Shown here piece after piece: positions 1-64,000 of a stretch of DNA of 64,000 bases (positions are counted from its first letter, which is position 1; each line of letters begins with the position of its first letter). The DNA comes from Tenericutes bacterium MZ-XQ. GTDB taxonomy: Bacteria > Bacillota_I > Bacilli_A > Acholeplasmatales > Acholeplasmataceae. The stretch spans positions 874,858 through 938,857 of the forward strand of contig CP017950.1 in assembly GCA_002838205.1 (NCBI GenBank). The letters are read 5' to 3'. A program made the position numbers and the translations under genes. The notes under the pieces were generated by a model. The model was not told the origin of the DNA and made no database searches. It saw only the letters and a program-made list of their open reading frames with translations.

Positions 1-3
1 TTC

Positions 4-1002
4 TTATATTTCCATTTCTTTTATAACTTTAACTGCTATCTCATCATATGCTTTTGCGGCATCTTCTTTGCCTTTATAAATAAAGGTCTTATCTTGTGGT
101 TGGCTAATTGGAATTTGACCAAAAACAGGTACCCCTAATTTCTTAGCAACTGCTTCTCCGCCACCTTCACCAAAGATAAACTCACGTTTTTGATTACATG
201 GATTTAAATAATAACTCATGTTTTCAACAACACCAATCACTTCATGTCCGATATTTTGAGCACCAATACCAGCTTTTACTGCAATTGAACTTGCGTTAAT
301 ATGTGGTGTCGTAACAACCATAATTTTACTCTTAGGCACATAACTCTTAACATCTAATGCAACATCCCCAGTTCCTGGTGGAAGGTCGATTAAAATTAAA
401 TCAATATCATCTTGCCATTTGACACCATTGAAAAAATGCACGAGCATTTTTCCAAGCATCGGTCCTCTCCACATTAATGGTTTTTCTGGTGGCATGAAAA
501 ACTCAGTTGAAATCACTTCAATACCATCTTTATTCAGTGGAATCATTTTTTCATCTTGGGTTGCTGATAAAGGTTTAACCTCTAATTGTAATACATTAGG
601 AATGCTTGGACCATACACATCAGCATCGATAATCCCAATTTTTTTACCTTGTCTAATTAAAGCTGCTGCTAAATTCGCAGTGACACTTGATTTACCAACC
701 CCACCTTTACCGGATGCGACTGCTAAATATTTCATTGGTTTTTCACCTTCAGGTACAAACTCAGATTCAAAGAAATCTATTTTAATGCCAGGAAAGCCCA
801 GCTCAATTTTTACAAGCTTAATAATTTCAATTTTTACTTGTTGTTCATATTTCGCTTTGTCTTTTAAATAAATCTCTAATTCTGCTACGCCAGTAGGTCC
901 AACAACTAGTTTTTTAACCCCGTTTACCTTACCAAATGGTTGGTTAAAACCAGGATCATTAATCTCTTCAATTCTCTTTTTTAATTCATCATAAGACGTC
1001 AT
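4..1002 (-). CDS. Mrp/NBP35-family P-loop ATPase
   Basis: This is a 332-residue Mrp/ApbC-type protein, a family that carries or regulates Fe-S clusters in the cytoplasm. A short DUF59-like domain (about residues 1-80) precedes a ParA-like ATPase with the deviant Walker A GKGGVGKS near residue 100 and the Walker B-like stretch LILIDLPPGTGD. The family's usual CPxC cluster-ligand motif after ENMSY is replaced by NPCN, so both cysteine positions are lost and one cysteine is shifted. The ATG at 1002 is preferred over an upstream one at 1020 because GAGGTG lies 6 nt before it. The gene is divergent from crr and the only member of its transcript visible here. A regulatory Mrp paralogue is possible. 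Confidence 0.88.
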   Translation of the reverse strand: MTSYDELKKRIEEINDPGFNQPFGKVNGVKKLVVGPTGVAELEIYLKDKAKYEQQVKIEIIKLVKIELGFPGIKIDFFESEFVPEGEKPMKYLAVASGKGGVGKSSVTANLAAALIRQGKKIGIIDADVYGPSIPNVLQLEVKPLSATQDEKMIPLNKDGIEVISTEFFMPPEKPLMWRGPMLGKMLVHFFNGVKWQDDIDLILIDLPPGTGDVALDVKSYVPKSKIMVVTTPHINASSIAVKAGIGAQNIGHEVIGVVENMSYYLNPCNQKREFIFGEGGGEAVAKKLGVPVFGQIPISQPQDKTFIYKGKEDAAKAYDEIAVKVIKEMEI

Positions 1003-1033
1003 CTCGTTCACCTCACACATATTATAACAAATA

Positions 1034-1051
1034 ATAACACTTATGTGTTAT
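1034..1051. promoter_or_regulatory. Inverted repeat between divergent mrp and crr
   Basis: The arms ATAACAC (1034-1040) and GTGTTAT (1045-1051) flank a 4-nt spacer in the gap between the two divergent genes. It could be an operator or a small hairpin. No regulator is identified. Confidence 0.35.
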
Positions 1052-1070
1052 AAAAGTGATTGAAACCGTT

Positions 1071-1098
1071 TTGACTTAAGTCCAAAATACGTTATAAT
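1071..1098 (+). promoter_or_regulatory. Sigma-A promoter of crr-ptsI
   Basis: A -35 of TTGACT (1071-1076) and a -10 of TATAAT (1093-1098) are separated by 16 nt, a near-consensus vegetative promoter for the two PTS genes. Confidence 0.8.
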
Positions 1099-1132
1099 TA
1101 AACATAAAGACTATAAACTAATGGAGAATAAT

Positions 1133-1567
1133 ATGCTTCTATCATTTAAAAAACCCATTGAAGGAAAATATCTTGATATCACTCATGCAAAAGATGATGT
1201 GTTTAGCCAAAAGTTACTCGGGCCTGGATTTGTAGTAAATCCTACAAATCATCAAATCGTTGCACCTATTTATGGTAAAATAAAGATGATTTATCCAACA
1301 CATCATGCGATTGCAATCTCAAATGATGAAGTCGATATTTTAATTCACGTTGGATTAAATGAAACATTAAGAAATCCATCTTATTTTAAAATGCATGTAA
1401 GTTTAGGCGATGAAGTTGAACAAGGCGATCTACTTATAGAACTTCTTATCCAAGATCTGATACTAACTGAAATAGATATAGCAACGCCTATTGTTTTTGT
1501 TCAAAAAAAAGATTTTAAAATCATAGAATCAAAAGCAGATATCTTATTACTAGAAATCAACGATTAA
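1133..1567 (+). CDS. crr: PTS glucose-type EIIA component
   Basis: This 144-residue stand-alone EIIA(Glc)-family protein accepts phosphate from HPr and passes it to sugar-specific EIIB domains in the cytoplasm. The two active-site histidines are His58 (in PTHHAI) and His72 (in DILIHVGL), the latter being the expected phosphorylation site. The start at 1133 is chosen because GGAG (1123-1126) lies 6 nt upstream; the in-frame ATG at 1121 has no ribosome site. It is 12 nt upstream of ptsI and probably co-transcribed. No HPr gene is present here, so HPr must be elsewhere. Stand-alone Crr proteins in Gram-positives can also have regulatory roles, but nothing here shows that. Confidence 0.9.
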   Translation: MLLSFKKPIEGKYLDITHAKDDVFSQKLLGPGFVVNPTNHQIVAPIYGKIKMIYPTHHAIAISNDEVDILIHVGLNETLRNPSYFKMHVSLGDEVEQGDLLIELLIQDLILTEIDIATPIVFVQKKDFKIIESKADILLLEIND

Positions 1568-1579
1568 GGAAGTGAACAT

Positions 1580-3283
1580 ATGTTAAAAGGTGTTCCTGCA
1601 AGTTTAGGATACGCGATAGCCCCAATCCTAAAGATAGATAGACAAACCATTGATACAACTAAATTTACAGTTAAAAATATCAAAACCGAAGTGAGTTATC
1701 TACACGAAGCAATCGAAAAAACTGTTGCACAATTGGAAGCTTTAAAACTTAAAAATGCACAAACCTTTGATCATGAGACAGCTTCGATTTTTGATGCACA
1801 TATCGCAATTGCTAAAGATCCGGAAGTGATCAAGCAAGTTGAAGAAAAAATCATTAAAGAGACATGCAATGTAGCTTATGCAGTCAAATCTGTTGTTTTA
1901 AAAATTGTCGATATGTTTAAAGATATCGAAGATGATTATTTAAGACAACGTGCTTCTGATTTACTTGAAGTAAGTGATAGAATCATCAAAAATCATTTAG
2001 ATATCGAAATGATTGATTTAGAAAAAATTGATTACCAGGTCATCTTAGCTGCACATGAGATTACCGCATCTGAAGCGGCTATGGTCAATCCCAAGTATGT
2101 TTTGGGGTTTCTATCAGAGGTTGGTGGAAAAAATTCTCACAGCTCAATTATCGCTCGATTGCTCGGTATTCCAGCACTTGTTGGCGTGAAAGATTTGATG
2201 AAGACCATTAAAAGCAATGAAAAAGTGATTCTAGATGCTGAGGATGGAAAACTTATTCGTTCTTACACAAAAGAAACAGAAAGTCTTTACCAAGATAAAA
2301 TTACCAATTTCAATTTGGAAAAGCAAAAACTTGAGTCTTTAATTGGTGTGAAACCTTATACACATGATGGTCATTATGTTGAACTGCTTGCAAACATAGG
2401 CTCATATCAAGATGTTAAATTTGCAAAAAAGCAAAATGCATATGGTGTAGGTTTATTTCGAACCGAACTTATTTTCCTTGATCGTTATGAACTACCAAGT
2501 GAAGATGAGCAATATCATGAATACAAGAAAGTTCTAGATGCATTTTACCCACAACCAGTAACGATTAGAACATTAGATATTGGTGGAGACAAACCTTTGC
2601 CCTATCTTAAACATCAAGATGAACTTAATCCTGCTTTGGGGATTAGAGGCATTAGATTTTCGCTTGTAAAGGATGATATGTTAAAAACACAACTTAAAGC
2701 CTTACTTCGTGCGAGTGTTCATGGACATTTAAAAATCATGTTTCCAATGATTTCTACAAAAGAAGAGTTTGTGAAAGTTAAACGTATGGTAAAACAAATA
2801 GAAAAAGAGCTCATCCAAGATAACATCAATGTAGGCACTTATGAGTTAGGTGTTATGATTGAAGTTCCATCTGCGGCACTGATTGCAGATCAACTTGCGA
2901 GTGTTGTTGAGTTCTTCTCGATTGGGACAAATGATCTCATTCAATATACGCTTGCTGCTGATCGATTAAACTCTAAACTAGACTATTTAAATCAGCCTTT
3001 TCATATATCAATATTAAGATTAATCCATATGGTTACAACCGCTGCAAAGAGAAACAACATTAAGACAGCAGTTTGCGGGGAGATGGCATCTGATCCAATT
3101 GCTGCATGCTTACTTATTGGTCTTGGTGTTGATGAATTATCAATGACAGCTTCATCTATTGTAAATGTAAAAGATAAAATTCTTAAAAACAGTTATGAAG
3201 ATCTTGTTAAACTATCATATGAGATATTATCTTTAACAAGTGATATTGCTGTGATTCATCAACTAAAAAAACATATTAAATAA
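1580..3283 (+). CDS. ptsI: PTS enzyme I (phosphoenolpyruvate-protein phosphotransferase)
   Basis: At 567 residues this is full length for enzyme I, which transfers phosphate from PEP to HPr. The N-terminal half carries the HPr-binding and swivelling domains, with the phosphorylated His187 in GGKNSHSSIIAR; the usual GGRTSH has N in place of T. The C-terminal PEP-binding barrel shows ALGIRGIRFS, FFSIGTNDLIQYT and the catalytic CGEMASDP. AAGGAAG precedes the ATG. It forms a two-gene operon with crr and is followed closely by a small membrane protein gene. Confidence 0.96.
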   Translation: MLKGVPASLGYAIAPILKIDRQTIDTTKFTVKNIKTEVSYLHEAIEKTVAQLEALKLKNAQTFDHETASIFDAHIAIAKDPEVIKQVEEKIIKETCNVAYAVKSVVLKIVDMFKDIEDDYLRQRASDLLEVSDRIIKNHLDIEMIDLEKIDYQVILAAHEITASEAAMVNPKYVLGFLSEVGGKNSHSSIIARLLGIPALVGVKDLMKTIKSNEKVILDAEDGKLIRSYTKETESLYQDKITNFNLEKQKLESLIGVKPYTHDGHYVELLANIGSYQDVKFAKKQNAYGVGLFRTELIFLDRYELPSEDEQYHEYKKVLDAFYPQPVTIRTLDIGGDKPLPYLKHQDELNPALGIRGIRFSLVKDDMLKTQLKALLRASVHGHLKIMFPMISTKEEFVKVKRMVKQIEKELIQDNINVGTYELGVMIEVPSAALIADQLASVVEFFSIGTNDLIQYTLAADRLNSKLDYLNQPFHISILRLIHMVTTAAKRNNIKTAVCGEMASDPIAACLLIGLGVDELSMTASSIVNVKDKILKNSYEDLVKLSYEILSLTSDIAVIHQLKKHIK

Positions 3284-3305
3284 TTAAATGGAAAGGGGGA
3301 GCATC

Positions 3306-3602
3306 ATGAACAACAATAAAGATTCCATATTTAATCCTAGAAATCCATTGTTCTTAGATATTGCAAAATGGGTGGTATTAGTATCATCTGGCATCATGAT
3401 TTTATTTGCTTTTGCGGCTTTTATGAATAACATGGGTGGACAAGGCTTCTTATTTTTATTAGGAAGTGTCTTCATTTTTTTTACAGGAATGACCTTTGTT
3501 AATATGCTACATAACATCTATGATATTAAAGAACAAACCAAAGAAACAAATGTTTTGTTGAAAAAACAAATAGATTTACAACAAAAAAACGAGATTGAAT
3601 AA
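3306..3602 (+). CDS. Small membrane protein, function unknown
   Basis: This 98-residue protein has two hydrophobic segments (about residues 18-40 and 48-68) and a C-terminal polar, coiled-coil-like tail rich in K and Q. I recognise no family. The ATG at 3306 is chosen because AAGGGGGAG lies just upstream; the frame is open further to 3288, which would place the ribosome site inside the gene. It lies about 20 nt after ptsI, so it may be the third gene of the PTS transcript, and its stop codon lies between the arms of a terminator hairpin. Confidence 0.7.
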   Translation: MNNNKDSIFNPRNPLFLDIAKWVVLVSSGIMILFAFAAFMNNMGGQGFLFLLGSVFIFFTGMTFVNMLHNIYDIKEQTKETNVLLKKQIDLQQKNEIE

Positions 3603-3616
3603 AATCTCGTTTTTTT
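3589..3616 (+). terminator. Terminator of the PTS operon
   Basis: The arms ACGAGATT (3589-3596) and AATCTCGT (3603-3610) enclose a 6-nt loop and are followed by a T run. The stop codon lies in the loop. Confidence 0.85.
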
Positions 3617-3635
3617 CATCTATTATAAGATTATA

Positions 3636-4580
3636 TTATGCTTCTTTATCAATAATTGCTTTTGCGATAAATGCTGATTGTTCGTAATGCAAATAATGTG
3701 ATCCTTTAAGTACATAAACCTTTTGATCTTTGATACCTTCTAAATATTGATCTATCTTTTCTTTCCATCCATTATATTTTTGATTTTGCTCACTAGCAAT
3801 AAACATTAAATATCTAGTTGATGGAACCGATTGGCTTAGTATTTTTTTTATAGATTGATTCAGTATTTTTATCTCTGTAATCATTTGTTTTGAATAAAGT
3901 GTGCGATAAAAATTAGCTATATACCTATTTTTTTCTTCGTCACTTAAATCATCACTATTTAATATTGGATATAATTTAACTAAATCCTCAAAAGGAAATA
4001 ACCTTGCTAATCCTATTCTCATAAATAATCTAGATACACCGATAACCATATGGTTTGGTTTAGGCAAAACTTCATAACTATATGGAACACATGCATCAAT
4101 ACCCACAATTGTTTTAACTTCATTAGGATATTTTTGAGCCCAATAAATAGCTTCTAAACCAGCCATTGAGTGTGCAACCAAAATAAATGGATTGACTCCT
4201 ACTTCTTCTTTAATTGATAATCTATAGAACTCAATAATTTCATCAATAGAGGACAATGGCTTTGGAGATGAGCTATAGCCATAGCCTGGTTTTTCTATAA
4301 TAATGACTTTAAAATGATGGCTAAGTTTTTCTGCCAAAACTTTATAATCAATTGTAGGCAATATCGTTCCATGCCCAGCTAATAATACACACACTTGTTC
4401 TTTATTACCTAAAATCAATTGATGTGATATGTATTGATTTATGGTTTTAATATCTCCTATTGGTGCATACTGTTTTGTCTCTTGTTTTAATAATTTTTTA
4501 TGTTTGATAAACAAATAAATCATATAAACGATGAGCAAAAAGCAAAGAATTGCTACTATCCACAAAATGTAATCTTTCAA
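3636..4580 (-). CDS. Membrane-anchored alpha/beta hydrolase
   Basis: This 314-residue protein has one N-terminal transmembrane segment (about residues 5-25) followed by an alpha/beta-hydrolase fold. The oxyanion region is LLAGHGT, the nucleophile Ser138 lies in VAHSMAG, and the likely catalytic histidine is in GSHYLHYEQ near the C-terminus. The substrate cannot be told from sequence; an esterase, lipase or haloperoxidase-like role is possible. The start is TTG at 4580, with GGAGG 6-7 nt upstream; the longer TTG start at 4598 has no ribosome site. The gene lies 24 nt downstream of the SdpI-like gene in the same direction. Confidence 0.8.
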   Translation of the reverse strand: MKDYILWIVAILCFLLIVYMIYLFIKHKKLLKQETKQYAPIGDIKTINQYISHQLILGNKEQVCVLLAGHGTILPTIDYKVLAEKLSHHFKVIIIEKPGYGYSSSPKPLSSIDEIIEFYRLSIKEEVGVNPFILVAHSMAGLEAIYWAQKYPNEVKTIVGIDACVPYSYEVLPKPNHMVIGVSRLFMRIGLARLFPFEDLVKLYPILNSDDLSDEEKNRYIANFYRTLYSKQMITEIKILNQSIKKILSQSVPSTRYLMFIASEQNQKYNGWKEKIDQYLEGIKDQKVYVLKGSHYLHYEQSAFIAKAIIDKEA

Positions 4581-4604
4581 AGAAGCACCTCCAATCAATG
4601 ATTA

Positions 4605-4961
4605 TCATATTTTTTTTAATGATTTTTCAGTTAAGTATATACTATAAAAAAGTGTCAATAACTGAATCCCAATCATAACTGAACTTAGTATTGCAATTCT
4701 GTTAGTCTCTAAATCCAGCATAAGTAACATAAATCCTACTGTTGGTAAAATCCATGATAAACCAATGATAACCCATAGATGACCAATATAACGATGAGCA
4801 TGTTGCCATGTCTCATTGTTTTTCATAGAGTTTATAGTCCGATAACCAAAATATGATCTGATTTTTTTAGGTGGCCTTACTGAGAAGATCCAACCAAAAA
4901 TACATAATAATAACGGCGTTATTAAACTAATGATGAGCATAAATATCCAAAAATCTGACAT
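4605..4961 (-). CDS. SdpI/YhfL-type membrane protein
   Basis: This 118-residue protein has three predicted transmembrane segments and a central YFGYRT...SMKNNETW...HRY motif, which matches the conserved FGYRTP...S...W...N/HR signature of the SdpI family. In B. subtilis SdpI gives immunity to the SdpC toxin, but most family members have no assigned role, so toxin immunity is not claimed here. ATG at 4961 is preferred over TTG at 4973 because AAGGA lies 12 nt upstream of the ATG. It follows the ABC exporter genes by 17 nt and is probably part of the same transcript. Confidence 0.72.
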   Translation of the reverse strand: MSDFWIFMLIISLITPLLLCIFGWIFSVRPPKKIRSYFGYRTINSMKNNETWQHAHRYIGHLWVIIGLSWILPTVGFMLLMLDLETNRIAILSSVMIGIQLLTLFYSIYLTEKSLKKI

Positions 4962-4978
4962 AACAAATACCAATCCTT

Positions 4979-6256
4979 TTATTTTTTCTTATGATTGTTG
5001 GCGAGTCCTTTTTTGAAATATGATTTTACTCTTTTCATAAACTTAGTTTGATCATAACTTAAGATAGCAACTTTATAAACTGGAGCAACTACATATAAAG
5101 AACCAATAAGTACTGCAATCATAATCACAAGAGCTATGATTGCTTCTAATAATGTCATTACGCCTGATGCATATGCAACTGGTGCAACCATCGGAGTGAA
5201 TATTGGTACAAAAGCCATCACCTTCATGAACCCAAATCCTCCAGCCATTGGTGCAAAAATTCCGATATAAAATCCACCTAAAAGCATGAGCATAAGTGGT
5301 GATTGAAATTGTTGATAATCCTCTTGAGTCACTGCCATTGATGCAAAGAGTGCCGAAATCACAAGATAGAATAATGTTCCAATAACTACAAATAACATTG
5401 CAATCATTAAGACAAGTGGCCAGTTTGGAATGAGATCACCTAGATACTTAAGTAAATGAACATCAATTCCAGCTCCAGCTAATGGTGTAGACATTTCTTG
5501 GCTAAAATTACCAATAATTGCTGCTATACCTCCATAAACTAAGATGAGTGCGCCTTGAATTAAAACAAATAGAATACTTGCTGTAATCTTAGATAAGAAA
5601 TGTATCTTAGCAGGTACACTAGCAATAATCGTCTCAATTGCTTTCGTTGATTTTTCTTCAATAATATCAACCCCAACAAATTGTGTAGCCATCGTAATTA
5701 AAATGAATAATGGTAGTACTAAAATACTCATTAAAGAAGATAATGCAGCTTCTTCTTCTGGATTTTCATAATCTGGTGCCAAGTTTGTCACAAACTGAGG
5801 ACTCTGATAATCCTCGATTTGATAGTTGATCATTAAAAGCTCAATTTGACCCATAATTGTTTGATTATATTCTGGATTTTTTGTATAAATGTTAATCACT
5901 GGCTGATTAACAGTCCCAGTCACAACAAGTGCTACATTGACTTCATAATCTTCCCAAAAACTATCTACATTTAAACTATTTTCCTGATCATTTAAGACAT
6001 AAAAATCATAATTGTCAAAAGGTGCATTAAGCATATCAGATAAATCAGATGCTATACCATCAACTTCGGTTTCGTTATAAACATCAATATACACATTGGT
6101 GATTTCTTCATCATTACTGCCAAACCATCCAATAATGGTTGGAAGATTAACGATTGCGACAAATAGTATCGCGATAATGATATTTGCAATCACAAAAGCT
6201 TTTCTTCCGACTCTTTTTTTAAGTCCGTATTTCACCAAAAATTTAAACTTCTTCAT
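4979..6256 (-). CDS. ABC-2 type exporter permease
   Basis: This 425-residue permease has an N-terminal transmembrane helix, a roughly 140-residue extracytoplasmic domain, and then a cluster of five hydrophobic segments. This is the layout of NatB/YhaP-type ABC-2 permeases. It overlaps the upstream ATPase gene by 14 nt, so the two subunits are translationally coupled. The substrate is unknown; sodium, drugs or peptides are all possible for the family. The C-terminus is basic (FMKRVKSYFKKG), as expected on the cytoplasmic side. Confidence 0.85.
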   Translation of the reverse strand: MKKFKFLVKYGLKKRVGRKAFVIANIIIAILFVAIVNLPTIIGWFGSNDEEITNVYIDVYNETEVDGIASDLSDMLNAPFDNYDFYVLNDQENSLNVDSFWEDYEVNVALVVTGTVNQPVINIYTKNPEYNQTIMGQIELLMINYQIEDYQSPQFVTNLAPDYENPEEEAALSSLMSILVLPLFILITMATQFVGVDIIEEKSTKAIETIIASVPAKIHFLSKITASILFVLIQGALILVYGGIAAIIGNFSQEMSTPLAGAGIDVHLLKYLGDLIPNWPLVLMIAMLFVVIGTLFYLVISALFASMAVTQEDYQQFQSPLMLMLLGGFYIGIFAPMAGGFGFMKVMAFVPIFTPMVAPVAYASGVMTLLEAIIALVIMIAVLIGSLYVVAPVYKVAILSYDQTKFMKRVKSYFKKGLANNHKKK

Positions 6257-7151
6257 GTTTATGACCTACCTTTGCAACAAATATTTCTGAAAGGCTTGCT
6301 TGTTCAACATCATACTTAGTAATATGTTTACATGTTTTTACGTAATCAAAAACAGCTTTTGATACGTCCACGTTTTCAATTTTTACAATCAAACCATTAG
6401 AGTTTTCAATGACTTTAAAAACTCCAGGTATTTTTTCTAGCTTCTCAACTTCAACATCACCAACGATATGTATATTTTGCTTTTTAAAGTCTTTTTTAAC
6501 TTGATCAATACGTCCTTCAATCACTGCTTTTCCTTTTTCTAAAACAATGATTTCTTCACAAAATGATTCCACATGATCCAGTTGATGTGAAGAAAAAACA
6601 ACCATACTTCCGTTTTTTTGGAAATCTCTAATGACTTCTACAAACAGTTCAGTATTGATTGGATCAAGTCCACTAAATGGTTCATCCAATACTAAAAGTT
6701 TTGGATTATTGATAATCGCTGAAATGAACTGAATTTTTTGTTGATTTCCTTTTGATAATTCTTTTATTTTTTTATTTTTGTAATCAACAATTCCAAATCT
6801 TTCAAGCCAGTAATCAAGTCTTTCTAAAATGATTTTAGGTTCCATATCTTTGAGCTGTCCAAAATAAAGCATCAACTCTTTGACTGTGACTTTTGTTAAT
6901 AAACTTCTTTCTTCAATCATATATCCAATCTCATTAACATTGTGATACCCAACTTTTTCACCGTTATATAAAACTTCACCTTCAGTAGGATTTAATAATC
7001 CCATAATCATTCTAAAGGTTGTAGTTTTGCCGGCACCGTTTGTTCCAAGCAGACCAAAAATATCACCAGGTTTGATGGTGAATGTCAAATGGTCGACAGC
7101 AACCAAGTTGCCATACATCATCTTGGCATCTTTGACTTCTAACATATTCAT
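6243..7151 (-). CDS. ABC exporter ATP-binding subunit
   Basis: This 302-residue ATPase pairs with the overlapping permease. It has Walker A GTNGAGKTTT (about residue 36), a Q-loop, a signature region ELSKGNQQK, Walker B LLVLDEPFSGLDP and the H-loop SSHQLDH, followed by a C-terminal DUF4162-like domain of about 80 residues typical of NatA/YhaQ proteins. A second in-frame ATG at 7145 gives a better spacing (9 nt) from GAGG than the first, so the start is uncertain by two codons. Confidence 0.9.
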   Translation of the reverse strand: MNMLEVKDAKMMYGNLVAVDHLTFTIKPGDIFGLLGTNGAGKTTTFRMIMGLLNPTEGEVLYNGEKVGYHNVNEIGYMIEERSLLTKVTVKELMLYFGQLKDMEPKIILERLDYWLERFGIVDYKNKKIKELSKGNQQKIQFISAIINNPKLLVLDEPFSGLDPINTELFVEVIRDFQKNGSMVVFSSHQLDHVESFCEEIIVLEKGKAVIEGRIDQVKKDFKKQNIHIVGDVEVEKLEKIPGVFKVIENSNGLIVKIENVDVSKAVFDYVKTCKHITKYDVEQASLSEIFVAKVGHKHEEV

Positions 7152-7198
7152 ATACCTCGCTCTCGTGTCGTTCTTAGTTATTCTATCATAGATTTAAT

Positions 7199-7235
7199 AG
7201 AAATAAAATCGAGTTACGATTTTTTTCATAACTCG
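7199..7235 (-). terminator. Terminator downstream of thrS
   Basis: On the minus strand the arms CGAGTTA and TAACTCG (7235-7229 and 7216-7210) enclose an AT-rich loop and are followed by ATTTTATTT. Confidence 0.65.
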
Positions 7236-7245
7236 ACTGTTTTTT

Positions 7246-9177
7246 TTACTTTAAAGTTTCTTTAAGTTCTTTTTGAATCATGTTTTCAAACGCTTCAAGT
7301 GAAACAGTAATTTGTGCGGTTTCACCATATTTACGATAAGTGACCTCTCCCTGCTCAGCTTCTTTATCCCCTAAAACTAACGCGTAAGGAATCTTCATGG
7401 TTTGTGCTTCTCTAATCTTGTATCCAAGTTTTTCTTCTCTTAAATCAGATTCTACACGATAACCTTTGTATTTTAACGATTCATGAACTTTTTTCACATA
7501 ATCCATATGTGCAGAGACATTAACAGGTAATACTTTGACTTGAACTGGTGCTAACCAGAAAGGAAATGCACCTTTGTACTCCTCTGTTAAGTATGCAACA
7601 AAACGTTCCATGGTTGATACAATACCTCTATGGATAACCACTGGTCTTTGATCATTTTTACCATCTTCGCCAACATAAGTTAAATCAAATCGTTCTGGAA
7701 GTAAAAAGTCAAGTTGAATGGTTGACAATGTTTCGCTATTACCTAATGCAGTTTTGACTTGAACATCTAATTTTGGACCATAAAATGCTGCTTCGCCTAC
7801 AGCTTCAAAATACTCAACACCAAACTCATCTAAAGCTTCTTTTAGCATACGTTCTGCTTTATTCCACATCTCATCATTTGGGAAATATTTTTCAGTATCT
7901 TCAGGATCTCTATAGCTTAATCTAAACTTATAATCTGTGATATTGAAATCTCTATAAACCGCAAGAAGTAACTCCATTGTGCGTTTAAATTCATCTTTGA
8001 TTTGATCCGGTCTTACAAAGATATGTGCATCATTCAGTGTCATTTCACGGACACGTTGTAGCCCTGATAAAGCACCTGATTTTTCATAACGGTGCATCAT
8101 ACCTAGTTCTGCAATTCTTAAAGGTAATTCTCTATATGAATGAACATCATTTTTATACATAATCATGTGATGTGGACAGTTCATTGGTCTGATGACTAGC
8201 ATTTCACCATCTCCCATATCCATTGGTGGAAACATAGAATCTTGATAATGATCCCAGTGTCCTGAAGTCTTATAAACATCAACATTTGCAAGTATTGGTG
8301 TATAAACATGCATATAGCCTAGAGATATCTCAACATCTGTAATATATCTTTCAATCACACGACGGATGGTTGCGCCTTTAGGCAGCCAGAAAGGTAGACC
8401 TTGACCAGCTTCTTTTGAGATCATGAATAAACCTAGCTCTTTACCAAGCTTACGATGATCTCTTTGCTTTCTTTCTTCAAGTAAAATTAAATGATCATCT
8501 AGTGCCTTTTTGCTAAAGAAACTTGTACCATAAATTCTAACAAGCATTTTATTGTCGCTGTTACCTCTCCAATAAGCACCTGCTAAGTTTAAAAGTTTAA
8601 AGTGTTTGATTTGTTTTGTGTTTAACACATGTCCACCACGACATAAATCAACAAAATTCCCTTGACGATAGACTGTGAGTTGTGTATGTTTATAATCTTC
8701 GATAATTTCTAATTTATATGGGTCATGGCTAAAAATCTTTTGCGCTTGTTCATATGTGACTTCATCTCTTAAAATATCAAAACCTTCTTCAGCTAGCTCA
8801 TGCATTCTCTTTTCAATTTTTACTAGATCTTGATCACTGATCTTCTCATCACCAAAATCAACATCATAATAAAAACCTTCTTCGATATAAGGTCCCACAC
8901 CAAAACAAGCTTGTGGATACAAACTAACGATTGCTTGAGCCATTAAATGAGCTGTTGAGTGATTGATAACATCTAATGCTTTCTCATCTTTCTCTGTTAG
9001 AAGTGATAGTTTACCGTCTTCTTCAAGTTTTCTATTCAGTTCTACATAACCATCATTAAATATAGCCGCAATCGCTTTTTTCGCTAAACTGATGGATATA
9101 CCTTGGGTAATTTCATAAGGTGTAATGCCTTTTTCATAATCTTTTTGACTTCCGTCTGGAAATGTAATTTTAATCAT
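7246..9177 (-). CDS. thrS: Threonyl-tRNA synthetase
   Basis: This 643-residue enzyme charges tRNA-Thr. The order is TGS domain (1-60), editing domain with HSTAHLMAQ, class II catalytic core with the zinc ligand cysteine in RPMNCPHHM, and a C-terminal anticodon-binding domain. Length is typical. The ATG has GAGGAG 7 nt upstream, but that ribosome site lies at the junction with an inserted IS110 element. The Thr T-box leader that should control the gene lies about 1.67 kb upstream, on the far side of the element. It is the last gene before a terminator. Confidence 0.97.
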
Positions 9178-9263
9178 TTTCCCACTCCTCGTATAATATG
9201 TAGTGTAGATTTAGGTTGATACCTTACTACATATCATTATTTATAAGTTTGAAGTCCTAGTGT

Positions 9264-9269
9264 TATAAT
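9264..9269 (+). promoter_or_regulatory. -10 box inside the IS110 left end
   Basis: A TATAAT lies in the non-coding left end with only a weak -35 (TTATAA, 17 nt upstream). It could start the bridge-RNA transcript or the transposase mRNA. The same site is at 46895-46900 in copy 2. Confidence 0.5.
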
Positions 9270-9275
9270 TAAATC

Positions 9276-9480
9276 AAGATGTAACCAGAAGAATCTGCTT
9301 CCACTCCTTGCACATCATGGTGCTATTTAAGCGTGCAAACCTGCTTGATTGGCTTATCTGCTAACCGGTTGTTGTTACCCGTTAGATTTCACTCAACTTC
9401 TATGTCTAACGGTGGTTTCTTATTGGCGAGGCTGCAGTTGTCTTTCAAGGCTAGGACTTCTCTTATATCTATTTTCCCTT
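9276..9480 (+). ncRNA. Candidate bridge RNA of IS110 copy 1
   Basis: The non-coding left end, upstream of the transposase, is where IS110-group elements encode a bridge RNA with target- and donor-binding loops. CCACTCCTTG (9301-9310) matches the left junction CCACTCCTCG (9182-9191) at 9 of 10 positions, and the mismatch is wobble-compatible. ACCGGTTG (9364-9371) matches the right junction at 10833-10840. Hairpins TTGCAC/GTGCAA (9308-9313 with 9333-9338) and CCGTTAGA/TCTAACGG (9379-9386 with 9405-9412) are present. The order, target-like then donor-like guide, agrees with the known model. The ends of the RNA are inferred. Confidence 0.6.
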
Positions 9481-9496
9481 GAAAGAAGGTGTTCTT

Positions 9497-10723
9497 TTGA
9501 ATCATACTTTATGTGTTGGTATTGACGTTGCTAAACTGTCCAATCACGTTTATGCACTTAACTTTAATCGTGATAAACTTTTATCTGTCAATATTCCTAA
9601 TACCCAAGATGGTGCGAACTTAATTGAAACGCATATTTTAAAACTTCTTGATAAACATCATCTCTCTAAAGTCATTGTCATCTTAGAGTCAACTGGTGTT
9701 TACTCCGGTCATCTTGCGACCTACTTATCAGCTTCTAAGTTTTTGAGTGTTTTCGATATCAAAGTTTATCTCATCAATCCTAAAATTTCTAAAAATTATA
9801 GAAAAAGTTTTGCTGATATGGATAAAACTGATCCTAAAGATGCTTACATCTTAGCTGATATTGCTAGAGTTGGAAGAACCGATGAGTTAACTCCCTTTAA
9901 AGGTGGTCAAAGACTTGCTTTAGAAAGACTCACAAGGCATAGACTTCATATTGCTGAAAAACTATCCAATGAGAAGGTTTATGCCCTTAATAACGTGTTT
10001 ATAAAGTTTTCTAACTTTGAAACTATATTTTCTAATAACTTTGGATCAACTGCTGTTGATCTCTTATTAGATTATAAAACCATTGATGATATTATCGATT
10101 CATCTTTAGAAGATTTATCTGACTTTGTTGCTAAATCAAGTAAAAATCGCTTTGATAATTCACTTGATATCGCTGCTAAGATCCAAAAAGCTGCTAGAGA
10201 TTCTTATCGTCTTGATAAAGTTTCTTATGATCCTATTAATACAGCTCTCGCCTCATCCATAAATGTCATTAAATGTTATGAACATGAAATGAAAGATATT
10301 GATAAAGCCATTTTGCGACAAGTCGCTGGGTTTAATCATGATCACTATCAAATCTTAACGTCTATACCTGGTATTGGTAAAGTTTATGCAGCCGGTATCT
10401 TAGCTGAGATTGTTGATATTAGTCAGTTTGAATCCAATGATGCACTTGCTAAATATGCAGGTATTACCTGGCGTAAAAATCAATCCGGGAAATTCACCGC
10501 TGATGAGACTTACATGACTAAAACTGGAAATAAATATTTGCGCTACTTTTTAATCCAAGCAGCCAACATGGCTAGAATTCATATACCTGAGTATCGTGAT
10601 TTTTATCATAAGAAATATGATGAAGTCACGACTCATCAACACAAACGTGCACTCGCCTTAACTGCTAGAAAACTTATTCGTCTTATCTATGGTTTGTTGA
10701 GTACCAATAGACTTTATAAGTAA
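9497..10723 (+). CDS. IS110-family DEDD transposase, copy 1
   Basis: This recombinase of about 408 residues has an N-terminal RuvC-like DEDD domain (GIDVAK, ESTGVY, DKTDPKDAYILAD) and a C-terminal Tnp IS116/IS110/IS902 domain (SIPGIGKVYAAG, with the presumed catalytic serine in KNQSGKF). The TTG at 9497 is favoured because GAAAGAAGGTG lies just before it; the frame is open from a TTG at 9479. The protein is identical to that of copy 2. It is expected to act with the RNA from its own leader in sequence-specific, RNA-guided insertion. Confidence 0.93.
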   Translation: MNHTLCVGIDVAKLSNHVYALNFNRDKLLSVNIPNTQDGANLIETHILKLLDKHHLSKVIVILESTGVYSGHLATYLSASKFLSVFDIKVYLINPKISKNYRKSFADMDKTDPKDAYILADIARVGRTDELTPFKGGQRLALERLTRHRLHIAEKLSNEKVYALNNVFIKFSNFETIFSNNFGSTAVDLLLDYKTIDDIIDSSLEDLSDFVAKSSKNRFDNSLDIAAKIQKAARDSYRLDKVSYDPINTALASSINVIKCYEHEMKDIDKAILRQVAGFNHDHYQILTSIPGIGKVYAAGILAEIVDISQFESNDALAKYAGITWRKNQSGKFTADETYMTKTGNKYLRYFLIQAANMARIHIPEYRDFYHKKYDEVTTHQHKRALALTARKLIRLIYGLLSTNRLYK

Positions 10724-10761
10724 AACTTAATTAGATTAATTCTTATAACTTTTACTTTTTT

Positions 10762-10788
10762 AAGCATGTCTTTAAATGATGCTTTTTA
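10762..10788 (+). terminator. Terminator after the IS110 transposase
   Basis: The arms AAGCAT (10762-10767) and ATGCTT (10779-10784) are followed by TTTT. The hairpin lacks a T tail on the minus strand, so it should not block leader-to-thrS read-through. Confidence 0.55.
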
Positions 10789-10850
10789 TTAAATTTTACT
10801 CGTTTTTTTAATTTTTAGTGCTTGACATCTTTACCGGTTGCTTTTTAAAT

Positions 10851-10880
10851 AAAAAAATCCTTAGACAATTTGTCTAAGGA
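10851..10880 (-). terminator. Regulated terminator of the T-box leader
   Basis: An 11-bp stem TCCTTAGACAA/TTGTCTAAGGA is followed by TTTTTTT on the minus strand. It competes with the antiterminator containing the T-box. Confidence 0.88.
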
Positions 10881-11063
10881 CGAATATATTCGCGGTACCA
10901 CCTTAGTTCTAGGTATCCCTAGCACTTATGTCATTGATAACGGGTGTGACCCGGATTAGTTTTTGTCTAATCTACTCCAAGGTAGTAACTTATATCTGTT
11001 CACAGCTTTCACCATCCTGTGTCGCTTAAGGGCGATATAAATCTTGTCCTCTTCTTCGTATTC
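10851..11063 (-). ncRNA. T-box riboswitch leader (threonine)
   Basis: On the minus strand the leader contains the conserved T-box AAGGTGGTACCGCG (10904-10891), which pairs with the tRNA acceptor end, then a terminator hairpin TCCTTAGACAA/TTGTCTAAGGA (10880-10858) followed by seven T. Upstream, GGTGAAAGC- and TTGGAGTAG-like segments fit a T-box stem I, and ACTACC just before TTGGAGTA offers a Thr specifier codon ACC (10983-10981). It senses uncharged tRNA-Thr and belongs to thrS, but an IS110 element now lies between them. Confidence 0.92.
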
Positions 11064-11069
11064 ATATCT

Positions 11070-11097
11070 ATTATATCACTAGTATTTTAAATTACAA
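11070..11097 (-). promoter_or_regulatory. Promoter of the T-box leader
   Basis: On the minus strand a TTGTAA (-35, 11097-11092) and a TATAAT (-10, 11075-11070) are 16 nt apart. Transcription should begin near 11063. Confidence 0.75.
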
Positions 11098-11104
11098 GTG
11101 TTTT

Positions 11105-11917
11105 TTATTCGCTATATGGCTCTTCTGATAGTTTTACATAATGCATCAAATCTTTAAATCTTTGAATGAGTCTTCCTGCTTTCATGCGGTTCGTTTCATC
11201 TTTTTGAAGTGTCAGTGCATCTAAAAGTTGAACAAGTGAAAAGTTTGAACTGATAAAAACTGGAAGTTTAGCAGATAATCGATACTGCATCACAGGAACG
11301 ATGATTTCATCTCTAAACCAAGAACTCATGTTTTCTCCACCAAAATCATCAAGCATCAAAATATCAGCTTGTTTAAGTTTATTGATCCGTTCTTCTAAAT
11401 TACCTTCATTCATACCTTGTCTAATCGAACGAATTAAATCAGGCACATACACAAATAAAACTGCGATGTTTCTAAGTGCTAATTCTTGGGCAATGGCAGA
11501 AAGTAAATATGATTTACCAGTGCCATATCTTCCGTAGATAAACAACCCTTTTTCGTATCGATCTTTTTTATAATGGTCTAAAAAGTTTTGAGCTTTTTCA
11601 AAAGCATGCTCTCTTTCCTCGTTAAAGCATCTAAAATCTTTTAAACTTGCATCTTGGATGTATACTTCAGAATCATAGAACTTAAGATTTTTTCTTATCT
11701 TTTCTTTTTTTAGCTCCAAAGCTTTTTCTTTGGTTGGTCGATATATGATTTCAATATAAGGATCAGTTTTTAAAACAATCTCATAACCATCAACAATCGG
11801 TTTTTCTTTTTTTTGAACGATATATTGATATACTTTATTGACATCAACATCTAAGATATCTAAATGCTTTGTTTCATCGTATTTAGCAATCTCTTTTCTC
11901 ATTTCATCTATGGTCAT
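11105..11917 (-). CDS. dnaI: Primosomal helicase loader DnaI
   Basis: This 270-residue AAA+ protein loads the replicative helicase at origins and restart sites. Walker A is GRYGTGKS (about residue 125), Walker B is DILMLDDFGG (about residue 183), and the arginine-rich C-terminus resembles DnaC/DnaI. GGAGGAATCGTC precedes the ATG. It overlaps the upstream dnaB gene by 4 nt (ATGA), so the two loaders are translationally coupled, as in Bacillus. No clear terminator follows, so some transcription may enter the T-box region. Confidence 0.93.
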   Translation of the reverse strand: MTIDEMRKEIAKYDETKHLDILDVDVNKVYQYIVQKKEKPIVDGYEIVLKTDPYIEIIYRPTKEKALELKKEKIRKNLKFYDSEVYIQDASLKDFRCFNEEREHAFEKAQNFLDHYKKDRYEKGLFIYGRYGTGKSYLLSAIAQELALRNIAVLFVYVPDLIRSIRQGMNEGNLEERINKLKQADILMLDDFGGENMSSWFRDEIIVPVMQYRLSAKLPVFISSNFSLVQLLDALTLQKDETNRMKAGRLIQRFKDLMHYVKLSEEPYSE

Positions 11918-13077
11918 GACGATTCCTCCATTTTCTCTAACTCTTTTACGTAATCATCCATCCAGTCCGGCTCATTAACTTTTTGAACTTTCTTTTTCTT
12001 TCCCCAAGTATGCTCTAACTGCGTTGAATAATTGAGTGCATCTTCTGTCGTTAGAATGCCTTTATTTAACCAATCGTGAAGGACTGTTTCCATATACTTC
12101 AATCCTGGTAGTACACCATCTTTCTGTTTTAAAACTAACATCAAAATGACATTGATAATCCCTGGATCTACATGATTTCTTTCAATCAGAGAGGTTGCGG
12201 TTTGAAGTGCAATCCCTTGAAAATCAAGTTTACTATATTTTTGAATAATTACTTGAGGAGGTAAGGTTTTAATTAAATCTGTTTTTGGAATCTCTTTTTC
12301 TTTGATCGATAAGATTTGATTCTTATTCTCATAATAAAGTTTCGCTTTATGATTTAATGCTTGAAAGTTAGCGGTTTGTTTTGATTTGGTTGCTTCAATA
12401 TAGATTTCTACCATATCTTCAATGTTAAATTGATAAACAAACGCAATCTTTGAGATTTGTTTTTGTAGTCTTTGGTTTAACAACTGTGAGTTTTTTAATC
12501 TCTCAGGTAACATTTCAACAAACTTATTGTAGTCAAAATGATATCCGATATGACTACCACCATTTTGTTTCCTACCTTGGAACTCATAATCCAGTTTAAG
12601 CAAATTAAGGCTCTTAAACTCATACATGGAATCAAATGGTTTCGTGATATTGTTATAACCATCTAGACTTGGCACTTCAATTTTAAATAAACTAGCAATC
12701 CAATCCACGTGTTTTTCACCGATTTCTGATTGCAAATAACTACCAAAAACAGTGTCCAGTAAGAATTGTTTTGCGGATAATGGTGTTTTAACAACATATA
12801 TATAATCATCAGTTTGCTGATAAACTTCGAGTAAGTTTAGTGCTTCTAACTTATTTCTCATCTTTAAAAAATCGGTTTGTCTTAAATCAAGTAAATCAAA
12901 GAGTTGTTGATGTTCTAACTTGATTTCCGGTTGTTGATGATTAAGTTGATAAAATGTAATATACAAACTATGGGCTTCAACGCCAAGTAGTGGCTGATAT
13001 AAAAGTGCTAAGACTTTGAAGTCTTGGCTCGATAAATCAAAAGATTTATGTATTCTAAATGTTGAACTATTTCTCAT
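11914..13077 (-). CDS. dnaB: Replication initiation protein DnaB (Firmicutes type)
   Basis: This 387-residue protein matches the Bacillus DnaB/DnaD helicase-loader family, not the DnaB helicase. Its N-terminus has a winged-helix region (SSQDFKVLALLYQPLLGV), and the C-terminal part is a DnaD-like domain ending in an acidic tail (DDYVKELEKMEE). It acts with DnaD and DnaI to recruit helicase at the origin. The gene overlaps coaE by 11 nt and dnaI by 4 nt. The nrdR gene usually found just before dnaB in Bacilli is absent. Confidence 0.88.
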   Translation of the reverse strand: MRNSSTFRIHKSFDLSSQDFKVLALLYQPLLGVEAHSLYITFYQLNHQQPEIKLEHQQLFDLLDLRQTDFLKMRNKLEALNLLEVYQQTDDYIYVVKTPLSAKQFLLDTVFGSYLQSEIGEKHVDWIASLFKIEVPSLDGYNNITKPFDSMYEFKSLNLLKLDYEFQGRKQNGGSHIGYHFDYNKFVEMLPERLKNSQLLNQRLQKQISKIAFVYQFNIEDMVEIYIEATKSKQTANFQALNHKAKLYYENKNQILSIKEKEIPKTDLIKTLPPQVIIQKYSKLDFQGIALQTATSLIERNHVDPGIINVILMLVLKQKDGVLPGLKYMETVLHDWLNKGILTTEDALNYSTQLEHTWGKKKKVQKVNEPDWMDDYVKELEKMEESS

Positions 13078-13678
13078 CTTCTAACCCTCTAATAAACTGA
13101 TCGATTTGATAATATAGATAGTTAAGATCCAATTGATTATCAAATATGACATCTGCTTTTACTTTCTTTTCTTCAATGTCTAATTGTGCATCTATGCGTT
13201 TTTCTGCTTCATTTTGTGACAAACTATCTCTTTTCATCAAGCGATCGATTTGAATCGATCGATTCACATAGACTAAACAAGTAACATTACATTTCTTTTC
13301 ATATCCCACTTCAAATAAAAGTGGCATATCGATAACAAATAAATGTTTTTCTTCATGTGATTCTATAAATTTATGAATCTCATTATATACATAAGGATGG
13401 ATGATATCATTTAGTTTTAGCCTAAGTCTTTTATCATTAAATATCAGTTGACTTAACTTCTTTTTATCTACTTTTGTTCTAATAGCAAAGCCAAAAAGTG
13501 ATTCAGCTTTTTGAATCATTTCTTCGTTTTCATTCCACAGTTTTTTAACAATTTGATCACTATCAATCACTGTTAAGCCTTTTTCTTGAAAATACTTTGA
13601 TGCAGTTGTTTTACCTGAAGCGATACCACCGGTAAGTCCAATGATATACGGTTTAGGTTTGGCATGATGGGCAGACAT
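13067..13678 (-). CDS. coaE: Dephospho-CoA kinase
   Basis: This roughly 203-residue kinase catalyses the last step of CoA synthesis. The P-loop is GLTGGIASGKTT near the N-terminus, followed by DSDQIVKKLW and a LID region with RLMKRD. The gene starts inside the 3' end of mutM (26 nt overlap) and ends inside dnaB. The start is uncertain: ATG at 13678 or GTG at 13687, neither with a strong ribosome site. Confidence 0.93.
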   Translation of the reverse strand: MSAHHAKPKPYIIGLTGGIASGKTTASKYFQEKGLTVIDSDQIVKKLWNENEEMIQKAESLFGFAIRTKVDKKKLSQLIFNDKRLRLKLNDIIHPYVYNEIHKFIESHEEKHLFVIDMPLLFEVGYEKKCNVTCLVYVNRSIQIDRLMKRDSLSQNEAEKRIDAQLDIEEKKVKADVIFDNQLDLNYLYYQIDQFIRGLEDEK

Positions 13679-14462
13679 AAGAACCACGTCCTGCTACTTT
13701 AATTTTTATGATTGTTGTGCCACAAATCGGGCAAGGTTCACCCTTTTTTGTGTGCACATTAAGCTCATTTTGAAATCGACCATGTACACCTAAAGATGAT
13801 GTATATGATCTTATGGTTGTTCCTCCAAGTTGAACTGCTTTTTCTAAAACAGATGTTGCTGCTAATATGAGTTTTTCAGCATCTTTTTTCGTAATACTTT
13901 TTGATTTTCTTACTGGATGGATCTTTGCAAGAAACAAAGTTTCATCGACATATATATTTCCAAGACCACTGATGATATGTTGATCAAGGAGACTTGCTTT
14001 GATCGGTCTTTCTGATTTATGGATCTTAGCATAAAAATCTTTAGGATTCAAATCTTTAGGTTCTAAACCTAACTCATTTAATGGATATTCATTTAAGTAT
14101 GTCTCTAAAGGTAGGACATGCATCGTACCAAACTTCCTAACATCATGATATCTTAGTTGTAATCCACTTTTAAATGTAAAGATGATATGCTCATGTTTAT
14201 CATAAGGTTCAGTTGTTTTAATGAAAAATTTACCTTCCATTCTTAAATGCATGATTACCACATGATGATCTAATATAAATATCAAATATTTCCCCATACG
14301 CTTGATATCGTGTATGGTTTGATTGATTAATGTATGCTTAAAATCTTTAAGTTCAGTTTTAATAATATTTGGATATCTGATTAAGGTATCAGCAATCACT
14401 TGGTCTTTTAATTTCAAAAGTAAGGTACGCCTTACAGTTTCTACTTCTGGAAGTTCTGGCAT
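13653..14462 (-). CDS. mutM: Formamidopyrimidine-DNA glycosylase
   Basis: This 269-residue enzyme excises 8-oxoguanine and other oxidised purines. The catalytic N-terminus is MPELPEVETVRR (Pro1 nucleophile and Glu2 after Met removal), and a C-terminal zinc finger CPIC...CPSC closes the protein. Length is typical. It sits 8 nt after polA in a repair and replication operon, an order conserved in Bacilli. Confidence 0.96.
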   Translation of the reverse strand: MPELPEVETVRRTLLLKLKDQVIADTLIRYPNIIKTELKDFKHTLINQTIHDIKRMGKYLIFILDHHVVIMHLRMEGKFFIKTTEPYDKHEHIIFTFKSGLQLRYHDVRKFGTMHVLPLETYLNEYPLNELGLEPKDLNPKDFYAKIHKSERPIKASLLDQHIISGLGNIYVDETLFLAKIHPVRKSKSITKKDAEKLILAATSVLEKAVQLGGTTIRSYTSSLGVHGRFQNELNVHTKKGEPCPICGTTIIKIKVAGRGSYVCPSCQT

Positions 14463-14470
14463 ATCATCAC

Positions 14471-17095
14471 CTATTTTAAATCATACCAAGTTTTACCAAC
14501 ATCACATGATGTTTCAAGTTCAACTTTAAGTTCAACTGCTTTTTTCATCATACTTGGTACAATCTCTTTCATTTCTTCAAGTTCATCTTCTGGAACTTCT
14601 AAGATGAGCTCATCGTGAACTTGTAATAATATTTTTGATTTTTTCTTTTCTTTTTTTAGGTAATTGTATAAATCCACCATTGCTTTTTTCAAGATATCTG
14701 CTGCACTGCCTTGAATAGGTGCATTTAATGCTGTTCTTTCGCCAAAAGCTCTTTGTGTATATACACTTGATTTAAGTTCAGGGATATATCTTCTTCTATG
14801 CATGATGGTTTCAACATATTCATGTTCTTTTGCATAGTCAACGATATCTTCCATGTATTTTTTGATTTCAGGATATAGATTTAAATAATCATCAATAAAC
14901 CGTTGAGCTTCTTTAGCAGAAACATCAATATCTTCAGCTAAACTCCAAGCACCAATCCCATAAATGATTCCAAAATTAACCGCTTTTGCGGCTCTTCTTT
15001 GTTCAGGCGTTATATCCTCTTTATGGAAGATTTCTTGAGCTGTCTTAGTATGAATGTCTTTTTGCTCATTAAATGCTTCAATTAATTTCTTAACATCAGC
15101 CATTGATGCTAAAACTCGAAGTTCAATTTGTGAGTAGTCAGCACCTAAAAAGTAAGTATCATTTTTAGAGATGAATATTTTTCTAATTTGTCTACCTTCT
15201 TCAGTTCTAATCGGAATGTTTTGCAAATTAGGGTCTAAAGATGATAATCTTCCAGTGGTTGTTAAAGCTTGGTTGTAGATTGTATGAACTTTACCATCAT
15301 CAAATAAATTCTGTTCTAGACCAATGATGTAAGTCGAATATAGTTTGGATAGTTGTCTATAATCAAGAATTTTTTCAATGATTGGGTGTTTACCTTTAAG
15401 TTTATTTAAAACATCAACGTTTGTTGAATATCCAGTCTTTGTTTTCTTTCCATTTGGAAGATTTAAGTCTTCAAATAGGATTTCACCTAACTGTTTTGGA
15501 CTTGAGACATTAAAATCTTTACCAGCAAGTTTAATAATATCTTTTTCTAGTATACCAATACGCTCATTTAGATCTTCTTTTTGGATTTTAAGCTCATTTT
15601 GATCGACACTCAGTCCTTCATATTCCATTTCTGCTAGAACGTGTGATAAGGGTAACTCTATGTCTATTAATAAATGGAATTGTTCTTGATCTTTCAACTC
15701 TTTAATGAGTTTATCTTTTAATAAATATATCGCTTTTGCTTTTGATGCAATATGTCTATAATAAATTTCTTTTTCAGGTAACCCTTTTTTAGCTCCTCTA
15801 CCATAGATCGTTTCATCATATTGAATATCTTCATAATGAAAATTAGAGACAATTCTTTTAAACTCTTCTTTTCCTAAATGTGAATTAATTAAATATGCTG
15901 CAAGTAAAAGATCAAAAGATACATGAGATATGTTTAAACCTTGCCATAAAAGATATACTTTGGTCGCTTTTAAGTCATAAACATATTTTTGATATCTATC
16001 ATCAGCTAAATACATTTGGAAATTGATAGATGATAAGGCAACATCCGGATGAATCACATAATGGTTTTTTCCATCTGAAAGTCCAACACCCCAGAGTTCT
16101 GCTTTATGGTAGTTGTAATCACTAAATTCAAAATGAACAGCCAAATCTTGATTCAAAATAGATTCCAGTGTTTTTTCATCTTCAATTTCTTGATAACTCC
16201 AGTTGGTATCTTCTTGTTGAACAGGTTCTTCCATTTTTCTAACAAAAACATGGAGATCTAAGTCTTGATAAAAACGGATGAGTTCATCTGTTTTCGCAGG
16301 TTTTTTATCAATATTTTCTACATGGTAATCAATATCACAATCGAGTTGAATCGTCACTAGATCCTTACTCATAATTGCGCTATCTCTATGTTCTCTGATA
16401 CGTTCACCAAGTTTTCCTTTGATGTCGTCTTGATGCTCTAATATATTTTCTAACGTTTCGTATTCTTTTAAGAGTTTAATCGCAGTTTTCTCACCAACAC
16501 CTGGAACTCCAGGAATATTATCTGATGGATCACCCATGAGTGCTTTTAAATCAATCATTTGATGATGCGTTAAATCATATGTTTCTTTTAATAATTTAGG
16601 GTCAAAGTCATGAACTTCTTTCATGCCTTTTTTGAGTAGATGAACAGTGATTTGATCATCAACCAATTGAAGTAAATCCTTATCACTAGAGTATACATCA
16701 ACATGATATCCCTTTTGGCTTGCTTCTTTCGCAAGTGTTCCAATGATATCATCAGCTTCATATCCAGCTTTGGAATAGGCAGTTACACCGTTGAGTTCAA
16801 TATACTGATTAACCAAAGGAATTTGCTCTGCTAATTCTTCAGGCATTTTTTGTCTACCTGCTTTATATCCTTCGTAGGCAAGGTGTCTTTTGGTAGGTTC
16901 TTTCGTATCAAAAGCAACTAAAACATGCTCGGTTTCATTTGTCACTATTTTTTCAAACATACCTACAAAAGCAAACACAGCATTTGTGTATGTTCCCTTG
17001 GATGATTGCATCAGTTTAGCGCTTGGATAAGCCGTTGCATAATAAGCTCTAAATAGTATGGAATTACCATCGATTAGTGTAATCTTCTTCATCAT
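14471..17095 (-). CDS. polA: DNA polymerase I
   Basis: This 874-residue enzyme has an N-terminal 5'-3' exonuclease (about residues 1-290; GYEADDIIGTLA, SSDKDLLQLV), a middle 3'-5' exonuclease fold, and a C-terminal polymerase with motif A DYSQIELRVLA, motif B RRAAKAVNFGIIYG and motif C QVHDELILEV. The middle domain begins VHFEFSD where DxE metal ligands are expected, so proofreading is probably inactive, as in Bacillus Pol I. The start has two adjacent ATG codons, with AAGGGG upstream. It heads the run polA-mutM-coaE-dnaB-dnaI. Confidence 0.96.
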   Translation of the reverse strand: MMKKITLIDGNSILFRAYYATAYPSAKLMQSSKGTYTNAVFAFVGMFEKIVTNETEHVLVAFDTKEPTKRHLAYEGYKAGRQKMPEELAEQIPLVNQYIELNGVTAYSKAGYEADDIIGTLAKEASQKGYHVDVYSSDKDLLQLVDDQITVHLLKKGMKEVHDFDPKLLKETYDLTHHQMIDLKALMGDPSDNIPGVPGVGEKTAIKLLKEYETLENILEHQDDIKGKLGERIREHRDSAIMSKDLVTIQLDCDIDYHVENIDKKPAKTDELIRFYQDLDLHVFVRKMEEPVQQEDTNWSYQEIEDEKTLESILNQDLAVHFEFSDYNYHKAELWGVGLSDGKNHYVIHPDVALSSINFQMYLADDRYQKYVYDLKATKVYLLWQGLNISHVSFDLLLAAYLINSHLGKEEFKRIVSNFHYEDIQYDETIYGRGAKKGLPEKEIYYRHIASKAKAIYLLKDKLIKELKDQEQFHLLIDIELPLSHVLAEMEYEGLSVDQNELKIQKEDLNERIGILEKDIIKLAGKDFNVSSPKQLGEILFEDLNLPNGKKTKTGYSTNVDVLNKLKGKHPIIEKILDYRQLSKLYSTYIIGLEQNLFDDGKVHTIYNQALTTTGRLSSLDPNLQNIPIRTEEGRQIRKIFISKNDTYFLGADYSQIELRVLASMADVKKLIEAFNEQKDIHTKTAQEIFHKEDITPEQRRAAKAVNFGIIYGIGAWSLAEDIDVSAKEAQRFIDDYLNLYPEIKKYMEDIVDYAKEHEYVETIMHRRRYIPELKSSVYTQRAFGERTALNAPIQGSAADILKKAMVDLYNYLKKEKKKSKILLQVHDELILEVPEDELEEMKEIVPSMMKKAVELKVELETSCDVGKTWYDLK

Positions 17096-17171
17096 ATCAT
17101 ACCCCTTTATTTCATTTTAACATGTGATTGTCAAATACTTTTCCACATTTTTTGTGGATAATTAAAAAGGA

Positions 17172-18578
17172 TCAACGTATCCTAAATTGACCCTTTCCTT
17201 TACCTTTTCCCTTTTTCTGTTTCTGATTTTGAAAAGCTTGAGTAGGATTTTTTGATAAGCTTTCTAGTTGTCTTTCATCCATATGCATCATTTTTTTCAT
17301 CATCTTCTTTTGTGCATCTAATGCTTGTCTTAAACGGTTAAGTTCGGCAACACTCATGCCTGCACCTTTAGCAATTCTTTCTCTACGTCTTGAACTTTGA
17401 TCGATTAAAGTTGGATCTTTACGTTCTTTTTCAGTCATGGAAGTAATTAATACACCCATTTTTTCGAATTGTTTATCATCTATGTTAGAAGCTGCATCTT
17501 TGATTTTACCCATGCCTGGCATAAACCCTAAGATTTTACTCATTGAACCCATACGCTTAATCATTTTGAATTGTTTTAACAAGTCATTATAGTTAAATGT
17601 ATCACTCATGAGTTTTTCCATCATGTTTTTAGCTTCATCTTCATCAATTGCATCTGTTGCTTTTTCGATTAATGTTAAGACATCACCCATACCAAGAATT
17701 CTTTGAGCCATACGTTCTGGGTGAAAGACTTCAAATGCATCCATTTTCTCACCTGTTGATGAGAACTTAATAGGAATACCTGATACCTCTTTAATAGATA
17801 ATGCAGCACCACCTCGTGTGTCACCATCCATTTTGGTTAATATTGCACCTGTAGCATTTAACTGATCATGAAAACTTTTAGCAACATTTGCTGCATCTTG
17901 ACCGGTCATTGCATCTACTGTAAGTAGTATTTCATTAGGATTTGCGATTTTCTTTACATCAAGTAACTCTTGCATCATATTCTCATCGATATGCAAACGT
18001 CCTGCTGTATCGATAATCACAACATCAAATTTATGTTCTTTAGCATATTGAAGGCCATTTTTTACAATGGTTCTTGCATCAATTAAGCCTTCTTCATAAA
18101 CTTCAATATCAATTTGTTTACCAATCGTTACTAACTGATCAATAGCAGCTGGACGATAAACGTCTGCAGCAATAAACAAGACCTTTTTCTTCTCAGCCTT
18201 TCTTATATAAACACCAAGTTTTCCAATTGCTGTTGTTTTACCAGTCCCTTGAAGACCAATCGTCATAATCGTTGTAATACCGTTGATATTATATCTAATA
18301 CCTTCAGCTTCATCACCCATGACGCGTTTTAGCTCATCATGAACAATTTTAACAACTTGCTGACCTGGATTTAGCCCTTTTAAGATTTTTTCACCAACAG
18401 CTTGTTCTTTGACGTGATTAATAAATTGTTTAACAACTTTAAAATTAACATCTGCTTCAAGAAGAGATAACCTTACTTCGCGCATCATCTCATCGATATC
18501 TTTTTCTGTTAAAAAACCTCGACCAGTGATTCTGCGCATTGCCATTTGTAATCTCGAAGATAATGAATTTTCTGCCAT
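17172..18578 (-). CDS. ffh: Signal recognition particle GTPase Ffh
   Basis: At 468 residues this is SRP54, which binds signal peptides and SRP RNA and delivers ribosomes to FtsY. The N and G domains carry GLQGTGKTT, DTAGRLH and TKMDGDTRGG, and the C-terminal M domain is methionine-rich (KKMMKKMMHM) with a basic glycine-lysine tail. The ATG overlaps the stop of ylxM by one base (TAATG). No SRP RNA gene was found in the window. A weak hairpin AGGAT/ATCCT with a T run overlaps the stop codon. Confidence 0.96.
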   Translation of the reverse strand: MAENSLSSRLQMAMRRITGRGFLTEKDIDEMMREVRLSLLEADVNFKVVKQFINHVKEQAVGEKILKGLNPGQQVVKIVHDELKRVMGDEAEGIRYNINGITTIMTIGLQGTGKTTAIGKLGVYIRKAEKKKVLFIAADVYRPAAIDQLVTIGKQIDIEVYEEGLIDARTIVKNGLQYAKEHKFDVVIIDTAGRLHIDENMMQELLDVKKIANPNEILLTVDAMTGQDAANVAKSFHDQLNATGAILTKMDGDTRGGAALSIKEVSGIPIKFSSTGEKMDAFEVFHPERMAQRILGMGDVLTLIEKATDAIDEDEAKNMMEKLMSDTFNYNDLLKQFKMIKRMGSMSKILGFMPGMGKIKDAASNIDDKQFEKMGVLITSMTEKERKDPTLIDQSSRRRERIAKGAGMSVAELNRLRQALDAQKKMMKKMMHMDERQLESLSKNPTQAFQNQKQKKGKGKGKGQFRIR

Positions 18579-18892
18579 TACTCATCCAACTTTCTAAGCT
18601 CATCGATCAACTGTTTATACGTTTCACATGTCAGTTGATCCATGATATCTAATCTTTTTTGTTTCTTTTCTAATAGTTTAAGCTTTTCTTCATAAGAAAA
18701 AAGATGTTGTTCTACTTTTTTGAGTTGATCAAAAATAGCATTTCTACTCACATGAAGAAGTTCTGAAATTTCTTGAAGTGAATAATCTTCTTGATAATAA
18801 TACTTAAAGTATTCTACTTGTTTATCAGTAAGCAATGCTTGATAAAGATCAAATAATTCATTGAGTTGTTCTTTTTTCTCTAGTGTTTCCAT
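18578..18892 (-). CDS. ylxM: YlxM-type helix-turn-helix protein
   Basis: This 104-residue protein has a sigma-factor-like helix-turn-helix (YSLQEISELLHVSRNAIFDQ, about residues 35-55) followed by a coiled coil. YlxM/p13 proteins are encoded with ffh in Firmicutes and are thought to modulate SRP components. It is 9 nt downstream of ftsY and overlaps ffh by one base, so the three genes form an SRP operon. Confidence 0.88.
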   Translation of the reverse strand: METLEKKEQLNELFDLYQALLTDKQVEYFKYYYQEDYSLQEISELLHVSRNAIFDQLKKVEQHLFSYEEKLKLLEKKQKRLDIMDQLTCETYKQLIDELRKLDE

Positions 18893-18901
18893 AAATACCT
18901 C

Positions 18902-19858
18902 TTAGAAGAAATCTTCAAATAAACCATAGATATATTGTTCAATATCAAAATAGACTAAATCATCTATTTTTTCACCTAATCCTACGTATTTAATCGGCAA
19001 ATCATATAAGTGTCTAATTGCTAAAACGATACCGCCTTTTGCTGTACCATCTAGTTTTGTTAAGATAATCCCAGACACATCGGTTGCTTCTTTAAAAACT
19101 TCAGCTTGACGCATACCATTTTGACCTGTTGTTGCATCAATTACTAAAAGTGTTTCTTGTGGTGCATTAGGTAAAGTCTTTTGAATGACTCTTTTCATCT
19201 TTTCTAGTTCTTTCATCAAGTTGACTTTTGTTTGTAATCGTCCTGCTGTATCACACAAAATAATATCGTATTTCTCCTTTTTAGCAAGTTCAATCGCATC
19301 ATAAATCACACTGGATGGATCACTACCTTCGCCTTTAGAAAATACAAATGTGCCACTTCTTTGACCCCAAATCTTAAGTTGTTCGATAGCACCAGCTCTA
19401 AATGTGTCACCAGCAACCATCATCACTTTTTTACCTTCATTTTGAAGTTGTTTAGCCAGTTTACCGATAGTTGTTGTTTTACCTACACCATTAACACCTA
19501 CAAAAAGATAAACATTAAGTTCACCTTCATCATAGTTTAATTCTGTGTTTAAGAGTTCGCCTTTAAGATAAATTTCAAACATCTTATCAACGATCATTTC
19601 TGCAAGATCATTAGGATCTGTGATGTGCTTGTTTTCAACATCAGCTCTTAATGATTCAATAAAATAAACTACTGTATCAACACCAATATCAGCTTGAATA
19701 AAAATATCTTCAAGTGCATCAAAAAGGTCATCGTTAATGACTTTAGATTCACTTAATATTTGTTTTAGATCTCCAAGGTTTTCTTTTGTTTTATGTAACC
19801 CCAGAGCATATTTATCATTTTTTTGTTTTTTTCCAAATAACTTTTTAAATAATCCCAT
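18902..19858 (-). CDS. ftsY: SRP receptor GTPase FtsY
   Basis: This 318-residue protein is a compact FtsY without a long acidic A domain. G motifs are GVNGVGKTTTIGKLA (about residue 118), DTAGRLQT and TKLDGTAKGG, with a short lysine-rich N-terminus (LFKKLFGKKQKND) likely to contact the membrane. GAGAGG lies 5 nt before the ATG, and an extended -10 (TGGTATAAT, 19893-19885) is upstream. It is first in the ftsY-ylxM-ffh operon. Confidence 0.95.
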   Translation of the reverse strand: MGLFKKLFGKKQKNDKYALGLHKTKENLGDLKQILSESKVINDDLFDALEDIFIQADIGVDTVVYFIESLRADVENKHITDPNDLAEMIVDKMFEIYLKGELLNTELNYDEGELNVYLFVGVNGVGKTTTIGKLAKQLQNEGKKVMMVAGDTFRAGAIEQLKIWGQRSGTFVFSKGEGSDPSSVIYDAIELAKKEKYDIILCDTAGRLQTKVNLMKELEKMKRVIQKTLPNAPQETLLVIDATTGQNGMRQAEVFKEATDVSGIILTKLDGTAKGGIVLAIRHLYDLPIKYVGLGEKIDDLVYFDIEQYIYGLFEDFF

Positions 19859-19884
19859 GTTAACCTCTCATATAATCCTAAGAT

Positions 19885-19893
19885 ATTATACCA
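19885..19893 (-). promoter_or_regulatory. Extended -10 promoter of ftsY-ylxM-ffh
   Basis: TGGTATAAT on the minus strand lies 26 nt before the ftsY start. The same extended -10 occurs before phoH (60509-60501) and the pilus operon (35900-35892). Confidence 0.65.
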
Positions 19894-19896
19894 TAA

Positions 19897-19927
19897 GAAA
19901 AAGAAAACCGAAAGTTATTCTTTCGGT
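19897..19927 (-). terminator. Terminator of tpx
   Basis: On the minus strand the arms ACCGAAAG and CTTTCGGT surround a 5-nt loop and are followed by TTTCTTTTTC. Confidence 0.85.
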
Positions 19928-20415
19928 AAGTTTTTAACAAAGCTAAGCAGTTCATCAAAGTTTAGATGTTGGCTCATTTCATCAACATATTCAAGATAAA
20001 TGATCTTACGATTTTGGTCTAAAACGAAGACACTTCTCGCCTGTAATCTAAGTTCTTTGATATAAGTTCCATACTTGTTTGCAAAATCAAGTTCGATGTA
20101 ATCACTTAATGTAATCACATTTTCTAAACCTGCATTTCCACACCATCTTGCTTGTGCAAAAGGTAAATCATTAGAAATAGTAAGCACTGTCAAATCATCA
20201 ATTTCAGATAATTCTTGATTCACTGTTCTTGTTTGTCTGTCACATACAGTTGTATCTAGTGACGGTACGACATTTAAAATCACGTACTTTGATTTAAAAT
20301 CTGCTAAATTCACATATTCATTTTTATGGTTTAAAGCTTTGAAATCCGGAGCAACATCTCCAACTTTTTTTGTATCACCGATAAGTGTTACAGGTTTGCC
20401 TTTAAATGTTTTCAT
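19915..20415 (-). CDS. tpx: Thiol peroxidase
   Basis: This 166-residue atypical 2-Cys peroxiredoxin reduces hydroperoxides using thioredoxin. The peroxidatic Cys58 is in LDTTVCDRQ and the resolving Cys92 is in RWCGN, matching Tpx spacing. The ATG at 20415 is preferred over GTG at 20424 because AAGGA lies 10 nt upstream of the ATG. It has its own -10 (TATAAT, 20452-20447) downstream of a strong terminator, so it appears monocistronic. Confidence 0.94.
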   Translation of the reverse strand: MKTFKGKPVTLIGDTKKVGDVAPDFKALNHKNEYVNLADFKSKYVILNVVPSLDTTVCDRQTRTVNQELSEIDDLTVLTISNDLPFAQARWCGNAGLENVITLSDYIELDFANKYGTYIKELRLQARSVFVLDQNRKIIYLEYVDEMSQHLNFDELLSFVKNLPKE

Positions 20416-20475
20416 ATGAGACACTTCCTTCTAAAGTCTTAACAATATTATAACATATATTTTTATGGTTTTCAT

Positions 20476-20508
20476 AAAAAGCGGCCTCCTGAAAAAGTTC
20501 AGAAGACC
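20476..20508 (-). terminator. Strong terminator upstream of tpx
   Basis: On the minus strand the arms GGTCTTCTGAA and TTCAGGAGGCC form 11 pairs (two G-U) and are followed by GCTTTTT. Confidence 0.85.
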
Positions 20509-20577
20509 TATTAAGGGGATTTTGTGTATTTTCATACACTAAATAGGGGATAAGTAACATCCATTTTTTTGGATGCA
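20476..20577 (-). ncRNA. Candidate small RNA between topA and tpx
   Basis: On the minus strand a promoter TTTACA-17 nt-TAATAT (20611-20606 and 20588-20583) is followed about 100 nt later by a terminator with an 11-bp stem (20508-20483) and a T run (20480-20476). Between them are hairpins CATCC/GGATG and GTGTAT-GAAA-ATACAC and two unpaired segments with TATCCCC and AATCCCC. No open frame with a ribosome site fits. C-rich loops are a feature of Firmicutes sRNAs that bind Shine-Dalgarno sequences. I do not recognise a known RNA family. A tpx leader with attenuation is the alternative, but tpx has its own -10 afterwards. Confidence 0.6.
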
Positions 20578-20582
20578 TAGAT

Positions 20583-20611
20583 ATATTATCACTTTTTAAT
20601 GTGTTTGTAAA
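20583..20611 (-). promoter_or_regulatory. Promoter of the topA-tpx intergenic RNA
   Basis: TTTACA, a 17-nt spacer and TATAAT-like TAATAT on the minus strand, just beyond the topA stop codon. Confidence 0.65.
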
Positions 20612-20620
20612 GCCTATCGA

Positions 20621-22435
20621 TTATTTTGCGTTGTTATCTTGTTGTTTGTCGTCATTTTTAATGTATCTACACTTTGGAAAACCGCTGCAGGCAATAAACT
20701 CACCATATCTAGATTTTCTTACCACCAATGGCTTACCACATTTTGGACACAGCTCATCAGTCATCTTAGGTTCAATTTTTTTCATATGCTTTTGAGCATG
20801 TTCAACCATTGGAATGAAACTGTGATAAAACTTAGATACAATCTCAACACCAGATTCTTTAGCTTCAGCAATCTCATCTAATTTCTTTTCCATTTTTGAT
20901 GTGTATTCAACATTTATGATTTTATGGAAAAATTCATCTAATTCCTTTGCAGTTAGTTTACCTTGATCTGTAGGTACAAATCGTTTATGTTCCATATGAA
21001 CATATGCTCTATGCTTTAGTGTTTGAATAATCGATGCATATGTTGATGGTCGACCAATACCGAGTGATTCCATTTCCTTAATCAGTGTTGCTTCTGAATA
21101 CCTTGCTGGAGGTGTTGTGACTTTCTCAATAGAGATAACTTTTTTTGCGTTCACTTCTTGATTCAGTTCTAATTTAGGTAAGAGTTTATCTTTATTTTTT
21201 TGTTCTTCAAAAACTCTTGTGTGACCATCAAAGACTAAGATAGAACCATCTAAATGGTAAATATTGCCATTTGAGTCTAAAGTAATCTTTGTACTTTCGA
21301 ATACTGCATCACTCATGAGTGATGCTACTGCTCTTTCATAGATTCTTCTATATAACTTAGCTTCATCTTTATCAAGATATGCTTCCATCATTTCTGGTGT
21401 TCGATGTACTGATGTAGGTCTGATGGCTTCATGTGCATCTTGTGCATTTTCTTTCGTTGATGTTTTATAATGTCCTAAGTATTTTTTACCGTAATGTGAT
21501 TCAATGTGTTGATTAGCTTCATCAATAAATGGTTGAGCTAATCTGTTTGAATCTGTACGCATATAAGTAATTAACCCTACAAGTTCACCATCAATATCAA
21601 TACCTTCATAAAGTTTTTGAGCAACCATCATTGTTCTACTTGCACTCATGTATAAGTTATTGATTGCATCTTGTTGTAATGTTGATGTAATAAATGCTGG
21701 TTTAGATTTTCTTTTTGAAGTTTTTGTTTTTATATCTGTAACTTTAAATGGATTTGTAGATGTTTCTACAATTTGATCTGCTTCTTCTTTAGATAATCTT
21801 TTTTTACCAGGGATATGATAAGATGCCTTAAAATGTGGGAAATCAGCTTCTATTTCATAGTAAGTTTCAGGAATAAAAGCATCAATTTCCTTTTCTAAAT
21901 CAACAATAAGTTTTAAAGCAACGCTTTGTACACGTCCTGCAGATTTAGATTTGATCTTTGATTGTAGTAATTTTGATAGCTTAAAGCCGATAATACGATC
22001 TAATATACGTCTTGCTTCTTGAGAGTTCACTAAGTCTTGATCAATTTTTCTTGGATGATTTAAAGCTTCAGTAATTGCTTGCTTCGTAATTTCTCTAAAG
22101 ACAATACGGTTGTTTTCATTTGGATCTAAATCAAGAATTTGAGCAAGATGCCAACCAATGGCTTCTCCTTCTCGATCCTGGTCGGTTGCAATTAAAACTT
22201 CACGACCCTTAGCTTTAGATTTTAGTTCTTTTACTAATGTGTTTTTACCTGGAATAACTTTATAGCTTGGCTGAAAATCATTTTCGATATCAATGCCTAA
22301 TCCATCTTTCCCAGAAGTTGCTAAATCTCTCACATGTCCTTTTGAAGATAAAACAAGCACGTCATTTCCTACATAACTTGCAATTGTTTTTGATTTTGAT
22401 GGAGATTCCACAATGATTAATCTTTTTTGACTCAT
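20621..22435 (-). CDS. topA: DNA topoisomerase I
   Basis: This 604-residue type IA topoisomerase relaxes negative supercoils. The TOPRIM domain (IVESPSKSKTI, ATDQDREGE) leads into the cleavage domain with catalytic Tyr291 in GLITYMRTDSNR. Only one C-terminal zinc ribbon (CPKCGKP...CSGFPKC) is present, so the protein is shorter than the Bacillus enzyme of about 690 residues. It is driven by a near-consensus promoter and appears to be a single-gene unit. Confidence 0.96.
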   Translation of the reverse strand: MSQKRLIIVESPSKSKTIASYVGNDVLVLSSKGHVRDLATSGKDGLGIDIENDFQPSYKVIPGKNTLVKELKSKAKGREVLIATDQDREGEAIGWHLAQILDLDPNENNRIVFREITKQAITEALNHPRKIDQDLVNSQEARRILDRIIGFKLSKLLQSKIKSKSAGRVQSVALKLIVDLEKEIDAFIPETYYEIEADFPHFKASYHIPGKKRLSKEEADQIVETSTNPFKVTDIKTKTSKRKSKPAFITSTLQQDAINNLYMSASRTMMVAQKLYEGIDIDGELVGLITYMRTDSNRLAQPFIDEANQHIESHYGKKYLGHYKTSTKENAQDAHEAIRPTSVHRTPEMMEAYLDKDEAKLYRRIYERAVASLMSDAVFESTKITLDSNGNIYHLDGSILVFDGHTRVFEEQKNKDKLLPKLELNQEVNAKKVISIEKVTTPPARYSEATLIKEMESLGIGRPSTYASIIQTLKHRAYVHMEHKRFVPTDQGKLTAKELDEFFHKIINVEYTSKMEKKLDEIAEAKESGVEIVSKFYHSFIPMVEHAQKHMKKIEPKMTDELCPKCGKPLVVRKSRYGEFIACSGFPKCRYIKNDDKQQDNNAK

Positions 22436-22459
22436 ATATACACTTCCGTTTCCATATCT

Positions 22460-22487
22460 ATTATAGTAAGTAAATTTTTAATGTCAA
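22460..22487 (-). promoter_or_regulatory. Sigma-A promoter of topA
   Basis: On the minus strand TTGACA (22487-22482) and TATAAT (22465-22460) are separated by 16 nt. Confidence 0.85.
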
Positions 22488-22577
22488 GCGAAAAGAGTAT
22501 GCTTTTTTTTATATATATTTATATAATATATATCTTTTTTCATTTTATTTTAGCATTTATCAAGCAAAATTACTTGA

Positions 22578-22611
22578 AAAGAAAAAAGACGAATACTACT
22601 GTTCATCTTTT
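22578..22611 (-). terminator. Terminator of the lepB-rbgA-rnhB-NUDIX run
   Basis: On the minus strand AAAAGATGAA pairs with TTCGTCTTTT (one G-U) across an 8-nt loop, followed by TTC and more T. Confidence 0.75.
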
Positions 22612-23108
22612 AAGTGTTTGAGCATCATGAGTTCTCTTTTTACCCATGGGATCTGTTTGGTATCTTTATTTAATAATAAACTATTTTGTTTGATGGCATC
22701 TTCTAAAGTCATATACTTAACTTTATAATCATATGTGATTTCATATGCACTAAGAGATTGATTACCCATATGATCTTCAACTTCACATGTATAGTATTTT
22801 GATTCCATATAGAAGATCTCATTATCCTTAAATGTTGATTTTCTTTTTTCAATGATCATCCCATACGGTTTCACACGATCCTTAATAATACTTAGTCCTG
22901 TTTCTTCTAAAACTTCTCTATATAATGTATCTATGTCTGACTCGTTTTTTTCTTGACCGCCGCCAGGAAATTTTATATCCTTATATAGAAGGCTTTGAAT
23001 CAAGATATATTCATCTTCTTTTTTAATGATTGCTCTAACAGCAGTTCTTTTAAATATTAGATCGGTATCATTATAGTTTTTATCATCCAAAAAGTGTATG
23101 ATCTTCAT
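22596..23108 (-). CDS. NUDIX hydrolase
   Basis: This 170-residue protein has a complete Nudix box, GGGQEKNESD...REVLEETGLS (about residues 48-71), which binds the metal and hydrolyses a nucleoside diphosphate linked to another moiety. The substrate is unknown; a MutT-like or ADP-sugar role is possible. It overlaps the 3' end of rnhB by 26 nt and has only a weak ribosome site, so coupling to rnhB translation is likely. Confidence 0.88.
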   Translation of the reverse strand: MKIIHFLDDKNYNDTDLIFKRTAVRAIIKKEDEYILIQSLLYKDIKFPGGGQEKNESDIDTLYREVLEETGLSIIKDRVKPYGMIIEKRKSTFKDNEIFYMESKYYTCEVEDHMGNQSLSAYEITYDYKVKYMTLEDAIKQNSLLLNKDTKQIPWVKRELMMLKHLKDEQ

Positions 23109-23736
23109 ACTTTTTTCTCATTTCTTCTTTGATCATTGTTTTGATAGGTTCATATGATTTTCTATGGATTGGTGTATATCCATATTTTTTTATGAGTTCG
23201 ATATGCTCTTTTGTGCCATACCCTTTATGCTGTTTAAAATTATATTTAGGGAATATTTTATCCATTTCAATCATGTACTGATCTCTTGTGGTTTTTGCAA
23301 TAATAGATGCTGCAGCAATACTTATGGATTTTTGGTCGCCCTTTATGATGGATTCACTAGGAATATCTATTTCCATTGGCATTGCATCAATAAGTAAGAA
23401 TTCAGGTTTTATTTTTAATTGCTTTATTGCAGAATACATAGCTTCTCTTGCTGCTCTATAAATGTTAATACGATCAATTTCATCAACAGATGCAATGCCT
23501 ATACCTATGGCAAGTGCATGCGCTTTGATCTCTTCAAGTGCTTTTTCTCTTTGTTTCTCGGTTAATTTTTTGGAGTCATCAACGAGTTTTAGTTTCGCTC
23601 CTTTTTTTAAAATAACTGCAGCAGCAACCACTGGTCCTGCTAAAGGTCCTCTGCCTGCTTCATCAATACCAGCAATATATTTAACACCTTTATCATATAA
23701 AGCGTCTTCGTAATGATATAAATTATATTCTGTCAA
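23083..23736 (-). CDS. rnhB: Ribonuclease HII
   Basis: This 217-residue enzyme removes ribonucleotides from DNA. The catalytic GIDEAGRGPLAGPVV is near residues 23-37, with a further Asp in LLIDAMP. The start is TTG at 23736, with GGGAGG 8 nt upstream. It overlaps rbgA by 14 nt, the same neighbour as in B. subtilis (rbgA-rnhB). Confidence 0.95.
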   Translation of the reverse strand: MTEYNLYHYEDALYDKGVKYIAGIDEAGRGPLAGPVVAAAVILKKGAKLKLVDDSKKLTEKQREKALEEIKAHALAIGIGIASVDEIDRINIYRAAREAMYSAIKQLKIKPEFLLIDAMPMEIDIPSESIIKGDQKSISIAAASIIAKTTRDQYMIEMDKIFPKYNFKQHKGYGTKEHIELIKKYGYTPIHRKSYEPIKTMIKEEMRKKYEDHTLFG

Positions 23737-24586
23737 ATGATAATCCTCCCAGCTGCTTATTTCTAATATCAGTTAAGATGGTATGATAGACTCTATCATA
23801 ATCGATTTCACTACCTTTTAAAAGCGCTCCTCTCTTACTTCCGATATGATCTAACATTTCCACATAATCATACATATCAAGAGGAATTTCGTATCTTTCT
23901 AGTAAGCGTTTAGGATAATGTGCTTTTAAAAAATCCATTGCATAATGACACACATCATCAATAGGAATGATATCATCCTTGATTGCTCCAGTAATCGCTA
24001 AATGATACCCTACTTTTTTATCTTCAAACTTAGGCCATAGTACACCCGGTGTATCTAACAGTTCAAAATTATCACCTAATTTTATCCATTGTTGTGCTTT
24101 AGTAACACCTGGTTTATTACCAGTCTTTGTTGCCTTTTTTTGTGATAGTGCATTAATAAGGGTTGATTTACCTACATTTGGTATACCTAATATCATCGTT
24201 CTTATCGGTCTTGGTTTAAGGCCTTTTGCTTTTTCACGATCTAATTTTTCTTTTAACACTAGTTTGGCCCGATCATATATTTTTTTTGTATTGATTTGTG
24301 ATTGAGCATCAATTTTTATACCTTCGTAACCTAAAGATTGATAATAACTCATGTGTTTATTTAGAATAGTTGAATCTGCCAAATCCATTTTATTAAACAA
24401 TAATAGAATGGGTTTGTTTTTCACTGTTTTTAAAATTTCAGGATTCATGGATGATATAGGCAGTCTTGCATCTAACAAAATCATAACCATATCCATCAGT
24501 TTAAGCTTTTCTTTGATTTCTCGAAAAGACTTAAACATATGTCCTGGATACCACTGGATTTGTTTTTCTGTTAATTTTTTATCCAT
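23723..24586 (-). CDS. rbgA: Ribosome biogenesis GTPase RbgA
   Basis: This 287-residue circularly permuted GTPase (YlqF) acts in late 50S assembly. The motif order is G4 FNKMD, then G1 GIPNVGKST, then G3 DTPGVLWP, and the N-terminus has the typical WYPGHM. AGGAGG precedes the ATG. It overlaps lepB by 8 nt and rnhB by 14 nt. Confidence 0.95.
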   Translation of the reverse strand: MDKKLTEKQIQWYPGHMFKSFREIKEKLKLMDMVMILLDARLPISSMNPEILKTVKNKPILLLFNKMDLADSTILNKHMSYYQSLGYEGIKIDAQSQINTKKIYDRAKLVLKEKLDREKAKGLKPRPIRTMILGIPNVGKSTLINALSQKKATKTGNKPGVTKAQQWIKLGDNFELLDTPGVLWPKFEDKKVGYHLAITGAIKDDIIPIDDVCHYAMDFLKAHYPKRLLERYEIPLDMYDYVEMLDHIGSKRGALLKGSEIDYDRVYHTILTDIRNKQLGGLSFDRI

Positions 24587-25448
24587 GTGAAATACCTCCT
24601 AAAGGCGACAACTTATAAATCGCTTTACCAATCATATCCTCTTTGTGGATTGCACCAATGTTTCTACTGTCATATGAAAAAGATTCGTTATCGCCGAATG
24701 CAAAATATTGGTTTTCTCTTAACTTGTTATCTTGGTCTAGATAAGATAGCATTTTTAATCGACCTGCGTTATCTACTTCATAGATTTGAAAATATTGGTT
24801 TTGATAAACTACACCATTAATCAATATATGATAGGTTTCAGTTTGATCAATTTCTTCAAATGTGACTGTATCACCAGGAACTGCTACGACACGCTTAACA
24901 AAATAAACTTGATCTTGGTCATCATATTCACTTGATGTATTCACTTGTCTACCTGATGTATCTAAATATCTATCAGTAATATGGACAATGACAACATCAT
25001 TTCTTTCTGGCATATAATTAAAGTGATACATCAAAACACGTTCACCATCAACGAGTGTTGATTCCATGGATTTTCCTTCTACATTTGTTGGTAATAAGAA
25101 GTACATAAATACCATAAGAATGAGCATCATCGAGATGCTTAAAAACGAAATCCAATCAAGGATTTCGTATTTATGTTTTTTCATAAATGATTCTATTTCA
25201 ATATCTTTTTCTTCTAATGTCTCGTCATCAACATCTATGATTGGCTCAACCACTTCAAATTCTTTTTTGAAATGAAAATGATATATGCTAAATCCAATAG
25301 ATATGAGTGCAATAACTGATGATACCCAATAGATTGATGTTGTCCATCTAATGTTTAATCTACTTACATCTAAAGCATAAAGCAATATATTGAAGATGAT
25401 TAAAATAACTGCGATGAATAAACTGATATATGCTCTTTTTAATGTCAT
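24579..25448 (-). CDS. lepB: Signal peptidase I with extended membrane region
   Basis: This 289-residue membrane protease removes signal peptides. The catalytic serine is Ser127 in EGKSMESTL and the general base is Lys185 in YFVKRVVAVPGD; FGDNESFSYDSR is the C-terminal family motif. Three hydrophobic segments precede the serine (about residues 6-28, 37-56 and 99-119), unlike the single anchor of Bacillus SipS. The region between the second and third is acidic. ATG at 25448 follows AAAGGTG; the GTG at 25457 has no separate ribosome site. It lies 14 nt after the FtsK-type gene. Confidence 0.92.
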   Translation of the reverse strand: MTLKRAYISLFIAVILIIFNILLYALDVSRLNIRWTTSIYWVSSVIALISIGFSIYHFHFKKEFEVVEPIIDVDDETLEEKDIEIESFMKKHKYEILDWISFLSISMMLILMVFMYFLLPTNVEGKSMESTLVDGERVLMYHFNYMPERNDVVIVHITDRYLDTSGRQVNTSSEYDDQDQVYFVKRVVAVPGDTVTFEEIDQTETYHILINGVVYQNQYFQIYEVDNAGRLKMLSYLDQDNKLRENQYFAFGDNESFSYDSRNIGAIHKEDMIGKAIYKLSPLGGISHG

Positions 25449-25462
25449 AGATTTCACCTTTT

Positions 25463-27565
25463 CTAATTTTCTTCTTTACCTAAAATCGTATTTAGTTCTC
25501 TCATATTAACTAATACTTCTCTTGCCTTAGTGCCTTGAGATGGAGATACAATATGATAATACTCAAGCATTTCTACAAGTTTTTGAGCACGATTAAAGCC
25601 GATTTCAAATTGCTTTTGAATACTATTAATTGATGCATTATCGGTTTCAACGACAAAGTATGCAACATCTTCAAATAACTCATCAGATGCAATTTCTTTT
25701 AACTCTGCTTGTTGTTTTAAAGCTTCATGTTCAAAGATATAGTTTTGATCATAACGTTCTCTAATAAAGTCAGTTACTGCATATATTTCATCATCTGGAA
25801 TATAGGCGCCTTGTAAACGGTGTGGACGATCTGATTTCTTAAATAGCATATCGCCTTTACCGAGTAGAGTTTCGGCTCCTGCTCCATCTAAAATCGTTGT
25901 TGAATCAACAAATGATGCAACTTTAAATGCAATTCTAACTGGAATATTTGATTTAATGGTACCTTTAACAACATCAGTCGTTGGTCTTTGTGTCGCAACT
26001 AATAAATGAATACCAGCAGCTCTAGCTTTTTGTGTAATTCTTTGGATGGCGTCTTCAACCTCATGCGCTGCAACCATCATTAAATCAGCCAACTCATCAA
26101 TGACGATAACGATGTAAGGCATTTTTGGATCATCAATAAGTCCACGTTTCACATTATCGTTAAATGATCTGATATCTCTTGCTCTACTTTGTGAGAACTT
26201 TTGATATCTTCTTTCCATTTCATCAACAGCCCAGTTTAATGCTTGTGCTGCCATTTTAGCATCTGTAATTACTGGTGTTACTAAATGAGGAAGATCATTG
26301 TATGGTGTTAATTCAACCATTTTAGGGTCAATTAAAATAAGTTTTAAATCTTCTGGCGAGTTTTTAATGAGCAAACTTACTAATATTGTATTTACACAAA
26401 CACTTTTACCACTATTCGTTGCTCCTGCAATTAGACCATGAGGCATTGCTTGAATATCTGCATAGATATTTTCACCATCAATATCAACACCTAGAGCAAC
26501 TTTAAGCGGGTGTTCTTTATCATTATAAAACCTTGGATCATCAACAACATTACCAAACGCAACGATTTCCGTTTTTTTATTAGGCACTTCTAAACCTACA
26601 AATGGTTTTCCTGGAATAGGAGCTTCAATACGAATGGATTTAGATGCTAAACTCATCATTAAGTTATCGCTAATGGATAAAATACGTTTAACGTTAACTC
26701 CAGGCTCTAACGCGATTTCATAACGCGTAACCGTAGGACCTTTTTTACTTGACTTCACTTCTCCTTCAATACCAAATTGTTGGAGCGTTGCGTTAATCAC
26801 ATCAATTTGATCAAGCAACCATTGAGGTTGCTCGTTTGTATCTCTATCCTTTTTAGAAAATAAAGATATACTTGGATGTTGATAAGTCTCTTTTTTATCA
26901 AGAGAAGGAGTTTTGATGGTTTCAGAAACTTTTGGACTATTTTTATCGTCTAAAAATCCAAAATCAGAAGCAACCACTGGTTTTGCTGGTTCTGGTTTTT
27001 CTCTTTGATAGGTTTCAACCTTTGGTTCATGTGAACGGAAATTATCTTCTTCTGGTTTTGCATGAAAAACTTGTCTTTGCGGTTCTGGTTTAACCTCTGG
27101 TTTTGTTCTAAATGGAAAATCATCAACTTTTGATTTTTGTTTTTCAGGTTTTTGGTATTTATGTCCTGCACCAATTGGAGAAATAATCTTTGGTTTTTCC
27201 TCTTGTTTTTCTTCAGGAATATTCATGTCATCATAATTTGTTGGTCCAAAAATTTCATCTCTTGTTTTGTGAGAAACAATATTCGTGAACTCATAATATT
27301 TAGTACCATACTTTTCAATAGCTTCATCATCAGACATTTTATGCTTTGTTCTAAATGCATCAAAACGTCTTGTCGTATCACCAGTATTTTTAACTGTAAA
27401 AGGTACCGTCACAACATCTTTAACTCTTCTTCCAAATATAGGTGATACAAAACGATCAGATTTGTAAACTTGTTTACCTCTAATCCCTTCAATTTTCGCG
27501 AACTGAAAAATAACAAAAGGTTCTTTTGTAATGACTTGTTCTAAAACTTCTTTTTGTTTTTTCAT
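25463..27565 (-). CDS. FtsK/SpoIIIE-family DNA translocase without membrane anchor
   Basis: This 700-residue motor has a charged, proline- and lysine-rich linker (about residues 130-240), then an FtsK motor with Walker A GATNSGKSV, LIDPKMVEL and Walker B VIVIDELADLMM, and a C-terminal gamma winged helix (GFNRAQKLVEMLEYY) that reads DNA polarity signals. No transmembrane segment is present at the N-terminus, so it resembles the soluble SftA rather than SpoIIIE. The membrane protein encoded just upstream overlaps it by 4 nt and could supply an anchor. Confidence 0.92.
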   Translation of the reverse strand: MKKQKEVLEQVITKEPFVIFQFAKIEGIRGKQVYKSDRFVSPIFGRRVKDVVTVPFTVKNTGDTTRRFDAFRTKHKMSDDEAIEKYGTKYYEFTNIVSHKTRDEIFGPTNYDDMNIPEEKQEEKPKIISPIGAGHKYQKPEKQKSKVDDFPFRTKPEVKPEPQRQVFHAKPEEDNFRSHEPKVETYQREKPEPAKPVVASDFGFLDDKNSPKVSETIKTPSLDKKETYQHPSISLFSKKDRDTNEQPQWLLDQIDVINATLQQFGIEGEVKSSKKGPTVTRYEIALEPGVNVKRILSISDNLMMSLASKSIRIEAPIPGKPFVGLEVPNKKTEIVAFGNVVDDPRFYNDKEHPLKVALGVDIDGENIYADIQAMPHGLIAGATNSGKSVCVNTILVSLLIKNSPEDLKLILIDPKMVELTPYNDLPHLVTPVITDAKMAAQALNWAVDEMERRYQKFSQSRARDIRSFNDNVKRGLIDDPKMPYIVIVIDELADLMMVAAHEVEDAIQRITQKARAAGIHLLVATQRPTTDVVKGTIKSNIPVRIAFKVASFVDSTTILDGAGAETLLGKGDMLFKKSDRPHRLQGAYIPDDEIYAVTDFIRERYDQNYIFEHEALKQQAELKEIASDELFEDVAYFVVETDNASINSIQKQFEIGFNRAQKLVEMLEYYHIVSPSQGTKAREVLVNMRELNTILGKEEN

Positions 27566-28335
27566 GCTTCTTCACCTGCTTTTTCTAGATCTTCAGTTAA
27601 TTCGTTATAGATATCTTCAACACCTGTATCGATAGTTTTTTCTATGTTGAAAACTTTTTTACTGTAAATCTTATAAGTCTCTTCACCAGTAATTGCGATA
27701 ATTGCTAACCCAATACGCACCATGATAATGTTCATCGCGGTTTCTTTGGTTAGTTTTCGAACCCAATAGACTGGATTGACTGCATTAATCACTGCAACAG
27801 CAGTTTTTGTTACTTTAGAATACTTTTTAGCAGCTTTTACAAATTTATTTTGATCGATTTTCGTCTTTGTCTCGTTGAGTTCATAGATTCTTGCTAATGT
27901 CCATCCTCTTGTTAATCTTAAAATCTTGCCTTGAAGCAGTGCTTCTATGCGATCTGTGATGTAGTGTGCTAAGTTTAAGCTTTCATCAACAGTAAGTTCT
28001 AAATAAGGATATTTAGATTTGGGATAAAATTTCTTTGCAATATCAACAGTAAGCTCAGCAGCAATGTTTTGAAGATGTCTTGAATAACCGACTTCATTTC
28101 TTATATCTTTATCCTTGAATTGCGATTGAGCATCTTCGATTAACCACTTAATTTCTTCTTCATCAATATCGGTTTCATCAGCATGTCTTAATTTTAGACC
28201 TTTATTCAAACTTTTTAAGACTGCATATAGATAAATGAGGAGTAATAGGAAAAATCCAAAACTCACTCCAATTAAAAAACTGATTAACATTGAAAAATCT
28301 ATGGTTATAGGACCAATTTCAAGAAATATGAGCAC
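27562..28335 (-). CDS. Conserved membrane protein upstream of the FtsK-type gene, function unknown
   Basis: This 257-residue protein has an N-terminal transmembrane segment (about residues 16-40), an acidic-to-basic middle part and a weaker hydrophobic stretch near residues 195-210 (MVRIGLAIIAI), then a helical acidic C-terminus. I do not recognise the family. The GTG start has AGGAG 8 nt upstream. It overlaps the translocase gene by 4 nt (ATGA), so equal production with the DNA motor is expected. Confidence 0.7.
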   Translation of the reverse strand: MLIFLEIGPITIDFSMLISFLIGVSFGFFLLLLIYLYAVLKSLNKGLKLRHADETDIDEEEIKWLIEDAQSQFKDKDIRNEVGYSRHLQNIAAELTVDIAKKFYPKSKYPYLELTVDESLNLAHYITDRIEALLQGKILRLTRGWTLARIYELNETKTKIDQNKFVKAAKKYSKVTKTAVAVINAVNPVYWVRKLTKETAMNIIMVRIGLAIIAITGEETYKIYSKKVFNIEKTIDTGVEDIYNELTEDLEKAGEEA

Positions 28336-28389
28336 ATCATCAACTCCTATTACGTATTATATCATTAAAATGATATATCATAAAGATGA

Positions 28390-28421
28390 TAGAAAAGAAA
28401 AAGTTGAACCGAAGTCCAACT
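28390..28421 (-). terminator. Terminator of the pilus operon
   Basis: On the minus strand AGTTGGAC and GTTCAACT flank a TTCG tetraloop and are followed by TTTTCTTTTC. The 5' arm overlaps the pilO-like stop codon. Confidence 0.88.
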
Positions 28422-28984
28422 CATTCATTCATATCATAATAAAATGTATAAATCACCATATCCACTTGAACATTTCCGTTGGTCAAAAAGGAAAGATCCA
28501 TGAAATCAATATGATAGATTGTTGTCATATCGATGATAGAATCCATAAATGATAATGCTTTGATATGATCATCAACGTTAAAGCTTACGTTAATTCGTGT
28601 AAACTTAATTTGCTGATCTAAAGCTTCATCAAATGGAGAGTTCACATCATTTGTGATGGTATGACTAAATGTATCTGTTAACTCAAACAATGCTAGATTT
28701 TTCGCTATAAGTATTTCATTATCAATAGATTGTTTATCATAACTAGAGGGTAAAAACGGCATAAGTTCGCCAATTTCCAAATAAGTGACATCCTCTTGAT
28801 TATTGATGAGTTGACTGATTTCTAAATTAAGTTCAACTTCTCTTTGTTCTAGCTCTTCTAGTTTTTGATTTTGATAAACACTCATCAAATAATATCCTGC
28901 AATCACAGCAACAAATATTAAAATCATCAAAGGAAGTGCTTTAGTCTTAGAAAGTTTTTTTCCAAAAACATTATATCTACGCAT
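28421..28984 (-). CDS. PilO-like inner pilus platform protein
   Basis: This 187-residue protein has one N-terminal transmembrane helix (about residues 16-35), a coiled coil (QKLEELEQREVELNLEISQL) and a C-terminal alpha/beta ferredoxin-like region, the layout of PilO. It overlaps the PilM-PilN gene by 8 nt and is last in the pilus operon. Sequence identity to known PilO is not evident by eye; the call rests on layout and position. Confidence 0.68.
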   Translation of the reverse strand: MRRYNVFGKKLSKTKALPLMILIFVAVIAGYYLMSVYQNQKLEELEQREVELNLEISQLINNQEDVTYLEIGELMPFLPSSYDKQSIDNEILIAKNLALFELTDTFSHTITNDVNSPFDEALDQQIKFTRINVSFNVDDHIKALSFMDSIIDMTTIYHIDFMDLSFLTNGNVQVDMVIYTFYYDMNE

Positions 28985-30428
28985 AAGTTATAGTCACCTC
29001 CATCAATAGTTCTGATAAAAATGAGGTTTCAGGTTCTGATGTTATCCACCTATTAGGACCATCATCAAAAGTTGATATACCATAAGCTTCATATATTCTA
29101 ATCACATACTCATTCAAATCTAAAACAGTATTTCCAGAAACAAGAAGAGTGATGGTTTTGCTTTTAGCATCCACTTCAACATGATCTAAGGATACATTCA
29201 CATCAAGTTCGGCAATTAAATCAATCAAATGTGCACGAAAGCTCATTTCTTTTTCTAATAGTGACTCATATGCTTCGTTATATTGAACTTGTTCATCAGT
29301 GTAGGTTGTTTGATTGGTTTGATCTCTTTTTAATATGTCTAATTGATTTTCTAAACTCTGAATTGTATTTTCTTGTTCTTGTGCTTCTTCATTAAATAAA
29401 TAAAAAGGGATGTATAATAAAGCGATACTTGAAAAAATTAAAAATGCTAATACCATGAGATAATTACCATATAAATTGACTGGTTTAATGCGCTCTAACT
29501 CAAAATCAAATGGAATTTGAACTTTGAGTCTACTTGATTTAATTGCTAAAAATGGCAAATAACATCCTGTCGGCAATTGATCTTGATAACCTTCAATTTT
29601 TGTGAAATCGAAATGATCGACTTTAAAATCTTTTAAGTTAGGAATAAGTTCACTTTCGATTGCTCGTTTTGATAAATGTTCCGATAAATTATAGATGATA
29701 ATTTCGTCTATATTTGCATTACCTTTATTTAGGTTGTACTTATAGTAGTTTGCAATTCTTTCGATATAGTTTTCTAAAACTGAAACTGTATTTGCTTTAG
29801 ATTCATCACATTCTTCAATCATTTGAAAGATTGGAATACTATTTTCGTATATCTGAATGGCTAATAAACTTTTGTAAATCGTTACAATCATCACTTGATT
29901 TGATTTTGATTTATAGTTATCTTTATAGATTTCAAATAGTGATAAAGATGGTAAATCAAAGTTAACTTCTTTAGCACCAAGTTTTTCAAATATATCATAA
30001 TAGTCGTGGAGTAAATCTTCATCGGTGATCATCGCTAAAGCTTTGACATGTTTTTCATCTTCTTCTTGTAAAAAATGAGAAATTGCAGCTTTTTCAAACG
30101 GAAAATACACTTTCTTGTCTGTTTGTTCGTGCAAGTAATTTTCTATGGATTTTTTTTGCAACTCATCTTTTGAGATATTAAGATTCCTAATCAGTAAGTT
30201 TTGATCATGGATTAAGATAAATACATTACGTAACTTAATCGCTTGCTTTTTTATACTTTCTAACAAGAGATGATAAAATATATCAGGTTCCTTAATATAT
30301 CCATTGATGACAACACCTTCAGGCAGTATAATCTCTTCACTAAGAGATTTACTCAGTTGACTTTGATGTGTCATATATGCGCATTTATAGTCTGATATAA
30401 AAACTGTAATATCTTCTTTTTTTCTCAT
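28977..30428 (-). CDS. PilM-PilN fusion-like pilus protein
   Basis: This 483-residue protein joins two normally separate parts. Residues 1-310 resemble the actin-like PilM cytoplasmic ATPase. A transmembrane helix follows (about residues 318-338, LMVLAFLIFSSIALLYIPF), then a coiled coil and an extracytoplasmic PilN-like domain. Position supports this: it lies between the prepilin peptidase and the PilO-like gene. In a cell without outer membrane it would anchor the assembly platform. The actin-like motifs are degenerate, so ATP binding is uncertain. Confidence 0.7.
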   Translation of the reverse strand: MRKKEDITVFISDYKCAYMTHQSQLSKSLSEEIILPEGVVINGYIKEPDIFYHLLLESIKKQAIKLRNVFILIHDQNLLIRNLNISKDELQKKSIENYLHEQTDKKVYFPFEKAAISHFLQEEDEKHVKALAMITDEDLLHDYYDIFEKLGAKEVNFDLPSLSLFEIYKDNYKSKSNQVMIVTIYKSLLAIQIYENSIPIFQMIEECDESKANTVSVLENYIERIANYYKYNLNKGNANIDEIIIYNLSEHLSKRAIESELIPNLKDFKVDHFDFTKIEGYQDQLPTGCYLPFLAIKSSRLKVQIPFDFELERIKPVNLYGNYLMVLAFLIFSSIALLYIPFYLFNEEAQEQENTIQSLENQLDILKRDQTNQTTYTDEQVQYNEAYESLLEKEMSFRAHLIDLIAELDVNVSLDHVEVDAKSKTITLLVSGNTVLDLNEYVIRIYEAYGISTFDDGPNRWITSEPETSFLSELLMEVTITYA

Positions 30429-30434
30429 GAAAAC

Positions 30435-31193
30435 TCACATCCCTAATAAATTTAAATACCACGTAATAACTGATTCACCAACTAAATAACTGATATAAAC
30501 AGCAATCGATATAAAAGGTATAAGTGGCAAATATTTATTTCTATCTTTTATAGAAATTATACCATATATTAAGCCGAATAGTGACGCCATAAAGATAGAT
30601 AATATCCCTTGTGGGAAGGTTAATGCCAATCCTATAAACAAGTAAATTTTAATATCTCCACCGCCAAGAGCATCCTTTTTAGCAATAGATTTACCTATGA
30701 TTGCGATAAAAAACATGATAGAAAACAAAATCACACTTGATAGAAGATACTCAAGGATATTATTTTGGATAACTCTAATGATGAGTAATGGAACAAATCC
30801 AATCATCCAGACTTTATCAATAACAATCATATCATCAATATCTGAAAAGGATTCGATAAGGAGTACTGATATAAGGATTACAGCAATTAAATAATCTAGT
30901 GTAAATCCAAAAATAAGGTATGGAATGACGAAAAGAAAACCACCAATCATTTCATAGATGATATACTTGACATTTATTTTTTCACTGCAATATCTGCATC
31001 TACCCTTATTGATTAAATAGCCAATAACAGGTAATACATCTATCAGTTTAAGGGTGTGATTGCATTGATCACAATGTGATCTTCCTTTTAAGGATTCTTT
31101 TTTATTATGCCTTGTAGCAAGCACTTGAAAAAAAGATGTAAATAGAGTTCCAAAAAGGAATATAAAGATGGCATATAGTATTGTCATAATCAT
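30435..31193 (-). CDS. pilD: Prepilin peptidase
   Basis: This 252-residue polytopic membrane enzyme cleaves and N-methylates prepilins. The cytoplasmic zinc-binding pairs are CDQC and CRYC (about residues 41-69). The two catalytic aspartates lie in FSDIDDMIV and GGGDIK. A start at 31187 is nearly as good (AGGAG at 9 nt rather than 3-4 nt). A -10 (TATAAT) lies just after the pilin terminator, so the gene starts its own transcript. ComC is the equivalent name in competence systems. Confidence 0.93.
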   Translation of the reverse strand: MIMTILYAIFIFLFGTLFTSFFQVLATRHNKKESLKGRSHCDQCNHTLKLIDVLPVIGYLINKGRCRYCSEKINVKYIIYEMIGGFLFVIPYLIFGFTLDYLIAVILISVLLIESFSDIDDMIVIDKVWMIGFVPLLIIRVIQNNILEYLLSSVILFSIMFFIAIIGKSIAKKDALGGGDIKIYLFIGLALTFPQGILSIFMASLFGLIYGIISIKDRNKYLPLIPFISIAVYISYLVGESVITWYLNLLGM

Positions 31194-31221
31194 GTTCTCC
31201 TATATTCTTATTATACTATAT

Positions 31222-31257
31222 AAAGAAAAAGGAGGCATCTTGAAAAGAGACCTCCTA
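31222..31257 (-). terminator. Terminator after the major pilin
   Basis: On the minus strand AGGAGG and CCTCCT (with adjoining TCT/AGA pairs) are followed by TTTTTCTTT. Confidence 0.75.
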
Positions 31258-31273
31258 GTTATCAAAGAATGGT

Positions 31274-31681
31274 TTATTCAGCAGGATTTCCTTCGTGGCC
31301 ATTAATGTATAAATCAATTGCATTTGTAGCTCCTGCATCACTATAAAATGTCACCGTTGAACCATTAACTACAATCCAAATCGCATCTTTAGTTAAAACA
31401 GTAAGTGTTTCACCATCCATGTATCCAAACTCATTTGATTTTAAGTCAACAAAATCTTCTGATTCTAAAGCAGCTAGTGTGAATGCTGTCGTATCTTCTG
31501 CATATAGTTCAGCAGCTGTAACAATTGTATCATAAGTTGCTTCAGCAGCATTTGCTTCTTGTCTTTCAATTAATCCACCAATAGTTGGAACAGCAATAGC
31601 AGCTATAATCCCTAATATCACAACAACCGCTAACAATTCAACTAACGTAACCCCTTTTTTATTTCTTAATGCTTTATTCAT
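31274..31681 (-). CDS. Type IV prepilin (major pilin-like)
   Basis: This 135-residue prepilin has a class III signal: a short basic leader ending in KKG, cleavage before VTLVELLAVVVILG, and the required Glu at +5 of the mature protein. The mature protein of about 125 residues has one hydrophobic helix and a small globular head without paired cysteines. It has a strong private promoter and its own terminator, which suggests that it is the most abundant pilus subunit. ComGC-like pseudopilin is the alternative name. Confidence 0.93.
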   Translation of the reverse strand: MNKALRNKKGVTLVELLAVVVILGIIAAIAVPTIGGLIERQEANAAEATYDTIVTAAELYAEDTTAFTLAALESEDFVDLKSNEFGYMDGETLTVLTKDAIWIVVNGSTVTFYSDAGATNAIDLYINGHEGNPAE

Positions 31682-31721
31682 ACTTTCTCCTCCGTATTTT
31701 ATTCTATAAAATTATACTATA

Positions 31722-31750
31722 ATGTTATGCTTTTTCATTTCATTTGTCAA
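31722..31750 (-). promoter_or_regulatory. Promoter of the major pilin gene
   Basis: On the minus strand TTGACA (31750-31745), 17 nt, TAACAT (31727-31722). A second -10, TATAAT, is at 31716-31711. Confidence 0.75.
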
Positions 31751-31783
31751 TCAATTTTGAAAGATTTAAGAAAAATGTAATAA

Positions 31784-33004
31784 CTAAATTTGGGTTCCTA
31801 AAGACAACATCGGCAACATGATTGCTAAAATCATGACTCCAACAATGGCATAAACAATGATTAACAAAATCGGTTGAATACTGTTTTTTAACTGTTGAAC
31901 TCTAAGCTCACTAATCCCATTATAATACTCACTTAAGTTTTCCATAAGTCTTGGGATATCACCAGTCTTCTCACCAGTCGCTATCATTTTTGCCATAATT
32001 GGATCGATGTGTCTACTTTCTTCAAAAGATTTACTAAAGGGCTTCCCATCTTGTAAATACAATATGGTCTTATCAATTAAAGCTTTATACACATCATGAT
32101 TTAAAATATCTTTCGTTGTTTTTAACGCTTCTAAAGAGTTAATCCCATTGGACAACATTTGTGATAATGAGTTAGCAATCAAAATTTGATTACTCATTTG
32201 AATCAATCTTCCAAAAATCGGCATTTTTAACAAAGTTAGTTTCACATAATAATGAAAGTTCGTGTTATACCGATAAAAACCTGTAAATACTAAGCCAATA
32301 AGCAATATACTTCCAAAAATGATTAGTGAATAATTTTGGAAAAAATCTCCTGTATTAAGAAAAAACTGAGTAATAGGTGGAAGTTCAACATCCCCGAAAG
32401 ATTCAAATAGTCCTGTGATGTTTGGGAAAACAAATAATAACATCCCTATGGATATAGCAATGGCTGCCCCTAAATAGATCAAAGGCATTCTAACAGCTGA
32501 TTTGATCTCTGTTGTTAGTTTAATTTGCGACTCATAATAATCAGCCATTTTTAAAATGGTTTGTCCTAACTCACCAGATAACTCACCAACTTTAATCATT
32601 TGGACAAGCAAATTCGGAAACTCCTGATTTCTCTTGCTCATAGCTTTAGAAAGTAAATTTCCATTATAAACTTGTTGATAAAGTTCAAAATATAATCTTC
32701 TAATATTTCTGTTTTCTTGCTGCAAGCTTAAGAGTTCTAGTGCGGGTAATAACTTTACACCTGAATTAATGAGTGAACCCAATTGCTTTAGGAAAAAGAC
32801 TAATTGCTTTTGGTTAATTAACTTACCAATCGTAAATTGTTCTAGTCTAGTGATGATATTTTTATATTCAATAACACTCTTTACTTTGTAATTTTTTGTT
32901 TGTAAATACTTAATACAAACACTCTTATTAACGGCTTCCATGCGCCCTTTAACAGTCTTTCCTTCAGTGTTTATACAAACATATTTAAAGTTTTTTAAAT
33001 GCAA
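31784..33004 (-). CDS. pilC: Pilus assembly platform protein PilC
   Basis: This 406-residue polytopic protein has two T2SSF domains, each with cytoplasmic helices ending in transmembrane segments, the family layout of PilC/ComGB/GspF. The start is TTG at 33004, with AGGAGG 6 nt upstream; the frame is open from 33028. Its N-terminus overlaps the 3' region of pilB closely. It would couple the ATPase to pilin polymerisation. Confidence 0.92.
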   Translation of the reverse strand: MHLKNFKYVCINTEGKTVKGRMEAVNKSVCIKYLQTKNYKVKSVIEYKNIITRLEQFTIGKLINQKQLVFFLKQLGSLINSGVKLLPALELLSLQQENRNIRRLYFELYQQVYNGNLLSKAMSKRNQEFPNLLVQMIKVGELSGELGQTILKMADYYESQIKLTTEIKSAVRMPLIYLGAAIAISIGMLLFVFPNITGLFESFGDVELPPITQFFLNTGDFFQNYSLIIFGSILLIGLVFTGFYRYNTNFHYYVKLTLLKMPIFGRLIQMSNQILIANSLSQMLSNGINSLEALKTTKDILNHDVYKALIDKTILYLQDGKPFSKSFEESRHIDPIMAKMIATGEKTGDIPRLMENLSEYYNGISELRVQQLKNSIQPILLIIVYAIVGVMILAIMLPMLSLGTQI

Positions 33005-33014
33005 AATATCCCTC

Positions 33015-34670
33015 CTATTCCTCCGCAACTTTCATAACTTCTTCTAGTGTTGTGACACCTTCTTGAATCTTTTTCAAGCCTGAAGACAATATACTTTGCA
33101 TTCCAGAATATTTAGCTTCTTTTTCTAACTCATCAAACGTTGCATTTTCAGCAATCAGTTTTCTCATTTGGTCAGATATAGGTAAAACTTCAAAAATTCC
33201 AACACGACCAGCATAACCTTTATAATTACATGAAGGACATCCTTTAGCACGTTTCACATGATCTAAATCAATACCTTGCTTTTTAAACATAACAACTTCT
33301 GTTGGTGTTGGTTCATCATCATAACTACATTCTGTACACAGTTTTCTTACAAGACGTTGTGAAATTACACCAGTCAATGACGATGCGATTAAAAATAGTT
33401 CGATTTCCATATCTAATAATCTAGTCACTGTTTTTACTGCATCATTTGTATGTATGGTTGATAAAACTAAGTGACCTGTTAAAGATGCTCTAATTGCAAT
33501 TTCTGCAGTTTCTACGTCTCTAATCTCACCGACCATAATGATATTTGGATCTTGTCTTAAAATAGATCTTAAAGCACTTGCGAATGTTAAGTTCACATCT
33601 GGTTCAACTTGTACTTGATTAACGCCTTCCATTTTAAGTTCAACAGGATTTTCAACTGTAACAATATTTACATTAGGTTTATTCAACTCTTCTAGACATG
33701 CGTATAAAGTCGTTGTTTTACCAGATCCTGTGGGTCCACTCACTAGTACAATACCATTAGGTTTGGCAATCATATCTCTTACGAGTTTTTCTTCTTTTTT
33801 CGATAAACCGATACTATCTAATCGATTAGCTCCACCACTGATATCTAAAATACGCATCACAACTTTTTCTCCTCTTACTGTTGGTAAAGTTGAAATACGC
33901 AAATCGATATTTTTTTGTTGAATCGCAGTTTGAATACGTCCATCTTGAGGTATTCTTGTTTCAGTAATATCCATGCCCGACATGACTTTTATACGACTCA
34001 CCATTTGATTCAGAATCTTAATCGGAAATTCTTTAACTATATCTAAAACACCATCTACACGATATCTAACAACAACTTTATCATCTAGTGGATCAATATG
34101 GATATCGCTTGCTCTTTGAAAAACAGCTGATGTCAATATTTGATTGACTAGATTAACCATTGGTGTATCACTATAATCATCTTCTTCTTCAGTGACTTCA
34201 TCCATGGATACATTTTGTTTGACACCAAGTGCTTCAAGCGTTCTCGTAAACCCATAATATTTTTCAATTTGAGTATTAATCTCATTTTTAGGTGCAGAAT
34301 ACATTTTTGGTCGATACCCGGTCATAAGTCTTAATTCTTCTGTCACTGAAAAATCAAGAGGATCAGATGTCGCAAACATCAATTTATTACCTTCTATTCT
34401 TAAAGGAATCATTGTATTTCTGCGACAAAAAGACTCATCAACCAACTTTAATACATTTTCATCAATCGTGAAATGCATGAGCGATACTCTTTGAACGCCA
34501 GTTGAATCTTCTAATGCTTTTAAGATTTGCATCTCTGATGCATATTGTAAACGCACGATAGTTTCACCAAGGCGTTCATTTTTTTCTTGTTTTTTTAGCG
34601 CATCTTCAAGCTGTTTTTTTGTAATAATCTTAGCATCTAGTAAAACATCACCGATTCTTTTTAATGCCAT
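33015..34670 (-). CDS. pilB: Pilus assembly ATPase PilB
   Basis: This 551-residue GspE/PilB ATPase drives pilus extension. It has an N-terminal MshEN-like domain, Walker A GPTGSGKTTT, Asp box and Walker B region (GEIRDVETAEIA), and a zinc-binding tetracysteine region CTEC...CPSC. Length and motif set indicate an extension ATPase. No retraction ATPase (PilT) is in the window. It lies one base after the VanW-like gene, in the same operon. Confidence 0.95.
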   Translation of the reverse strand: MALKRIGDVLLDAKIITKKQLEDALKKQEKNERLGETIVRLQYASEMQILKALEDSTGVQRVSLMHFTIDENVLKLVDESFCRRNTMIPLRIEGNKLMFATSDPLDFSVTEELRLMTGYRPKMYSAPKNEINTQIEKYYGFTRTLEALGVKQNVSMDEVTEEEDDYSDTPMVNLVNQILTSAVFQRASDIHIDPLDDKVVVRYRVDGVLDIVKEFPIKILNQMVSRIKVMSGMDITETRIPQDGRIQTAIQQKNIDLRISTLPTVRGEKVVMRILDISGGANRLDSIGLSKKEEKLVRDMIAKPNGIVLVSGPTGSGKTTTLYACLEELNKPNVNIVTVENPVELKMEGVNQVQVEPDVNLTFASALRSILRQDPNIIMVGEIRDVETAEIAIRASLTGHLVLSTIHTNDAVKTVTRLLDMEIELFLIASSLTGVISQRLVRKLCTECSYDDEPTPTEVVMFKKQGIDLDHVKRAKGCPSCNYKGYAGRVGIFEVLPISDQMRKLIAENATFDELEKEAKYSGMQSILSSGLKKIQEGVTTLEEVMKVAEE

Positions 34671-34671
34671 A

Positions 34672-35868
34672 TCATGCGCCTCCTATTTCAACAATGTTTA
34701 GTTCATAGATATTAGGTAATGAAGGTAAATATATATCATATAGTTTTTGAATAATGCTATGACCTTGTGCATCTGTCACAGTTCGATAAACTGTATAAAC
34801 ACCACCCTCAACACCAGTTTCAATCAGTAGTTCATATCTTGTTTCAGTGTCAGTTGTAATTTCTACTACATCTGGAGTTGAAGCATTTAGTGTATCATTA
34901 TCAATATATATGTTTTCAATAGGCACTGTTGCTTGTTTAGTTATATTTACTTCATAATCATATACTTGTGGAACACCTTTTAAGCTAAAACCAATGGCGT
35001 TAGCTGATGATTGGCCTAACTCAATACGGTACTCGAAATGATTTGAGTTATAAAATGTAAAATCATACGCATTCACTTTTAAAACACGAACATTATAACC
35101 TGTAGTCGCCCAAGCAGGCATTTCTGGATATGTGTGAAATACGAACCCATTCATATGTGTGTTTGTTAACACTTTTAACATACCTGACGCAATAATACTT
35201 AGTTCTTCATTTGTTAAATCGTAATCTTTAAGCTCTTCTAACAATGAAAATCTAGATTGGGGTTTAATGATGATGGCATTTAATTGGTTTAATATTTTCG
35301 TTACAGCATCAACATCAACTCCACTTATGGTGTCGAAGTATAACGATTGATCAAATGCTGATTCAACAAAATAATCTTCTAAAGGATAGTCTTTAATTAA
35401 AACCATATCTCCTAAATCAGCAATCAAATCATTGAACAGTTTTTCCGAATCTATCAAGCTTAAGATATTTTGAGTAAACATAGAATCGATGAGATTCAAT
35501 ATTTCTCCCTGGTGGCTTGTTTCTATAATAAAAACAACTTTATTTTGTGAGTCTTGTATAATTCCATTTACTGTTTCATCAATATTTGGTGAAAATAAAG
35601 ATGATTCTAAATTCACATGAACGCCTTGATACTCGATATCAAAGTTCAAATCATCTAGATAATCGTTAATTTCACTATTCAATACTTGTTTATACTGGGA
35701 TTCATCAATACCACCTAAAAAAACAGACCCAACGGTAGTCTCATTTTCTTGATTTGATAAATCATATACTAAGAAAATAGTGATCGCAAATACAATTGAT
35801 AAAAATACAGTAATGATTGAAATCATGAAATAGATGTTTCTCTTAAAATAGTTTACAAAATTTTTCAA
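34672..35868 (-). CDS. Membrane-anchored exported protein with VanW/YoaR-like domain
   Basis: This roughly 398-residue protein has one N-terminal transmembrane helix and an otherwise extracytoplasmic body. VGSVFLGGIDESQYKQVLN resembles the repeat that precedes VanW in YoaR-type proteins, and NQLNAIIIKPQSRFSLLEEL resembles the start of a VanW domain; both matches are weak. A C-terminal beta-rich part follows. It is first in the pilus operon, next to pilB. TTG at 35868 (GAGGTGG upstream) is favoured over GTG at 35877. Its role is unknown. Confidence 0.6.
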   Translation of the reverse strand: MKNFVNYFKRNIYFMISIITVFLSIVFAITIFLVYDLSNQENETTVGSVFLGGIDESQYKQVLNSEINDYLDDLNFDIEYQGVHVNLESSLFSPNIDETVNGIIQDSQNKVVFIIETSHQGEILNLIDSMFTQNILSLIDSEKLFNDLIADLGDMVLIKDYPLEDYFVESAFDQSLYFDTISGVDVDAVTKILNQLNAIIIKPQSRFSLLEELKDYDLTNEELSIIASGMLKVLTNTHMNGFVFHTYPEMPAWATTGYNVRVLKVNAYDFTFYNSNHFEYRIELGQSSANAIGFSLKGVPQVYDYEVNITKQATVPIENIYIDNDTLNASTPDVVEITTDTETRYELLIETGVEGGVYTVYRTVTDAQGHSIIQKLYDIYLPSLPNIYELNIVEIGGA

Positions 35869-35891
35869 TAGTACCACCTCTACTTGCTATT

Positions 35892-35900
35892 ATTATACCA
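35892..35900 (-). promoter_or_regulatory. Extended -10 promoter of the pilus operon
   Basis: TGGTATAAT on the minus strand lies 23 nt before the VanW-like start. The partner -35 is poor. Confidence 0.6.
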
Positions 35901-35973
35901 AACAATGAAGTCAAATAGACGTAAATCTATGAAAAACAAGTACTTCTTAATATATTTACTGCGAAATATATTA

Positions 35974-35979
35974 TATAAT
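35974..35979 (+). promoter_or_regulatory. -10 box of the minor-pilin operon
   Basis: TATAAT lies 27 nt before the minor-pilin start, in the divergent gap. A clear -35 is lacking. Confidence 0.5.
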
Positions 35980-36006
35980 AAGTGTAAAGAAAGGTGGTGG
36001 TTTTTC

Positions 36007-36450
36007 ATGATTGCTAATAAAAATGGTTTTACAGTATTAGAAGCTGTTGCTTCTGTGTTTATTGTGACCTTGGTTTTAATCACTTCATTAAGCATTATGT
36101 TGACCATGAGAAATCACGCCATAAGAACTGAAGAAAAGATAAAAGCTACAGATCTTGGAACTGTGATTAGATATGATCTTGAACATGATTATGCATATCA
36201 AACTATTCTCAATTGGATGAATAACGACGAAAAAATCGTGTCCAACTTAAACTGTGATGTTTCTCCACTTGACTGTTCATTATTCAATCATATTATCGAA
36301 GAAAAGGATTATGCACCACTGATCACAATTCGATTTTTAGAGCCTACAGAAGACTCCATATATTTTCAGATGATTCATTTTGAAATAACAATTAACTATT
36401 ACAAAGAACAAACTGTTACGATGATTGGAGTTATTTATGAGAAAGCATAG
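36007..36450 (+). CDS. Minor prepilin 1
   Basis: This 147-residue protein has a type IV prepilin leader (cleavage after NKNG, mature start FTVLEAVAS with Glu at +5) and a single hydrophobic helix. The ATG at 36007 has AAGGTGG upstream; the frame is open upstream but without a ribosome site. It overlaps the next minor pilin gene by 14 nt. Minor pilins of this type start or tip the pilus. Confidence 0.88.
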   Translation: MIANKNGFTVLEAVASVFIVTLVLITSLSIMLTMRNHAIRTEEKIKATDLGTVIRYDLEHDYAYQTILNWMNNDEKIVSNLNCDVSPLDCSLFNHIIEEKDYAPLITIRFLEPTEDSIYFQMIHFEITINYYKEQTVTMIGVIYEKA

Positions 36451-36943
36451 TGGTGTGACCCTAGTTGAGCTTTTAGGTGCTATCGTTATCTTCTCAATTG
36501 CTTCTTCTATCATTGCTTTAACGATTACATTTATCGTCAATGCTAACAAGGAAATTATAGAAAATGGTCAGGCAAATACAACTGGTACATTACTCATTAG
36601 ACACATTGAGCAAGAAGTAAGTGAGTTATATATAACTGGTTATACTTATACTCCAGATCAAGAACTTGTTTTATATTCAAACTTTGAATATGTTTATAAC
36701 GATTTAACTGCTGAAATAGAACTCATTAATCACGATCCTAGATTAGAACTGACTATTGTTATTGAAAATAATAATATCTCTATAAATAATCAGATTCAAG
36801 ATCTGTCTGGATTTCTCATACATGAGACAAGTCGTATTGATATGATTGAAAAAGTATCCTCTACACAGTTCATCATCACAATTGTTTTAGCATCTGAAAA
36901 AAATCTTTACACATTTAAAACCACTTTAGAAGTGTTCATTTAA
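36437..36943 (+). CDS. Minor prepilin 2
   Basis: This 168-residue protein has a class III signal (cleavage after RKHSG, mature start VTLVELLGA with Glu at +5) and a hydrophobic helix. GGAG lies 8 nt upstream of ATG 36437. It overlaps the preceding minor pilin, so the two are translationally coupled. The globular part has no cysteines. PilW/GspJ-like roles are possible, but the family is not resolved. Confidence 0.88.
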   Translation: MRKHSGVTLVELLGAIVIFSIASSIIALTITFIVNANKEIIENGQANTTGTLLIRHIEQEVSELYITGYTYTPDQELVLYSNFEYVYNDLTAEIELINHDPRLELTIVIENNNISINNQIQDLSGFLIHETSRIDMIEKVSSTQFIITIVLASEKNLYTFKTTLEVFI

Positions 36944-36957
36944 AGGAGCTGATGACC

Positions 36958-38097
36958 ATGAATATCTTAAAAAATAAAAAAGGTATGGGATTACCTATGG
37001 TTTTAGGTATAACTGTTTTTGTCATTGGCTTATCAGCAACTCTCATGAGTTATATTGTTTTTCAATCTAGAATAGTTGAATATGATATCGAAGAATCAGA
37101 AACTTATCATAATGCTGTGTCAGATGTCAGTACTGCACTCAATTATTTATCTCAAAATCCTGAGATGACAGATGCAGAAATTCTGTCACTGTCAAACTAT
37201 CTAAATGTAGTCATAGAGCAAAATGAAAATGGTTTATACATCATTACTTCACTGATCAACGAGACAAATGAAGTTGTAAGTTATATGACAGGCTCAACTC
37301 AGATAACCGATATTGATGATATTATCTTTGATTTTGATGGAACAGAAGAAACATTTGAACTATCACCAGTTATTACTTCTGAAACTCTACTATCTGATTA
37401 TATGCCTGATTATGTCATTGATTCATTAAATATATCGAATGCTCCTGAAGATTTAAACACTTATGATGACGTCATGAATTATATGGAAGATCTTGCAAAT
37501 GATGGCATCATTGATGAAATGTCGAGTTCGGAAATTGAAAAAATGAAAACCGCTGTTGTTACAGATAACACTTACATTGATGGCGACGTTGATCTAAAAA
37601 GAGATCGTGATTTGATTGTATCAGACGGAAGCATACTATTTATTGATGGAGACTTAAATTTACAACGAGACACTTTAGTTTATGGCAATATCATTGTCAA
37701 TGGGGACGTTGAAATTGAACGAAACGATATTCAAATTGTAGCCACTCTCTACATACAAGGTGACTTAGTTATAAGTAATAATTTAGAACTTGGTACTATC
37801 GATCGACCTACATTTATTTTTGTCACTGGAAATGTTGAGATTAAAAACAATGTTTCTGGCTATGCTTATATTGTTGCGGAAAACATTGAGATGGGAAACA
37901 ATATCAATATCATTGGTGGTATCTACACACATCAATCATTTGATTATGGAGAAAATGTCTATATCGAAGAGAATCTATCTTTAGATGTTTCCAAATTATA
38001 TGATTATGCAGTACCTACTCAAATCACAACCGAAACAGACAATCCTGATGGAACAAGTGATTCCGAAATTGTCTTTACTTATCCAAAATTGAAATAA
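36958..38097 (+). CDS. Large minor-pilin-like protein with beta-solenoid repeats
   Basis: This 379-residue protein starts with a prepilin-like leader (KNKKG, then MGLPMVLGITVFVIGL), but Glu at +5 is missing, as in GspK-type tip pseudopilins. A helical region (to about 200) is followed by six repeats of the pattern [IV]xG[DN][VL]x[LI] with a period near 20 residues (about 205-315), which looks like a bactofilin- or polymer-forming-type beta-helix. It is third in the minor-pilin operon. A surface adhesin or pilus-tip role is inferred. AAGGAG sits 9 nt before the ATG at 36958. Confidence 0.7.
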   Translation: MNILKNKKGMGLPMVLGITVFVIGLSATLMSYIVFQSRIVEYDIEESETYHNAVSDVSTALNYLSQNPEMTDAEILSLSNYLNVVIEQNENGLYIITSLINETNEVVSYMTGSTQITDIDDIIFDFDGTEETFELSPVITSETLLSDYMPDYVIDSLNISNAPEDLNTYDDVMNYMEDLANDGIIDEMSSSEIEKMKTAVVTDNTYIDGDVDLKRDRDLIVSDGSILFIDGDLNLQRDTLVYGNIIVNGDVEIERNDIQIVATLYIQGDLVISNNLELGTIDRPTFIFVTGNVEIKNNVSGYAYIVAENIEMGNNINIIGGIYTHQSFDYGENVYIEENLSLDVSKLYDYAVPTQITTETDNPDGTSDSEIVFTYPKLK

Positions 38098-38115
38098 GGC
38101 GAAAGCCTTTTTCTT
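38096..38115 (+). terminator. Terminator of the minor-pilin operon
   Basis: AAGGC-GAAA-GCCTT followed by TTTCTTT. Confidence 0.8.
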
Positions 38116-38179
38116 TATCTTTACATGATTATGCTTGTAAAAACTATAATATATGAGATAATAAAGTGAGGTGAAAATT

Positions 38180-39010
38180 ATGCAGCCATATCTGATCGCA
38201 TGTGACCTTGACGGATCACTATTAAACAGTCAAAGTAAGTTATCAGAAAAAACAATTAAAGTCTTAAATCACTTACATTTAATCGGACATAAAGTCGTTA
38301 TTGCTACAGGACGTCCATATGGGGGTGCTATTGAAATCTACCATCAGTTAGGTATCCCTAACCCGATGATTAATGATAATGGTGCGACCATCGAAAACCC
38401 GCTTAATCATAAGTTTCCTAAACAAAGAACACTCATTCCTAATGATATCATGCATGATATTTTTAGACACGCAAAACCCATCTTAAAATCTGCGTTTTTC
38501 AGTATTGAAAAGACCGTTTATGCCTACAATTATGAACCAAAATTAGAAGAAATATTTGCTGGCTTAGCTTTTTCAAATGAAATTGTTGAGGGTGATTTTA
38601 CAAACCTAGATGTTGAACCTTCTGGATTAATATTTTTAGTAGATTCCATGCAAAAAACAGTATTAGAAAATTATATTAAAGAAAACTATTCAGATACGAT
38701 TTCCTTTAGATTATGGGGTGCTGGACATAGACATGCAATCTATGAAATTTATTTAAAGCACGTCTCTAAATCATCAGCACTAAATTATCTTTTAGACTAT
38801 TACAATATAGAGCGTTCCCGTTTTATAGCATTTGGTGACGGCATTAATGATATAGAAATGATCAGGGATGCTGGCATAGGTGTCATGATGAAAAATGGCA
38901 ACTGGGAACTTAAAGGTGTTTCAAAAGATCAAACAGAATACACCAATGATGAAGATGGCATCGCAAGATATTTAATTAAGTTCTTTGACTTGAAAGAGCA
39001 GTTATTCTAA
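38180..39010 (+). CDS. HAD-family phosphatase (Cof type)
   Basis: This 276-residue protein has the HAD nucleophile motif CDLDGSLL and the C-terminal GDGINDIEMI motif of Cof-type IIB phosphatases. The cap domain lies between. Substrates of the family are sugar phosphates or flavin phosphates; nothing identifies which. GAGGTG lies 6 nt before ATG 38180. The next gene is in an IS element, so it is a single-gene unit. Confidence 0.87.
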   Translation: MQPYLIACDLDGSLLNSQSKLSEKTIKVLNHLHLIGHKVVIATGRPYGGAIEIYHQLGIPNPMINDNGATIENPLNHKFPKQRTLIPNDIMHDIFRHAKPILKSAFFSIEKTVYAYNYEPKLEEIFAGLAFSNEIVEGDFTNLDVEPSGLIFLVDSMQKTVLENYIKENYSDTISFRLWGAGHRHAIYEIYLKHVSKSSALNYLLDYYNIERSRFIAFGDGINDIEMIRDAGIGVMMKNGNWELKGVSKDQTEYTNDEDGIARYLIKFFDLKEQLF

Positions 39011-39021
39011 CTGCTTTTTTT
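38997..39021 (+). terminator. Terminator after the HAD phosphatase gene
   Basis: AGCAGTTA-TTC-TAACTGCT followed by TTTTTT. The IS91-like element A begins immediately after. Confidence 0.85.
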
Positions 39022-39109
39022 AATTAACTAGGAAATTCTAATTGATAATTTAAATAAAAACAAACAGAAAAAACTCATCTAAAATGAGTCTGTAAAACGA
39101 GTCAACAAA

Positions 39110-39430
39110 TTAATCAATAAGTTTATGATAAATATCTAAAGGCACAAACTGCAACTTACCACAATGACTACAAACATCAACGGGAAAAGCAGCACCTTCA
39201 GTCTCCATAAAGTGAGCATAACCAGAAAAATTGACAGTAAGTTCAAATCCACAGTGCAGACATTTCATATCAACCATGATATCAAAATTAGGCATCGATA
39301 TAAATGCATTAAATGAAGCGGCAGGGCCAGCAATGAATCCCTGCTTAACAGCTGATTTATATTCAGCATACAAATTCTTTTTTTGAACAAAAGACATATG
39401 CACAGATTTAGTTTTAAATAGTTTAGGCAT
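39110..39430 (-). CDS. IS91-like accessory zinc-ribbon protein, copy A
   Basis: This 106-residue protein has two CxxC pairs, CLHC and CSHC (about 35 residues apart), suggesting a zinc ribbon. The ATG lies within the last codons of the transposase gene (8-nt overlap), so the two are co-translated. Accessory genes occur in some IS91-group elements, but I know no family for this one. Confidence 0.75.
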   Translation of the reverse strand: MPKLFKTKSVHMSFVQKKNLYAEYKSAVKQGFIAGPAASFNAFISMPNFDIMVDMKCLHCGFELTVNFSGYAHFMETEGAAFPVDVCSHCGKLQFVPLDIYHKLID

Positions 39431-40748
39431 CGCTAAATAACCTCTCTTTTCGGTGATTTGGTAGATATGAAGCATCAAGATTTAAAACCATAGTAGAACC
39501 ACACTGACATTTAAAGATGTCATAGTGATAAGTCTTAAGCAACAAAGTTCGAAAGTGAAGTTGATGTTTAAGATAAGTCAAAGATTTAGGGTTAACTAAC
39601 TTTAACTCAGAGGCAATTTTTCGTTTTGTCCGATTTGAATAAAAACCGTAATAACGAATCAGATGAAATCCTTTATCAGGGATGTGTTTAATGAGACGTG
39701 CAATAAATTTAAAGACATGATCAGTGATGATTTGAGTACCTCGTTTATGATGTTTATCTGAAATTTGATCATCTTCATGAGGATCAAAATGCCAAGTGAC
39801 TTGGTGATTGATATCATCGAAGTCATCAATTCTAGATTCAGAGATGGCTGGATGAGAAGCATATCTGGCGATGTATTTAGCAATCTTTTTGGCTGTAGAC
39901 AAGCTAGATTTTCTCTTTAATTGAGGCCCGTAAGTGTAAAAGCCTTTTTTATACTTATGAATGAGATAACTTCTTAAGCGATTAAACTCATTATAGATAG
40001 AATTTGTCGCATGGGTTTTCAAATAGGCTGAGATGTTACTTAAGAGTCTATATTGCCAAAACATACGCAGTCTCTCAAAAGGAAAGAAAGACATGTTGGA
40101 TAGATGACCATGAGCATCAATAAAGCGTTCAGCAACTAAAGCATGGATATGAGGATTGGTCTTCATATCTCTGCCATAGGTGTGAAGAAAACAAATGATG
40201 CCAAGTCTTCTATCTAATTGGTGGTCAGCCTTCGTTTTCTTAACAGCTTTATGAAGAACTTCATTTACAGTTTGAAATAAGATATCAAATAAGTCTCTAT
40301 AAAGCCAAAAGAATTTACGCATCTCTTTAGCAACTGAAAAGACAAAATGTCTATGAGGGCACTTAAGTAATTTGGATTCAATCGCAAGTGTTCGAGCTTC
40401 TCGATATCTTTGATTACAAGAAGGACAAAACCTTGAATGACAAGAAAGACCTTGGATATGAAAGTTATCACAAGTTGGGCATTCATAGAAGAAGTAGCCA
40501 TATTTGAAATCACGACAATGTATCATTTTTTCAACATTTTCGATAATTGAGGGACGTAGTTTATCTTCAAAATGAAGTTTAAATGAATCCCAATAGGTAG
40601 CAAATATAGATTGAATGGAAATGGAGTTATCTCTATATACTTTTAAATTAGATAGTTTAACAAGCTCATTGTTAAAGACATGTTCACCATGTTTAAGAGC
40701 AAGTTCTAATTGATCTTTAAATTTATACTTAATCACTATAGGTTCCAT
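39423..40748 (-). CDS. IS91-family HUH transposase, copy A
   Basis: This 441-residue protein has an N-terminal zinc-binding region (CPTCDNF...CHSRFCPSC, about 70-95), an HUH motif in NPHIHALV, and a two-tyrosine motif KYIARY, as in Y2 rolling-circle transposases. The ATG at 40748 lies about 6-7 nt after a TATAAT, so the mRNA may be leaderless. A terminator hairpin lies upstream. A longer open frame reading through the end of the element has no ribosome site. Confidence 0.92.
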   Translation of the reverse strand: MEPIVIKYKFKDQLELALKHGEHVFNNELVKLSNLKVYRDNSISIQSIFATYWDSFKLHFEDKLRPSIIENVEKMIHCRDFKYGYFFYECPTCDNFHIQGLSCHSRFCPSCNQRYREARTLAIESKLLKCPHRHFVFSVAKEMRKFFWLYRDLFDILFQTVNEVLHKAVKKTKADHQLDRRLGIICFLHTYGRDMKTNPHIHALVAERFIDAHGHLSNMSFFPFERLRMFWQYRLLSNISAYLKTHATNSIYNEFNRLRSYLIHKYKKGFYTYGPQLKRKSSLSTAKKIAKYIARYASHPAISESRIDDFDDINHQVTWHFDPHEDDQISDKHHKRGTQIITDHVFKFIARLIKHIPDKGFHLIRYYGFYSNRTKRKIASELKLVNPKSLTYLKHQLHFRTLLLKTYHYDIFKCQCGSTMVLNLDASYLPNHRKERLFSDA

Positions 40749-40827
40749 AAATCTATTATACAATGTGACTTTAAAAAGAAAAAGGCGATTTTTATCGCCC
40801 CTAGTGAATTTATTCACTTTTGTTCTG

Positions 40828-40925
40828 CAAAAAAAAGGAACAAAGTCCCAAGGGGGAGTCGAGACTTTGTTCAATCATTTGTGGTCAAAATGATAAAAAA
40901 AGTTTTAAAACCTGACCACATAGAA
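40828..40925 (-). ncRNA. Candidate small RNA beside IS91-like copy A
   Basis: On the minus strand an extended -10 (TGATACAAT, near 40941-40933) precedes two nested-arm hairpins: TGTGGTCA/TGACCACA, then GAACAAAGTC/GACTTTGTTC with a C-rich loop containing ACTCCCCCTT. The second stem is followed by CTTTTTTTT, forming a strong terminator. No open reading frame with a ribosome site fits. It lies between a membrane protein gene and the IS element. I do not recognise the RNA family. Confidence 0.6.
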
Positions 40926-41007
40926 ATTGTATCATAAATCAAAGCAATATGTGAAGCACTTTTGAAATATTTCATAAAAAAGTGTTTCGATATCTTTAAA
41001 AATGATA

Positions 41008-41028
41008 AAAGCTCATAGAATGAGCTTT
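41008..41028 (-). terminator. Hairpin after the membrane-anchored protein gene
   Basis: AAAGCTCAT-TCT-ATGAGCTTT on the minus strand, followed by a T-rich but interrupted tail. Confidence 0.55.
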
Positions 41029-41057
41029 AAATTTATAATTAATTATGGTTTTTTTAT

Positions 41058-41795
41058 CTAGTCATTTGGTTTATCTAGCGTAGCTTCAAAAACAAGAAGT
41101 TGATCGAAATATTGATCATAATAATGATTGTCATTAATCTCAGCTGATAATAACCCTCCAACAAAAAATGTTGGAACCAAAAGTTTCATCTCATGGTTAT
41201 TTATATTGATTTCAACAAATAAAACAGTCTGTAGAATGTAACACGGTATATTGTTATTGAACCCTTCTCGTAATCCAGCTTGACTGCTTTCCAAAAATTG
41301 AACATGCTCTACAATATCTCCTAAATCATTATATACTGGCACTGTATATATCCCGTCTCCATATTTCAATGGTTCTGTGACGTATCCAGGATAAACGTCA
41401 ACAGCAACTTCTATTGCTATTTCTTCGCTAATATCGTATATTACAGCTTGATCATTCTCTTTATCTCTCCAAATGATTTCTTTATTTCTATCAAGGTTTG
41501 CTTGATAGAATATATCAAGCTCCTGATCAAATATGGGTTTTGTATATACATACGGAATAATCGCATATGTTTTCTGATCTTCAATTAAAGCAAACCCACT
41601 GATGACGTCATCATCAAAATTAGAAAACCATCGATCTCTCATCGTAATTTCATCTCGCTTAAACCAAAAAGAAGTTAGCTTTGTTTTTTCTTGTGTTCTT
41701 GCATCAAAAAAATAAACAGATCTAAGATTTATTAAAACATAACTTGCTAAAACTATAACGACAATCCCTAATGTTAAAAAAGCAACTTTTTTCAT
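41058..41795 (-). CDS. Membrane-anchored protein, function unknown
   Basis: This 245-residue protein has one N-terminal transmembrane helix (about residues 4-24) without a lipobox cysteine, then an acidic extracytoplasmic domain. I recognise no family. It is 14 nt downstream of the methyltransferase gene. It lies inside the accessory region bounded by the IS91-like elements. Confidence 0.65.
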   Translation of the reverse strand: MKKVAFLTLGIVVIVLASYVLINLRSVYFFDARTQEKTKLTSFWFKRDEITMRDRWFSNFDDDVISGFALIEDQKTYAIIPYVYTKPIFDQELDIFYQANLDRNKEIIWRDKENDQAVIYDISEEIAIEVAVDVYPGYVTEPLKYGDGIYTVPVYNDLGDIVEHVQFLESSQAGLREGFNNNIPCYILQTVLFVEININNHEMKLLVPTFFVGGLLSAEINDNHYYDQYFDQLLVFEATLDKPND

Positions 41796-41809
41796 TTAAT
41801 GACCTCGAT

Positions 41810-42481
41810 TTATTTTTTTTGAAATAATATGATTCTGTCTTCTGGTAAATGCTCAGCTCTTTTGAAACCATCTATTTGAATCGCTTGTAAATGCTTAAAG
41901 CGTTTAATCCATTGTTCAGTTGTTAAATTGTAAGCTCGAACAACACCATTTAATTGATAAGTGTTTTCTTCGATTTCTTCCATGTTCATTTTTTTAATCA
42001 GATGTTCGTCTAGAGGAAAATTAATTTTAAGCAGAAACAATCCATCTTTTTTTAGAACTCTTTCGATGTCATCAATGATATCATCTGACATTTGTTTTGG
42101 AATCACATCTAAAAAATTAGAGCATATGATACCATCAAAACTTTCATCTGGCATTGTTTTTAAAAACGTTTCATCGGATACTTCAAAAGATAAATGTTCA
42201 ATATTTGAAAGTCTGACCGTTTCATTAGCGATATGAATTGCATGATGAGATGAATCAAATCCAATACCTGATTTCATCTTTGTCCCTAAACACTTACTGC
42301 CTATTAAAGCATAACCTGTCCCACACCCAACATCTAAAATATGTTCAGCATAGTCGCCGATTTGTTTTAAATATTCATCTAACTTAGAAGATACAACTAT
42401 GTCCTCTTTTTCTATCTTTACTGGTTTATAATCTTTAAAAAATTGATCCCAAAATGAGATTGAAGTTTGTTTATGATCCAT
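41810..42481 (-). CDS. Class I SAM-dependent methyltransferase
   Basis: This 223-residue protein has motif I DVGCGTGYA (about residues 45-53) and the following acidic residue in GFDSSHHA, with a post-I DGIICSNFLDVIP stretch. This is a methyltransf_11/25-type fold. The substrate is unknown. It is followed after 14 nt by a membrane-anchored protein gene. Confidence 0.8.
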   Translation of the reverse strand: MDHKQTSISFWDQFFKDYKPVKIEKEDIVVSSKLDEYLKQIGDYAEHILDVGCGTGYALIGSKCLGTKMKSGIGFDSSHHAIHIANETVRLSNIEHLSFEVSDETFLKTMPDESFDGIICSNFLDVIPKQMSDDIIDDIERVLKKDGLFLLKINFPLDEHLIKKMNMEEIEENTYQLNGVVRAYNLTTEQWIKRFKHLQAIQIDGFKRAEHLPEDRIILFQKK

Positions 42482-42607
42482 AAGTAATCCTTTCTATGAA
42501 AACTATATAATTTATGATGCGTTAACTTTAATTAAAATTATACCTATCAAAACAACAATAGTCAATGATCAGAAGCAATTAACAACATATAGAGTAATAA
42601 TTTTGCA

Positions 42608-42638
42608 TAAAAAAATACTGTTTCATCAGAAACAGTAT
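42608..42638 (-). terminator. Terminator downstream of the recombinase operon
   Basis: ATACTGTTTC and GAAACAGTAT flank a 4-nt loop and are followed by TTTTTTT on the minus strand. Confidence 0.88.
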
Positions 42639-42639
42639 C

Positions 42640-42790
42640 ATTCATTATACAAGTGTCTTGTCCGTACCGTGTTTATTTCAATTTTCACCCTTTTTGAACG
42701 GTGTTGCGTTCAAAATCAAGGGTTGTCTGTTATGTGTTGCATTCTCTGTACCCTGAATAAACGCTTCCTACATAGAAAATAGGTCGAATA
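42640..42790. other. Structured intergenic region of unknown function
   Basis: The gap of 316 nt contains an imperfect hairpin ACCCTTTTTGAACG/CGTTCAAAATCAAGGGT (about 42687-42723) inside a closing pair GTTTATT/AATAAAC (42670-42676 with 42755-42761). It is followed on the minus strand by a strong terminator. No credible open frame was seen. A 3' UTR element of the recombinase operon or an integrated RNA gene are the options; the strand is uncertain. Confidence 0.45.
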
Positions 42791-42797
42791 GTGTCTA

Positions 42798-43613
42798 TCA
42801 CTTAAGCATCTGCTTGAAAAAATAAAAATTATCCAAGTTCAAAATATAATCCTTTGCGGATTCTCCCCAAGCGGGAAACTTTTCAGCACTAAAAGCATGA
42901 TATAGACAATCCAAATGATTTACAAGTTCCCAAATTAAATACTCATTCAAATCATATTCACCATAATACTCCAAGAATAATCTCTCAGCCTCTTCACTTC
43001 TAGATTTCAATACTCTTCTTATAAACTCAATTTCAACGCTTTTATATGATATACACATTTGACTAAAATCAAACATTACAATTGTGTTTGTTGTCTCTTT
43101 CACAGCAAAATTTTTATAGTAAAAATCTCTGTGGATGATTACTAATTTGAAATCATTAATGATCCTGTTTAATTTGTGAACTTTCCTTTTCACTAAATTT
43201 AGTAACTTATTATCTTTTAATTTGCTAACCAAAAAATCAATATGATCTATGTTCAACATTGGTGAATACAAAGGTAAATCATTATATTTCTTATCAATCT
43301 CAGATGAAAAGGTGTGTAACTTCTTGAAATAACCTGCAATGGAAACGACCGAGTTTTCAAGCGATAAATCTTCCTCACGTCCAAGCCTATATTTTTTACC
43401 ATCAATTTTTTCCATAATCAAATAATCTTCACCTAGTTCATAAGTCTCAAGAATAGGTATGTTTAGTTCTTTTAAAATTTTATACCAATTTATCTCAAAA
43501 CTTGAAACACCCTTTGAGAAAGTCTTAATTACACGATTTTCATTATTGTATAAGACCTCAGCAACTTTTATGCCGTCTTTATTTTGAATTATGTTTAATA
43601 TTTTGTGTTTCAT
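42798..43613 (-). CDS. APH/choline-kinase-fold phosphotransferase 1
   Basis: This 271-residue kinase-like protein has the catalytic loop VIIHRDFYYKN and the metal-binding Asp in VMFDFSQM, as in aminoglycoside phosphotransferase-fold enzymes. The N-lobe contains MEKIDG. GGGGGAG precedes the ATG. It is third in an operon with the serine recombinase and an unknown gene (11-nt gap). The substrate is unknown; resistance cannot be inferred. Confidence 0.8.
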   Translation of the reverse strand: MKHKILNIIQNKDGIKVAEVLYNNENRVIKTFSKGVSSFEINWYKILKELNIPILETYELGEDYLIMEKIDGKKYRLGREEDLSLENSVVSIAGYFKKLHTFSSEIDKKYNDLPLYSPMLNIDHIDFLVSKLKDNKLLNLVKRKVHKLNRIINDFKLVIIHRDFYYKNFAVKETTNTIVMFDFSQMCISYKSVEIEFIRRVLKSRSEEAERLFLEYYGEYDLNEYLIWELVNHLDCLYHAFSAEKFPAWGESAKDYILNLDNFYFFKQMLK

Positions 43614-43624
43614 TTTAACTCCCC

Positions 43625-44395
43625 CTATTCCTCTAAACTAATAATGTTATTCTCATTATATTTCTTTGTGTCAATCATCAGATTATTTAAATCATACATT
43701 ATTACAGTGGGTAAAGGTTGTTCTAACCCAAGTAGCACACTGGGATCATAATAAGGTTTAAACCATACCAAGAAATCAGCTCCACACTTTTTAATTATAT
43801 CAACCATATACTCATCAATAAAAAACCAATATGGCATACCTTGTATCAATGGTGAGTTCACTGGATAGTTAACCTTTTCAGCATACATTGATCTAGATTC
43901 ATCGAAAACAAAGAATATCAATTTAAATCTTGGATGATTCTCTCTATATGCTTGTACCCTCTTAGCGTGTTTCTCTATTACTCTCTTAAAGTTACCTCTA
44001 TACCTCTTAAAATTATGATCCTCATTTTGAGGTAAATCAGTCACTGCATTTATAAAAACATTTGTTGCGTTTGGTGCAATATCTAGTATACCTGATTCCT
44101 TTAACTCTTTTAATAGCTCAGTTTCCTTAGATTTTGTTGCATGTTTCTTTCCATCAACAGTCTGTTGATCATCAAATCTCATAACATCCATCATGAGTTT
44201 AAGTTCTTCATTATAAAAATCAGGAGGTGTATTTGTTTTAGAAGCATTAACCCAACTACTCCACTCGTCTTCATTATTGATTGAATTAAATGTTTTAAGT
44301 AGTTCATCGCCTTGTGGAAATGCCAACACTTTGTTGGTTGGATCTCTAAAAAACTCCATAATTACTTCTTCATTATCAAATGTTAAATGTCTCAT
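43625..44395 (-). CDS. Unknown protein in recombinase operon
   Basis: This 256-residue soluble protein has no recognisable motif. It has a basic middle region (KRYRGNFKRVIEKHAKRVQAY) and a hydrophobic-core C-terminal half (KLIFFVFDESRSMY, FLVWFKPYYD) with an alternating beta/alpha look. GGAAG lies 8 nt before the ATG at 44395. It sits between the recombinase and the APH-fold gene, 14 nt after the recombinase stop. Confidence 0.65.
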   Translation of the reverse strand: MRHLTFDNEEVIMEFFRDPTNKVLAFPQGDELLKTFNSINNEDEWSSWVNASKTNTPPDFYNEELKLMMDVMRFDDQQTVDGKKHATKSKETELLKELKESGILDIAPNATNVFINAVTDLPQNEDHNFKRYRGNFKRVIEKHAKRVQAYRENHPRFKLIFFVFDESRSMYAEKVNYPVNSPLIQGMPYWFFIDEYMVDIIKKCGADFLVWFKPYYDPSVLLGLEQPLPTVIMYDLNNLMIDTKKYNENNIISLEE

Positions 44396-44409
44396 AGCTA
44401 TCACTTCCT

Positions 44410-45750
44410 CTAGTAAATTATATCAAAGTCTTCAAAACATTTTAATAGTTTTTTTCTTAGTCTTTCTGAATACCTAATATCCAAAGATGCAAATGTATCT
44501 TCTTCAAAATTAAATTCAACATTCATTATCTGTTTTGTTTCTTTATCAAAATTGATTTTTTTAACTAACACTCTTAGGAATCTCTTGATATTCATTCTAT
44601 CTTCAGAGTTTAGTATTTCATTCATTTTACTGTTCCATGTATTAATTTCACCGTACGTTCCAAGTTCTTCAATGAATCTTTTCAAACTCCTGATAACAAC
44701 TTCATCAGATCTCTTAACGTCGATGGAATTACTATTACAAACAACTCGCCCTTTATTGTGATAGGTGCTACAAACATAATAATAGTAAGTGTTCTTAATA
44801 TAACCACTCTTATACGTACCTTTCACTCCAGCCATTAGTCCACCGCAATCAGGACAACGAATCAATCCTGATAAGAGATAATTAGAACTCCTTATTTTCC
44901 TCTGAGTTTTATTGGTTTTCATCTTCTTTTGAACTTTTGCCCATTTACTTTTAGATATTATGTTTTTATGTAGTCCCTCAACTAGAATCAAATCATCTTT
45001 AGATTGCATTCCTTTTCTACGTTTAGTACTCCAATCCTTGAACAAGTTGTATCTTATCATTCCAACATACAAAGGATTAGATAAGATGTTTTTAACTGTG
45101 TTTATAGAAAAGTATGTACCTTTTTTCGTCAATCTGCCTTTTGAGTTTAGTTCATTACATATTGCTTTGTAACCATTTCCTTTCAGGTACAAGTTGAATA
45201 TTAACTTTATAATCTTAGCTTCCTTTTCATTTATCTCAAGATATGATGTTTTCCCACTACCAATACGATCGTATCCTAAAACTGGAGCACAGCCGTATAT
45301 TTTTCCTAATGAAGCTCTATAATCTAATCCTGCCTTTGTTGTCTCTATTATTATATCCCTCTCCATCTCTGACACAATACTCATAAACTGAAGCATTATC
45401 TTTCCCATGGAGTTTGATGTATCTATACCATCTCGTAGTGATTTAAAGACTACGTTATGTTTCTCGAACTCGTATATAATATTAAGAACATCCCTAGTAT
45501 TCCTACCTAGCCTTGAAAGTTTTGTAACCCAAACTTCTTTTATTTTTCCTTCTTCTATATCTTCTAATAACCTTTGAAGTTCCTTTCTCTTTTTCATGGA
45601 TGTTCCAGTAATCCCCATATCAATATATTCTAAATACTCTAGACCTTTACTTTCAGCTTCAGTAATAAGTTCTTTTCTCTGTACATCTAATCCAAATCCA
45701 TCAGCGATTTGCTTATCAGTTGATACCCTTCCATAAATTGCAATACTCAT
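44410..45750 (-). CDS. Large serine recombinase
   Basis: This roughly 446-residue recombinase has the catalytic N-terminal domain with YGRVSTDKQ (nucleophile serine), KLSRLGRN and a long helix E, then a recombinase domain (KAICNELNSKG) and a zinc ribbon CPDCGG...CSTY...C near residue 300-330. It is at the short end for the large serine class, with a reduced C-terminal coiled region. AAAGGA precedes ATG 45750. It probably mobilised the neighbouring genes; no attachment sites were found. Confidence 0.93.
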   Translation of the reverse strand: MSIAIYGRVSTDKQIADGFGLDVQRKELITEAESKGLEYLEYIDMGITGTSMKKRKELQRLLEDIEEGKIKEVWVTKLSRLGRNTRDVLNIIYEFEKHNVVFKSLRDGIDTSNSMGKIMLQFMSIVSEMERDIIIETTKAGLDYRASLGKIYGCAPVLGYDRIGSGKTSYLEINEKEAKIIKLIFNLYLKGNGYKAICNELNSKGRLTKKGTYFSINTVKNILSNPLYVGMIRYNLFKDWSTKRRKGMQSKDDLILVEGLHKNIISKSKWAKVQKKMKTNKTQRKIRSSNYLLSGLIRCPDCGGLMAGVKGTYKSGYIKNTYYYYVCSTYHNKGRVVCNSNSIDVKRSDEVVIRSLKRFIEELGTYGEINTWNSKMNEILNSEDRMNIKRFLRVLVKKINFDKETKQIMNVEFNFEEDTFASLDIRYSERLRKKLLKCFEDFDIIY

Positions 45751-45832
45751 ACTATCATTCCTTTCTGCAGTATGTATATTACAATTACTCATATAAAAAG
45801 AAAAGAGACAATTTTACTTGTCGTCTTTATCT

Positions 45833-45949
45833 TCACCCTTGTACTCTTCGTTGTTTTAATAAATCAATATTGTTCCTAAAAACTTTGTGATTTCTTAAGT
45901 GTGCATTTTTACATACTTTATCAATTACATCTATTATCTCTTTTCGCAT
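45833..45949 (-). CDS. Small basic protein upstream of the recombinase
   Basis: A 38-codon frame (MRKEIIDVIDKVCKNAHLR...) has an excellent ribosome site (GGAGGTG, 4 nt before the ATG). It lies 82 nt upstream of the recombinase start. It has no family assignment. A different frame of the same DNA reads a short acidic peptide after it, but it lacks its own start. Confidence 0.5.
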   Translation of the reverse strand: MRKEIIDVIDKVCKNAHLRNHKVFRNNIDLLKQRRVQG

Positions 45950-46043
45950 AAACACCTCCACAATAAATAATACACTTATTAAAGTTAAACTATCAGTCTA
46001 TATTTTATATGAAAACTGTGTTATAATATTAATGTAAAGAAAA

Positions 46044-46076
46044 CAGCAAATCCATTTGGAAATGCTGTTTTTTTTG
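46044..46076. terminator. Bidirectional terminator
   Basis: AACAGCA and TGCTGTT arms with partly paired centre. A T run follows on the plus strand (TTTTTT) and a shorter one on the minus strand, so it may end the S51 peptidase mRNA and block reading from the right. Confidence 0.6.
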
Positions 46077-46147
46077 ATATATATACATTTGAAGTAAAAA
46101 GAACTTAAAAATCAAAATTTTTAACTTGAATACATTTATAAGGTTTT

Positions 46148-46807
46148 CTAAAAAACTTCTACACTCCCAAAGAGTATAATTTTATCTTTCTCTACAACTA
46201 ATACACCATCATCACTTAACCCATACACTGGTAACTTCTTATCATTTATATACTTATATATAGAATCAAGTTGATGTTTTTCATTAGAAAAATGGGCTTC
46301 AACTCCAAATCCAGACAATAACCCCATCCCTTTTTCTAAACTATAAGTAGGATAATCTTTGTCAGGCGAAATAAAATACTCATCCATTTGAATCATAGCT
46401 CCTGCACTACATCCAATAACTACACCCTCATAATTAGATATAGTACTCAACAAGTCTTTCTCAATTATCTTATCAAAAAATCCAGTAGGAATACCTCCAG
46501 GTAAGTAAAGAATAGTCGATTCTGAAATCATACTCTGCATTTGTTCAATACTATGTATATAGTAATTCACAAAAGATATATTATCCTCATTAATACCAAA
46601 CGCCATATAAGCTTCAACTATGCCTTTATAATACGAACCTTCATCAGGTCCATAAAATAATGACCACTCTTCTAAGTTCGAAATCTGTGATTGTCTATAG
46701 CTAAAAGCTAAAACACAGACTTTATCATTTTCATTTATATATTTGCTATAGAAATCCTTACACCAGTCATCATGTATCTTATAATCCATATTTAAAATAT
46801 TTATCAT
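46148..46807 (-). CDS. Peptidase S51 family protein
   Basis: This 219-residue protein has the S51 nucleophile motif GCSAGAMIQ and an upstream LPGGIPTGFF, as in dipeptidase E or cyanophycinase-like enzymes. The ATG at 46807 has GAGGAG 8 nt upstream. That ribosome site is at the junction with IS110 copy 2; the IS lies between this gene and its presumed promoter. Accessory position suggests mobility, but cellular role is unknown. Confidence 0.8.
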   Translation of the reverse strand: MINILNMDYKIHDDWCKDFYSKYINENDKVCVLAFSYRQSQISNLEEWSLFYGPDEGSYYKGIVEAYMAFGINEDNISFVNYYIHSIEQMQSMISESTILYLPGGIPTGFFDKIIEKDLLSTISNYEGVVIGCSAGAMIQMDEYFISPDKDYPTYSLEKGMGLLSGFGVEAHFSNEKHQLDSIYKYINDKKLPVYGLSDDGVLVVEKDKIILFGSVEVF

Positions 46808-46906
46808 CTCATCCACTCCTCGTATAATATGTAGTGTAGATTTAGGTTGATACCTTACTACATATCATTATTTATAAGTTTGAAGTCCTAGTGTTATAAT
46901 TAAATC

Positions 46907-47111
46907 AAGATGTAACCAGAAGAATCTGCTTCCACTCCTTGCACATCATGGTGCTATTTAAGCGTGCAAACCTGCTTGATTGACTTATCTGCTAACCGGT
47001 TGTTGTTACCCGTTAGATTTCACTCAACTTCTATGTCTAACGGTGGTTTCTTATTGGCGAGGCTGCAGTTGTCTTTCAAGGCTAGGACTTCTCTTATATC
47101 TATTTTCCCTT
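46907..47111 (+). ncRNA. Candidate bridge RNA of IS110 copy 2
   Basis: Same architecture as copy 1. CCACTCCTTG is at 46932-46941 and ACCGGTTG at 46995-47002. The only difference in the left end is A at 46983 instead of G, between the two guide-like segments. Confidence 0.6.
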
Positions 47112-47127
47112 GAAAGAAGGTGTTCTT

Positions 47128-48354
47128 TTGAATCATACTTTATGTGTTGGTATTGACGTTGCTAAACTGTCCAATCACGTTTATGCACTTAACTTTAATC
47201 GTGATAAACTTTTATCTGTCAATATTCCTAATACCCAAGATGGTGCGAACTTAATTGAAACGCATATTTTAAAACTTCTTGATAAACATCATCTCTCTAA
47301 AGTCATTGTCATCTTAGAGTCAACTGGTGTTTACTCCGGTCATCTTGCGACCTACTTATCAGCTTCTAAGTTTTTGAGTGTTTTCGATATCAAAGTTTAT
47401 CTCATCAATCCTAAAATTTCTAAAAATTATAGAAAAAGTTTTGCTGATATGGATAAAACTGATCCTAAAGATGCTTACATCTTAGCTGATATTGCTAGAG
47501 TTGGAAGAACCGATGAGTTAACTCCCTTTAAAGGTGGTCAAAGACTTGCTTTAGAAAGACTCACAAGGCATAGACTTCATATTGCTGAAAAACTATCCAA
47601 TGAGAAGGTTTATGCCCTTAATAACGTGTTTATAAAGTTTTCTAACTTTGAAACTATATTTTCTAATAACTTTGGATCAACTGCTGTTGATCTCTTATTA
47701 GATTATAAAACCATTGATGATATTATCGATTCATCTTTAGAAGATTTATCTGACTTTGTTGCTAAATCAAGTAAAAATCGCTTTGATAATTCACTTGATA
47801 TCGCTGCTAAGATCCAAAAAGCTGCTAGAGATTCTTATCGTCTTGATAAAGTTTCTTATGATCCTATTAATACAGCTCTCGCCTCATCCATAAATGTCAT
47901 TAAATGTTATGAACATGAAATGAAAGATATTGATAAAGCCATTTTGCGACAAGTCGCTGGGTTTAATCATGATCACTATCAAATCTTAACGTCTATACCT
48001 GGTATTGGTAAAGTTTATGCAGCCGGTATCTTAGCTGAGATTGTTGATATTAGTCAGTTTGAATCCAATGATGCACTTGCTAAATATGCAGGTATTACCT
48101 GGCGTAAAAATCAATCCGGGAAATTCACCGCTGATGAGACTTACATGACTAAAACTGGAAATAAATATTTGCGCTACTTTTTAATCCAGGCAGCCAACAT
48201 GGCTAGAATTCATATACCTGAGTATCGTGATTTTTATCATAAGAAATATGATGAAGTCACGACTCATCAACACAAACGTGCACTCGCCTTAACTGCTAGA
48301 AAACTTATTCGTCTTATCTATGGTTTGTTGAGTACCAATAGACTTTATAAGTAA
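47128..48354 (+). CDS. IS110-family DEDD transposase, copy 2
   Basis: The protein is identical to that of copy 1; the single coding difference is synonymous (CAG for CAA at 48187-48189). The start is TTG at 47128 for the same reason as in copy 1. The full length and intact motifs suggest that both copies are active. Confidence 0.92.
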   Translation: MNHTLCVGIDVAKLSNHVYALNFNRDKLLSVNIPNTQDGANLIETHILKLLDKHHLSKVIVILESTGVYSGHLATYLSASKFLSVFDIKVYLINPKISKNYRKSFADMDKTDPKDAYILADIARVGRTDELTPFKGGQRLALERLTRHRLHIAEKLSNEKVYALNNVFIKFSNFETIFSNNFGSTAVDLLLDYKTIDDIIDSSLEDLSDFVAKSSKNRFDNSLDIAAKIQKAARDSYRLDKVSYDPINTALASSINVIKCYEHEMKDIDKAILRQVAGFNHDHYQILTSIPGIGKVYAAGILAEIVDISQFESNDALAKYAGITWRKNQSGKFTADETYMTKTGNKYLRYFLIQAANMARIHIPEYRDFYHKKYDEVTTHQHKRALALTARKLIRLIYGLLSTNRLYK

Positions 48355-48587
48355 AACTTAATTAGATTAATTCTTATAACTTTTACTTTTTTAAGCATGT
48401 CTTTAAATGATGCTTTTTATTAAATTTTACTCGCTTTTTTAATTTTTAGTGCTTGACATCTTTACCGGTTTTGAAATATTTTAACATACTAATCAAAAAA
48501 AGACACTTTCTTATGTAATAAATAACAATATGCTTTACTCCTTATTCTTCTAGGTTATCTACGATACACCCCATTGTAACAGATATA

Positions 48588-48623
48588 AAATAAAAAACTC
48601 GTTCATACGTGTGAGCGAGTTTT
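48588..48623 (-). terminator. Terminator of APH-fold gene 2
   Basis: AAAACTCG and CGAGTTTT arms with a 14-nt loop, followed by TTTATTTT on the minus strand. Confidence 0.8.
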
Positions 48624-48632
48624 AATTTCTAC

Positions 48633-49538
48633 CTAAACAAATAGTAGATTTGTCTTTCTTGAAAAATCTTCTATTAAATCTGTCAACAAGTGATCAAGTT
48701 TGAAAGTATATATGTTCCCTAACATGTAAAAGAATGAATAAACTAATAATCTTTCATCTAGATATTCAAAGTTAAACAACTCTCCATATTCTTTCTTTAG
48801 TTTGGGTATAATGTCCATATAATCTTTTGGATTTACAAATGGTTCAACGTCCTCACTTGCAAACTTTTTCGGATTATTTACCATAGTATTTAATATAAGC
48901 AACTCATAATCTATTGATGTAAATAAAACACGATCAAAATCAATCAGTGTAACTTTATCACCATCATAAATAAAATTGTCAAAATGAGCATCATTATATA
49001 CAATCCCTAATCTTTTTTCTTTGAAAATAATTGGCACACGTTCCTCAGCATATTTCAGTAAGTTCAAAGTGTTATATCCCTTTTGATTTAGAATTTCAAT
49101 ATTTCTTGTAAAAGCATTTTTCCAAATATCAACTAGATCATCTCTTATATATTTTTGTTGTAAGAACTTATGATCTTGTACCTTGTTGATTTCTTTTAAT
49201 ATGTTTGCAATTTGTTCAACAACTGCTCCTCGCTTCTCACTTGAAAGTGTGTGCCATATTTCATAAAGAGAAACACCTGATACTCGTTCCATTAGAATAT
49301 ATATTGTACCTTCATGTTCACCACTAGATACATAATTTGGTATAAAGTCAAAGTTCATTGTTTTATAGAAACCAATTTCATTCATAAATTTAATCTTATT
49401 CCCTTCTGGTTCCAATACTTTGAGAACATACTTATCATCTATAAAATAAACTAAATTAGAAAATCCAACTTTAGATTTTTCAATATAGTTGTGTTCAATA
49501 TTCTCACTTTTTAAAATAGCATGTACCTTTTCCTTCAT
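48633..49538 (-). CDS. APH-fold phosphotransferase 2
   Basis: This 301-residue protein has the catalytic loop GIVYNDAHFDNF and the metal-binding Asp in LIDFDRV, as in aminoglycoside phosphotransferase-fold kinases. The N-lobe has MERVSG. The ATG at 49538 has GGAG 8 nt upstream; the longer frame to 49583 would begin inside the neighbouring IS. It is a single-gene unit with a -10 near 49566 (TATAAT). The substrate is unknown. Confidence 0.8.
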   Translation of the reverse strand: MKEKVHAILKSENIEHNYIEKSKVGFSNLVYFIDDKYVLKVLEPEGNKIKFMNEIGFYKTMNFDFIPNYVSSGEHEGTIYILMERVSGVSLYEIWHTLSSEKRGAVVEQIANILKEINKVQDHKFLQQKYIRDDLVDIWKNAFTRNIEILNQKGYNTLNLLKYAEERVPIIFKEKRLGIVYNDAHFDNFIYDGDKVTLIDFDRVLFTSIDYELLILNTMVNNPKKFASEDVEPFVNPKDYMDIIPKLKKEYGELFNFEYLDERLLVYSFFYMLGNIYTFKLDHLLTDLIEDFSRKTNLLFV

Positions 49539-49603
49539 ATATATCACTCCTGTCAAATTATTATAACACGATTCCAAGAACAAAAGTGAATAAATTCACT
49601 AGG

Positions 49604-49630
49604 GGCGATAAAAATCGCCTTTTTCTTTTT
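49604..49630 (+). terminator. Terminator upstream of the IS91-like transposase
   Basis: GGCGAT-AAAA-ATCGCC followed by TTTTTCTTTTT, at the element end. It should block transcription entering from outside. Copy A has the same hairpin at about 40773-40799 on the minus strand. Confidence 0.8.
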
Positions 49631-49654
49631 AAAGTCACATTGTATAATAGATTT

Positions 49655-50980
49655 ATGGAACCTATAGTGATTAAGTATAAATTTAAAGATCAATTAGAAC
49701 TTGCTCTTAAACATGGTGAACATGTCTTTAACAATGAGCTTGTTAAACTATCTAATTTAAAAGTATATAGAGATAACTCCATTTCCATTCAATCTATATT
49801 TGCTACCTATTGGGATTCATTTAAACTTCATTTTGAAGATAAACTACGTCCCTCAATTATCGAAAATGTTGAAAAAATGATACATTGTCGTGATTTCAAA
49901 TATGGCTACTTCTTCTATGAATGCCCAACTTGTGATAACTTTCATATCCAAGGTCTTTCTTGTCATTCAAGGTTTTGTCCTTCTTGTAATCAAAGATATC
50001 GAGAAGCTCGAACACTTGCGATTGAATCCAAATTACTTAAGTGCCCTCATAGACATTTTGTCTTTTCAGTTGCTAAAGAGATGCGTAAATTCTTTTGGCT
50101 TTATAGAGACTTATTTGATATCTTATTTCAAACTGTAAATGAAGTTCTTCATAAAGCTGTTAAGAAAACGAAGGCTGACCACCAATTAGATAGAAGACTT
50201 GGCATCATTTGTTTTCTTCACACCTATGGCAGAGATATGAAGACCAATCCTCATATCCATGCTTTAGTTGCTGAACGCTTTATTGATGCTCATGGTCATC
50301 TATCCAACATGTCTTTCTTTCCTTTTGAGAGACTGCGTATGTTTTGGCAATATAGACTCTTAAGTAACATCTCAGCCTATTTGAAAACCCATGCGACAAA
50401 TTCTATCTATAATGAGTTTAATCGCTTAAGAAGTTATCTCATTCATAAGTATAAAAAAGGCTTTTACACTTACGGGCCTCAATTAAAGAGAAAATCTAGC
50501 TTGTCTACAGCCAAAAAGATTGCTAAATACATCGCCAGATATGCTTCTCATCCAGCCATCTCTGAATCTAGAATTGATGACTTCGATGATATCAATCACC
50601 AAGTCACTTGGCATTTTGATCCTCATGAAGATGATCAAATTTCAGATAAACATCATAAACGAGGTACTCAAATCATCACTGATCATGTCTTTAAATTTAT
50701 TGCACGTCTCATTAAACACATCCCTGATAAAGGATTTCATCTGATTCGTTATTACGGTTTTTATTCAAATCGGACAAAACGAAAAATTGCCTCTGAGTTA
50801 AAGTTAGTTAACCCTAAATCTTTGACTTATCTTAAACATCAACTTCACTTTCGAACTTTGTTGCTTAAGACTTATCACTATGACATCTTTAAATGTCAGT
50901 GTGGTTCTACTATGGTTTTAAATCTTGATGCTTCATATCTACCAAATCACCGAAAAGAGAGGTTATTTAGCGATGCCTAA
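49655..50980 (+). CDS. IS91-family HUH transposase, copy B
   Basis: The 441-residue protein is identical to copy A, with zinc-binding cysteines, HUH motif and paired tyrosines. The start ATG is 6 nt after TATAAT (49643-49648), giving a leaderless mRNA or one with a very short leader. Confidence 0.92.
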   Translation: MEPIVIKYKFKDQLELALKHGEHVFNNELVKLSNLKVYRDNSISIQSIFATYWDSFKLHFEDKLRPSIIENVEKMIHCRDFKYGYFFYECPTCDNFHIQGLSCHSRFCPSCNQRYREARTLAIESKLLKCPHRHFVFSVAKEMRKFFWLYRDLFDILFQTVNEVLHKAVKKTKADHQLDRRLGIICFLHTYGRDMKTNPHIHALVAERFIDAHGHLSNMSFFPFERLRMFWQYRLLSNISAYLKTHATNSIYNEFNRLRSYLIHKYKKGFYTYGPQLKRKSSLSTAKKIAKYIARYASHPAISESRIDDFDDINHQVTWHFDPHEDDQISDKHHKRGTQIITDHVFKFIARLIKHIPDKGFHLIRYYGFYSNRTKRKIASELKLVNPKSLTYLKHQLHFRTLLLKTYHYDIFKCQCGSTMVLNLDASYLPNHRKERLFSDA

Positions 50981-51293
50981 ACTATTTAAAACTAAATCTG
51001 TGCATATGTCTTTTGTTCAAAAAAAGAATTTGTATGCTGAATATAAATCAGCTGTTAAGCAGGGATTCATTGCTGGCCCTGCCGCTTCATTTAATGCATT
51101 TATATCGATGCCTAATTTTGATATCATGGTTGATATGAAATGTCTGCACTGTGGATTTGAACTTACTGTCAATTTTTCTGGTTATGCTCACTTTATGGAG
51201 ACTGAAGGTGCTGCTTTTCCCGTTGATGTTTGTAGTCATTGTGGTAAGTTGCAGTTTGTGCCTTTAGATATTTATCATAAACTTATTGATTAA
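50973..51293 (+). CDS. IS91-like accessory zinc-ribbon protein, copy B
   Basis: The 106-residue protein is identical to the copy A product. It starts inside the transposase gene (8-nt overlap) and is followed by a terminator (51314-51335, ACTCAT/ATGAGT plus T run). Its CxxC pairs suggest zinc binding. Confidence 0.75.
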   Translation: MPKLFKTKSVHMSFVQKKNLYAEYKSAVKQGFIAGPAASFNAFISMPNFDIMVDMKCLHCGFELTVNFSGYAHFMETEGAAFPVDVCSHCGKLQFVPLDIYHKLID

Positions 51294-51313
51294 TTTGTTG
51301 ACTCGTTTTACAG

Positions 51314-51335
51314 ACTCATTTTAGATGAGTTTTTT
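51314..51335 (+). terminator. Terminator of IS91-like operon, copy B
   Basis: ACTCAT-TTTAG-ATGAGT followed by TTTTTC. The same hairpin is in copy A on the minus strand. Confidence 0.75.
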
Positions 51336-51380
51336 CTGTTTGTACTTATTTAAATTATCAATTAGAATTTCCTAGTTAAT

Positions 51381-51404
51381 AAAAAAAGACTGAAAAATCA
51401 GTCT
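51381..51404 (-). terminator. Terminator downstream of tRNA-Arg
   Basis: AGACTGA-TTTT-TCAGTCT followed by seven T on the minus strand. IS91-like copy B ends right beside it. Confidence 0.85.
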
Positions 51405-51411
51405 ATATCTT

Positions 51412-51496
51412 ATAAAATACAAAACGAGTCCATTTCTCAATACCGCTAAACTGTGCTGTTTAAGGCGATATTATCATAGAAATAAACTCGGTGTTG
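51412..51496 (-). other. Long hairpin downstream of tRNA-Arg
   Basis: Between the tRNA and its terminator the DNA folds into a long stem: outer CGAGT/ACTCG, then TTTCT/AGAAA, inner AATATCGC/GCGGTATT and CTTAAAC/GTTTAG around AGCACA. No open frame is evident. It is a tRNA 3' trailer structure or a separate RNA; it is near-palindromic so the strand is not certain. Confidence 0.45.
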
Positions 51497-51502
51497 TTTA
51501 GA

Positions 51503-51579
<77 letters not shown>

Positions 51580-51659
51580 ATCAGTCGGCACAAGTTATTA
51601 TAACAAATATCTATGCCGAATGTAAAGACATTTTCATGACTTTTTCAATTTAATTTCAA

Positions 51660-52097
51660 TTAGACCTTAATCTTTCCAATTTCACTAATCTTATCAAGAA
51701 TTCTTAAGAAGTTTTTAGTGTCTTCTTCACCTAAATGTTTTGTTAATTGCTCAATTGGACTATAATATGCATCACGAATAGATTCAACATATTTTTTTCC
51801 TTCTTCAGTAAGTTTAATATATACGACACGAAGATCTTTTTCTGACTGGATTTTTTCTACATAATTCTTTTCAACTAAATCATTAACCTTATGAGTCACT
51901 GCAGGCAAAGTTACTTTGAGTCGTTTAGAGATATCCGTCAACTTTACTTTTTGGTGTAAATCACAAAACGCAACGCAAAATAATACCATGATATCTGCAT
52001 CACTTAATTTTGTATTCACGCGATCATAAATACCACTTCTTCTAAATATTTTTAGTGCGCGATCCAATTGTTGTAGTGTTTGATAATCTTTTTTCAT
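51660..52097 (-). CDS. MarR-family transcriptional regulator
   Basis: This 145-residue protein has a winged-helix of MarR type (LTDISKRLKVTLPAVTHKVNDL, then YVEKIQSEKDLRVVYIKLTEEG). It probably binds DNA as a dimer. Target and ligand are unknown. It follows trmK by 69 nt and has its own weak promoter (TTTACT-17-TAGAAT). It ends upstream of tRNA-Arg. Confidence 0.85.
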   Translation of the reverse strand: MKKDYQTLQQLDRALKIFRRSGIYDRVNTKLSDADIMVLFCVAFCDLHQKVKLTDISKRLKVTLPAVTHKVNDLVEKNYVEKIQSEKDLRVVYIKLTEEGKKYVESIRDAYYSPIEQLTKHLGEEDTKNFLRILDKISEIGKIKV

Positions 52098-52166
52098 TCA
52101 ATACCTCCCTATAAACAACTTCCTCATTATTCTATACTTTTTTATGAAATTAGTAAAGCGTATTGT

Positions 52167-52784
52167 TTATAGCATACTATATATTTTAATCAATTTTAGT
52201 AATTCTTTTTGTCTATCTTCATCAACATGATTGATGATTTTTTGATATTGCTTGATCTTATGTTGATAATACGGTTTTGCTTCTGGTTTATACTTTAGTT
52301 TTGGTCCTAAATATAGATCATCTTCTAATAAACTCATTTGACCAGCTCTTACAATAATCATCACGTAATAAAACTTGTCATGAATGACGAACTCATCAAC
52401 AATTTCAAAATTAGAATCATTCAAATAGCTTCTTAATATTTCTTGTTTATCATTTGCTTGTAAAATGAAGATCTTATCCTTTGGTGCATCTTTAAGTATT
52501 TCAGTGATCAAATAGGCTCCCATGCCAGCAATAATAGCTAAATCGAAATCCATTTTGATCTTTTTGAATCCATCGGATAAAACAAAAGAAACCGGATATT
52601 CTTCTAAATTAGCTTTCGCTTGATTTAAGGGTTCTTCCCTTAAATCACTAGCGATTGCTTTTTTAATATATCCTTTTTCAAAAGCTTTTTTTAAAACAAG
52701 ACCATGATCTGTTCCAATATCTAAAACAGTATCATATCCTTTGGTTAACTCAGCTAAGAAATCAATTCTCTTATTTCTTGCCAT
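52167..52784 (-). CDS. trmK: tRNA (adenine22-N1)-methyltransferase
   Basis: This 205-residue SAM methyltransferase of the TrmK (YqfN) family has motif [12 protein letters not shown], motif for the adenosine ASDLREEPL and [10 protein letters not shown], typical of the family. It overlaps rpoD by 14 nt, the conserved Firmicutes neighbour. The ATG at 52784 is used. Confidence 0.9.
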
Positions 52785-54021
52785 AATAAAATTCACGCAA
52801 TTTGTTTTGTCTAGATGGACTTCTTAGTTTTCTTAAAGCTTTTGCTTCAATTTGACGAATACGCTCGCGTGTAACACCAAATTCACGACCTACTTCTTCT
52901 AAAGTATGGTTCTTTCCATCAAACAATCCATAACGTAGTCTTAATACTTTTTCTTCTCTATCAGTTAATGTCTCTAAAACTTCATCTAGTGTTTGTTTAA
53001 CCATCTCTTGTAACATATACTCGTGTGGTGTCAATGCGTTTGGATCAGAGATAAAATCACCTAATGATGAATCTTCTTCCCCAACATGTGCTTCTAATGA
53101 TATCGGTTCTTTAGCAATACGTTGAATATTCTGAACTTTCTCAGGTGTAATACCCATCTTATCTGCGATTTCTTCGATGGATGGTTCTCTACCTAAATCT
53201 TGAATCAGTTGTCTTTGGATTCTAATCATCTTATTGATGGTCTCAACCATATGAACTGGAATACGAATGGTTCTTGCTTGATCGGCTACAGCGCGTGTAA
53301 TTGCTTGTCTAATCCACCATGTTGCATATGTTGAAAACTTGAATCCTTTTTCATAATCAAATTTGTCAACAGCTCTCATTAAGCCCATGTTACCTTCTTG
53401 AATCAAATCTAAGAATAATAGTCCACGACCAACATATCTTTTAGCAATCGATACAACCAAACGGTAGTTTGCTTCCACAAGCTTATTCTTAGCTTCTGCA
53501 GCTATTCTAATCGTTTCTTTTAATTCTTCTACATCTTGTTCTTCAAGGTCTAAGATACCTTGTTGATATTCTTCTAACTGTTCTTTTGCATAGCGCCCAT
53601 TAGATACTTGAACAGCATATTTGGTTTCTAAATCATGTGTTAGTAGAGGAATCTGACCAATTTCTTTTAAATACATACGTACTGGATCATCAATTTTTAT
53701 GGATGATGCGATCGTATCTATATTAATTAATTCTTCTTCTTCAACTTCTAACCCTGATAAAGATAAATCATCTGGTTCATCCTCATCTTCTTCAAGTTCA
53801 AACTCGTCATCTTCTTCAATGACTTCTTCATTAACTTCAACATCTTCGTATTCTTCATCTAGTGCAATATCAATGTCTTCATTAAGTAATCCTCGCTCTA
53901 TTTCAAAATAGAGTTCACTTCCTGGTTTTGCAAAAGGTTCTACATCAGATACAGATAACAATTTGTCTTTACCAGCTTTTTTCTTTAGTTGTGCAATGAT
54001 TTTTTCAAAATCCACAAACAT
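52771..54021 (-). CDS. rpoD: Primary sigma factor
   Basis: This 416-residue sigma-70 factor (SigA) has region 1.1-like and acidic linker sequence (residues about 50-95, rich in E and D), region 2 with [15 protein letters not shown], and region 4 with [18 protein letters not shown]. Region 3 is complete. It directs housekeeping promoters of the TTGACA-17-TATAAT type seen in this window. It is 15 nt after dnaG in the macromolecular-synthesis operon. Confidence 0.97.
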
Positions 54022-54036
54022 ACCTCCTAAGTATTT

Positions 54037-55770
54037 CTATTTCAATTTAGCTAACATTTTAAATTCGTCAAGCAAAATATGATTATTATATGCTTCTTTT
54101 TCTAATGTAGCTTTTACATAATTTTTTCTTCTAATTAAGTTTGCCGTTTTTACAAGGCTAATATAATGTTCAACTTCACTTACATCTATACCCAAATTTT
54201 TTTCCCAAATGATATCTTTAAACAACTCTGATTCTGCGTATGCTCTTTGCTCACTGGTCAAACTATCCATAAACTCTTCTATATTTAATTGATCATGTTC
54301 TTTATAATATGAATCAATTAATATTCTAATGGTTGATTGAATGTGATCAACAAAATCACTTGTCTTAAGTCTTGCTTGAATATGTGCTGAGTCTTGTTTT
54401 GATCTAAGCATTGCATAGATCAAATAACGCTCAGCTTTTTCATATTTATTAGAAATCTTTTGGGTTTCTTTTCTTGGTAAAACTTCGTTTTGGGGTAATG
54501 GCGGTTGTTTTTTAGTCTTTATATCAAATGCATCTGTTGACACATTCAAATCTTTGGCTAATCTAGTTTTATAAAGACTTTGAATGGTTTGATCAGCATA
54601 GGATAACATTTCAAGTACTTGATTTTTAAATGTTGTGATGTCATTTGCATTTGATAGATCTTTACCCTTTTTGTAATATCCATATCTAAATTGATAAGGA
54701 TCTTTGACATACTCACCAAAAAGGATTTCAAATTTCTCGTCACCATAAGCTTTAATAAACTCGTCAGGATCCATTTTCTCAGGAATTGTTAAAACTTCTG
54801 TTTTTAATCGTACTTTTTCAAGAAGATGAATCGCTTGAAGTGTTGCTTTAACACCAGCATCATCACCATCATAAGCAATAATGATTGAATCAGTAAACTG
54901 TTTAATCAATTTTACTTGATCAAAAGTTAGGGCAGTTCCCATGGTAGCTACACCATGTTTGATTCCTGCTTTATAAGAACTGATTACATCAAAGAAACCT
55001 TCATATAAAACGACTTGCTTATTTTTTCTGATTTCAGATAAAGCTTCGTTGAAATGATAAAGCAATTGACCTTTTTTAAATATGACGGTTTCCGGACTAT
55101 TGACATACTTGATGGTATCTTTAGGGTTTAAAGTTCTACCACTAAAACCAACCACACTACCTTTTGCGTTTGTAATTGGAAAGATGATACGATGGCTGAA
55201 TAAGTCATAATATGAACCGTCATCTTTTTGCTTTACAACACCTAATTTTATCATGTCAGACACTTGATAGCCTTTATCATTTAAAAGCTTATAGAGGGCA
55301 TCTGAATGCTCTGGTGCGTATCCAATTTCAAAGTGATCGATGATATCATCACTAAGTTCTCGCTTATAAAGGTAATCTAATGCTTTTTGTCCATTTTCGC
55401 TATTTTTTAGATTAAATTTATAGAACTCTTTAACTTCATGCATCAGTTGATAAAAAGTTTCATACGGATCTTTTTGTCGATTAGTCTTTTCAATGGTTAT
55501 GCCAGCTTTTTCCGCGAGTTCTTCTGCAGCTTCTTGAAAAGATATACTTTTTATCTTTCGATAAAAATTAATAGGTGAACCACCTTCGCCACATCCATAA
55601 CATTTACAAATGTTTTTCTCAGGTGATACAAAGAAGCTTGGTGTTTTTTCTTGATGAAAAGGGCATAGTCCTCTATAATTCTTTCCGGCTTTTTGGAGAG
55701 AGACAAACTCAGAAACCAAATCGACGATTGGTGTTTTCTCATTAATGAGTTCGATGAGTTTATTGTCCAT
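54037..55770 (-). CDS. dnaG: DNA primase
   Basis: This 577-residue primase has a zinc motif CPFHQEKTPSFF...CYGCGEGG (C36-H39-C57-C60, plus an extra C55), a TOPRIM domain with LYEGFFDVISSYKAG and AYDGDDAG, and a C-terminal helicase-interaction part. AAGGAGG precedes the ATG. It lies 20 nt after glyS. Confidence 0.96.
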   Translation of the reverse strand: MDNKLIELINEKTPIVDLVSEFVSLQKAGKNYRGLCPFHQEKTPSFFVSPEKNICKCYGCGEGGSPINFYRKIKSISFQEAAEELAEKAGITIEKTNRQKDPYETFYQLMHEVKEFYKFNLKNSENGQKALDYLYKRELSDDIIDHFEIGYAPEHSDALYKLLNDKGYQVSDMIKLGVVKQKDDGSYYDLFSHRIIFPITNAKGSVVGFSGRTLNPKDTIKYVNSPETVIFKKGQLLYHFNEALSEIRKNKQVVLYEGFFDVISSYKAGIKHGVATMGTALTFDQVKLIKQFTDSIIIAYDGDDAGVKATLQAIHLLEKVRLKTEVLTIPEKMDPDEFIKAYGDEKFEILFGEYVKDPYQFRYGYYKKGKDLSNANDITTFKNQVLEMLSYADQTIQSLYKTRLAKDLNVSTDAFDIKTKKQPPLPQNEVLPRKETQKISNKYEKAERYLIYAMLRSKQDSAHIQARLKTSDFVDHIQSTIRILIDSYYKEHDQLNIEEFMDSLTSEQRAYAESELFKDIIWEKNLGIDVSEVEHYISLVKTANLIRRKNYVKATLEKEAYNNHILLDEFKMLAKLK

Positions 55771-55790
55771 AAAATCCCTCCTTATATTTA

Positions 55791-57161
55791 TTAATACGCG
55801 ATTTTATCTTCGATATACGATTTTAAATCTGCGATTTTTACTCGATCTTGAGCCATAGTATCTCGATGTCTTACAGTCACAGAATCTAGTGTTTCAGTAT
55901 CATGATCAACAGTTACACATAAATATGTACCAATGGCGTCTTGTCTACGATATCTTTTACCAATATTTTGAGTTTCGTCATAAACAACGTCAAAATGTTT
56001 AGCTAATATTTGATATATCTCTTCTGCTTTATCGGCATGTAGTTTTTTTACGAGTGGTAAAACAGCAACTTTATATGGAGCCAGTTTTGGATGTAATCTT
56101 AAAACTTGTCTCATATCCCCAGATTCCAAAGTCTCTTCGTCATATGCATCCGCAAGAAATGCCAACACTAAACGTTCAACCCCAACTGATGGTTCAATAA
56201 CATAAGGTAAGTATCTTTCATTGGTTTCTGGATCAAGATATTCTAAGTTTTGATTCGATTGCATTTGATGTGCATTTAAATCATAATTTGTTCTGGAAGC
56301 TATACCCCAAAGTTCATCAAATCCCCAAGGGAACTCAAATCTGATATCAGTTGTTGCATTCGAGTAATGACTAAGTGCTTCAGGTTTATGGTCATCAAAC
56401 TGTAAATGATCAGGGTTTAATCCAAGTTGCGTTAACCAATCCATACAATAGTTTTTCCAATAACTAAACCACTCAAGTTCAGTACCTGGTTTTACAAAGA
56501 ATTCTAGTTCCATTTGTTCGAACTCTCTTGTTCTAAAAATAAAGTTACCTGGAGTAATTTCATTTCTAAATGATTTCCCGACTTGACAAACACCAAACGG
56601 AAGTTTTTTTCTTGTTGTTCTTTGAATATTCTTGAAATTCACAAAAATACCTTGTGCTGTTTCAGGTCTTAAATAAATTTGATCTGCTTGTTCTTTTACA
56701 ACACCTTGGTGTGTTTCAAACATCATGTTAAACTTACGAATTGGCAAGAAATCATGTGCACCACAATTAGGGCATTTAACTTCTTGTTTAACCAAATAGT
56801 CATACATCTCATCAGTGGTCCAACCATTTGGATCTACTGTTCGATCATGGGCTTCAATAAGTTGGTCTGCTCTAAATCTTTGATTACATGACTTACATTC
56901 TGTTAAAGGATCACTAAATCCTCCGACATGTCCGCTTGCTTTCCATACTTCACTATTCATTAGAATTGATGTATCTACTAAAACGTTATATGGTGTTTCT
57001 CTTTGAAACTTTTGAATCCAAGCTTCTTTTATATTCTTTTTTAATAAACTACCTAGTGGACCATAATCCCAAGTATTAGCTAAACCTCCATAGAGTTCGC
57101 TACCTTGATAAATATATCCTGTTGATTTTGCAAATTGCACGATTTTGTCTAATGAAACCAT
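55791..57161 (-). CDS. glyS: Glycyl-tRNA synthetase (single chain)
   Basis: This 456-residue class II enzyme is the dimeric single-chain type with motif GPLGSLLKKNIKE at the N-terminus, zinc-binding CKSC...CPNC, and motif 2 FRNEIT. It differs from the alpha2beta2 type. It follows recO by 13 nt; a ribosome site AAAGGATG precedes the ATG. No T-box was seen in its upstream gene. Confidence 0.95.
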   Translation of the reverse strand: MVSLDKIVQFAKSTGYIYQGSELYGGLANTWDYGPLGSLLKKNIKEAWIQKFQRETPYNVLVDTSILMNSEVWKASGHVGGFSDPLTECKSCNQRFRADQLIEAHDRTVDPNGWTTDEMYDYLVKQEVKCPNCGAHDFLPIRKFNMMFETHQGVVKEQADQIYLRPETAQGIFVNFKNIQRTTRKKLPFGVCQVGKSFRNEITPGNFIFRTREFEQMELEFFVKPGTELEWFSYWKNYCMDWLTQLGLNPDHLQFDDHKPEALSHYSNATTDIRFEFPWGFDELWGIASRTNYDLNAHQMQSNQNLEYLDPETNERYLPYVIEPSVGVERLVLAFLADAYDEETLESGDMRQVLRLHPKLAPYKVAVLPLVKKLHADKAEEIYQILAKHFDVVYDETQNIGKRYRRQDAIGTYLCVTVDHDTETLDSVTVRHRDTMAQDRVKIADLKSYIEDKIAY

Positions 57162-57174
57162 TTGTCCACATCCT

Positions 57175-57831
57175 TTAATTTAAGTGTTTCAATGTCACAT
57201 GCATGTGATATTGGTAATATTTTTTGATAAATGTTTCGATTTTATCTAATATATCTATTTCATAGATACCATGTTCATTATAAGGTAAAACATAGAGTTT
57301 TAAAAGAAATATTGCGTCTTTTGTATTCAAATCAATACTATAGGAATCATTTTCATAAACTAAGCCGCCTTTTTCAATACTAACACCTTTAATCTTTTGT
57401 CCGGTTGCGGTCATATTAAGATCATAACCTAAAGGTTTTAGCATCTTTAATGCAAAACTTAAACTTGATACTCTAACATCGTTTTCTTTAAGTCCATCAA
57501 TAAGTTCTTGAAAAACGAATTCATCATCAATATGATCAAGCATAAGCATATCAATGATTTCTAACATTACTGCAGCATGTTTTGTCTTATGGTAATCATT
57601 TTTTATGTGTGAAAACTCATTTAATAGTTTTGCGTCTTGCAAAGTAAAAAATGTTTGTCCTTCTTTTTCTTTAAATGAAATATGGGTTAAATACTGTGTG
57701 ATCACTCTAGTTTTATCATTTAATTTTTGAGCACCTTTAGCAATTAAGGTCATCTTACCCTTGGGTGTATAGATAAAAACCAATCGTGATGATTCTTTAT
57801 ACGGTTGCACCTTATAAATTAACCCTTCCAT
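57175..57831 (-). CDS. recO: DNA repair protein RecO
   Basis: This 218-residue protein has an N-terminal OB fold (MEGLIYKVQPYKESSRLVFIYTPKG-like start) and a helical C-terminal part; the C-terminal zinc cysteines of longer RecO proteins are missing. GGAG at the end of era precedes the ATG. The order era-recO-glyS matches Bacillus. Confidence 0.88.
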   Translation of the reverse strand: MEGLIYKVQPYKESSRLVFIYTPKGKMTLIAKGAQKLNDKTRVITQYLTHISFKEKEGQTFFTLQDAKLLNEFSHIKNDYHKTKHAAVMLEIIDMLMLDHIDDEFVFQELIDGLKENDVRVSSLSFALKMLKPLGYDLNMTATGQKIKGVSIEKGGLVYENDSYSIDLNTKDAIFLLKLYVLPYNEHGIYEIDILDKIETFIKKYYQYHMHVTLKHLN

Positions 57832-57834
57832 GAC

Positions 57835-58719
57835 TTATTCTCCAAATCCAAATGCTTTTAAATCACTTGGTCGATTTCTCCAGTCTTTTTTGACTTTTAC
57901 CCATAATGTTAAGTGGATTTTTGTATCTAAAACTTTATTAATCTCTTTTCTTGCTTCAGTACCAATGTGCTTTATTTTTTCTCCACCACGACCAATTAAA
58001 ATTTGCTTTTGTGTTGGTCTTTCTACAATGATTAATGCAGAAACATCGACTTGATTAAGTTCTGTGTTTTGATAAATACTTTCAATCACTACAGCAACCG
58101 CATGAGGGATTTCTTGTTCTGTAAAATAAAGTATTTTTTCTCTAATCAATTCAGACATCATGACTGTTTCACTTTGGTCTGATTTCATTTCTGGTGGAAA
58201 ATATTTTGGACCTTCAGGTAAATACTCGATCAATTTTTCTTTAATCTTATCTACGTATGTTAAATCTTTTGCTGAAACTGGGAAGAATCCTTCAAAATCA
58301 TAGTCTCCCATATAACTCATAATAACTTCATCTATAGCACTTTTACTTTTTAACTCATCGATCTTATTGATAACAATGAATACTGGCTTTTTCAAGCCCT
58401 TAAAATAGTTCATGATAAAGCCTTCAGCTGCTGTTTTCTTTCTATCTACAACAAATAAAACCATATCAACATCTCTAAGACTAGATACAGCAACTTTATC
58501 AATTGTTTTATTTAATAAGTCTTTTCCTTTGTGCATACCTGGTGTATCAACGAAAATCATTTGGTAATCATTTTCTGATAAAACACCTGTAATCCGATGT
58601 CTAGTTGTTTGTGGTTTTGGACTCATAATCGCAACTTTTTGGCCTATGAGTGCATTTAAAAGCGTAGATTTACCGACGTTTGGTCTACCAACGATAGCAA
58701 TAAATCCTGATTTATGCAT
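57835..58719 (-). CDS. era: GTPase Era
   Basis: This 294-residue GTPase of 30S assembly has GRPNVGKSTLLN, DTPGMH and NKIDEL and a C-terminal KH domain (QKQILIGRGGEKIKHIG). AGGAG lies 6-7 nt before the ATG at 58719, so the frame open further upstream to 58788 is not used. It overlaps cdd by 8 nt. Confidence 0.96.
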   Translation of the reverse strand: MHKSGFIAIVGRPNVGKSTLLNALIGQKVAIMSPKPQTTRHRITGVLSENDYQMIFVDTPGMHKGKDLLNKTIDKVAVSSLRDVDMVLFVVDRKKTAAEGFIMNYFKGLKKPVFIVINKIDELKSKSAIDEVIMSYMGDYDFEGFFPVSAKDLTYVDKIKEKLIEYLPEGPKYFPPEMKSDQSETVMMSELIREKILYFTEQEIPHAVAVVIESIYQNTELNQVDVSALIIVERPTQKQILIGRGGEKIKHIGTEARKEINKVLDTKIHLTLWVKVKKDWRNRPSDLKAFGFGE

Positions 58720-59113
58720 CTTTGTCTCCTTCAAATTCTTCAAATGCATAAGGTAGTAAGTCATCTGGATCTGTTTCTTTGATTTCACCTTTTAGATTCG
58801 CTAAATAGATTGGTGTACCTTTTGGCATGAGTTCATGCATGACTTGTCTACATGCACCACAAGGAGAAACTGGATGTTCAGTGTCAGCAACAATAGTCAT
58901 GCTAACAATATCTTCTTTTTTATAACCTTGACTATATAGTGAAAATAATGCACTTCTTTCTGCACAGTTCGCAAGTGGATATGCAGCGTTTTCTATGTTT
59001 GCCCCATGGATAAATGTCCCATCTTTTAAAAGAATGGCAGCACCAACTTTAAAATGTGAATAAGGTACATATGCATGACTTCTTGCTTGTTTTGCTTCAT
59101 CTAAATGTTTCAT
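58712..59113 (-). CDS. cdd: Cytidine deaminase
   Basis: This 133-residue small cytidine deaminase has zinc ligands in NCAERSAL and SPCGACRQ. It converts cytidine and deoxycytidine to uridine. It lies between ybeY and era, 2 nt after ybeY's stop, as in Firmicutes. Confidence 0.95.
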   Translation of the reverse strand: MKHLDEAKQARSHAYVPYSHFKVGAAILLKDGTFIHGANIENAAYPLANCAERSALFSLYSQGYKKEDIVSMTIVADTEHPVSPCGACRQVMHELMPKGTPIYLANLKGEIKETDPDDLLPYAFEEFEGDKDA

Positions 59114-59115
59114 AT

Positions 59116-59532
59116 TTAACTCCTTTTTAAGTTTGCTTTATTTAAAATGTACTCTTGCATTTCAATCATTTCTTTTTCTTCATCTGGTGAGTGATGATCA
59201 TACCCTTTTAAATGAAGATATCCGTGAACAGCTAAAAATCCAACTTCTCTTTCAAATGAATGTCCTAAATCTTTTGCTTGAAGATGTGCTTGTTCCAAAG
59301 ATATAAATATATCTCCTAACGACTTAATCGATTCATCGTCATTAACAAAACTTAAAACATCAGTCGGTCTATCGATTTGTCTAAAGTTTCTATTCATTTC
59401 ATGGATAATTTCTTGTGTTACAAAAATGATTTCCATACTTAATTTTTCTTTGATTGGTCTAAATACCTTTTTTAATAATTTAACTACATCTTTAATATCT
59501 TCTTGTGTTTGATTATGGATATTAATTTTCAT
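59116..59532 (-). CDS. ybeY: Endoribonuclease YbeY
   Basis: This 138-residue rRNA maturation factor has the metal-binding HGYLHLKGYDH (H-x3-H-x5-H). It acts in 16S rRNA 3' processing. The ATG at 59532 has GAAAGG upstream, 11 nt inside the phoH gene's 3' end. It overlaps phoH. Confidence 0.93.
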   Translation of the reverse strand: MKINIHNQTQEDIKDVVKLLKKVFRPIKEKLSMEIIFVTQEIIHEMNRNFRQIDRPTDVLSFVNDDESIKSLGDIFISLEQAHLQAKDLGHSFEREVGFLAVHGYLHLKGYDHHSPDEEKEMIEMQEYILNKANLKRS

Positions 59533-60475
59533 GTTTGTCGTACCTTTCAAGTATATGCTGGACAAGAGGATGTCTAACAACATCTAGTTTATCAAATGTA
59601 ATGATTCTAATGTCATCCATATCTTTAAGAATCTCTAGTACTTGATTAAGTCCACTTTCTCTACTGTTTTTAAGGTCAGTCTGTGATGGATCTCCAGTGA
59701 CTATCATTTTAGACGCAAATCCTAATCTCGTTAAAAACATCTTCATTTGTGCTTTTGTTGTATTCTGAGCTTCATCTAAAATCACACAAGCATTTTCTAA
59801 AGTTCTACCTCGCATATAAGCAAGAGGTGCAATTTCAATCACACCTTTTTCTAAAAGTGAGGTTGTTGTTTGCATCCCTAACATTTCATATAATGCATCA
59901 TATAATGGCACTAAGTACGGGTCGACTTTTTCTTTCAAATCTCCAGGTAAAAACCCTAAAGACTCACCGGCTTCCACAACAGGTCTTGTTAAGATCAGTT
60001 TCTTAACTTTACCTAACTTAAGTTCTCTGACTGCAGCAGCAACAGCTAAATATGTTTTCCCAGTCCCAGCAGGACCAACACCAAAAGTTAAATCAAAGAT
60101 TTCAATCGCTTTGATATAATCTTTTTGATTGAATGTTTTAGGGTAAATGGATTTACCTTGATCATTAATTAATATTTTTTCACGATTTTTATATAAATCA
60201 AACACTCCTGCTAATTCATCTTTCTCAGCGAGTTTAATGATATACATGACATCTCGTTCATTAAACTGTATTTGATGTTCTGCTAGTTTTATTAAAACAG
60301 CAAAAATAGCTTCCAAGAGCGAAAGCATATCAGGTTTTGCATCTGTGATGATTTCAGAACCTCTAATTGAAACTGATACACCTAAGTATTGCTTGAAAAC
60401 TAATAGATTACGATCTTGAACACCAACAAGTCTACTGATGGATTCAGCATGATGAATTTGTTGATTTAATTTCAT
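59522..60475 (-). CDS. phoH: PhoH-family ATPase
   Basis: This 317-residue protein has Walker A GPAGTGKT (about residue 125), Walker B CVILDEAQNT and a GDPSQTD motif of the PhoH/YbeZ family, which partners YbeY in RNA metabolism. It heads the long phoH-ybeY-cdd-era-recO-glyS-dnaG-rpoD-trmK run. AAGGAG precedes the ATG; TGGTATAAT (60509-60501) is its promoter. Confidence 0.93.
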   Translation of the reverse strand: MKLNQQIHHAESISRLVGVQDRNLLVFKQYLGVSVSIRGSEIITDAKPDMLSLLEAIFAVLIKLAEHQIQFNERDVMYIIKLAEKDELAGVFDLYKNREKILINDQGKSIYPKTFNQKDYIKAIEIFDLTFGVGPAGTGKTYLAVAAAVRELKLGKVKKLILTRPVVEAGESLGFLPGDLKEKVDPYLVPLYDALYEMLGMQTTTSLLEKGVIEIAPLAYMRGRTLENACVILDEAQNTTKAQMKMFLTRLGFASKMIVTGDPSQTDLKNSRESGLNQVLEILKDMDDIRIITFDKLDVVRHPLVQHILERYDKHEN

Positions 60476-60500
60476 TAAATCAGCTCCTTATCGTGTATTT

Positions 60501-60509
60501 ATTATACCA
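60501..60509 (-). promoter_or_regulatory. Extended -10 promoter of the phoH-rpoD run
   Basis: TGGTATAAT on the minus strand; upstream lies the second rpsU terminator. Confidence 0.65.
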
Positions 60510-60517
60510 TACCCAGA

Positions 60518-60546
60518 AAAATAAAAAAGCACAAACAGTACTTTTT
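60518..60546 (-). terminator. Second terminator after rpsU
   Basis: On the minus strand AAAAAGTAC pairs with GTGCTTTTT (one G-U) across 5 nt, with a T run. Confidence 0.75.
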
Positions 60547-60559
60547 TGAGGTATAAATG

Positions 60560-60587
60560 ATATAAAAACGCACCAATTGGTGCGTTT
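60560..60587 (-). terminator. First terminator after rpsU
   Basis: A perfect 22-nt palindrome with arms of 11 nt (60566-60587) is followed by TTATA on the minus strand. Confidence 0.8.
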
Positions 60588-60596
60588 CTTCACGAT

Positions 60597-60770
60597 TTAC
60601 TTTTTCTTAGCGCGAGCTGCACGAGCACGGTCTTTACGTTCTACACTTGGTTTAACGTAAAATTCACGCTTGCGAGCTTCTTGGAGGTTTCCTGACTTAG
60701 AAACATCACGTTTAAAGCGACGTAAAGCATCTTCTAATGTTTCTTTTTCGCGAACAACTGTTTTAGGCAT
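60597..60770 (-). CDS. rpsU: Ribosomal protein S21
   Basis: This 57-residue basic protein matches bS21 ([20 protein letters not shown]). ATG at 60770 follows GGAGGGCAG. It is monocistronic, driven by a perfect consensus promoter and closed by two terminators. Confidence 0.96.
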
Positions 60771-60811
60771 AGTCTGCCCTCCTTCCACGCTTAGATTTAA
60801 TAGCCTTTTAC

Positions 60812-60840
60812 ATTATATATGATTTTTTAAGATTTGTCAA
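60812..60840 (-). promoter_or_regulatory. Consensus sigma-A promoter of rpsU
   Basis: On the minus strand TTGACA (60840-60835), 17 nt, TATAAT (60817-60812). Confidence 0.92.
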
Positions 60841-60842
60841 AA

Positions 60843-61550
60843 TTATTCGATATTTTTGATTGATAAATAGGATAATGCATATAATGAGGCTATTTCGGTT
60901 GGCAAAATGTTATCTCCAAGGGAAATAAAGTGTGCTTTTTGATCTTTGAAAAAGTTTCTTTCCTCATCAGTGATTCCACCTTCAGGGCCAATAATTATAG
61001 CGATATGTTCTTTGATATTTTGATGATTAATAACATGATTTAAATGTGTTGTTTTTTCATTCTCATCAGCAACCAACACATAAGAAAATGGTTGATAATT
61101 AATATCTTTTAATCTTTTGATAAATTCTATTTTAGGAACATCAAATCGATGTGCTAGTTCAGCAGCTTCTTTTGCTATTGATTCAAGTCTTTTAAGTTTA
61201 TTATCGGTATTTTTTTCTTTGGAGATCGAGCGATTCATCTCAACAAAAATGATATTTGATACTCCAAAAATAGTCGCATACTTAACCACTGTATCTATCT
61301 TTGATCCTTTAGGCAAACCTTGGATTAATGTTGCATGAAACGCTTCTTTTTTCACTAATTTTTCATCAATTTCAAATAGCACATCTTTGGTTATATCTGT
61401 AATATGACAACGATAACACTCTTGATTGCTACAAACAATAATTTCATCATTAATGTGCATGCGCATCACTTTAGAAATATGATGTGCATCATTACCAGAA
61501 ATTGTTTTTATCTCAAAATCAATTGGATCAATAAAATATCTTTGCGGCAT
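60843..61550 (-). CDS. rsmE: 16S rRNA m3U1498 methyltransferase
   Basis: This 235-residue SPOUT-family enzyme has a small N-terminal PUA-like part, the family motif IIGPEGGITDEE and a knotted C-terminal domain ending in LPTEIASLYAL. Length is typical. It precedes rpsU on the same strand, but the rpsU promoter lies in its last bases. GGAGG precedes its ATG. Confidence 0.93.
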   Translation of the reverse strand: MPQRYFIDPIDFEIKTISGNDAHHISKVMRMHINDEIIVCSNQECYRCHITDITKDVLFEIDEKLVKKEAFHATLIQGLPKGSKIDTVVKYATIFGVSNIIFVEMNRSISKEKNTDNKLKRLESIAKEAAELAHRFDVPKIEFIKRLKDINYQPFSYVLVADENEKTTHLNHVINHQNIKEHIAIIIGPEGGITDEERNFFKDQKAHFISLGDNILPTEIASLYALSYLSIKNIE

Positions 61551-61565
61551 CCTTATCCTCCTACG

Positions 61566-61590
61566 AAAAAAAGCGTTTCGTTAGAAACAC
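61566..61590 (-). terminator. Terminator of secG
   Basis: On the minus strand GTGTTTC-TAAC-GAAACGC is followed by TTTTTTT. Confidence 0.8.
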
Positions 61591-61609
61591 CTTGTTTTTT
61601 CATTTCAAC

Positions 61610-61834
61610 TTATCTCAAGTTATTTGATAATATAACTGATACAATCATTACTATTGATAAAATGATTGATGCACGTGTTAAGAATAACTCCATACCACGT
61701 ATTTTTTTATTTTTAAATAACTCTGATTTTTCACCACTAAACGCATCTTGGATATTATCTTCTGAAGATTGTAATAATACCGCAATGATGAGTAGGATTG
61801 TTGAGATAATTGCTATATAATCTACCCAAATCAT
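61610..61834 (-). CDS. secG: Protein translocase subunit SecG
   Basis: This 74-residue protein has two transmembrane helices joined by the SecG loop (LLQSSEDNIQDAFSGE). It is an auxiliary component of SecYEG. AGGAGGG lies 5 nt before ATG 61834; the frame open to 61855 would include the ribosome site. It has a private promoter and terminator. Confidence 0.92.
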   Translation of the reverse strand: MIWVDYIAIISTILLIIAVLLQSSEDNIQDAFSGEKSELFKNKKIRGMELFLTRASIILSIVMIVSVILSNNLR

Positions 61835-61858
61835 AAGTACCCTCCTAAAATTCAATTT

Positions 61859-61887
61859 ATGATATCAAATTTTTATGCTTTTGTCAA
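61859..61887 (-). promoter_or_regulatory. Promoter of secG
   Basis: On the minus strand TTGACA, 17 nt, TATCAT. Confidence 0.85.
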
Positions 61888-61933
61888 TAAATCATCGCAA
61901 TCAAAACATCTTTATGGGATATTATCTTTGATT

Positions 61934-62452
61934 TTACATTTTACTATGTTTATGCGCTGGAATTCCTATCAATTTACTATGAGCCGGTGCATCTTTTACT
62001 ACAACCGCATGCGCGCCAATAATGCTGTGATCACCAATGTGTATTGGTCCGATAATTGTTGCATTTGCATAAATGATAACGTCATTACCTATTTTTGGAT
62101 GGCGATCAACTTTTTCGAATGTATTTGCACCTAAAGTGACTCCGTGATAAATCACACATCTATCTCCCACAACTGCTGTTTCACCAATGACAACACCCAT
62201 GCCATGATCAATAAATACACCTTGGCCAATAGTTGCACCTGGATGAATATCGATTCCAGTCTTTCTTCTTGTTCTATAACTGATGAATCTAGCTAGTGTC
62301 TTTAGTTTTTTCTTCCACAAAAAATGTGCAAGACGATGTCTTCTAAGTGCAATAACACCTGGATAAGTGAAAAACAACATAAAACATCCTGGTGCAGCTG
62401 GGTCATACTTTTTAGCTGAGTTTACATCTTTGACAGTACATTTAAAAAACAT
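61934..62452 (-). CDS. cysE: Serine O-acetyltransferase
   Basis: This 172-residue enzyme makes O-acetylserine for cysteine synthesis. The C-terminal part is a left-handed beta helix with hexapeptide repeats ([21 protein letters not shown]) and the active-site histidines. It is short compared with the Bacillus enzyme (about 217 residues). It lies 2 nt after cysK without a clear ribosome site, so it is probably coupled. Confidence 0.93.
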
Positions 62453-62454
62453 AA

Positions 62455-63381
62455 TTATTCATATAAAGTTGTCGACAAATAACGTTCACCTGTATCGCAA
62501 ACAATCGCAACTATCCTCTTTCCTTTATTTTCTACTCTTTTCGCAATCTCAGTTGCTGCATATAAAATGGCTCCTGATGAAATACCAGCAAAGACACCTT
62601 CTGTTTTCGCTAATAACCTAGCAGTATTAAAAGCATCTTCATCTGATACAGTAATGATTTCATCGATAACATCACGATTTAATACTTTTGGTACAAATCC
62701 AGCACCAATGCCTTGGATTTTATGTGGACCTTTTTCTCCTTTGGATAACATTGGAGATCCAGATGGTTCAACAGCTATTATTTTAACGTCTTCTAATGTT
62801 TGCTTTAAGACTTCACCCGTACCAGTAACTGTCCCACCTGTACCTACACCAGCAATAAAGAAATCTAACTGATGATCTGTATCGTTTAAGATTTCAATTG
62901 CAGTAGTTTTTCTATGAATTTCTGGGTTTGCTAAGTTTTCAAATTGTAATGGCATGATATAATTATTATGTTTTTTTAACTGTTTTTTTGCATAATCAAT
63001 CGATCCTTGCATCCCTTTTGTTTGATCAGTTAAAACAACTTTTGCTCCTAATGCTTTAACGATTTGCACTCTTTCTTTGGTCACTGTTTCTGGCATCACT
63101 AAAATCAGCTTATATCCTTTAGATGCACAGATAAAAGCTAAACCAATACCTGTATTACCGCTGGTTGGTTCAATAAAAACTGTATCTTCTTTGATTAAAC
63201 CTTTTTCTTCAATACTATTAATTAACGCAAATGCTAGACGATCTTTTACACTTCCTAGTGGGTTTAAGTTTTCTAACTTAACAACGATTTCCGCATGTGC
63301 GCCAACAAGTTTTTCATATTTCATTAACCTTAATAATGGTGTGTTGCCAATAAGTTCTAAATAACTGTTTGCTATTTTCAT
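62455..63381 (-). CDS. cysK: Cysteine synthase (O-acetylserine sulfhydrylase)
   Basis: This 308-residue PLP enzyme has the lysine in NPLGSVKDR, the substrate loop PTSGNTGIG and the PLP-phosphate loop GTGGTVTG. It combines O-acetylserine with sulfide to give cysteine. GGAAGTG lies 6 nt before ATG 63381; upstream the frame is open but hydrophobic and without a ribosome site. It forms a cysK-cysE operon divergent from the next gene. Confidence 0.96.
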
Positions 63382-63483
63382 GATTTCACTTCCTTTACCG
63401 TTGTTATTATATAATTTTTTTATAAATAATGCTAGCAATATGATTATTAAAATAAGATATGTTATACTACTTTTGGTGATAAT

Positions 63484-64000
63484 ATGAATATACAAAAATT
63501 TACGTTAGGCATGTATAAAAGCAATTGTTACATCGTCTATGAAAACCAAGATGCAATAATCATAGATCCAGGTTATGAAAGTGCTGAAGTTGTTGCTTTC
63601 ATTGATGATCAAAAACTTAATATCAAAGGTATTTACATAACACACGGACACATTGATCATGTTGGCGGAGTTAAGCAACTTAAATCATTATATAATACTA
63701 AAGTATTTGCACCTTTAAAAGACAAGATATGGTTTATTAAATCCGATTATAATCGTTTAGGTTATGATATCCCAGTTGATCATTTTATCGAAGAAAACTA
63801 TACGCTTACCCTTGGTAACCATGAATTTAAAGTTATTGAAACTCCTGGACACTCTGCAGGAGGAACTGTTTTGTGTGCGTTAAATAGTCTGTTATGTTTT
63901 TCAGGAGACACTCTATTTTTTGAAACAATCGGGCGGACTGATTTACCATTTTCTTCATTTGAAGATATACAAAGTAGTATTTTAAAGCTCTATAAAATGC
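63484..64000 (+). CDS. Metallo-beta-lactamase-fold hydrolase (truncated by window end)
   Basis: The first 172 codons of a glyoxalase-II-like MBL-fold protein are seen, with the metal-binding THGHIDHVGG (about residues 57-66), the later histidine in ETPGHSAGG and the aspartate in FSGDTLFF. GGTGA lies 4 nt before the ATG. The C-terminus is beyond the window. It is divergent from cysK, with TATACT as a -10. Confidence 0.88.
   Translation, partial: MNIQKFTLGMYKSNCYIVYENQDAIIIDPGYESAEVVAFIDDQKLNIKGIYITHGHIDHVGGVKQLKSLYNTKVFAPLKDKIWFIKSDYNRLGYDIPVDHFIEENYTLTLGNHEFKVIETPGHSAGGTVLCALNSLLCFSGDTLFFETIGRTDLPFSSFEDIQSSILKLYKM

Follow-up and report, generated by a model that had tools for sequence, protein, structure and literature searches.

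A type IV pilus-type gene cluster related to the pil operon of walled Bacilli in Tenericutes bacterium MZ-XQ, a host wall-less by gene content

Among described systems, the closest to the locus reported here is the pil (T4aP) operon that walled Bacillaceae such as Neobacillus, Anoxybacillus and Rossellomorea carry. In Bacillus, such an operon was first reported from strain NRRL B-14911 (Imam et al., 2011; PMC3244431), and the pil operons of Gram-positive bacteria usually, though not always, include pilT (PMC3244431). In the same work, the Mollicutes constituted the pilus-negative set and were, together with the Spirochaetales, the only groups identified as devoid of type IV pilus (T4P) genes (Imam et al., 2011; PMC3244431). 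Pili are not mentioned in the open-access surveys of environmental Tenericutes that were consulted. Other machineries relevant to the comparison are (i) the ComG pilus of Bacilli, (ii) the T2SS (GspE-M), and (iii) an unrelated T4P cluster, here called type B, from other wall-less Acholeplasmatales and further members of the class (e.g., loci L131 and L133).

In MZ-XQ, the window, i.e., the whole stretch of 64,000 nucleotides that was analysed, encodes between positions 28421 and 38097 PilO, a fused PilM-PilN, PilD, PilA, PilC, PilB and a VanW/G5-derived membrane protein, together with three divergent minor pilins (Table 1). The preliminary description of this DNA had recognised PilB, PilC, PilD, PilA, PilM-PilN, a PilO-like protein and three minor pilin-like proteins, all of which are indeed present, uninterrupted and where it had placed them, save that the first minor pilin is now taken to start at an ATG following a ribosome-binding site instead of at 35884, and that the start of the second is likewise corrected; the gene of the 401-aa protein, previously unnamed, is part of the operon. 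Gene order is like that of the walled Bacillaceae, the succession VanW-pilB-pilC-pilA-pilD-pilM-pilN-pilO being common to walled Bacilli with the exception of pilT, and PilB is about 50% identical. MZ-XQ differs, however, by the lack of an adjacent pilT, the fusion of PilM to PilN, an eroded VanW/G5 protein, minor pilins borne by a divergent upstream operon, and the absence of a wall.

Table 1. Features of the pil-type cluster of MZ-XQ, with positions in the window.
Feature	Position	Strand	Basis
Intrinsic-terminator-like hairpin, end of long minus-strand operon	28401..28422	-	9-pair stem, 4-nt loop, T-rich tail right after pilO stop
pilO-like, 187 aa, one N-terminal TM	28421..28984	-	Position/conserved context; no Pfam match
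Fused pilM-pilN, 483 aa	28977..30428	-	PilM_2/TIGR01175 sub-threshold; PilM profile and fold matches
pilD, prepilin peptidase	30435..31193	-	A24_N_bact 88 bits, Peptidase_A24 51 bits; CDQC, CRYC, GGGD motifs
pilA, major pilin, 135 aa	31274..31681	-	N_methyl E=2.6e-7, above cut-off; KKG^VTLVE
pilA promoter-like element TTGACA-17-TAACAT	31722..31750	-	TTGAC invariant, five species of genus
pilC, platform protein, 414 aa	31784..33028	-	T2SSF E=4e-49, two repeats
pilB, assembly ATPase, 551 aa, N-terminal MshEN c-di-GMP-type domain	33015..34670	-	T2SSE E=1.6e-136, MshEN E=1e-19
VanW/G5-derived single-pass membrane protein, 401 aa, first operon gene	34672..35877	-	Profile-profile match to walled-Bacilli VanW-G5
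Divergent promoter region separating two operons	35878..36006	.	TATATAATA (plus) and TATAAT-like (minus) elements conserved, five species
Minor pilin I, KNG^FTVLE	36007..36450	+	N_methyl below cut-off; weak GspI/ComGE resemblance
Minor pilin J, HSG^VTLVE	36437..36943	+	N_methyl 27.5 bits, above cut-off
Large tip-type minor pilin K, KKG^MGLPM, no Glu5, beta-solenoid-like head	36952..38097	+	Conserved in 15 loci; AlphaFold
Terminator-like hairpin after minor-pilin operon	38096..38109	+	5-pair stem, T tail

Respective to the assembly motor, PilB matches T2SSE (455 bits) and MshEN (71 bits) and exhibits the Walker A, His box and tetracysteine motifs; its best NCBIfam model is TIGR02538 (PilB) at 605 bits, under the equivalog cut-off of 676, with GspE at 558 bits. 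The top-scoring NCBIfam model for PilC is GspF, and PilD possesses two CxxC motifs and GxGD. On the pilin side, PilA reaches 30 bits for N_methyl, while minor pilin I, conserved in relatives, reaches 12.8 bits, short of the cut-off, when proteins are scanned and 14.2 when the genome is searched; genome-wide, all pilin-type N-termini above noise (PF07963) lie inside the cluster. As such, the criteria for a T4aP of the Bacillota pil type, namely the PilB motifs and PilC and PilD accompanied by pilins with class III signal peptides, are met at the level of sequence prediction. Besides, the c-di-GMP motif model NF053729 scores 52.7 bits on PilB (cut-off 38) with the MshEN motif intact, and enzymes of c-di-GMP turnover are evident in the genome, i.e., 17 GGDEF and 5 EAL matches, the GG[DE]E[FL] signature being present in the four GGDEF proteins inspected, and three EAL loci carrying the EAL motif. 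Of the PilB clade, 19/38 rows fit a strict pattern of the c-di-GMP motif, which is thus conserved only in part.

The PilM-PilN fusion comprises an actin-fold PilM domain, a TM at about 319-340, a PilN-like coil and a ferredoxin-like end. It matches PilM 3jc8 by profile (E=1.9e-8), and its AlphaFold model (pLDDT 80) finds PilM 5eoy/5eou as best Foldseek hit (E 1.7e-16), EpsL/GspL folds ranking lower (7e-10); unfused pilM and pilN pairs occur in loci L006, L137 and L195. Loss of the PilM ATP site was rejected as a novelty of wall-less cells, the corresponding loops looking degenerate in the walled Bacillus PilM as well. PilO is the conserved last operon gene in all relatives mapped that far, and its identity, putative in the absence of a Pfam match, rests on position and conserved context alone. 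The criterion of a PilM/PilN/PilO alignment complex is met in this sense, i.e., PilM by profile and fold, PilN as a fusion, and PilO by position only. Concerning the 401-aa protein, profile-profile comparison relates it to the VanW-G5 protein whose gene precedes pilB in walled Bacilli (99.8%, E=2.4e-30, 334 columns). Pfam recognises VanW and G5 in the homologues from walled hosts, whereas those from wall-less hosts stay under the cut-offs; searching PDB sequences with the VanW-like protein returned nothing useful.

In the PilB tree, sequences from wall-less Acholeplasmatales fall together with those of two further families in a single clade (support 100/100), whose sister group is the PilBs of walled Bacillaceae. 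On the strength of this clade and of gene order, the criterion of an origin shared with Bacilli pil systems is fulfilled, the origin itself being deduced from sequence. The cluster is not a one-off, a related one being common to several wall-less families. Type B clusters also display a single ATPase, a PilD-PilC-PilB set and transpeptidase-less hosts, but their PilBs belong to a separate clade (100/99), with a different gene order and different pilins. Within the genus and the neighbouring sister genus, the cluster and its flanks (ftsK, HAD) are syntenic and under strong purifying selection: for the pair formed by the window and MO-XQ, dN/dS is 0.03-0.15 for machine genes (PilB 0.03; PilC 0.04-0.07; PilO 0.11-0.14), PilB and PilC being as low as FtsK. 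PilA stands higher (0.31-0.34, with low dS), as would be anticipated for a filament subunit that is exposed and variable. A degenerate relic is ruled out by dN/dS together with synteny.

The MZ-XQ genome consists of one contig of 2.16 Mb and is 99.98% complete; its nearest named relative, MO-XQ, is a Mollicutes isolate (PMC6381156). No match to the penicillin-binding transpeptidase PF00905 was found in the whole genome, nor in any of 36 sampled genomes of the same family, and FolC is the sole Mur_ligase_M match in MZ-XQ. The host is thus wall-less by gene content, with neither transpeptidase nor Mur ligases, in keeping with the wall-less Mollicute relative supposed in the preliminary description; a walled Firmicute host, which would have refuted that supposition, is ruled out on the same grounds. 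The absence of PilT from the window, also pointed out there, extends genome-wide, a single protein of the PilB/PilT ATPase family (PF00437) being encoded. In walled relatives pilT adjoins pilB in 71/71 loci, whereas in the wall-less clade it is gone from the operon and persists, unlinked, in 2 genomes, its product in these two scoring above the family cut-off. In a class-wide draw, 36 of 38 transpeptidase-less genomes with a T4P ATPase have no recognised PilT. Lack of retraction is therefore not a general rule among wall-less relatives, as two keep PilT, and the idea that absence of a wall strictly precludes PilT fails on these two counter-examples. Within the cluster, to which the search was confined, neither PilQ nor any other secretin was found.

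The explanation favoured here, with rather more confidence than doubt, is a true T4aP-type surface pilus machine whose ancestor is the pil operon found in walled Bacilli, kept after wall loss and serving mainly attachment. PilD would cleave the prepilins; PilB, gated by c-di-GMP via MshEN, would drive PilC to polymerise PilA; minor pilins I, J and K would form the priming or tip complex on which this polymerisation takes place; and the PilM-PilN fusion, PilO and the VanW-derived protein may constitute a membrane-side alignment complex. The filament would emerge straight from a naked membrane, with neither peptidoglycan nor outer membrane, and powered retraction would be absent or a weak by-product of PilB. 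Without PilT, the filament is most likely an attachment fibre suited to a sessile, particle-bound life and not a twitching motor. Filament production, c-di-GMP gating and adhesion are all inferred, whereas the gene content, the wall-lessness judged from it, the missing PilT, the shared ancestry with the Bacilli operon, the purifying selection and the presence of c-di-GMP enzymes are demonstrated by the analysis. Counted against this explanation are that no filament has been seen, that PilO has no family match, that two relatives keep PilT, that the c-di-GMP motif is partial, that ComEA and ComEC fit DNA capture equally, and that pili go unmentioned for Peloplasma, the closest described genus, which is reported to form single, non-motile cocci (PMC11122141). 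It is possible, albeit doubtful, that an ancestral T4P organelle of free-living wall-less Bacilli was re-engineered at peptidoglycan loss, the high-force retraction motor PilT being displaced from the operon and for the most part lost, its pull exceeding what a naked membrane can withstand, the alignment complex hard-wired through the fusion of PilM to PilN, and a wall-facing VanW/G5 partner turned into a wall-free anchor.

The main rival is a pilus binding extracellular DNA, which PilT-independent retraction would bring to ComEA and ComEC, for nutrition and not transformation; this is judged unlikely. From the genome check suggested in the preliminary description, comEA (HHH, 64 bits) emerged adjacent to a full-length comEC (Competence and Lactamase_B), about 30 kb from the window, while dprA was not found. 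The ComG pilus of Bacilli is similarly monoderm, PilT-less and accompanied by ComEA and ComEC, and the competence pili of Streptococcus, which can take up DNA without PilT, provide a precedent (PMC6668835). A ComEC match occurs in 11/11 pilus-bearing against 15/26 pilus-less Acholeplasmataceae sampled (Fisher p=0.009), a value that ignores kinship and includes a ComEC match below cut-off as well as two PilBs that are fragmentary. ComEC is nonetheless common in pilus-less wall-less relatives, hence in no need of a pilus machine, and as a dedicated pilus partner it was discarded for being too frequent without pili. The absence of DprA, the lack of any wall for DNA to cross, and an MshEN-bearing PilB unlike ComGA in its domains and under the ComGA cut-off also speak against DNA capture. 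The first and the last of these, together with the PilM/N/O complex, distinguish the machine from the ComG pilus, and neither ComG family reaches its cut-off (ComGA 267/300 bits, ComGC 25/75).

A T2SS-like pseudopilus, acting as a piston that frees secreted proteins or lipid-anchored ones from the surface of the membrane, would account for the absent retraction ATPase, the GspL-like layout of the PilM-PilN fusion, the GspI/J/K-like minor pilins with a tip pilin K devoid of Glu5, and the GspF affinity of PilC, but is held to be highly improbable: the PilB model fits better than GspE, the fold is closest to PilM and not GspL, the PilBs group with Bacilli pil systems, and no periplasm, outer membrane or double membrane is expected for a piston to work in, the cluster itself holding no secretin. 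T2SS identity was rejected on the scores, fold and tree, the GspE/GspL criteria not being met; of the alternative left by the preliminary description, type IV pilus or pseudopilus, the former is thus much the nearer. Barely credible, finally, is a motor for twitching or gliding, driven either by PilB on its own or by some retraction ATPase that escaped recognition: PilB-type bifunctional motors are known in Tad systems (PMC6668835) and the two PilT-bearing relatives offer some support, against which stand the lack of a second family ATPase in the genome and the non-motile Peloplasma (PMC11122141).

The occurrence of intact pil operons under selection in several wall-less families overturns the view of the Mollicutes as T4P-negative and raises testable questions of mechanics, i.e., the anchoring, extension and perhaps retraction, on a bare membrane, of a machine thought to brace against peptidoglycan; with cultured relatives at hand (MO-XQ, MZ-XQ), these can be answered at the bench. 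Of note, the AlphaFold model of minor pilin K is beta-rich over residues 188-339 (pLDDT about 79-92 up to residue 320), with a weak DUF7305/bactofilin resemblance and no significant fold match in the PDB. Although a plain consensus promoter scan of the region was at chance level (62 found vs 58 expected), the private promoter earlier ascribed to pilA is supported by the invariance of its TTGAC and by a -10-like hexamer 17 nt downstream in five species.

The preliminary description had assigned the pilus genes to a probably wall-less relative of the Mollicutes, and as far as genes can show this assignment holds, based on the lack of PF00905 (penicillin-binding transpeptidase), on FolC as the only Mur_ligase_M protein (a valS-like gene adjoins) and on the mollicute neighbours. 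No transpeptidase was found in the genome, i.e., a single contig of 2,157,199 bases (99.98% complete; window at 874858-938857), or in 36 genomes of the same family, in a family search that does detect transpeptidases in other genomes of the order. The nearest named genome (PilB 96%) is that of Tenericutes bacterium MO-XQ, a Mollicutes isolate from subseafloor sediment, whose sister strain MZ-XQ was recovered from a coalbed 2 km deep (PMC6381156). Among described organisms, the neighbours are Mariniplasma and Peloplasma, both anaerobic mollicutes with a free-living habit, and microscopy shows no wall in Peloplasma cells (PMC11122141). Imam et al. (2011) identified no groups lacking pilus genes apart from Mollicutes and Spirochaetales, which formed their negative set (PMC3244431), Mollicutes are unmentioned by Denise et al. 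(2019; PMC6668835), and the open-access literature searched, on environmental Tenericutes and on loss of the wall, makes no mention of pili, a mention in subscription papers not being excluded. The T4aP itself is already known; what is new is its setting and the changes around the machine, namely a host inferred to be wall-less, no pilT, a PilM-PilN fusion and an eroded VanW partner.

The cluster (28421-38097) comprises 10 genes in two divergent operons (see table). All components previously described as intact, i.e., PilB, PilC, PilD, the major pilin, PilM-PilN, PilO and three minor pilins, could be located, the catalytic motifs being present in PilB (Walker A, His box, tetracysteine), PilD (two CxxC, GxGD) and PilA (N-terminal KKG^VTLVE). 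The private promoter proposed for the major pilin was recovered as a promoter-like element at pilA, where TTGAC is unchanged across five species, and every above-noise PF07963 (N_methyl pilin) match of the genome lies inside the cluster.

Features of the pilus cluster and of related loci (window positions unless a locus, L, or genome, G, is named; G000, own genome)
Feature	Position	Strand	Remark
401-aa membrane protein	34672-35877	minus	1st in transcription order
pilB	33015-34670	minus	2nd
pilC	31784-33028	minus	3rd
pilA	31274-31681	minus	4th
pilD	30435-31193	minus	5th
pilM-pilN fusion	28977-30428	minus	6th
pilO	28421-28984	minus	7th, last
terminator-like hairpin	28401-28422		end of minus-strand operon
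minor pilin I	36007-36450	plus	
minor pilin J	36437-36943	plus	
minor pilin K	36952-38097	plus	
hairpin	38096-38109		end of plus-strand minor-pilin operon
comEA + comEC	L140:7227-9783 = G000:C1 842227-844783		adjacent
pilT	L197:9440-10462; L198:1305-2321		G190, G354 (family f16), genomes without transpeptidases

Cluster order and flanks (ftsK at one end, a HAD gene at the other) are constant within the genus and kept in the sister genus, where two genomes show a local reshuffling of the minor pilins. For the pair formed by the window and MO-XQ, dN/dS (Nei-Gojobori; rough values, dS being near or above 1) was 0.34 in PilA and lower elsewhere: 0.03 in PilB, 0.04 in PilC and 0.09-0.15 in the remaining machine genes, with FtsK, at 0.04, for comparison. 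A second genome pair (G003/G004) ranked similarly, the VanW-like protein and minor pilins J and K scoring somewhat higher there (up to 0.28). Judged from these comparisons, a degenerate relic is ruled out by the kept order and flanks and the low dN/dS. The dS of PilA, the lowest of the genes compared, may reflect high expression. Between ftsK and pilO, a 257-aa membrane protein of unknown family (27562-28335) keeps its position in the two genera; not having been seen beside the pil clusters of families f24 or f16, it probably stands outside the pilus machine.

In a tree of 64 PilB sequences, in agreement with an earlier 122-row tree, the window and 36 others form one clade (support 100/100) of wall-less families f1, f2, f16 and f24 plus two metagenome bins outside this grouping, adjoined by walled Bacillaceae pil systems. 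Since f24 and f1 PilBs are interleaved, some transfer between these families seems likely. Several comparison genomes are metagenome bins, G342 and G379 with 6-8% contamination, and wall-lessness is judged from gene content. Walled relatives have the order VanW/G5-pilB-pilT-pilC-pilA-pilD-pilM-pilN-pilO, pilT adjoining pilB in 71/71 loci; in wall-less loci the pilB-pilC gap is 0-85 nt.

The lack of PilT, noted previously for the window, extends to the complete genome, which encodes a single PF00437 (PilB/PilT-family ATPase) protein; among 160 genomes of the order, no pilus-bearing one has two full-length PF00437 proteins. Of 394 class members drawn evenly, each at least 90% complete (cross-tallies, including the order tallies with ComEC, compiled by hand), 185 matched PF00437 strongly, 180 had a transpeptidase, and 38 had the ATPase without transpeptidase (f16, 17; f1, 9; f24, 6; f3, 2; f9, f11, f19 and f23, 1 each). 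Only two of these 38, G190 (390 bits) and G354 (378 bits), both f16, carry a second ATPase passing the PilT model (cut-off 319 bits), on a contig other than that of the pilB/pil cluster; wall-less cells with a retraction motor are thus possible there. One more PF00437 match, in G377, is weak, partial and unassigned. From the invariable adjacency in walled loci, the wall-less loci without pilT and the unlinked PilT of G190 and G354 only, the wall-less clade is inferred to have moved pilT out of the operon, after which most members lost it; this amounts mainly to one evolutionary event. The unrelated pili described below likewise lack PilT; that PilT loss is tied to loss of the wall is a hypothesis only, not something these data establish.

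By profile comparison (hhalign 99.8%, E=2.4e-30), the 401-aa protein descends from the VanW/G5 protein of walled relatives. Among walled homologues, G5 exceeded the Pfam cut-off in 3/3 tested and VanW in 2/3; neither cut-off was reached by the window's protein or by any of seven wall-less f16/f24 homologues tested. Unfused in L006, L137 and L195, pilM and pilN form a single gene in the remaining f1/f24 members that were read through; as their frames overlap by a few bases in L006, the fusion could come from a small frame change. The predicted PilM-PilN structure best matches PilM, among others in complex with the PilN peptide (5eou; TM 0.68 by target length), followed by FtsA and GspL.

Regarding function, the first c-di-GMP motif in the MshEN domain of PilB is exact (RIGDVLLDAKIITKKQLEDALKKQ), and PilB clears the cut-off of the MshE-related c-di-GMP motif model. 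MshEN PilB together with GGDEF/EAL enzymes is how surface attachment is usually wired. GGDEF (PF00990) and EAL (PF00563) matches number 17 and 5 in the genome, a rich c-di-GMP network for a wall-less mollicute, with GG[DE]E[FL] signatures in 4/4 GGDEF proteins read and EAL motifs in the EAL loci read. Minor pilin K lacks Glu5, as do tip pilins of the GspK/PilK kind; its head, predicted as beta-solenoid-like with moderate model confidence, had no significant match in a fold search of the PDB. The second-ranked reading, a DNA-capture filament, draws on comEA and comEC, found side by side about 30 kb from the window, the latter with an intact metallo-beta-lactamase motif. However, dprA, also named in the preliminary description, was not found in the genome, and ComEC, common in the family, is widespread in pilus-less relatives. 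Given the c-di-GMP wiring, the missing DprA and this distribution of ComEC, an attachment filament is favoured over DNA capture. The frequency of ComEC in the Acholeplasmataceae sample is contrary to the loss reported in 2018 (PMC6299819). The Fisher test of pilus against ComEC match was uncorrected for kinship.

A second T4P cluster ('type B'), unrelated to the window's, turns up in further wall-less representatives of this order and class (L131 and L132, f1 g12; L133-L135, f3 g20; L191-L193), with a PilD-PilC-PilB layout, several large pilins, a short PilM-like protein and a PilB of a separate clade. The f2 PilD (L136:9571-10437, L137:6959-7837) keeps the CxxC N-terminal domain and has lost the catalytic GxGD motif, so that f2 would depend on a different peptidase or on a modified enzyme. 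Lastly, the window holds two transposase pairs, one IS110-like (9479-10723 and 47110-48354), the other a CxxC-rich IS91-like protein with a 122-aa partner (39110-40874 and 49586-51293), one copy lying just past the HAD gene adjoining the pilus cluster; the identical translations within both pairs suggest recent transposition.
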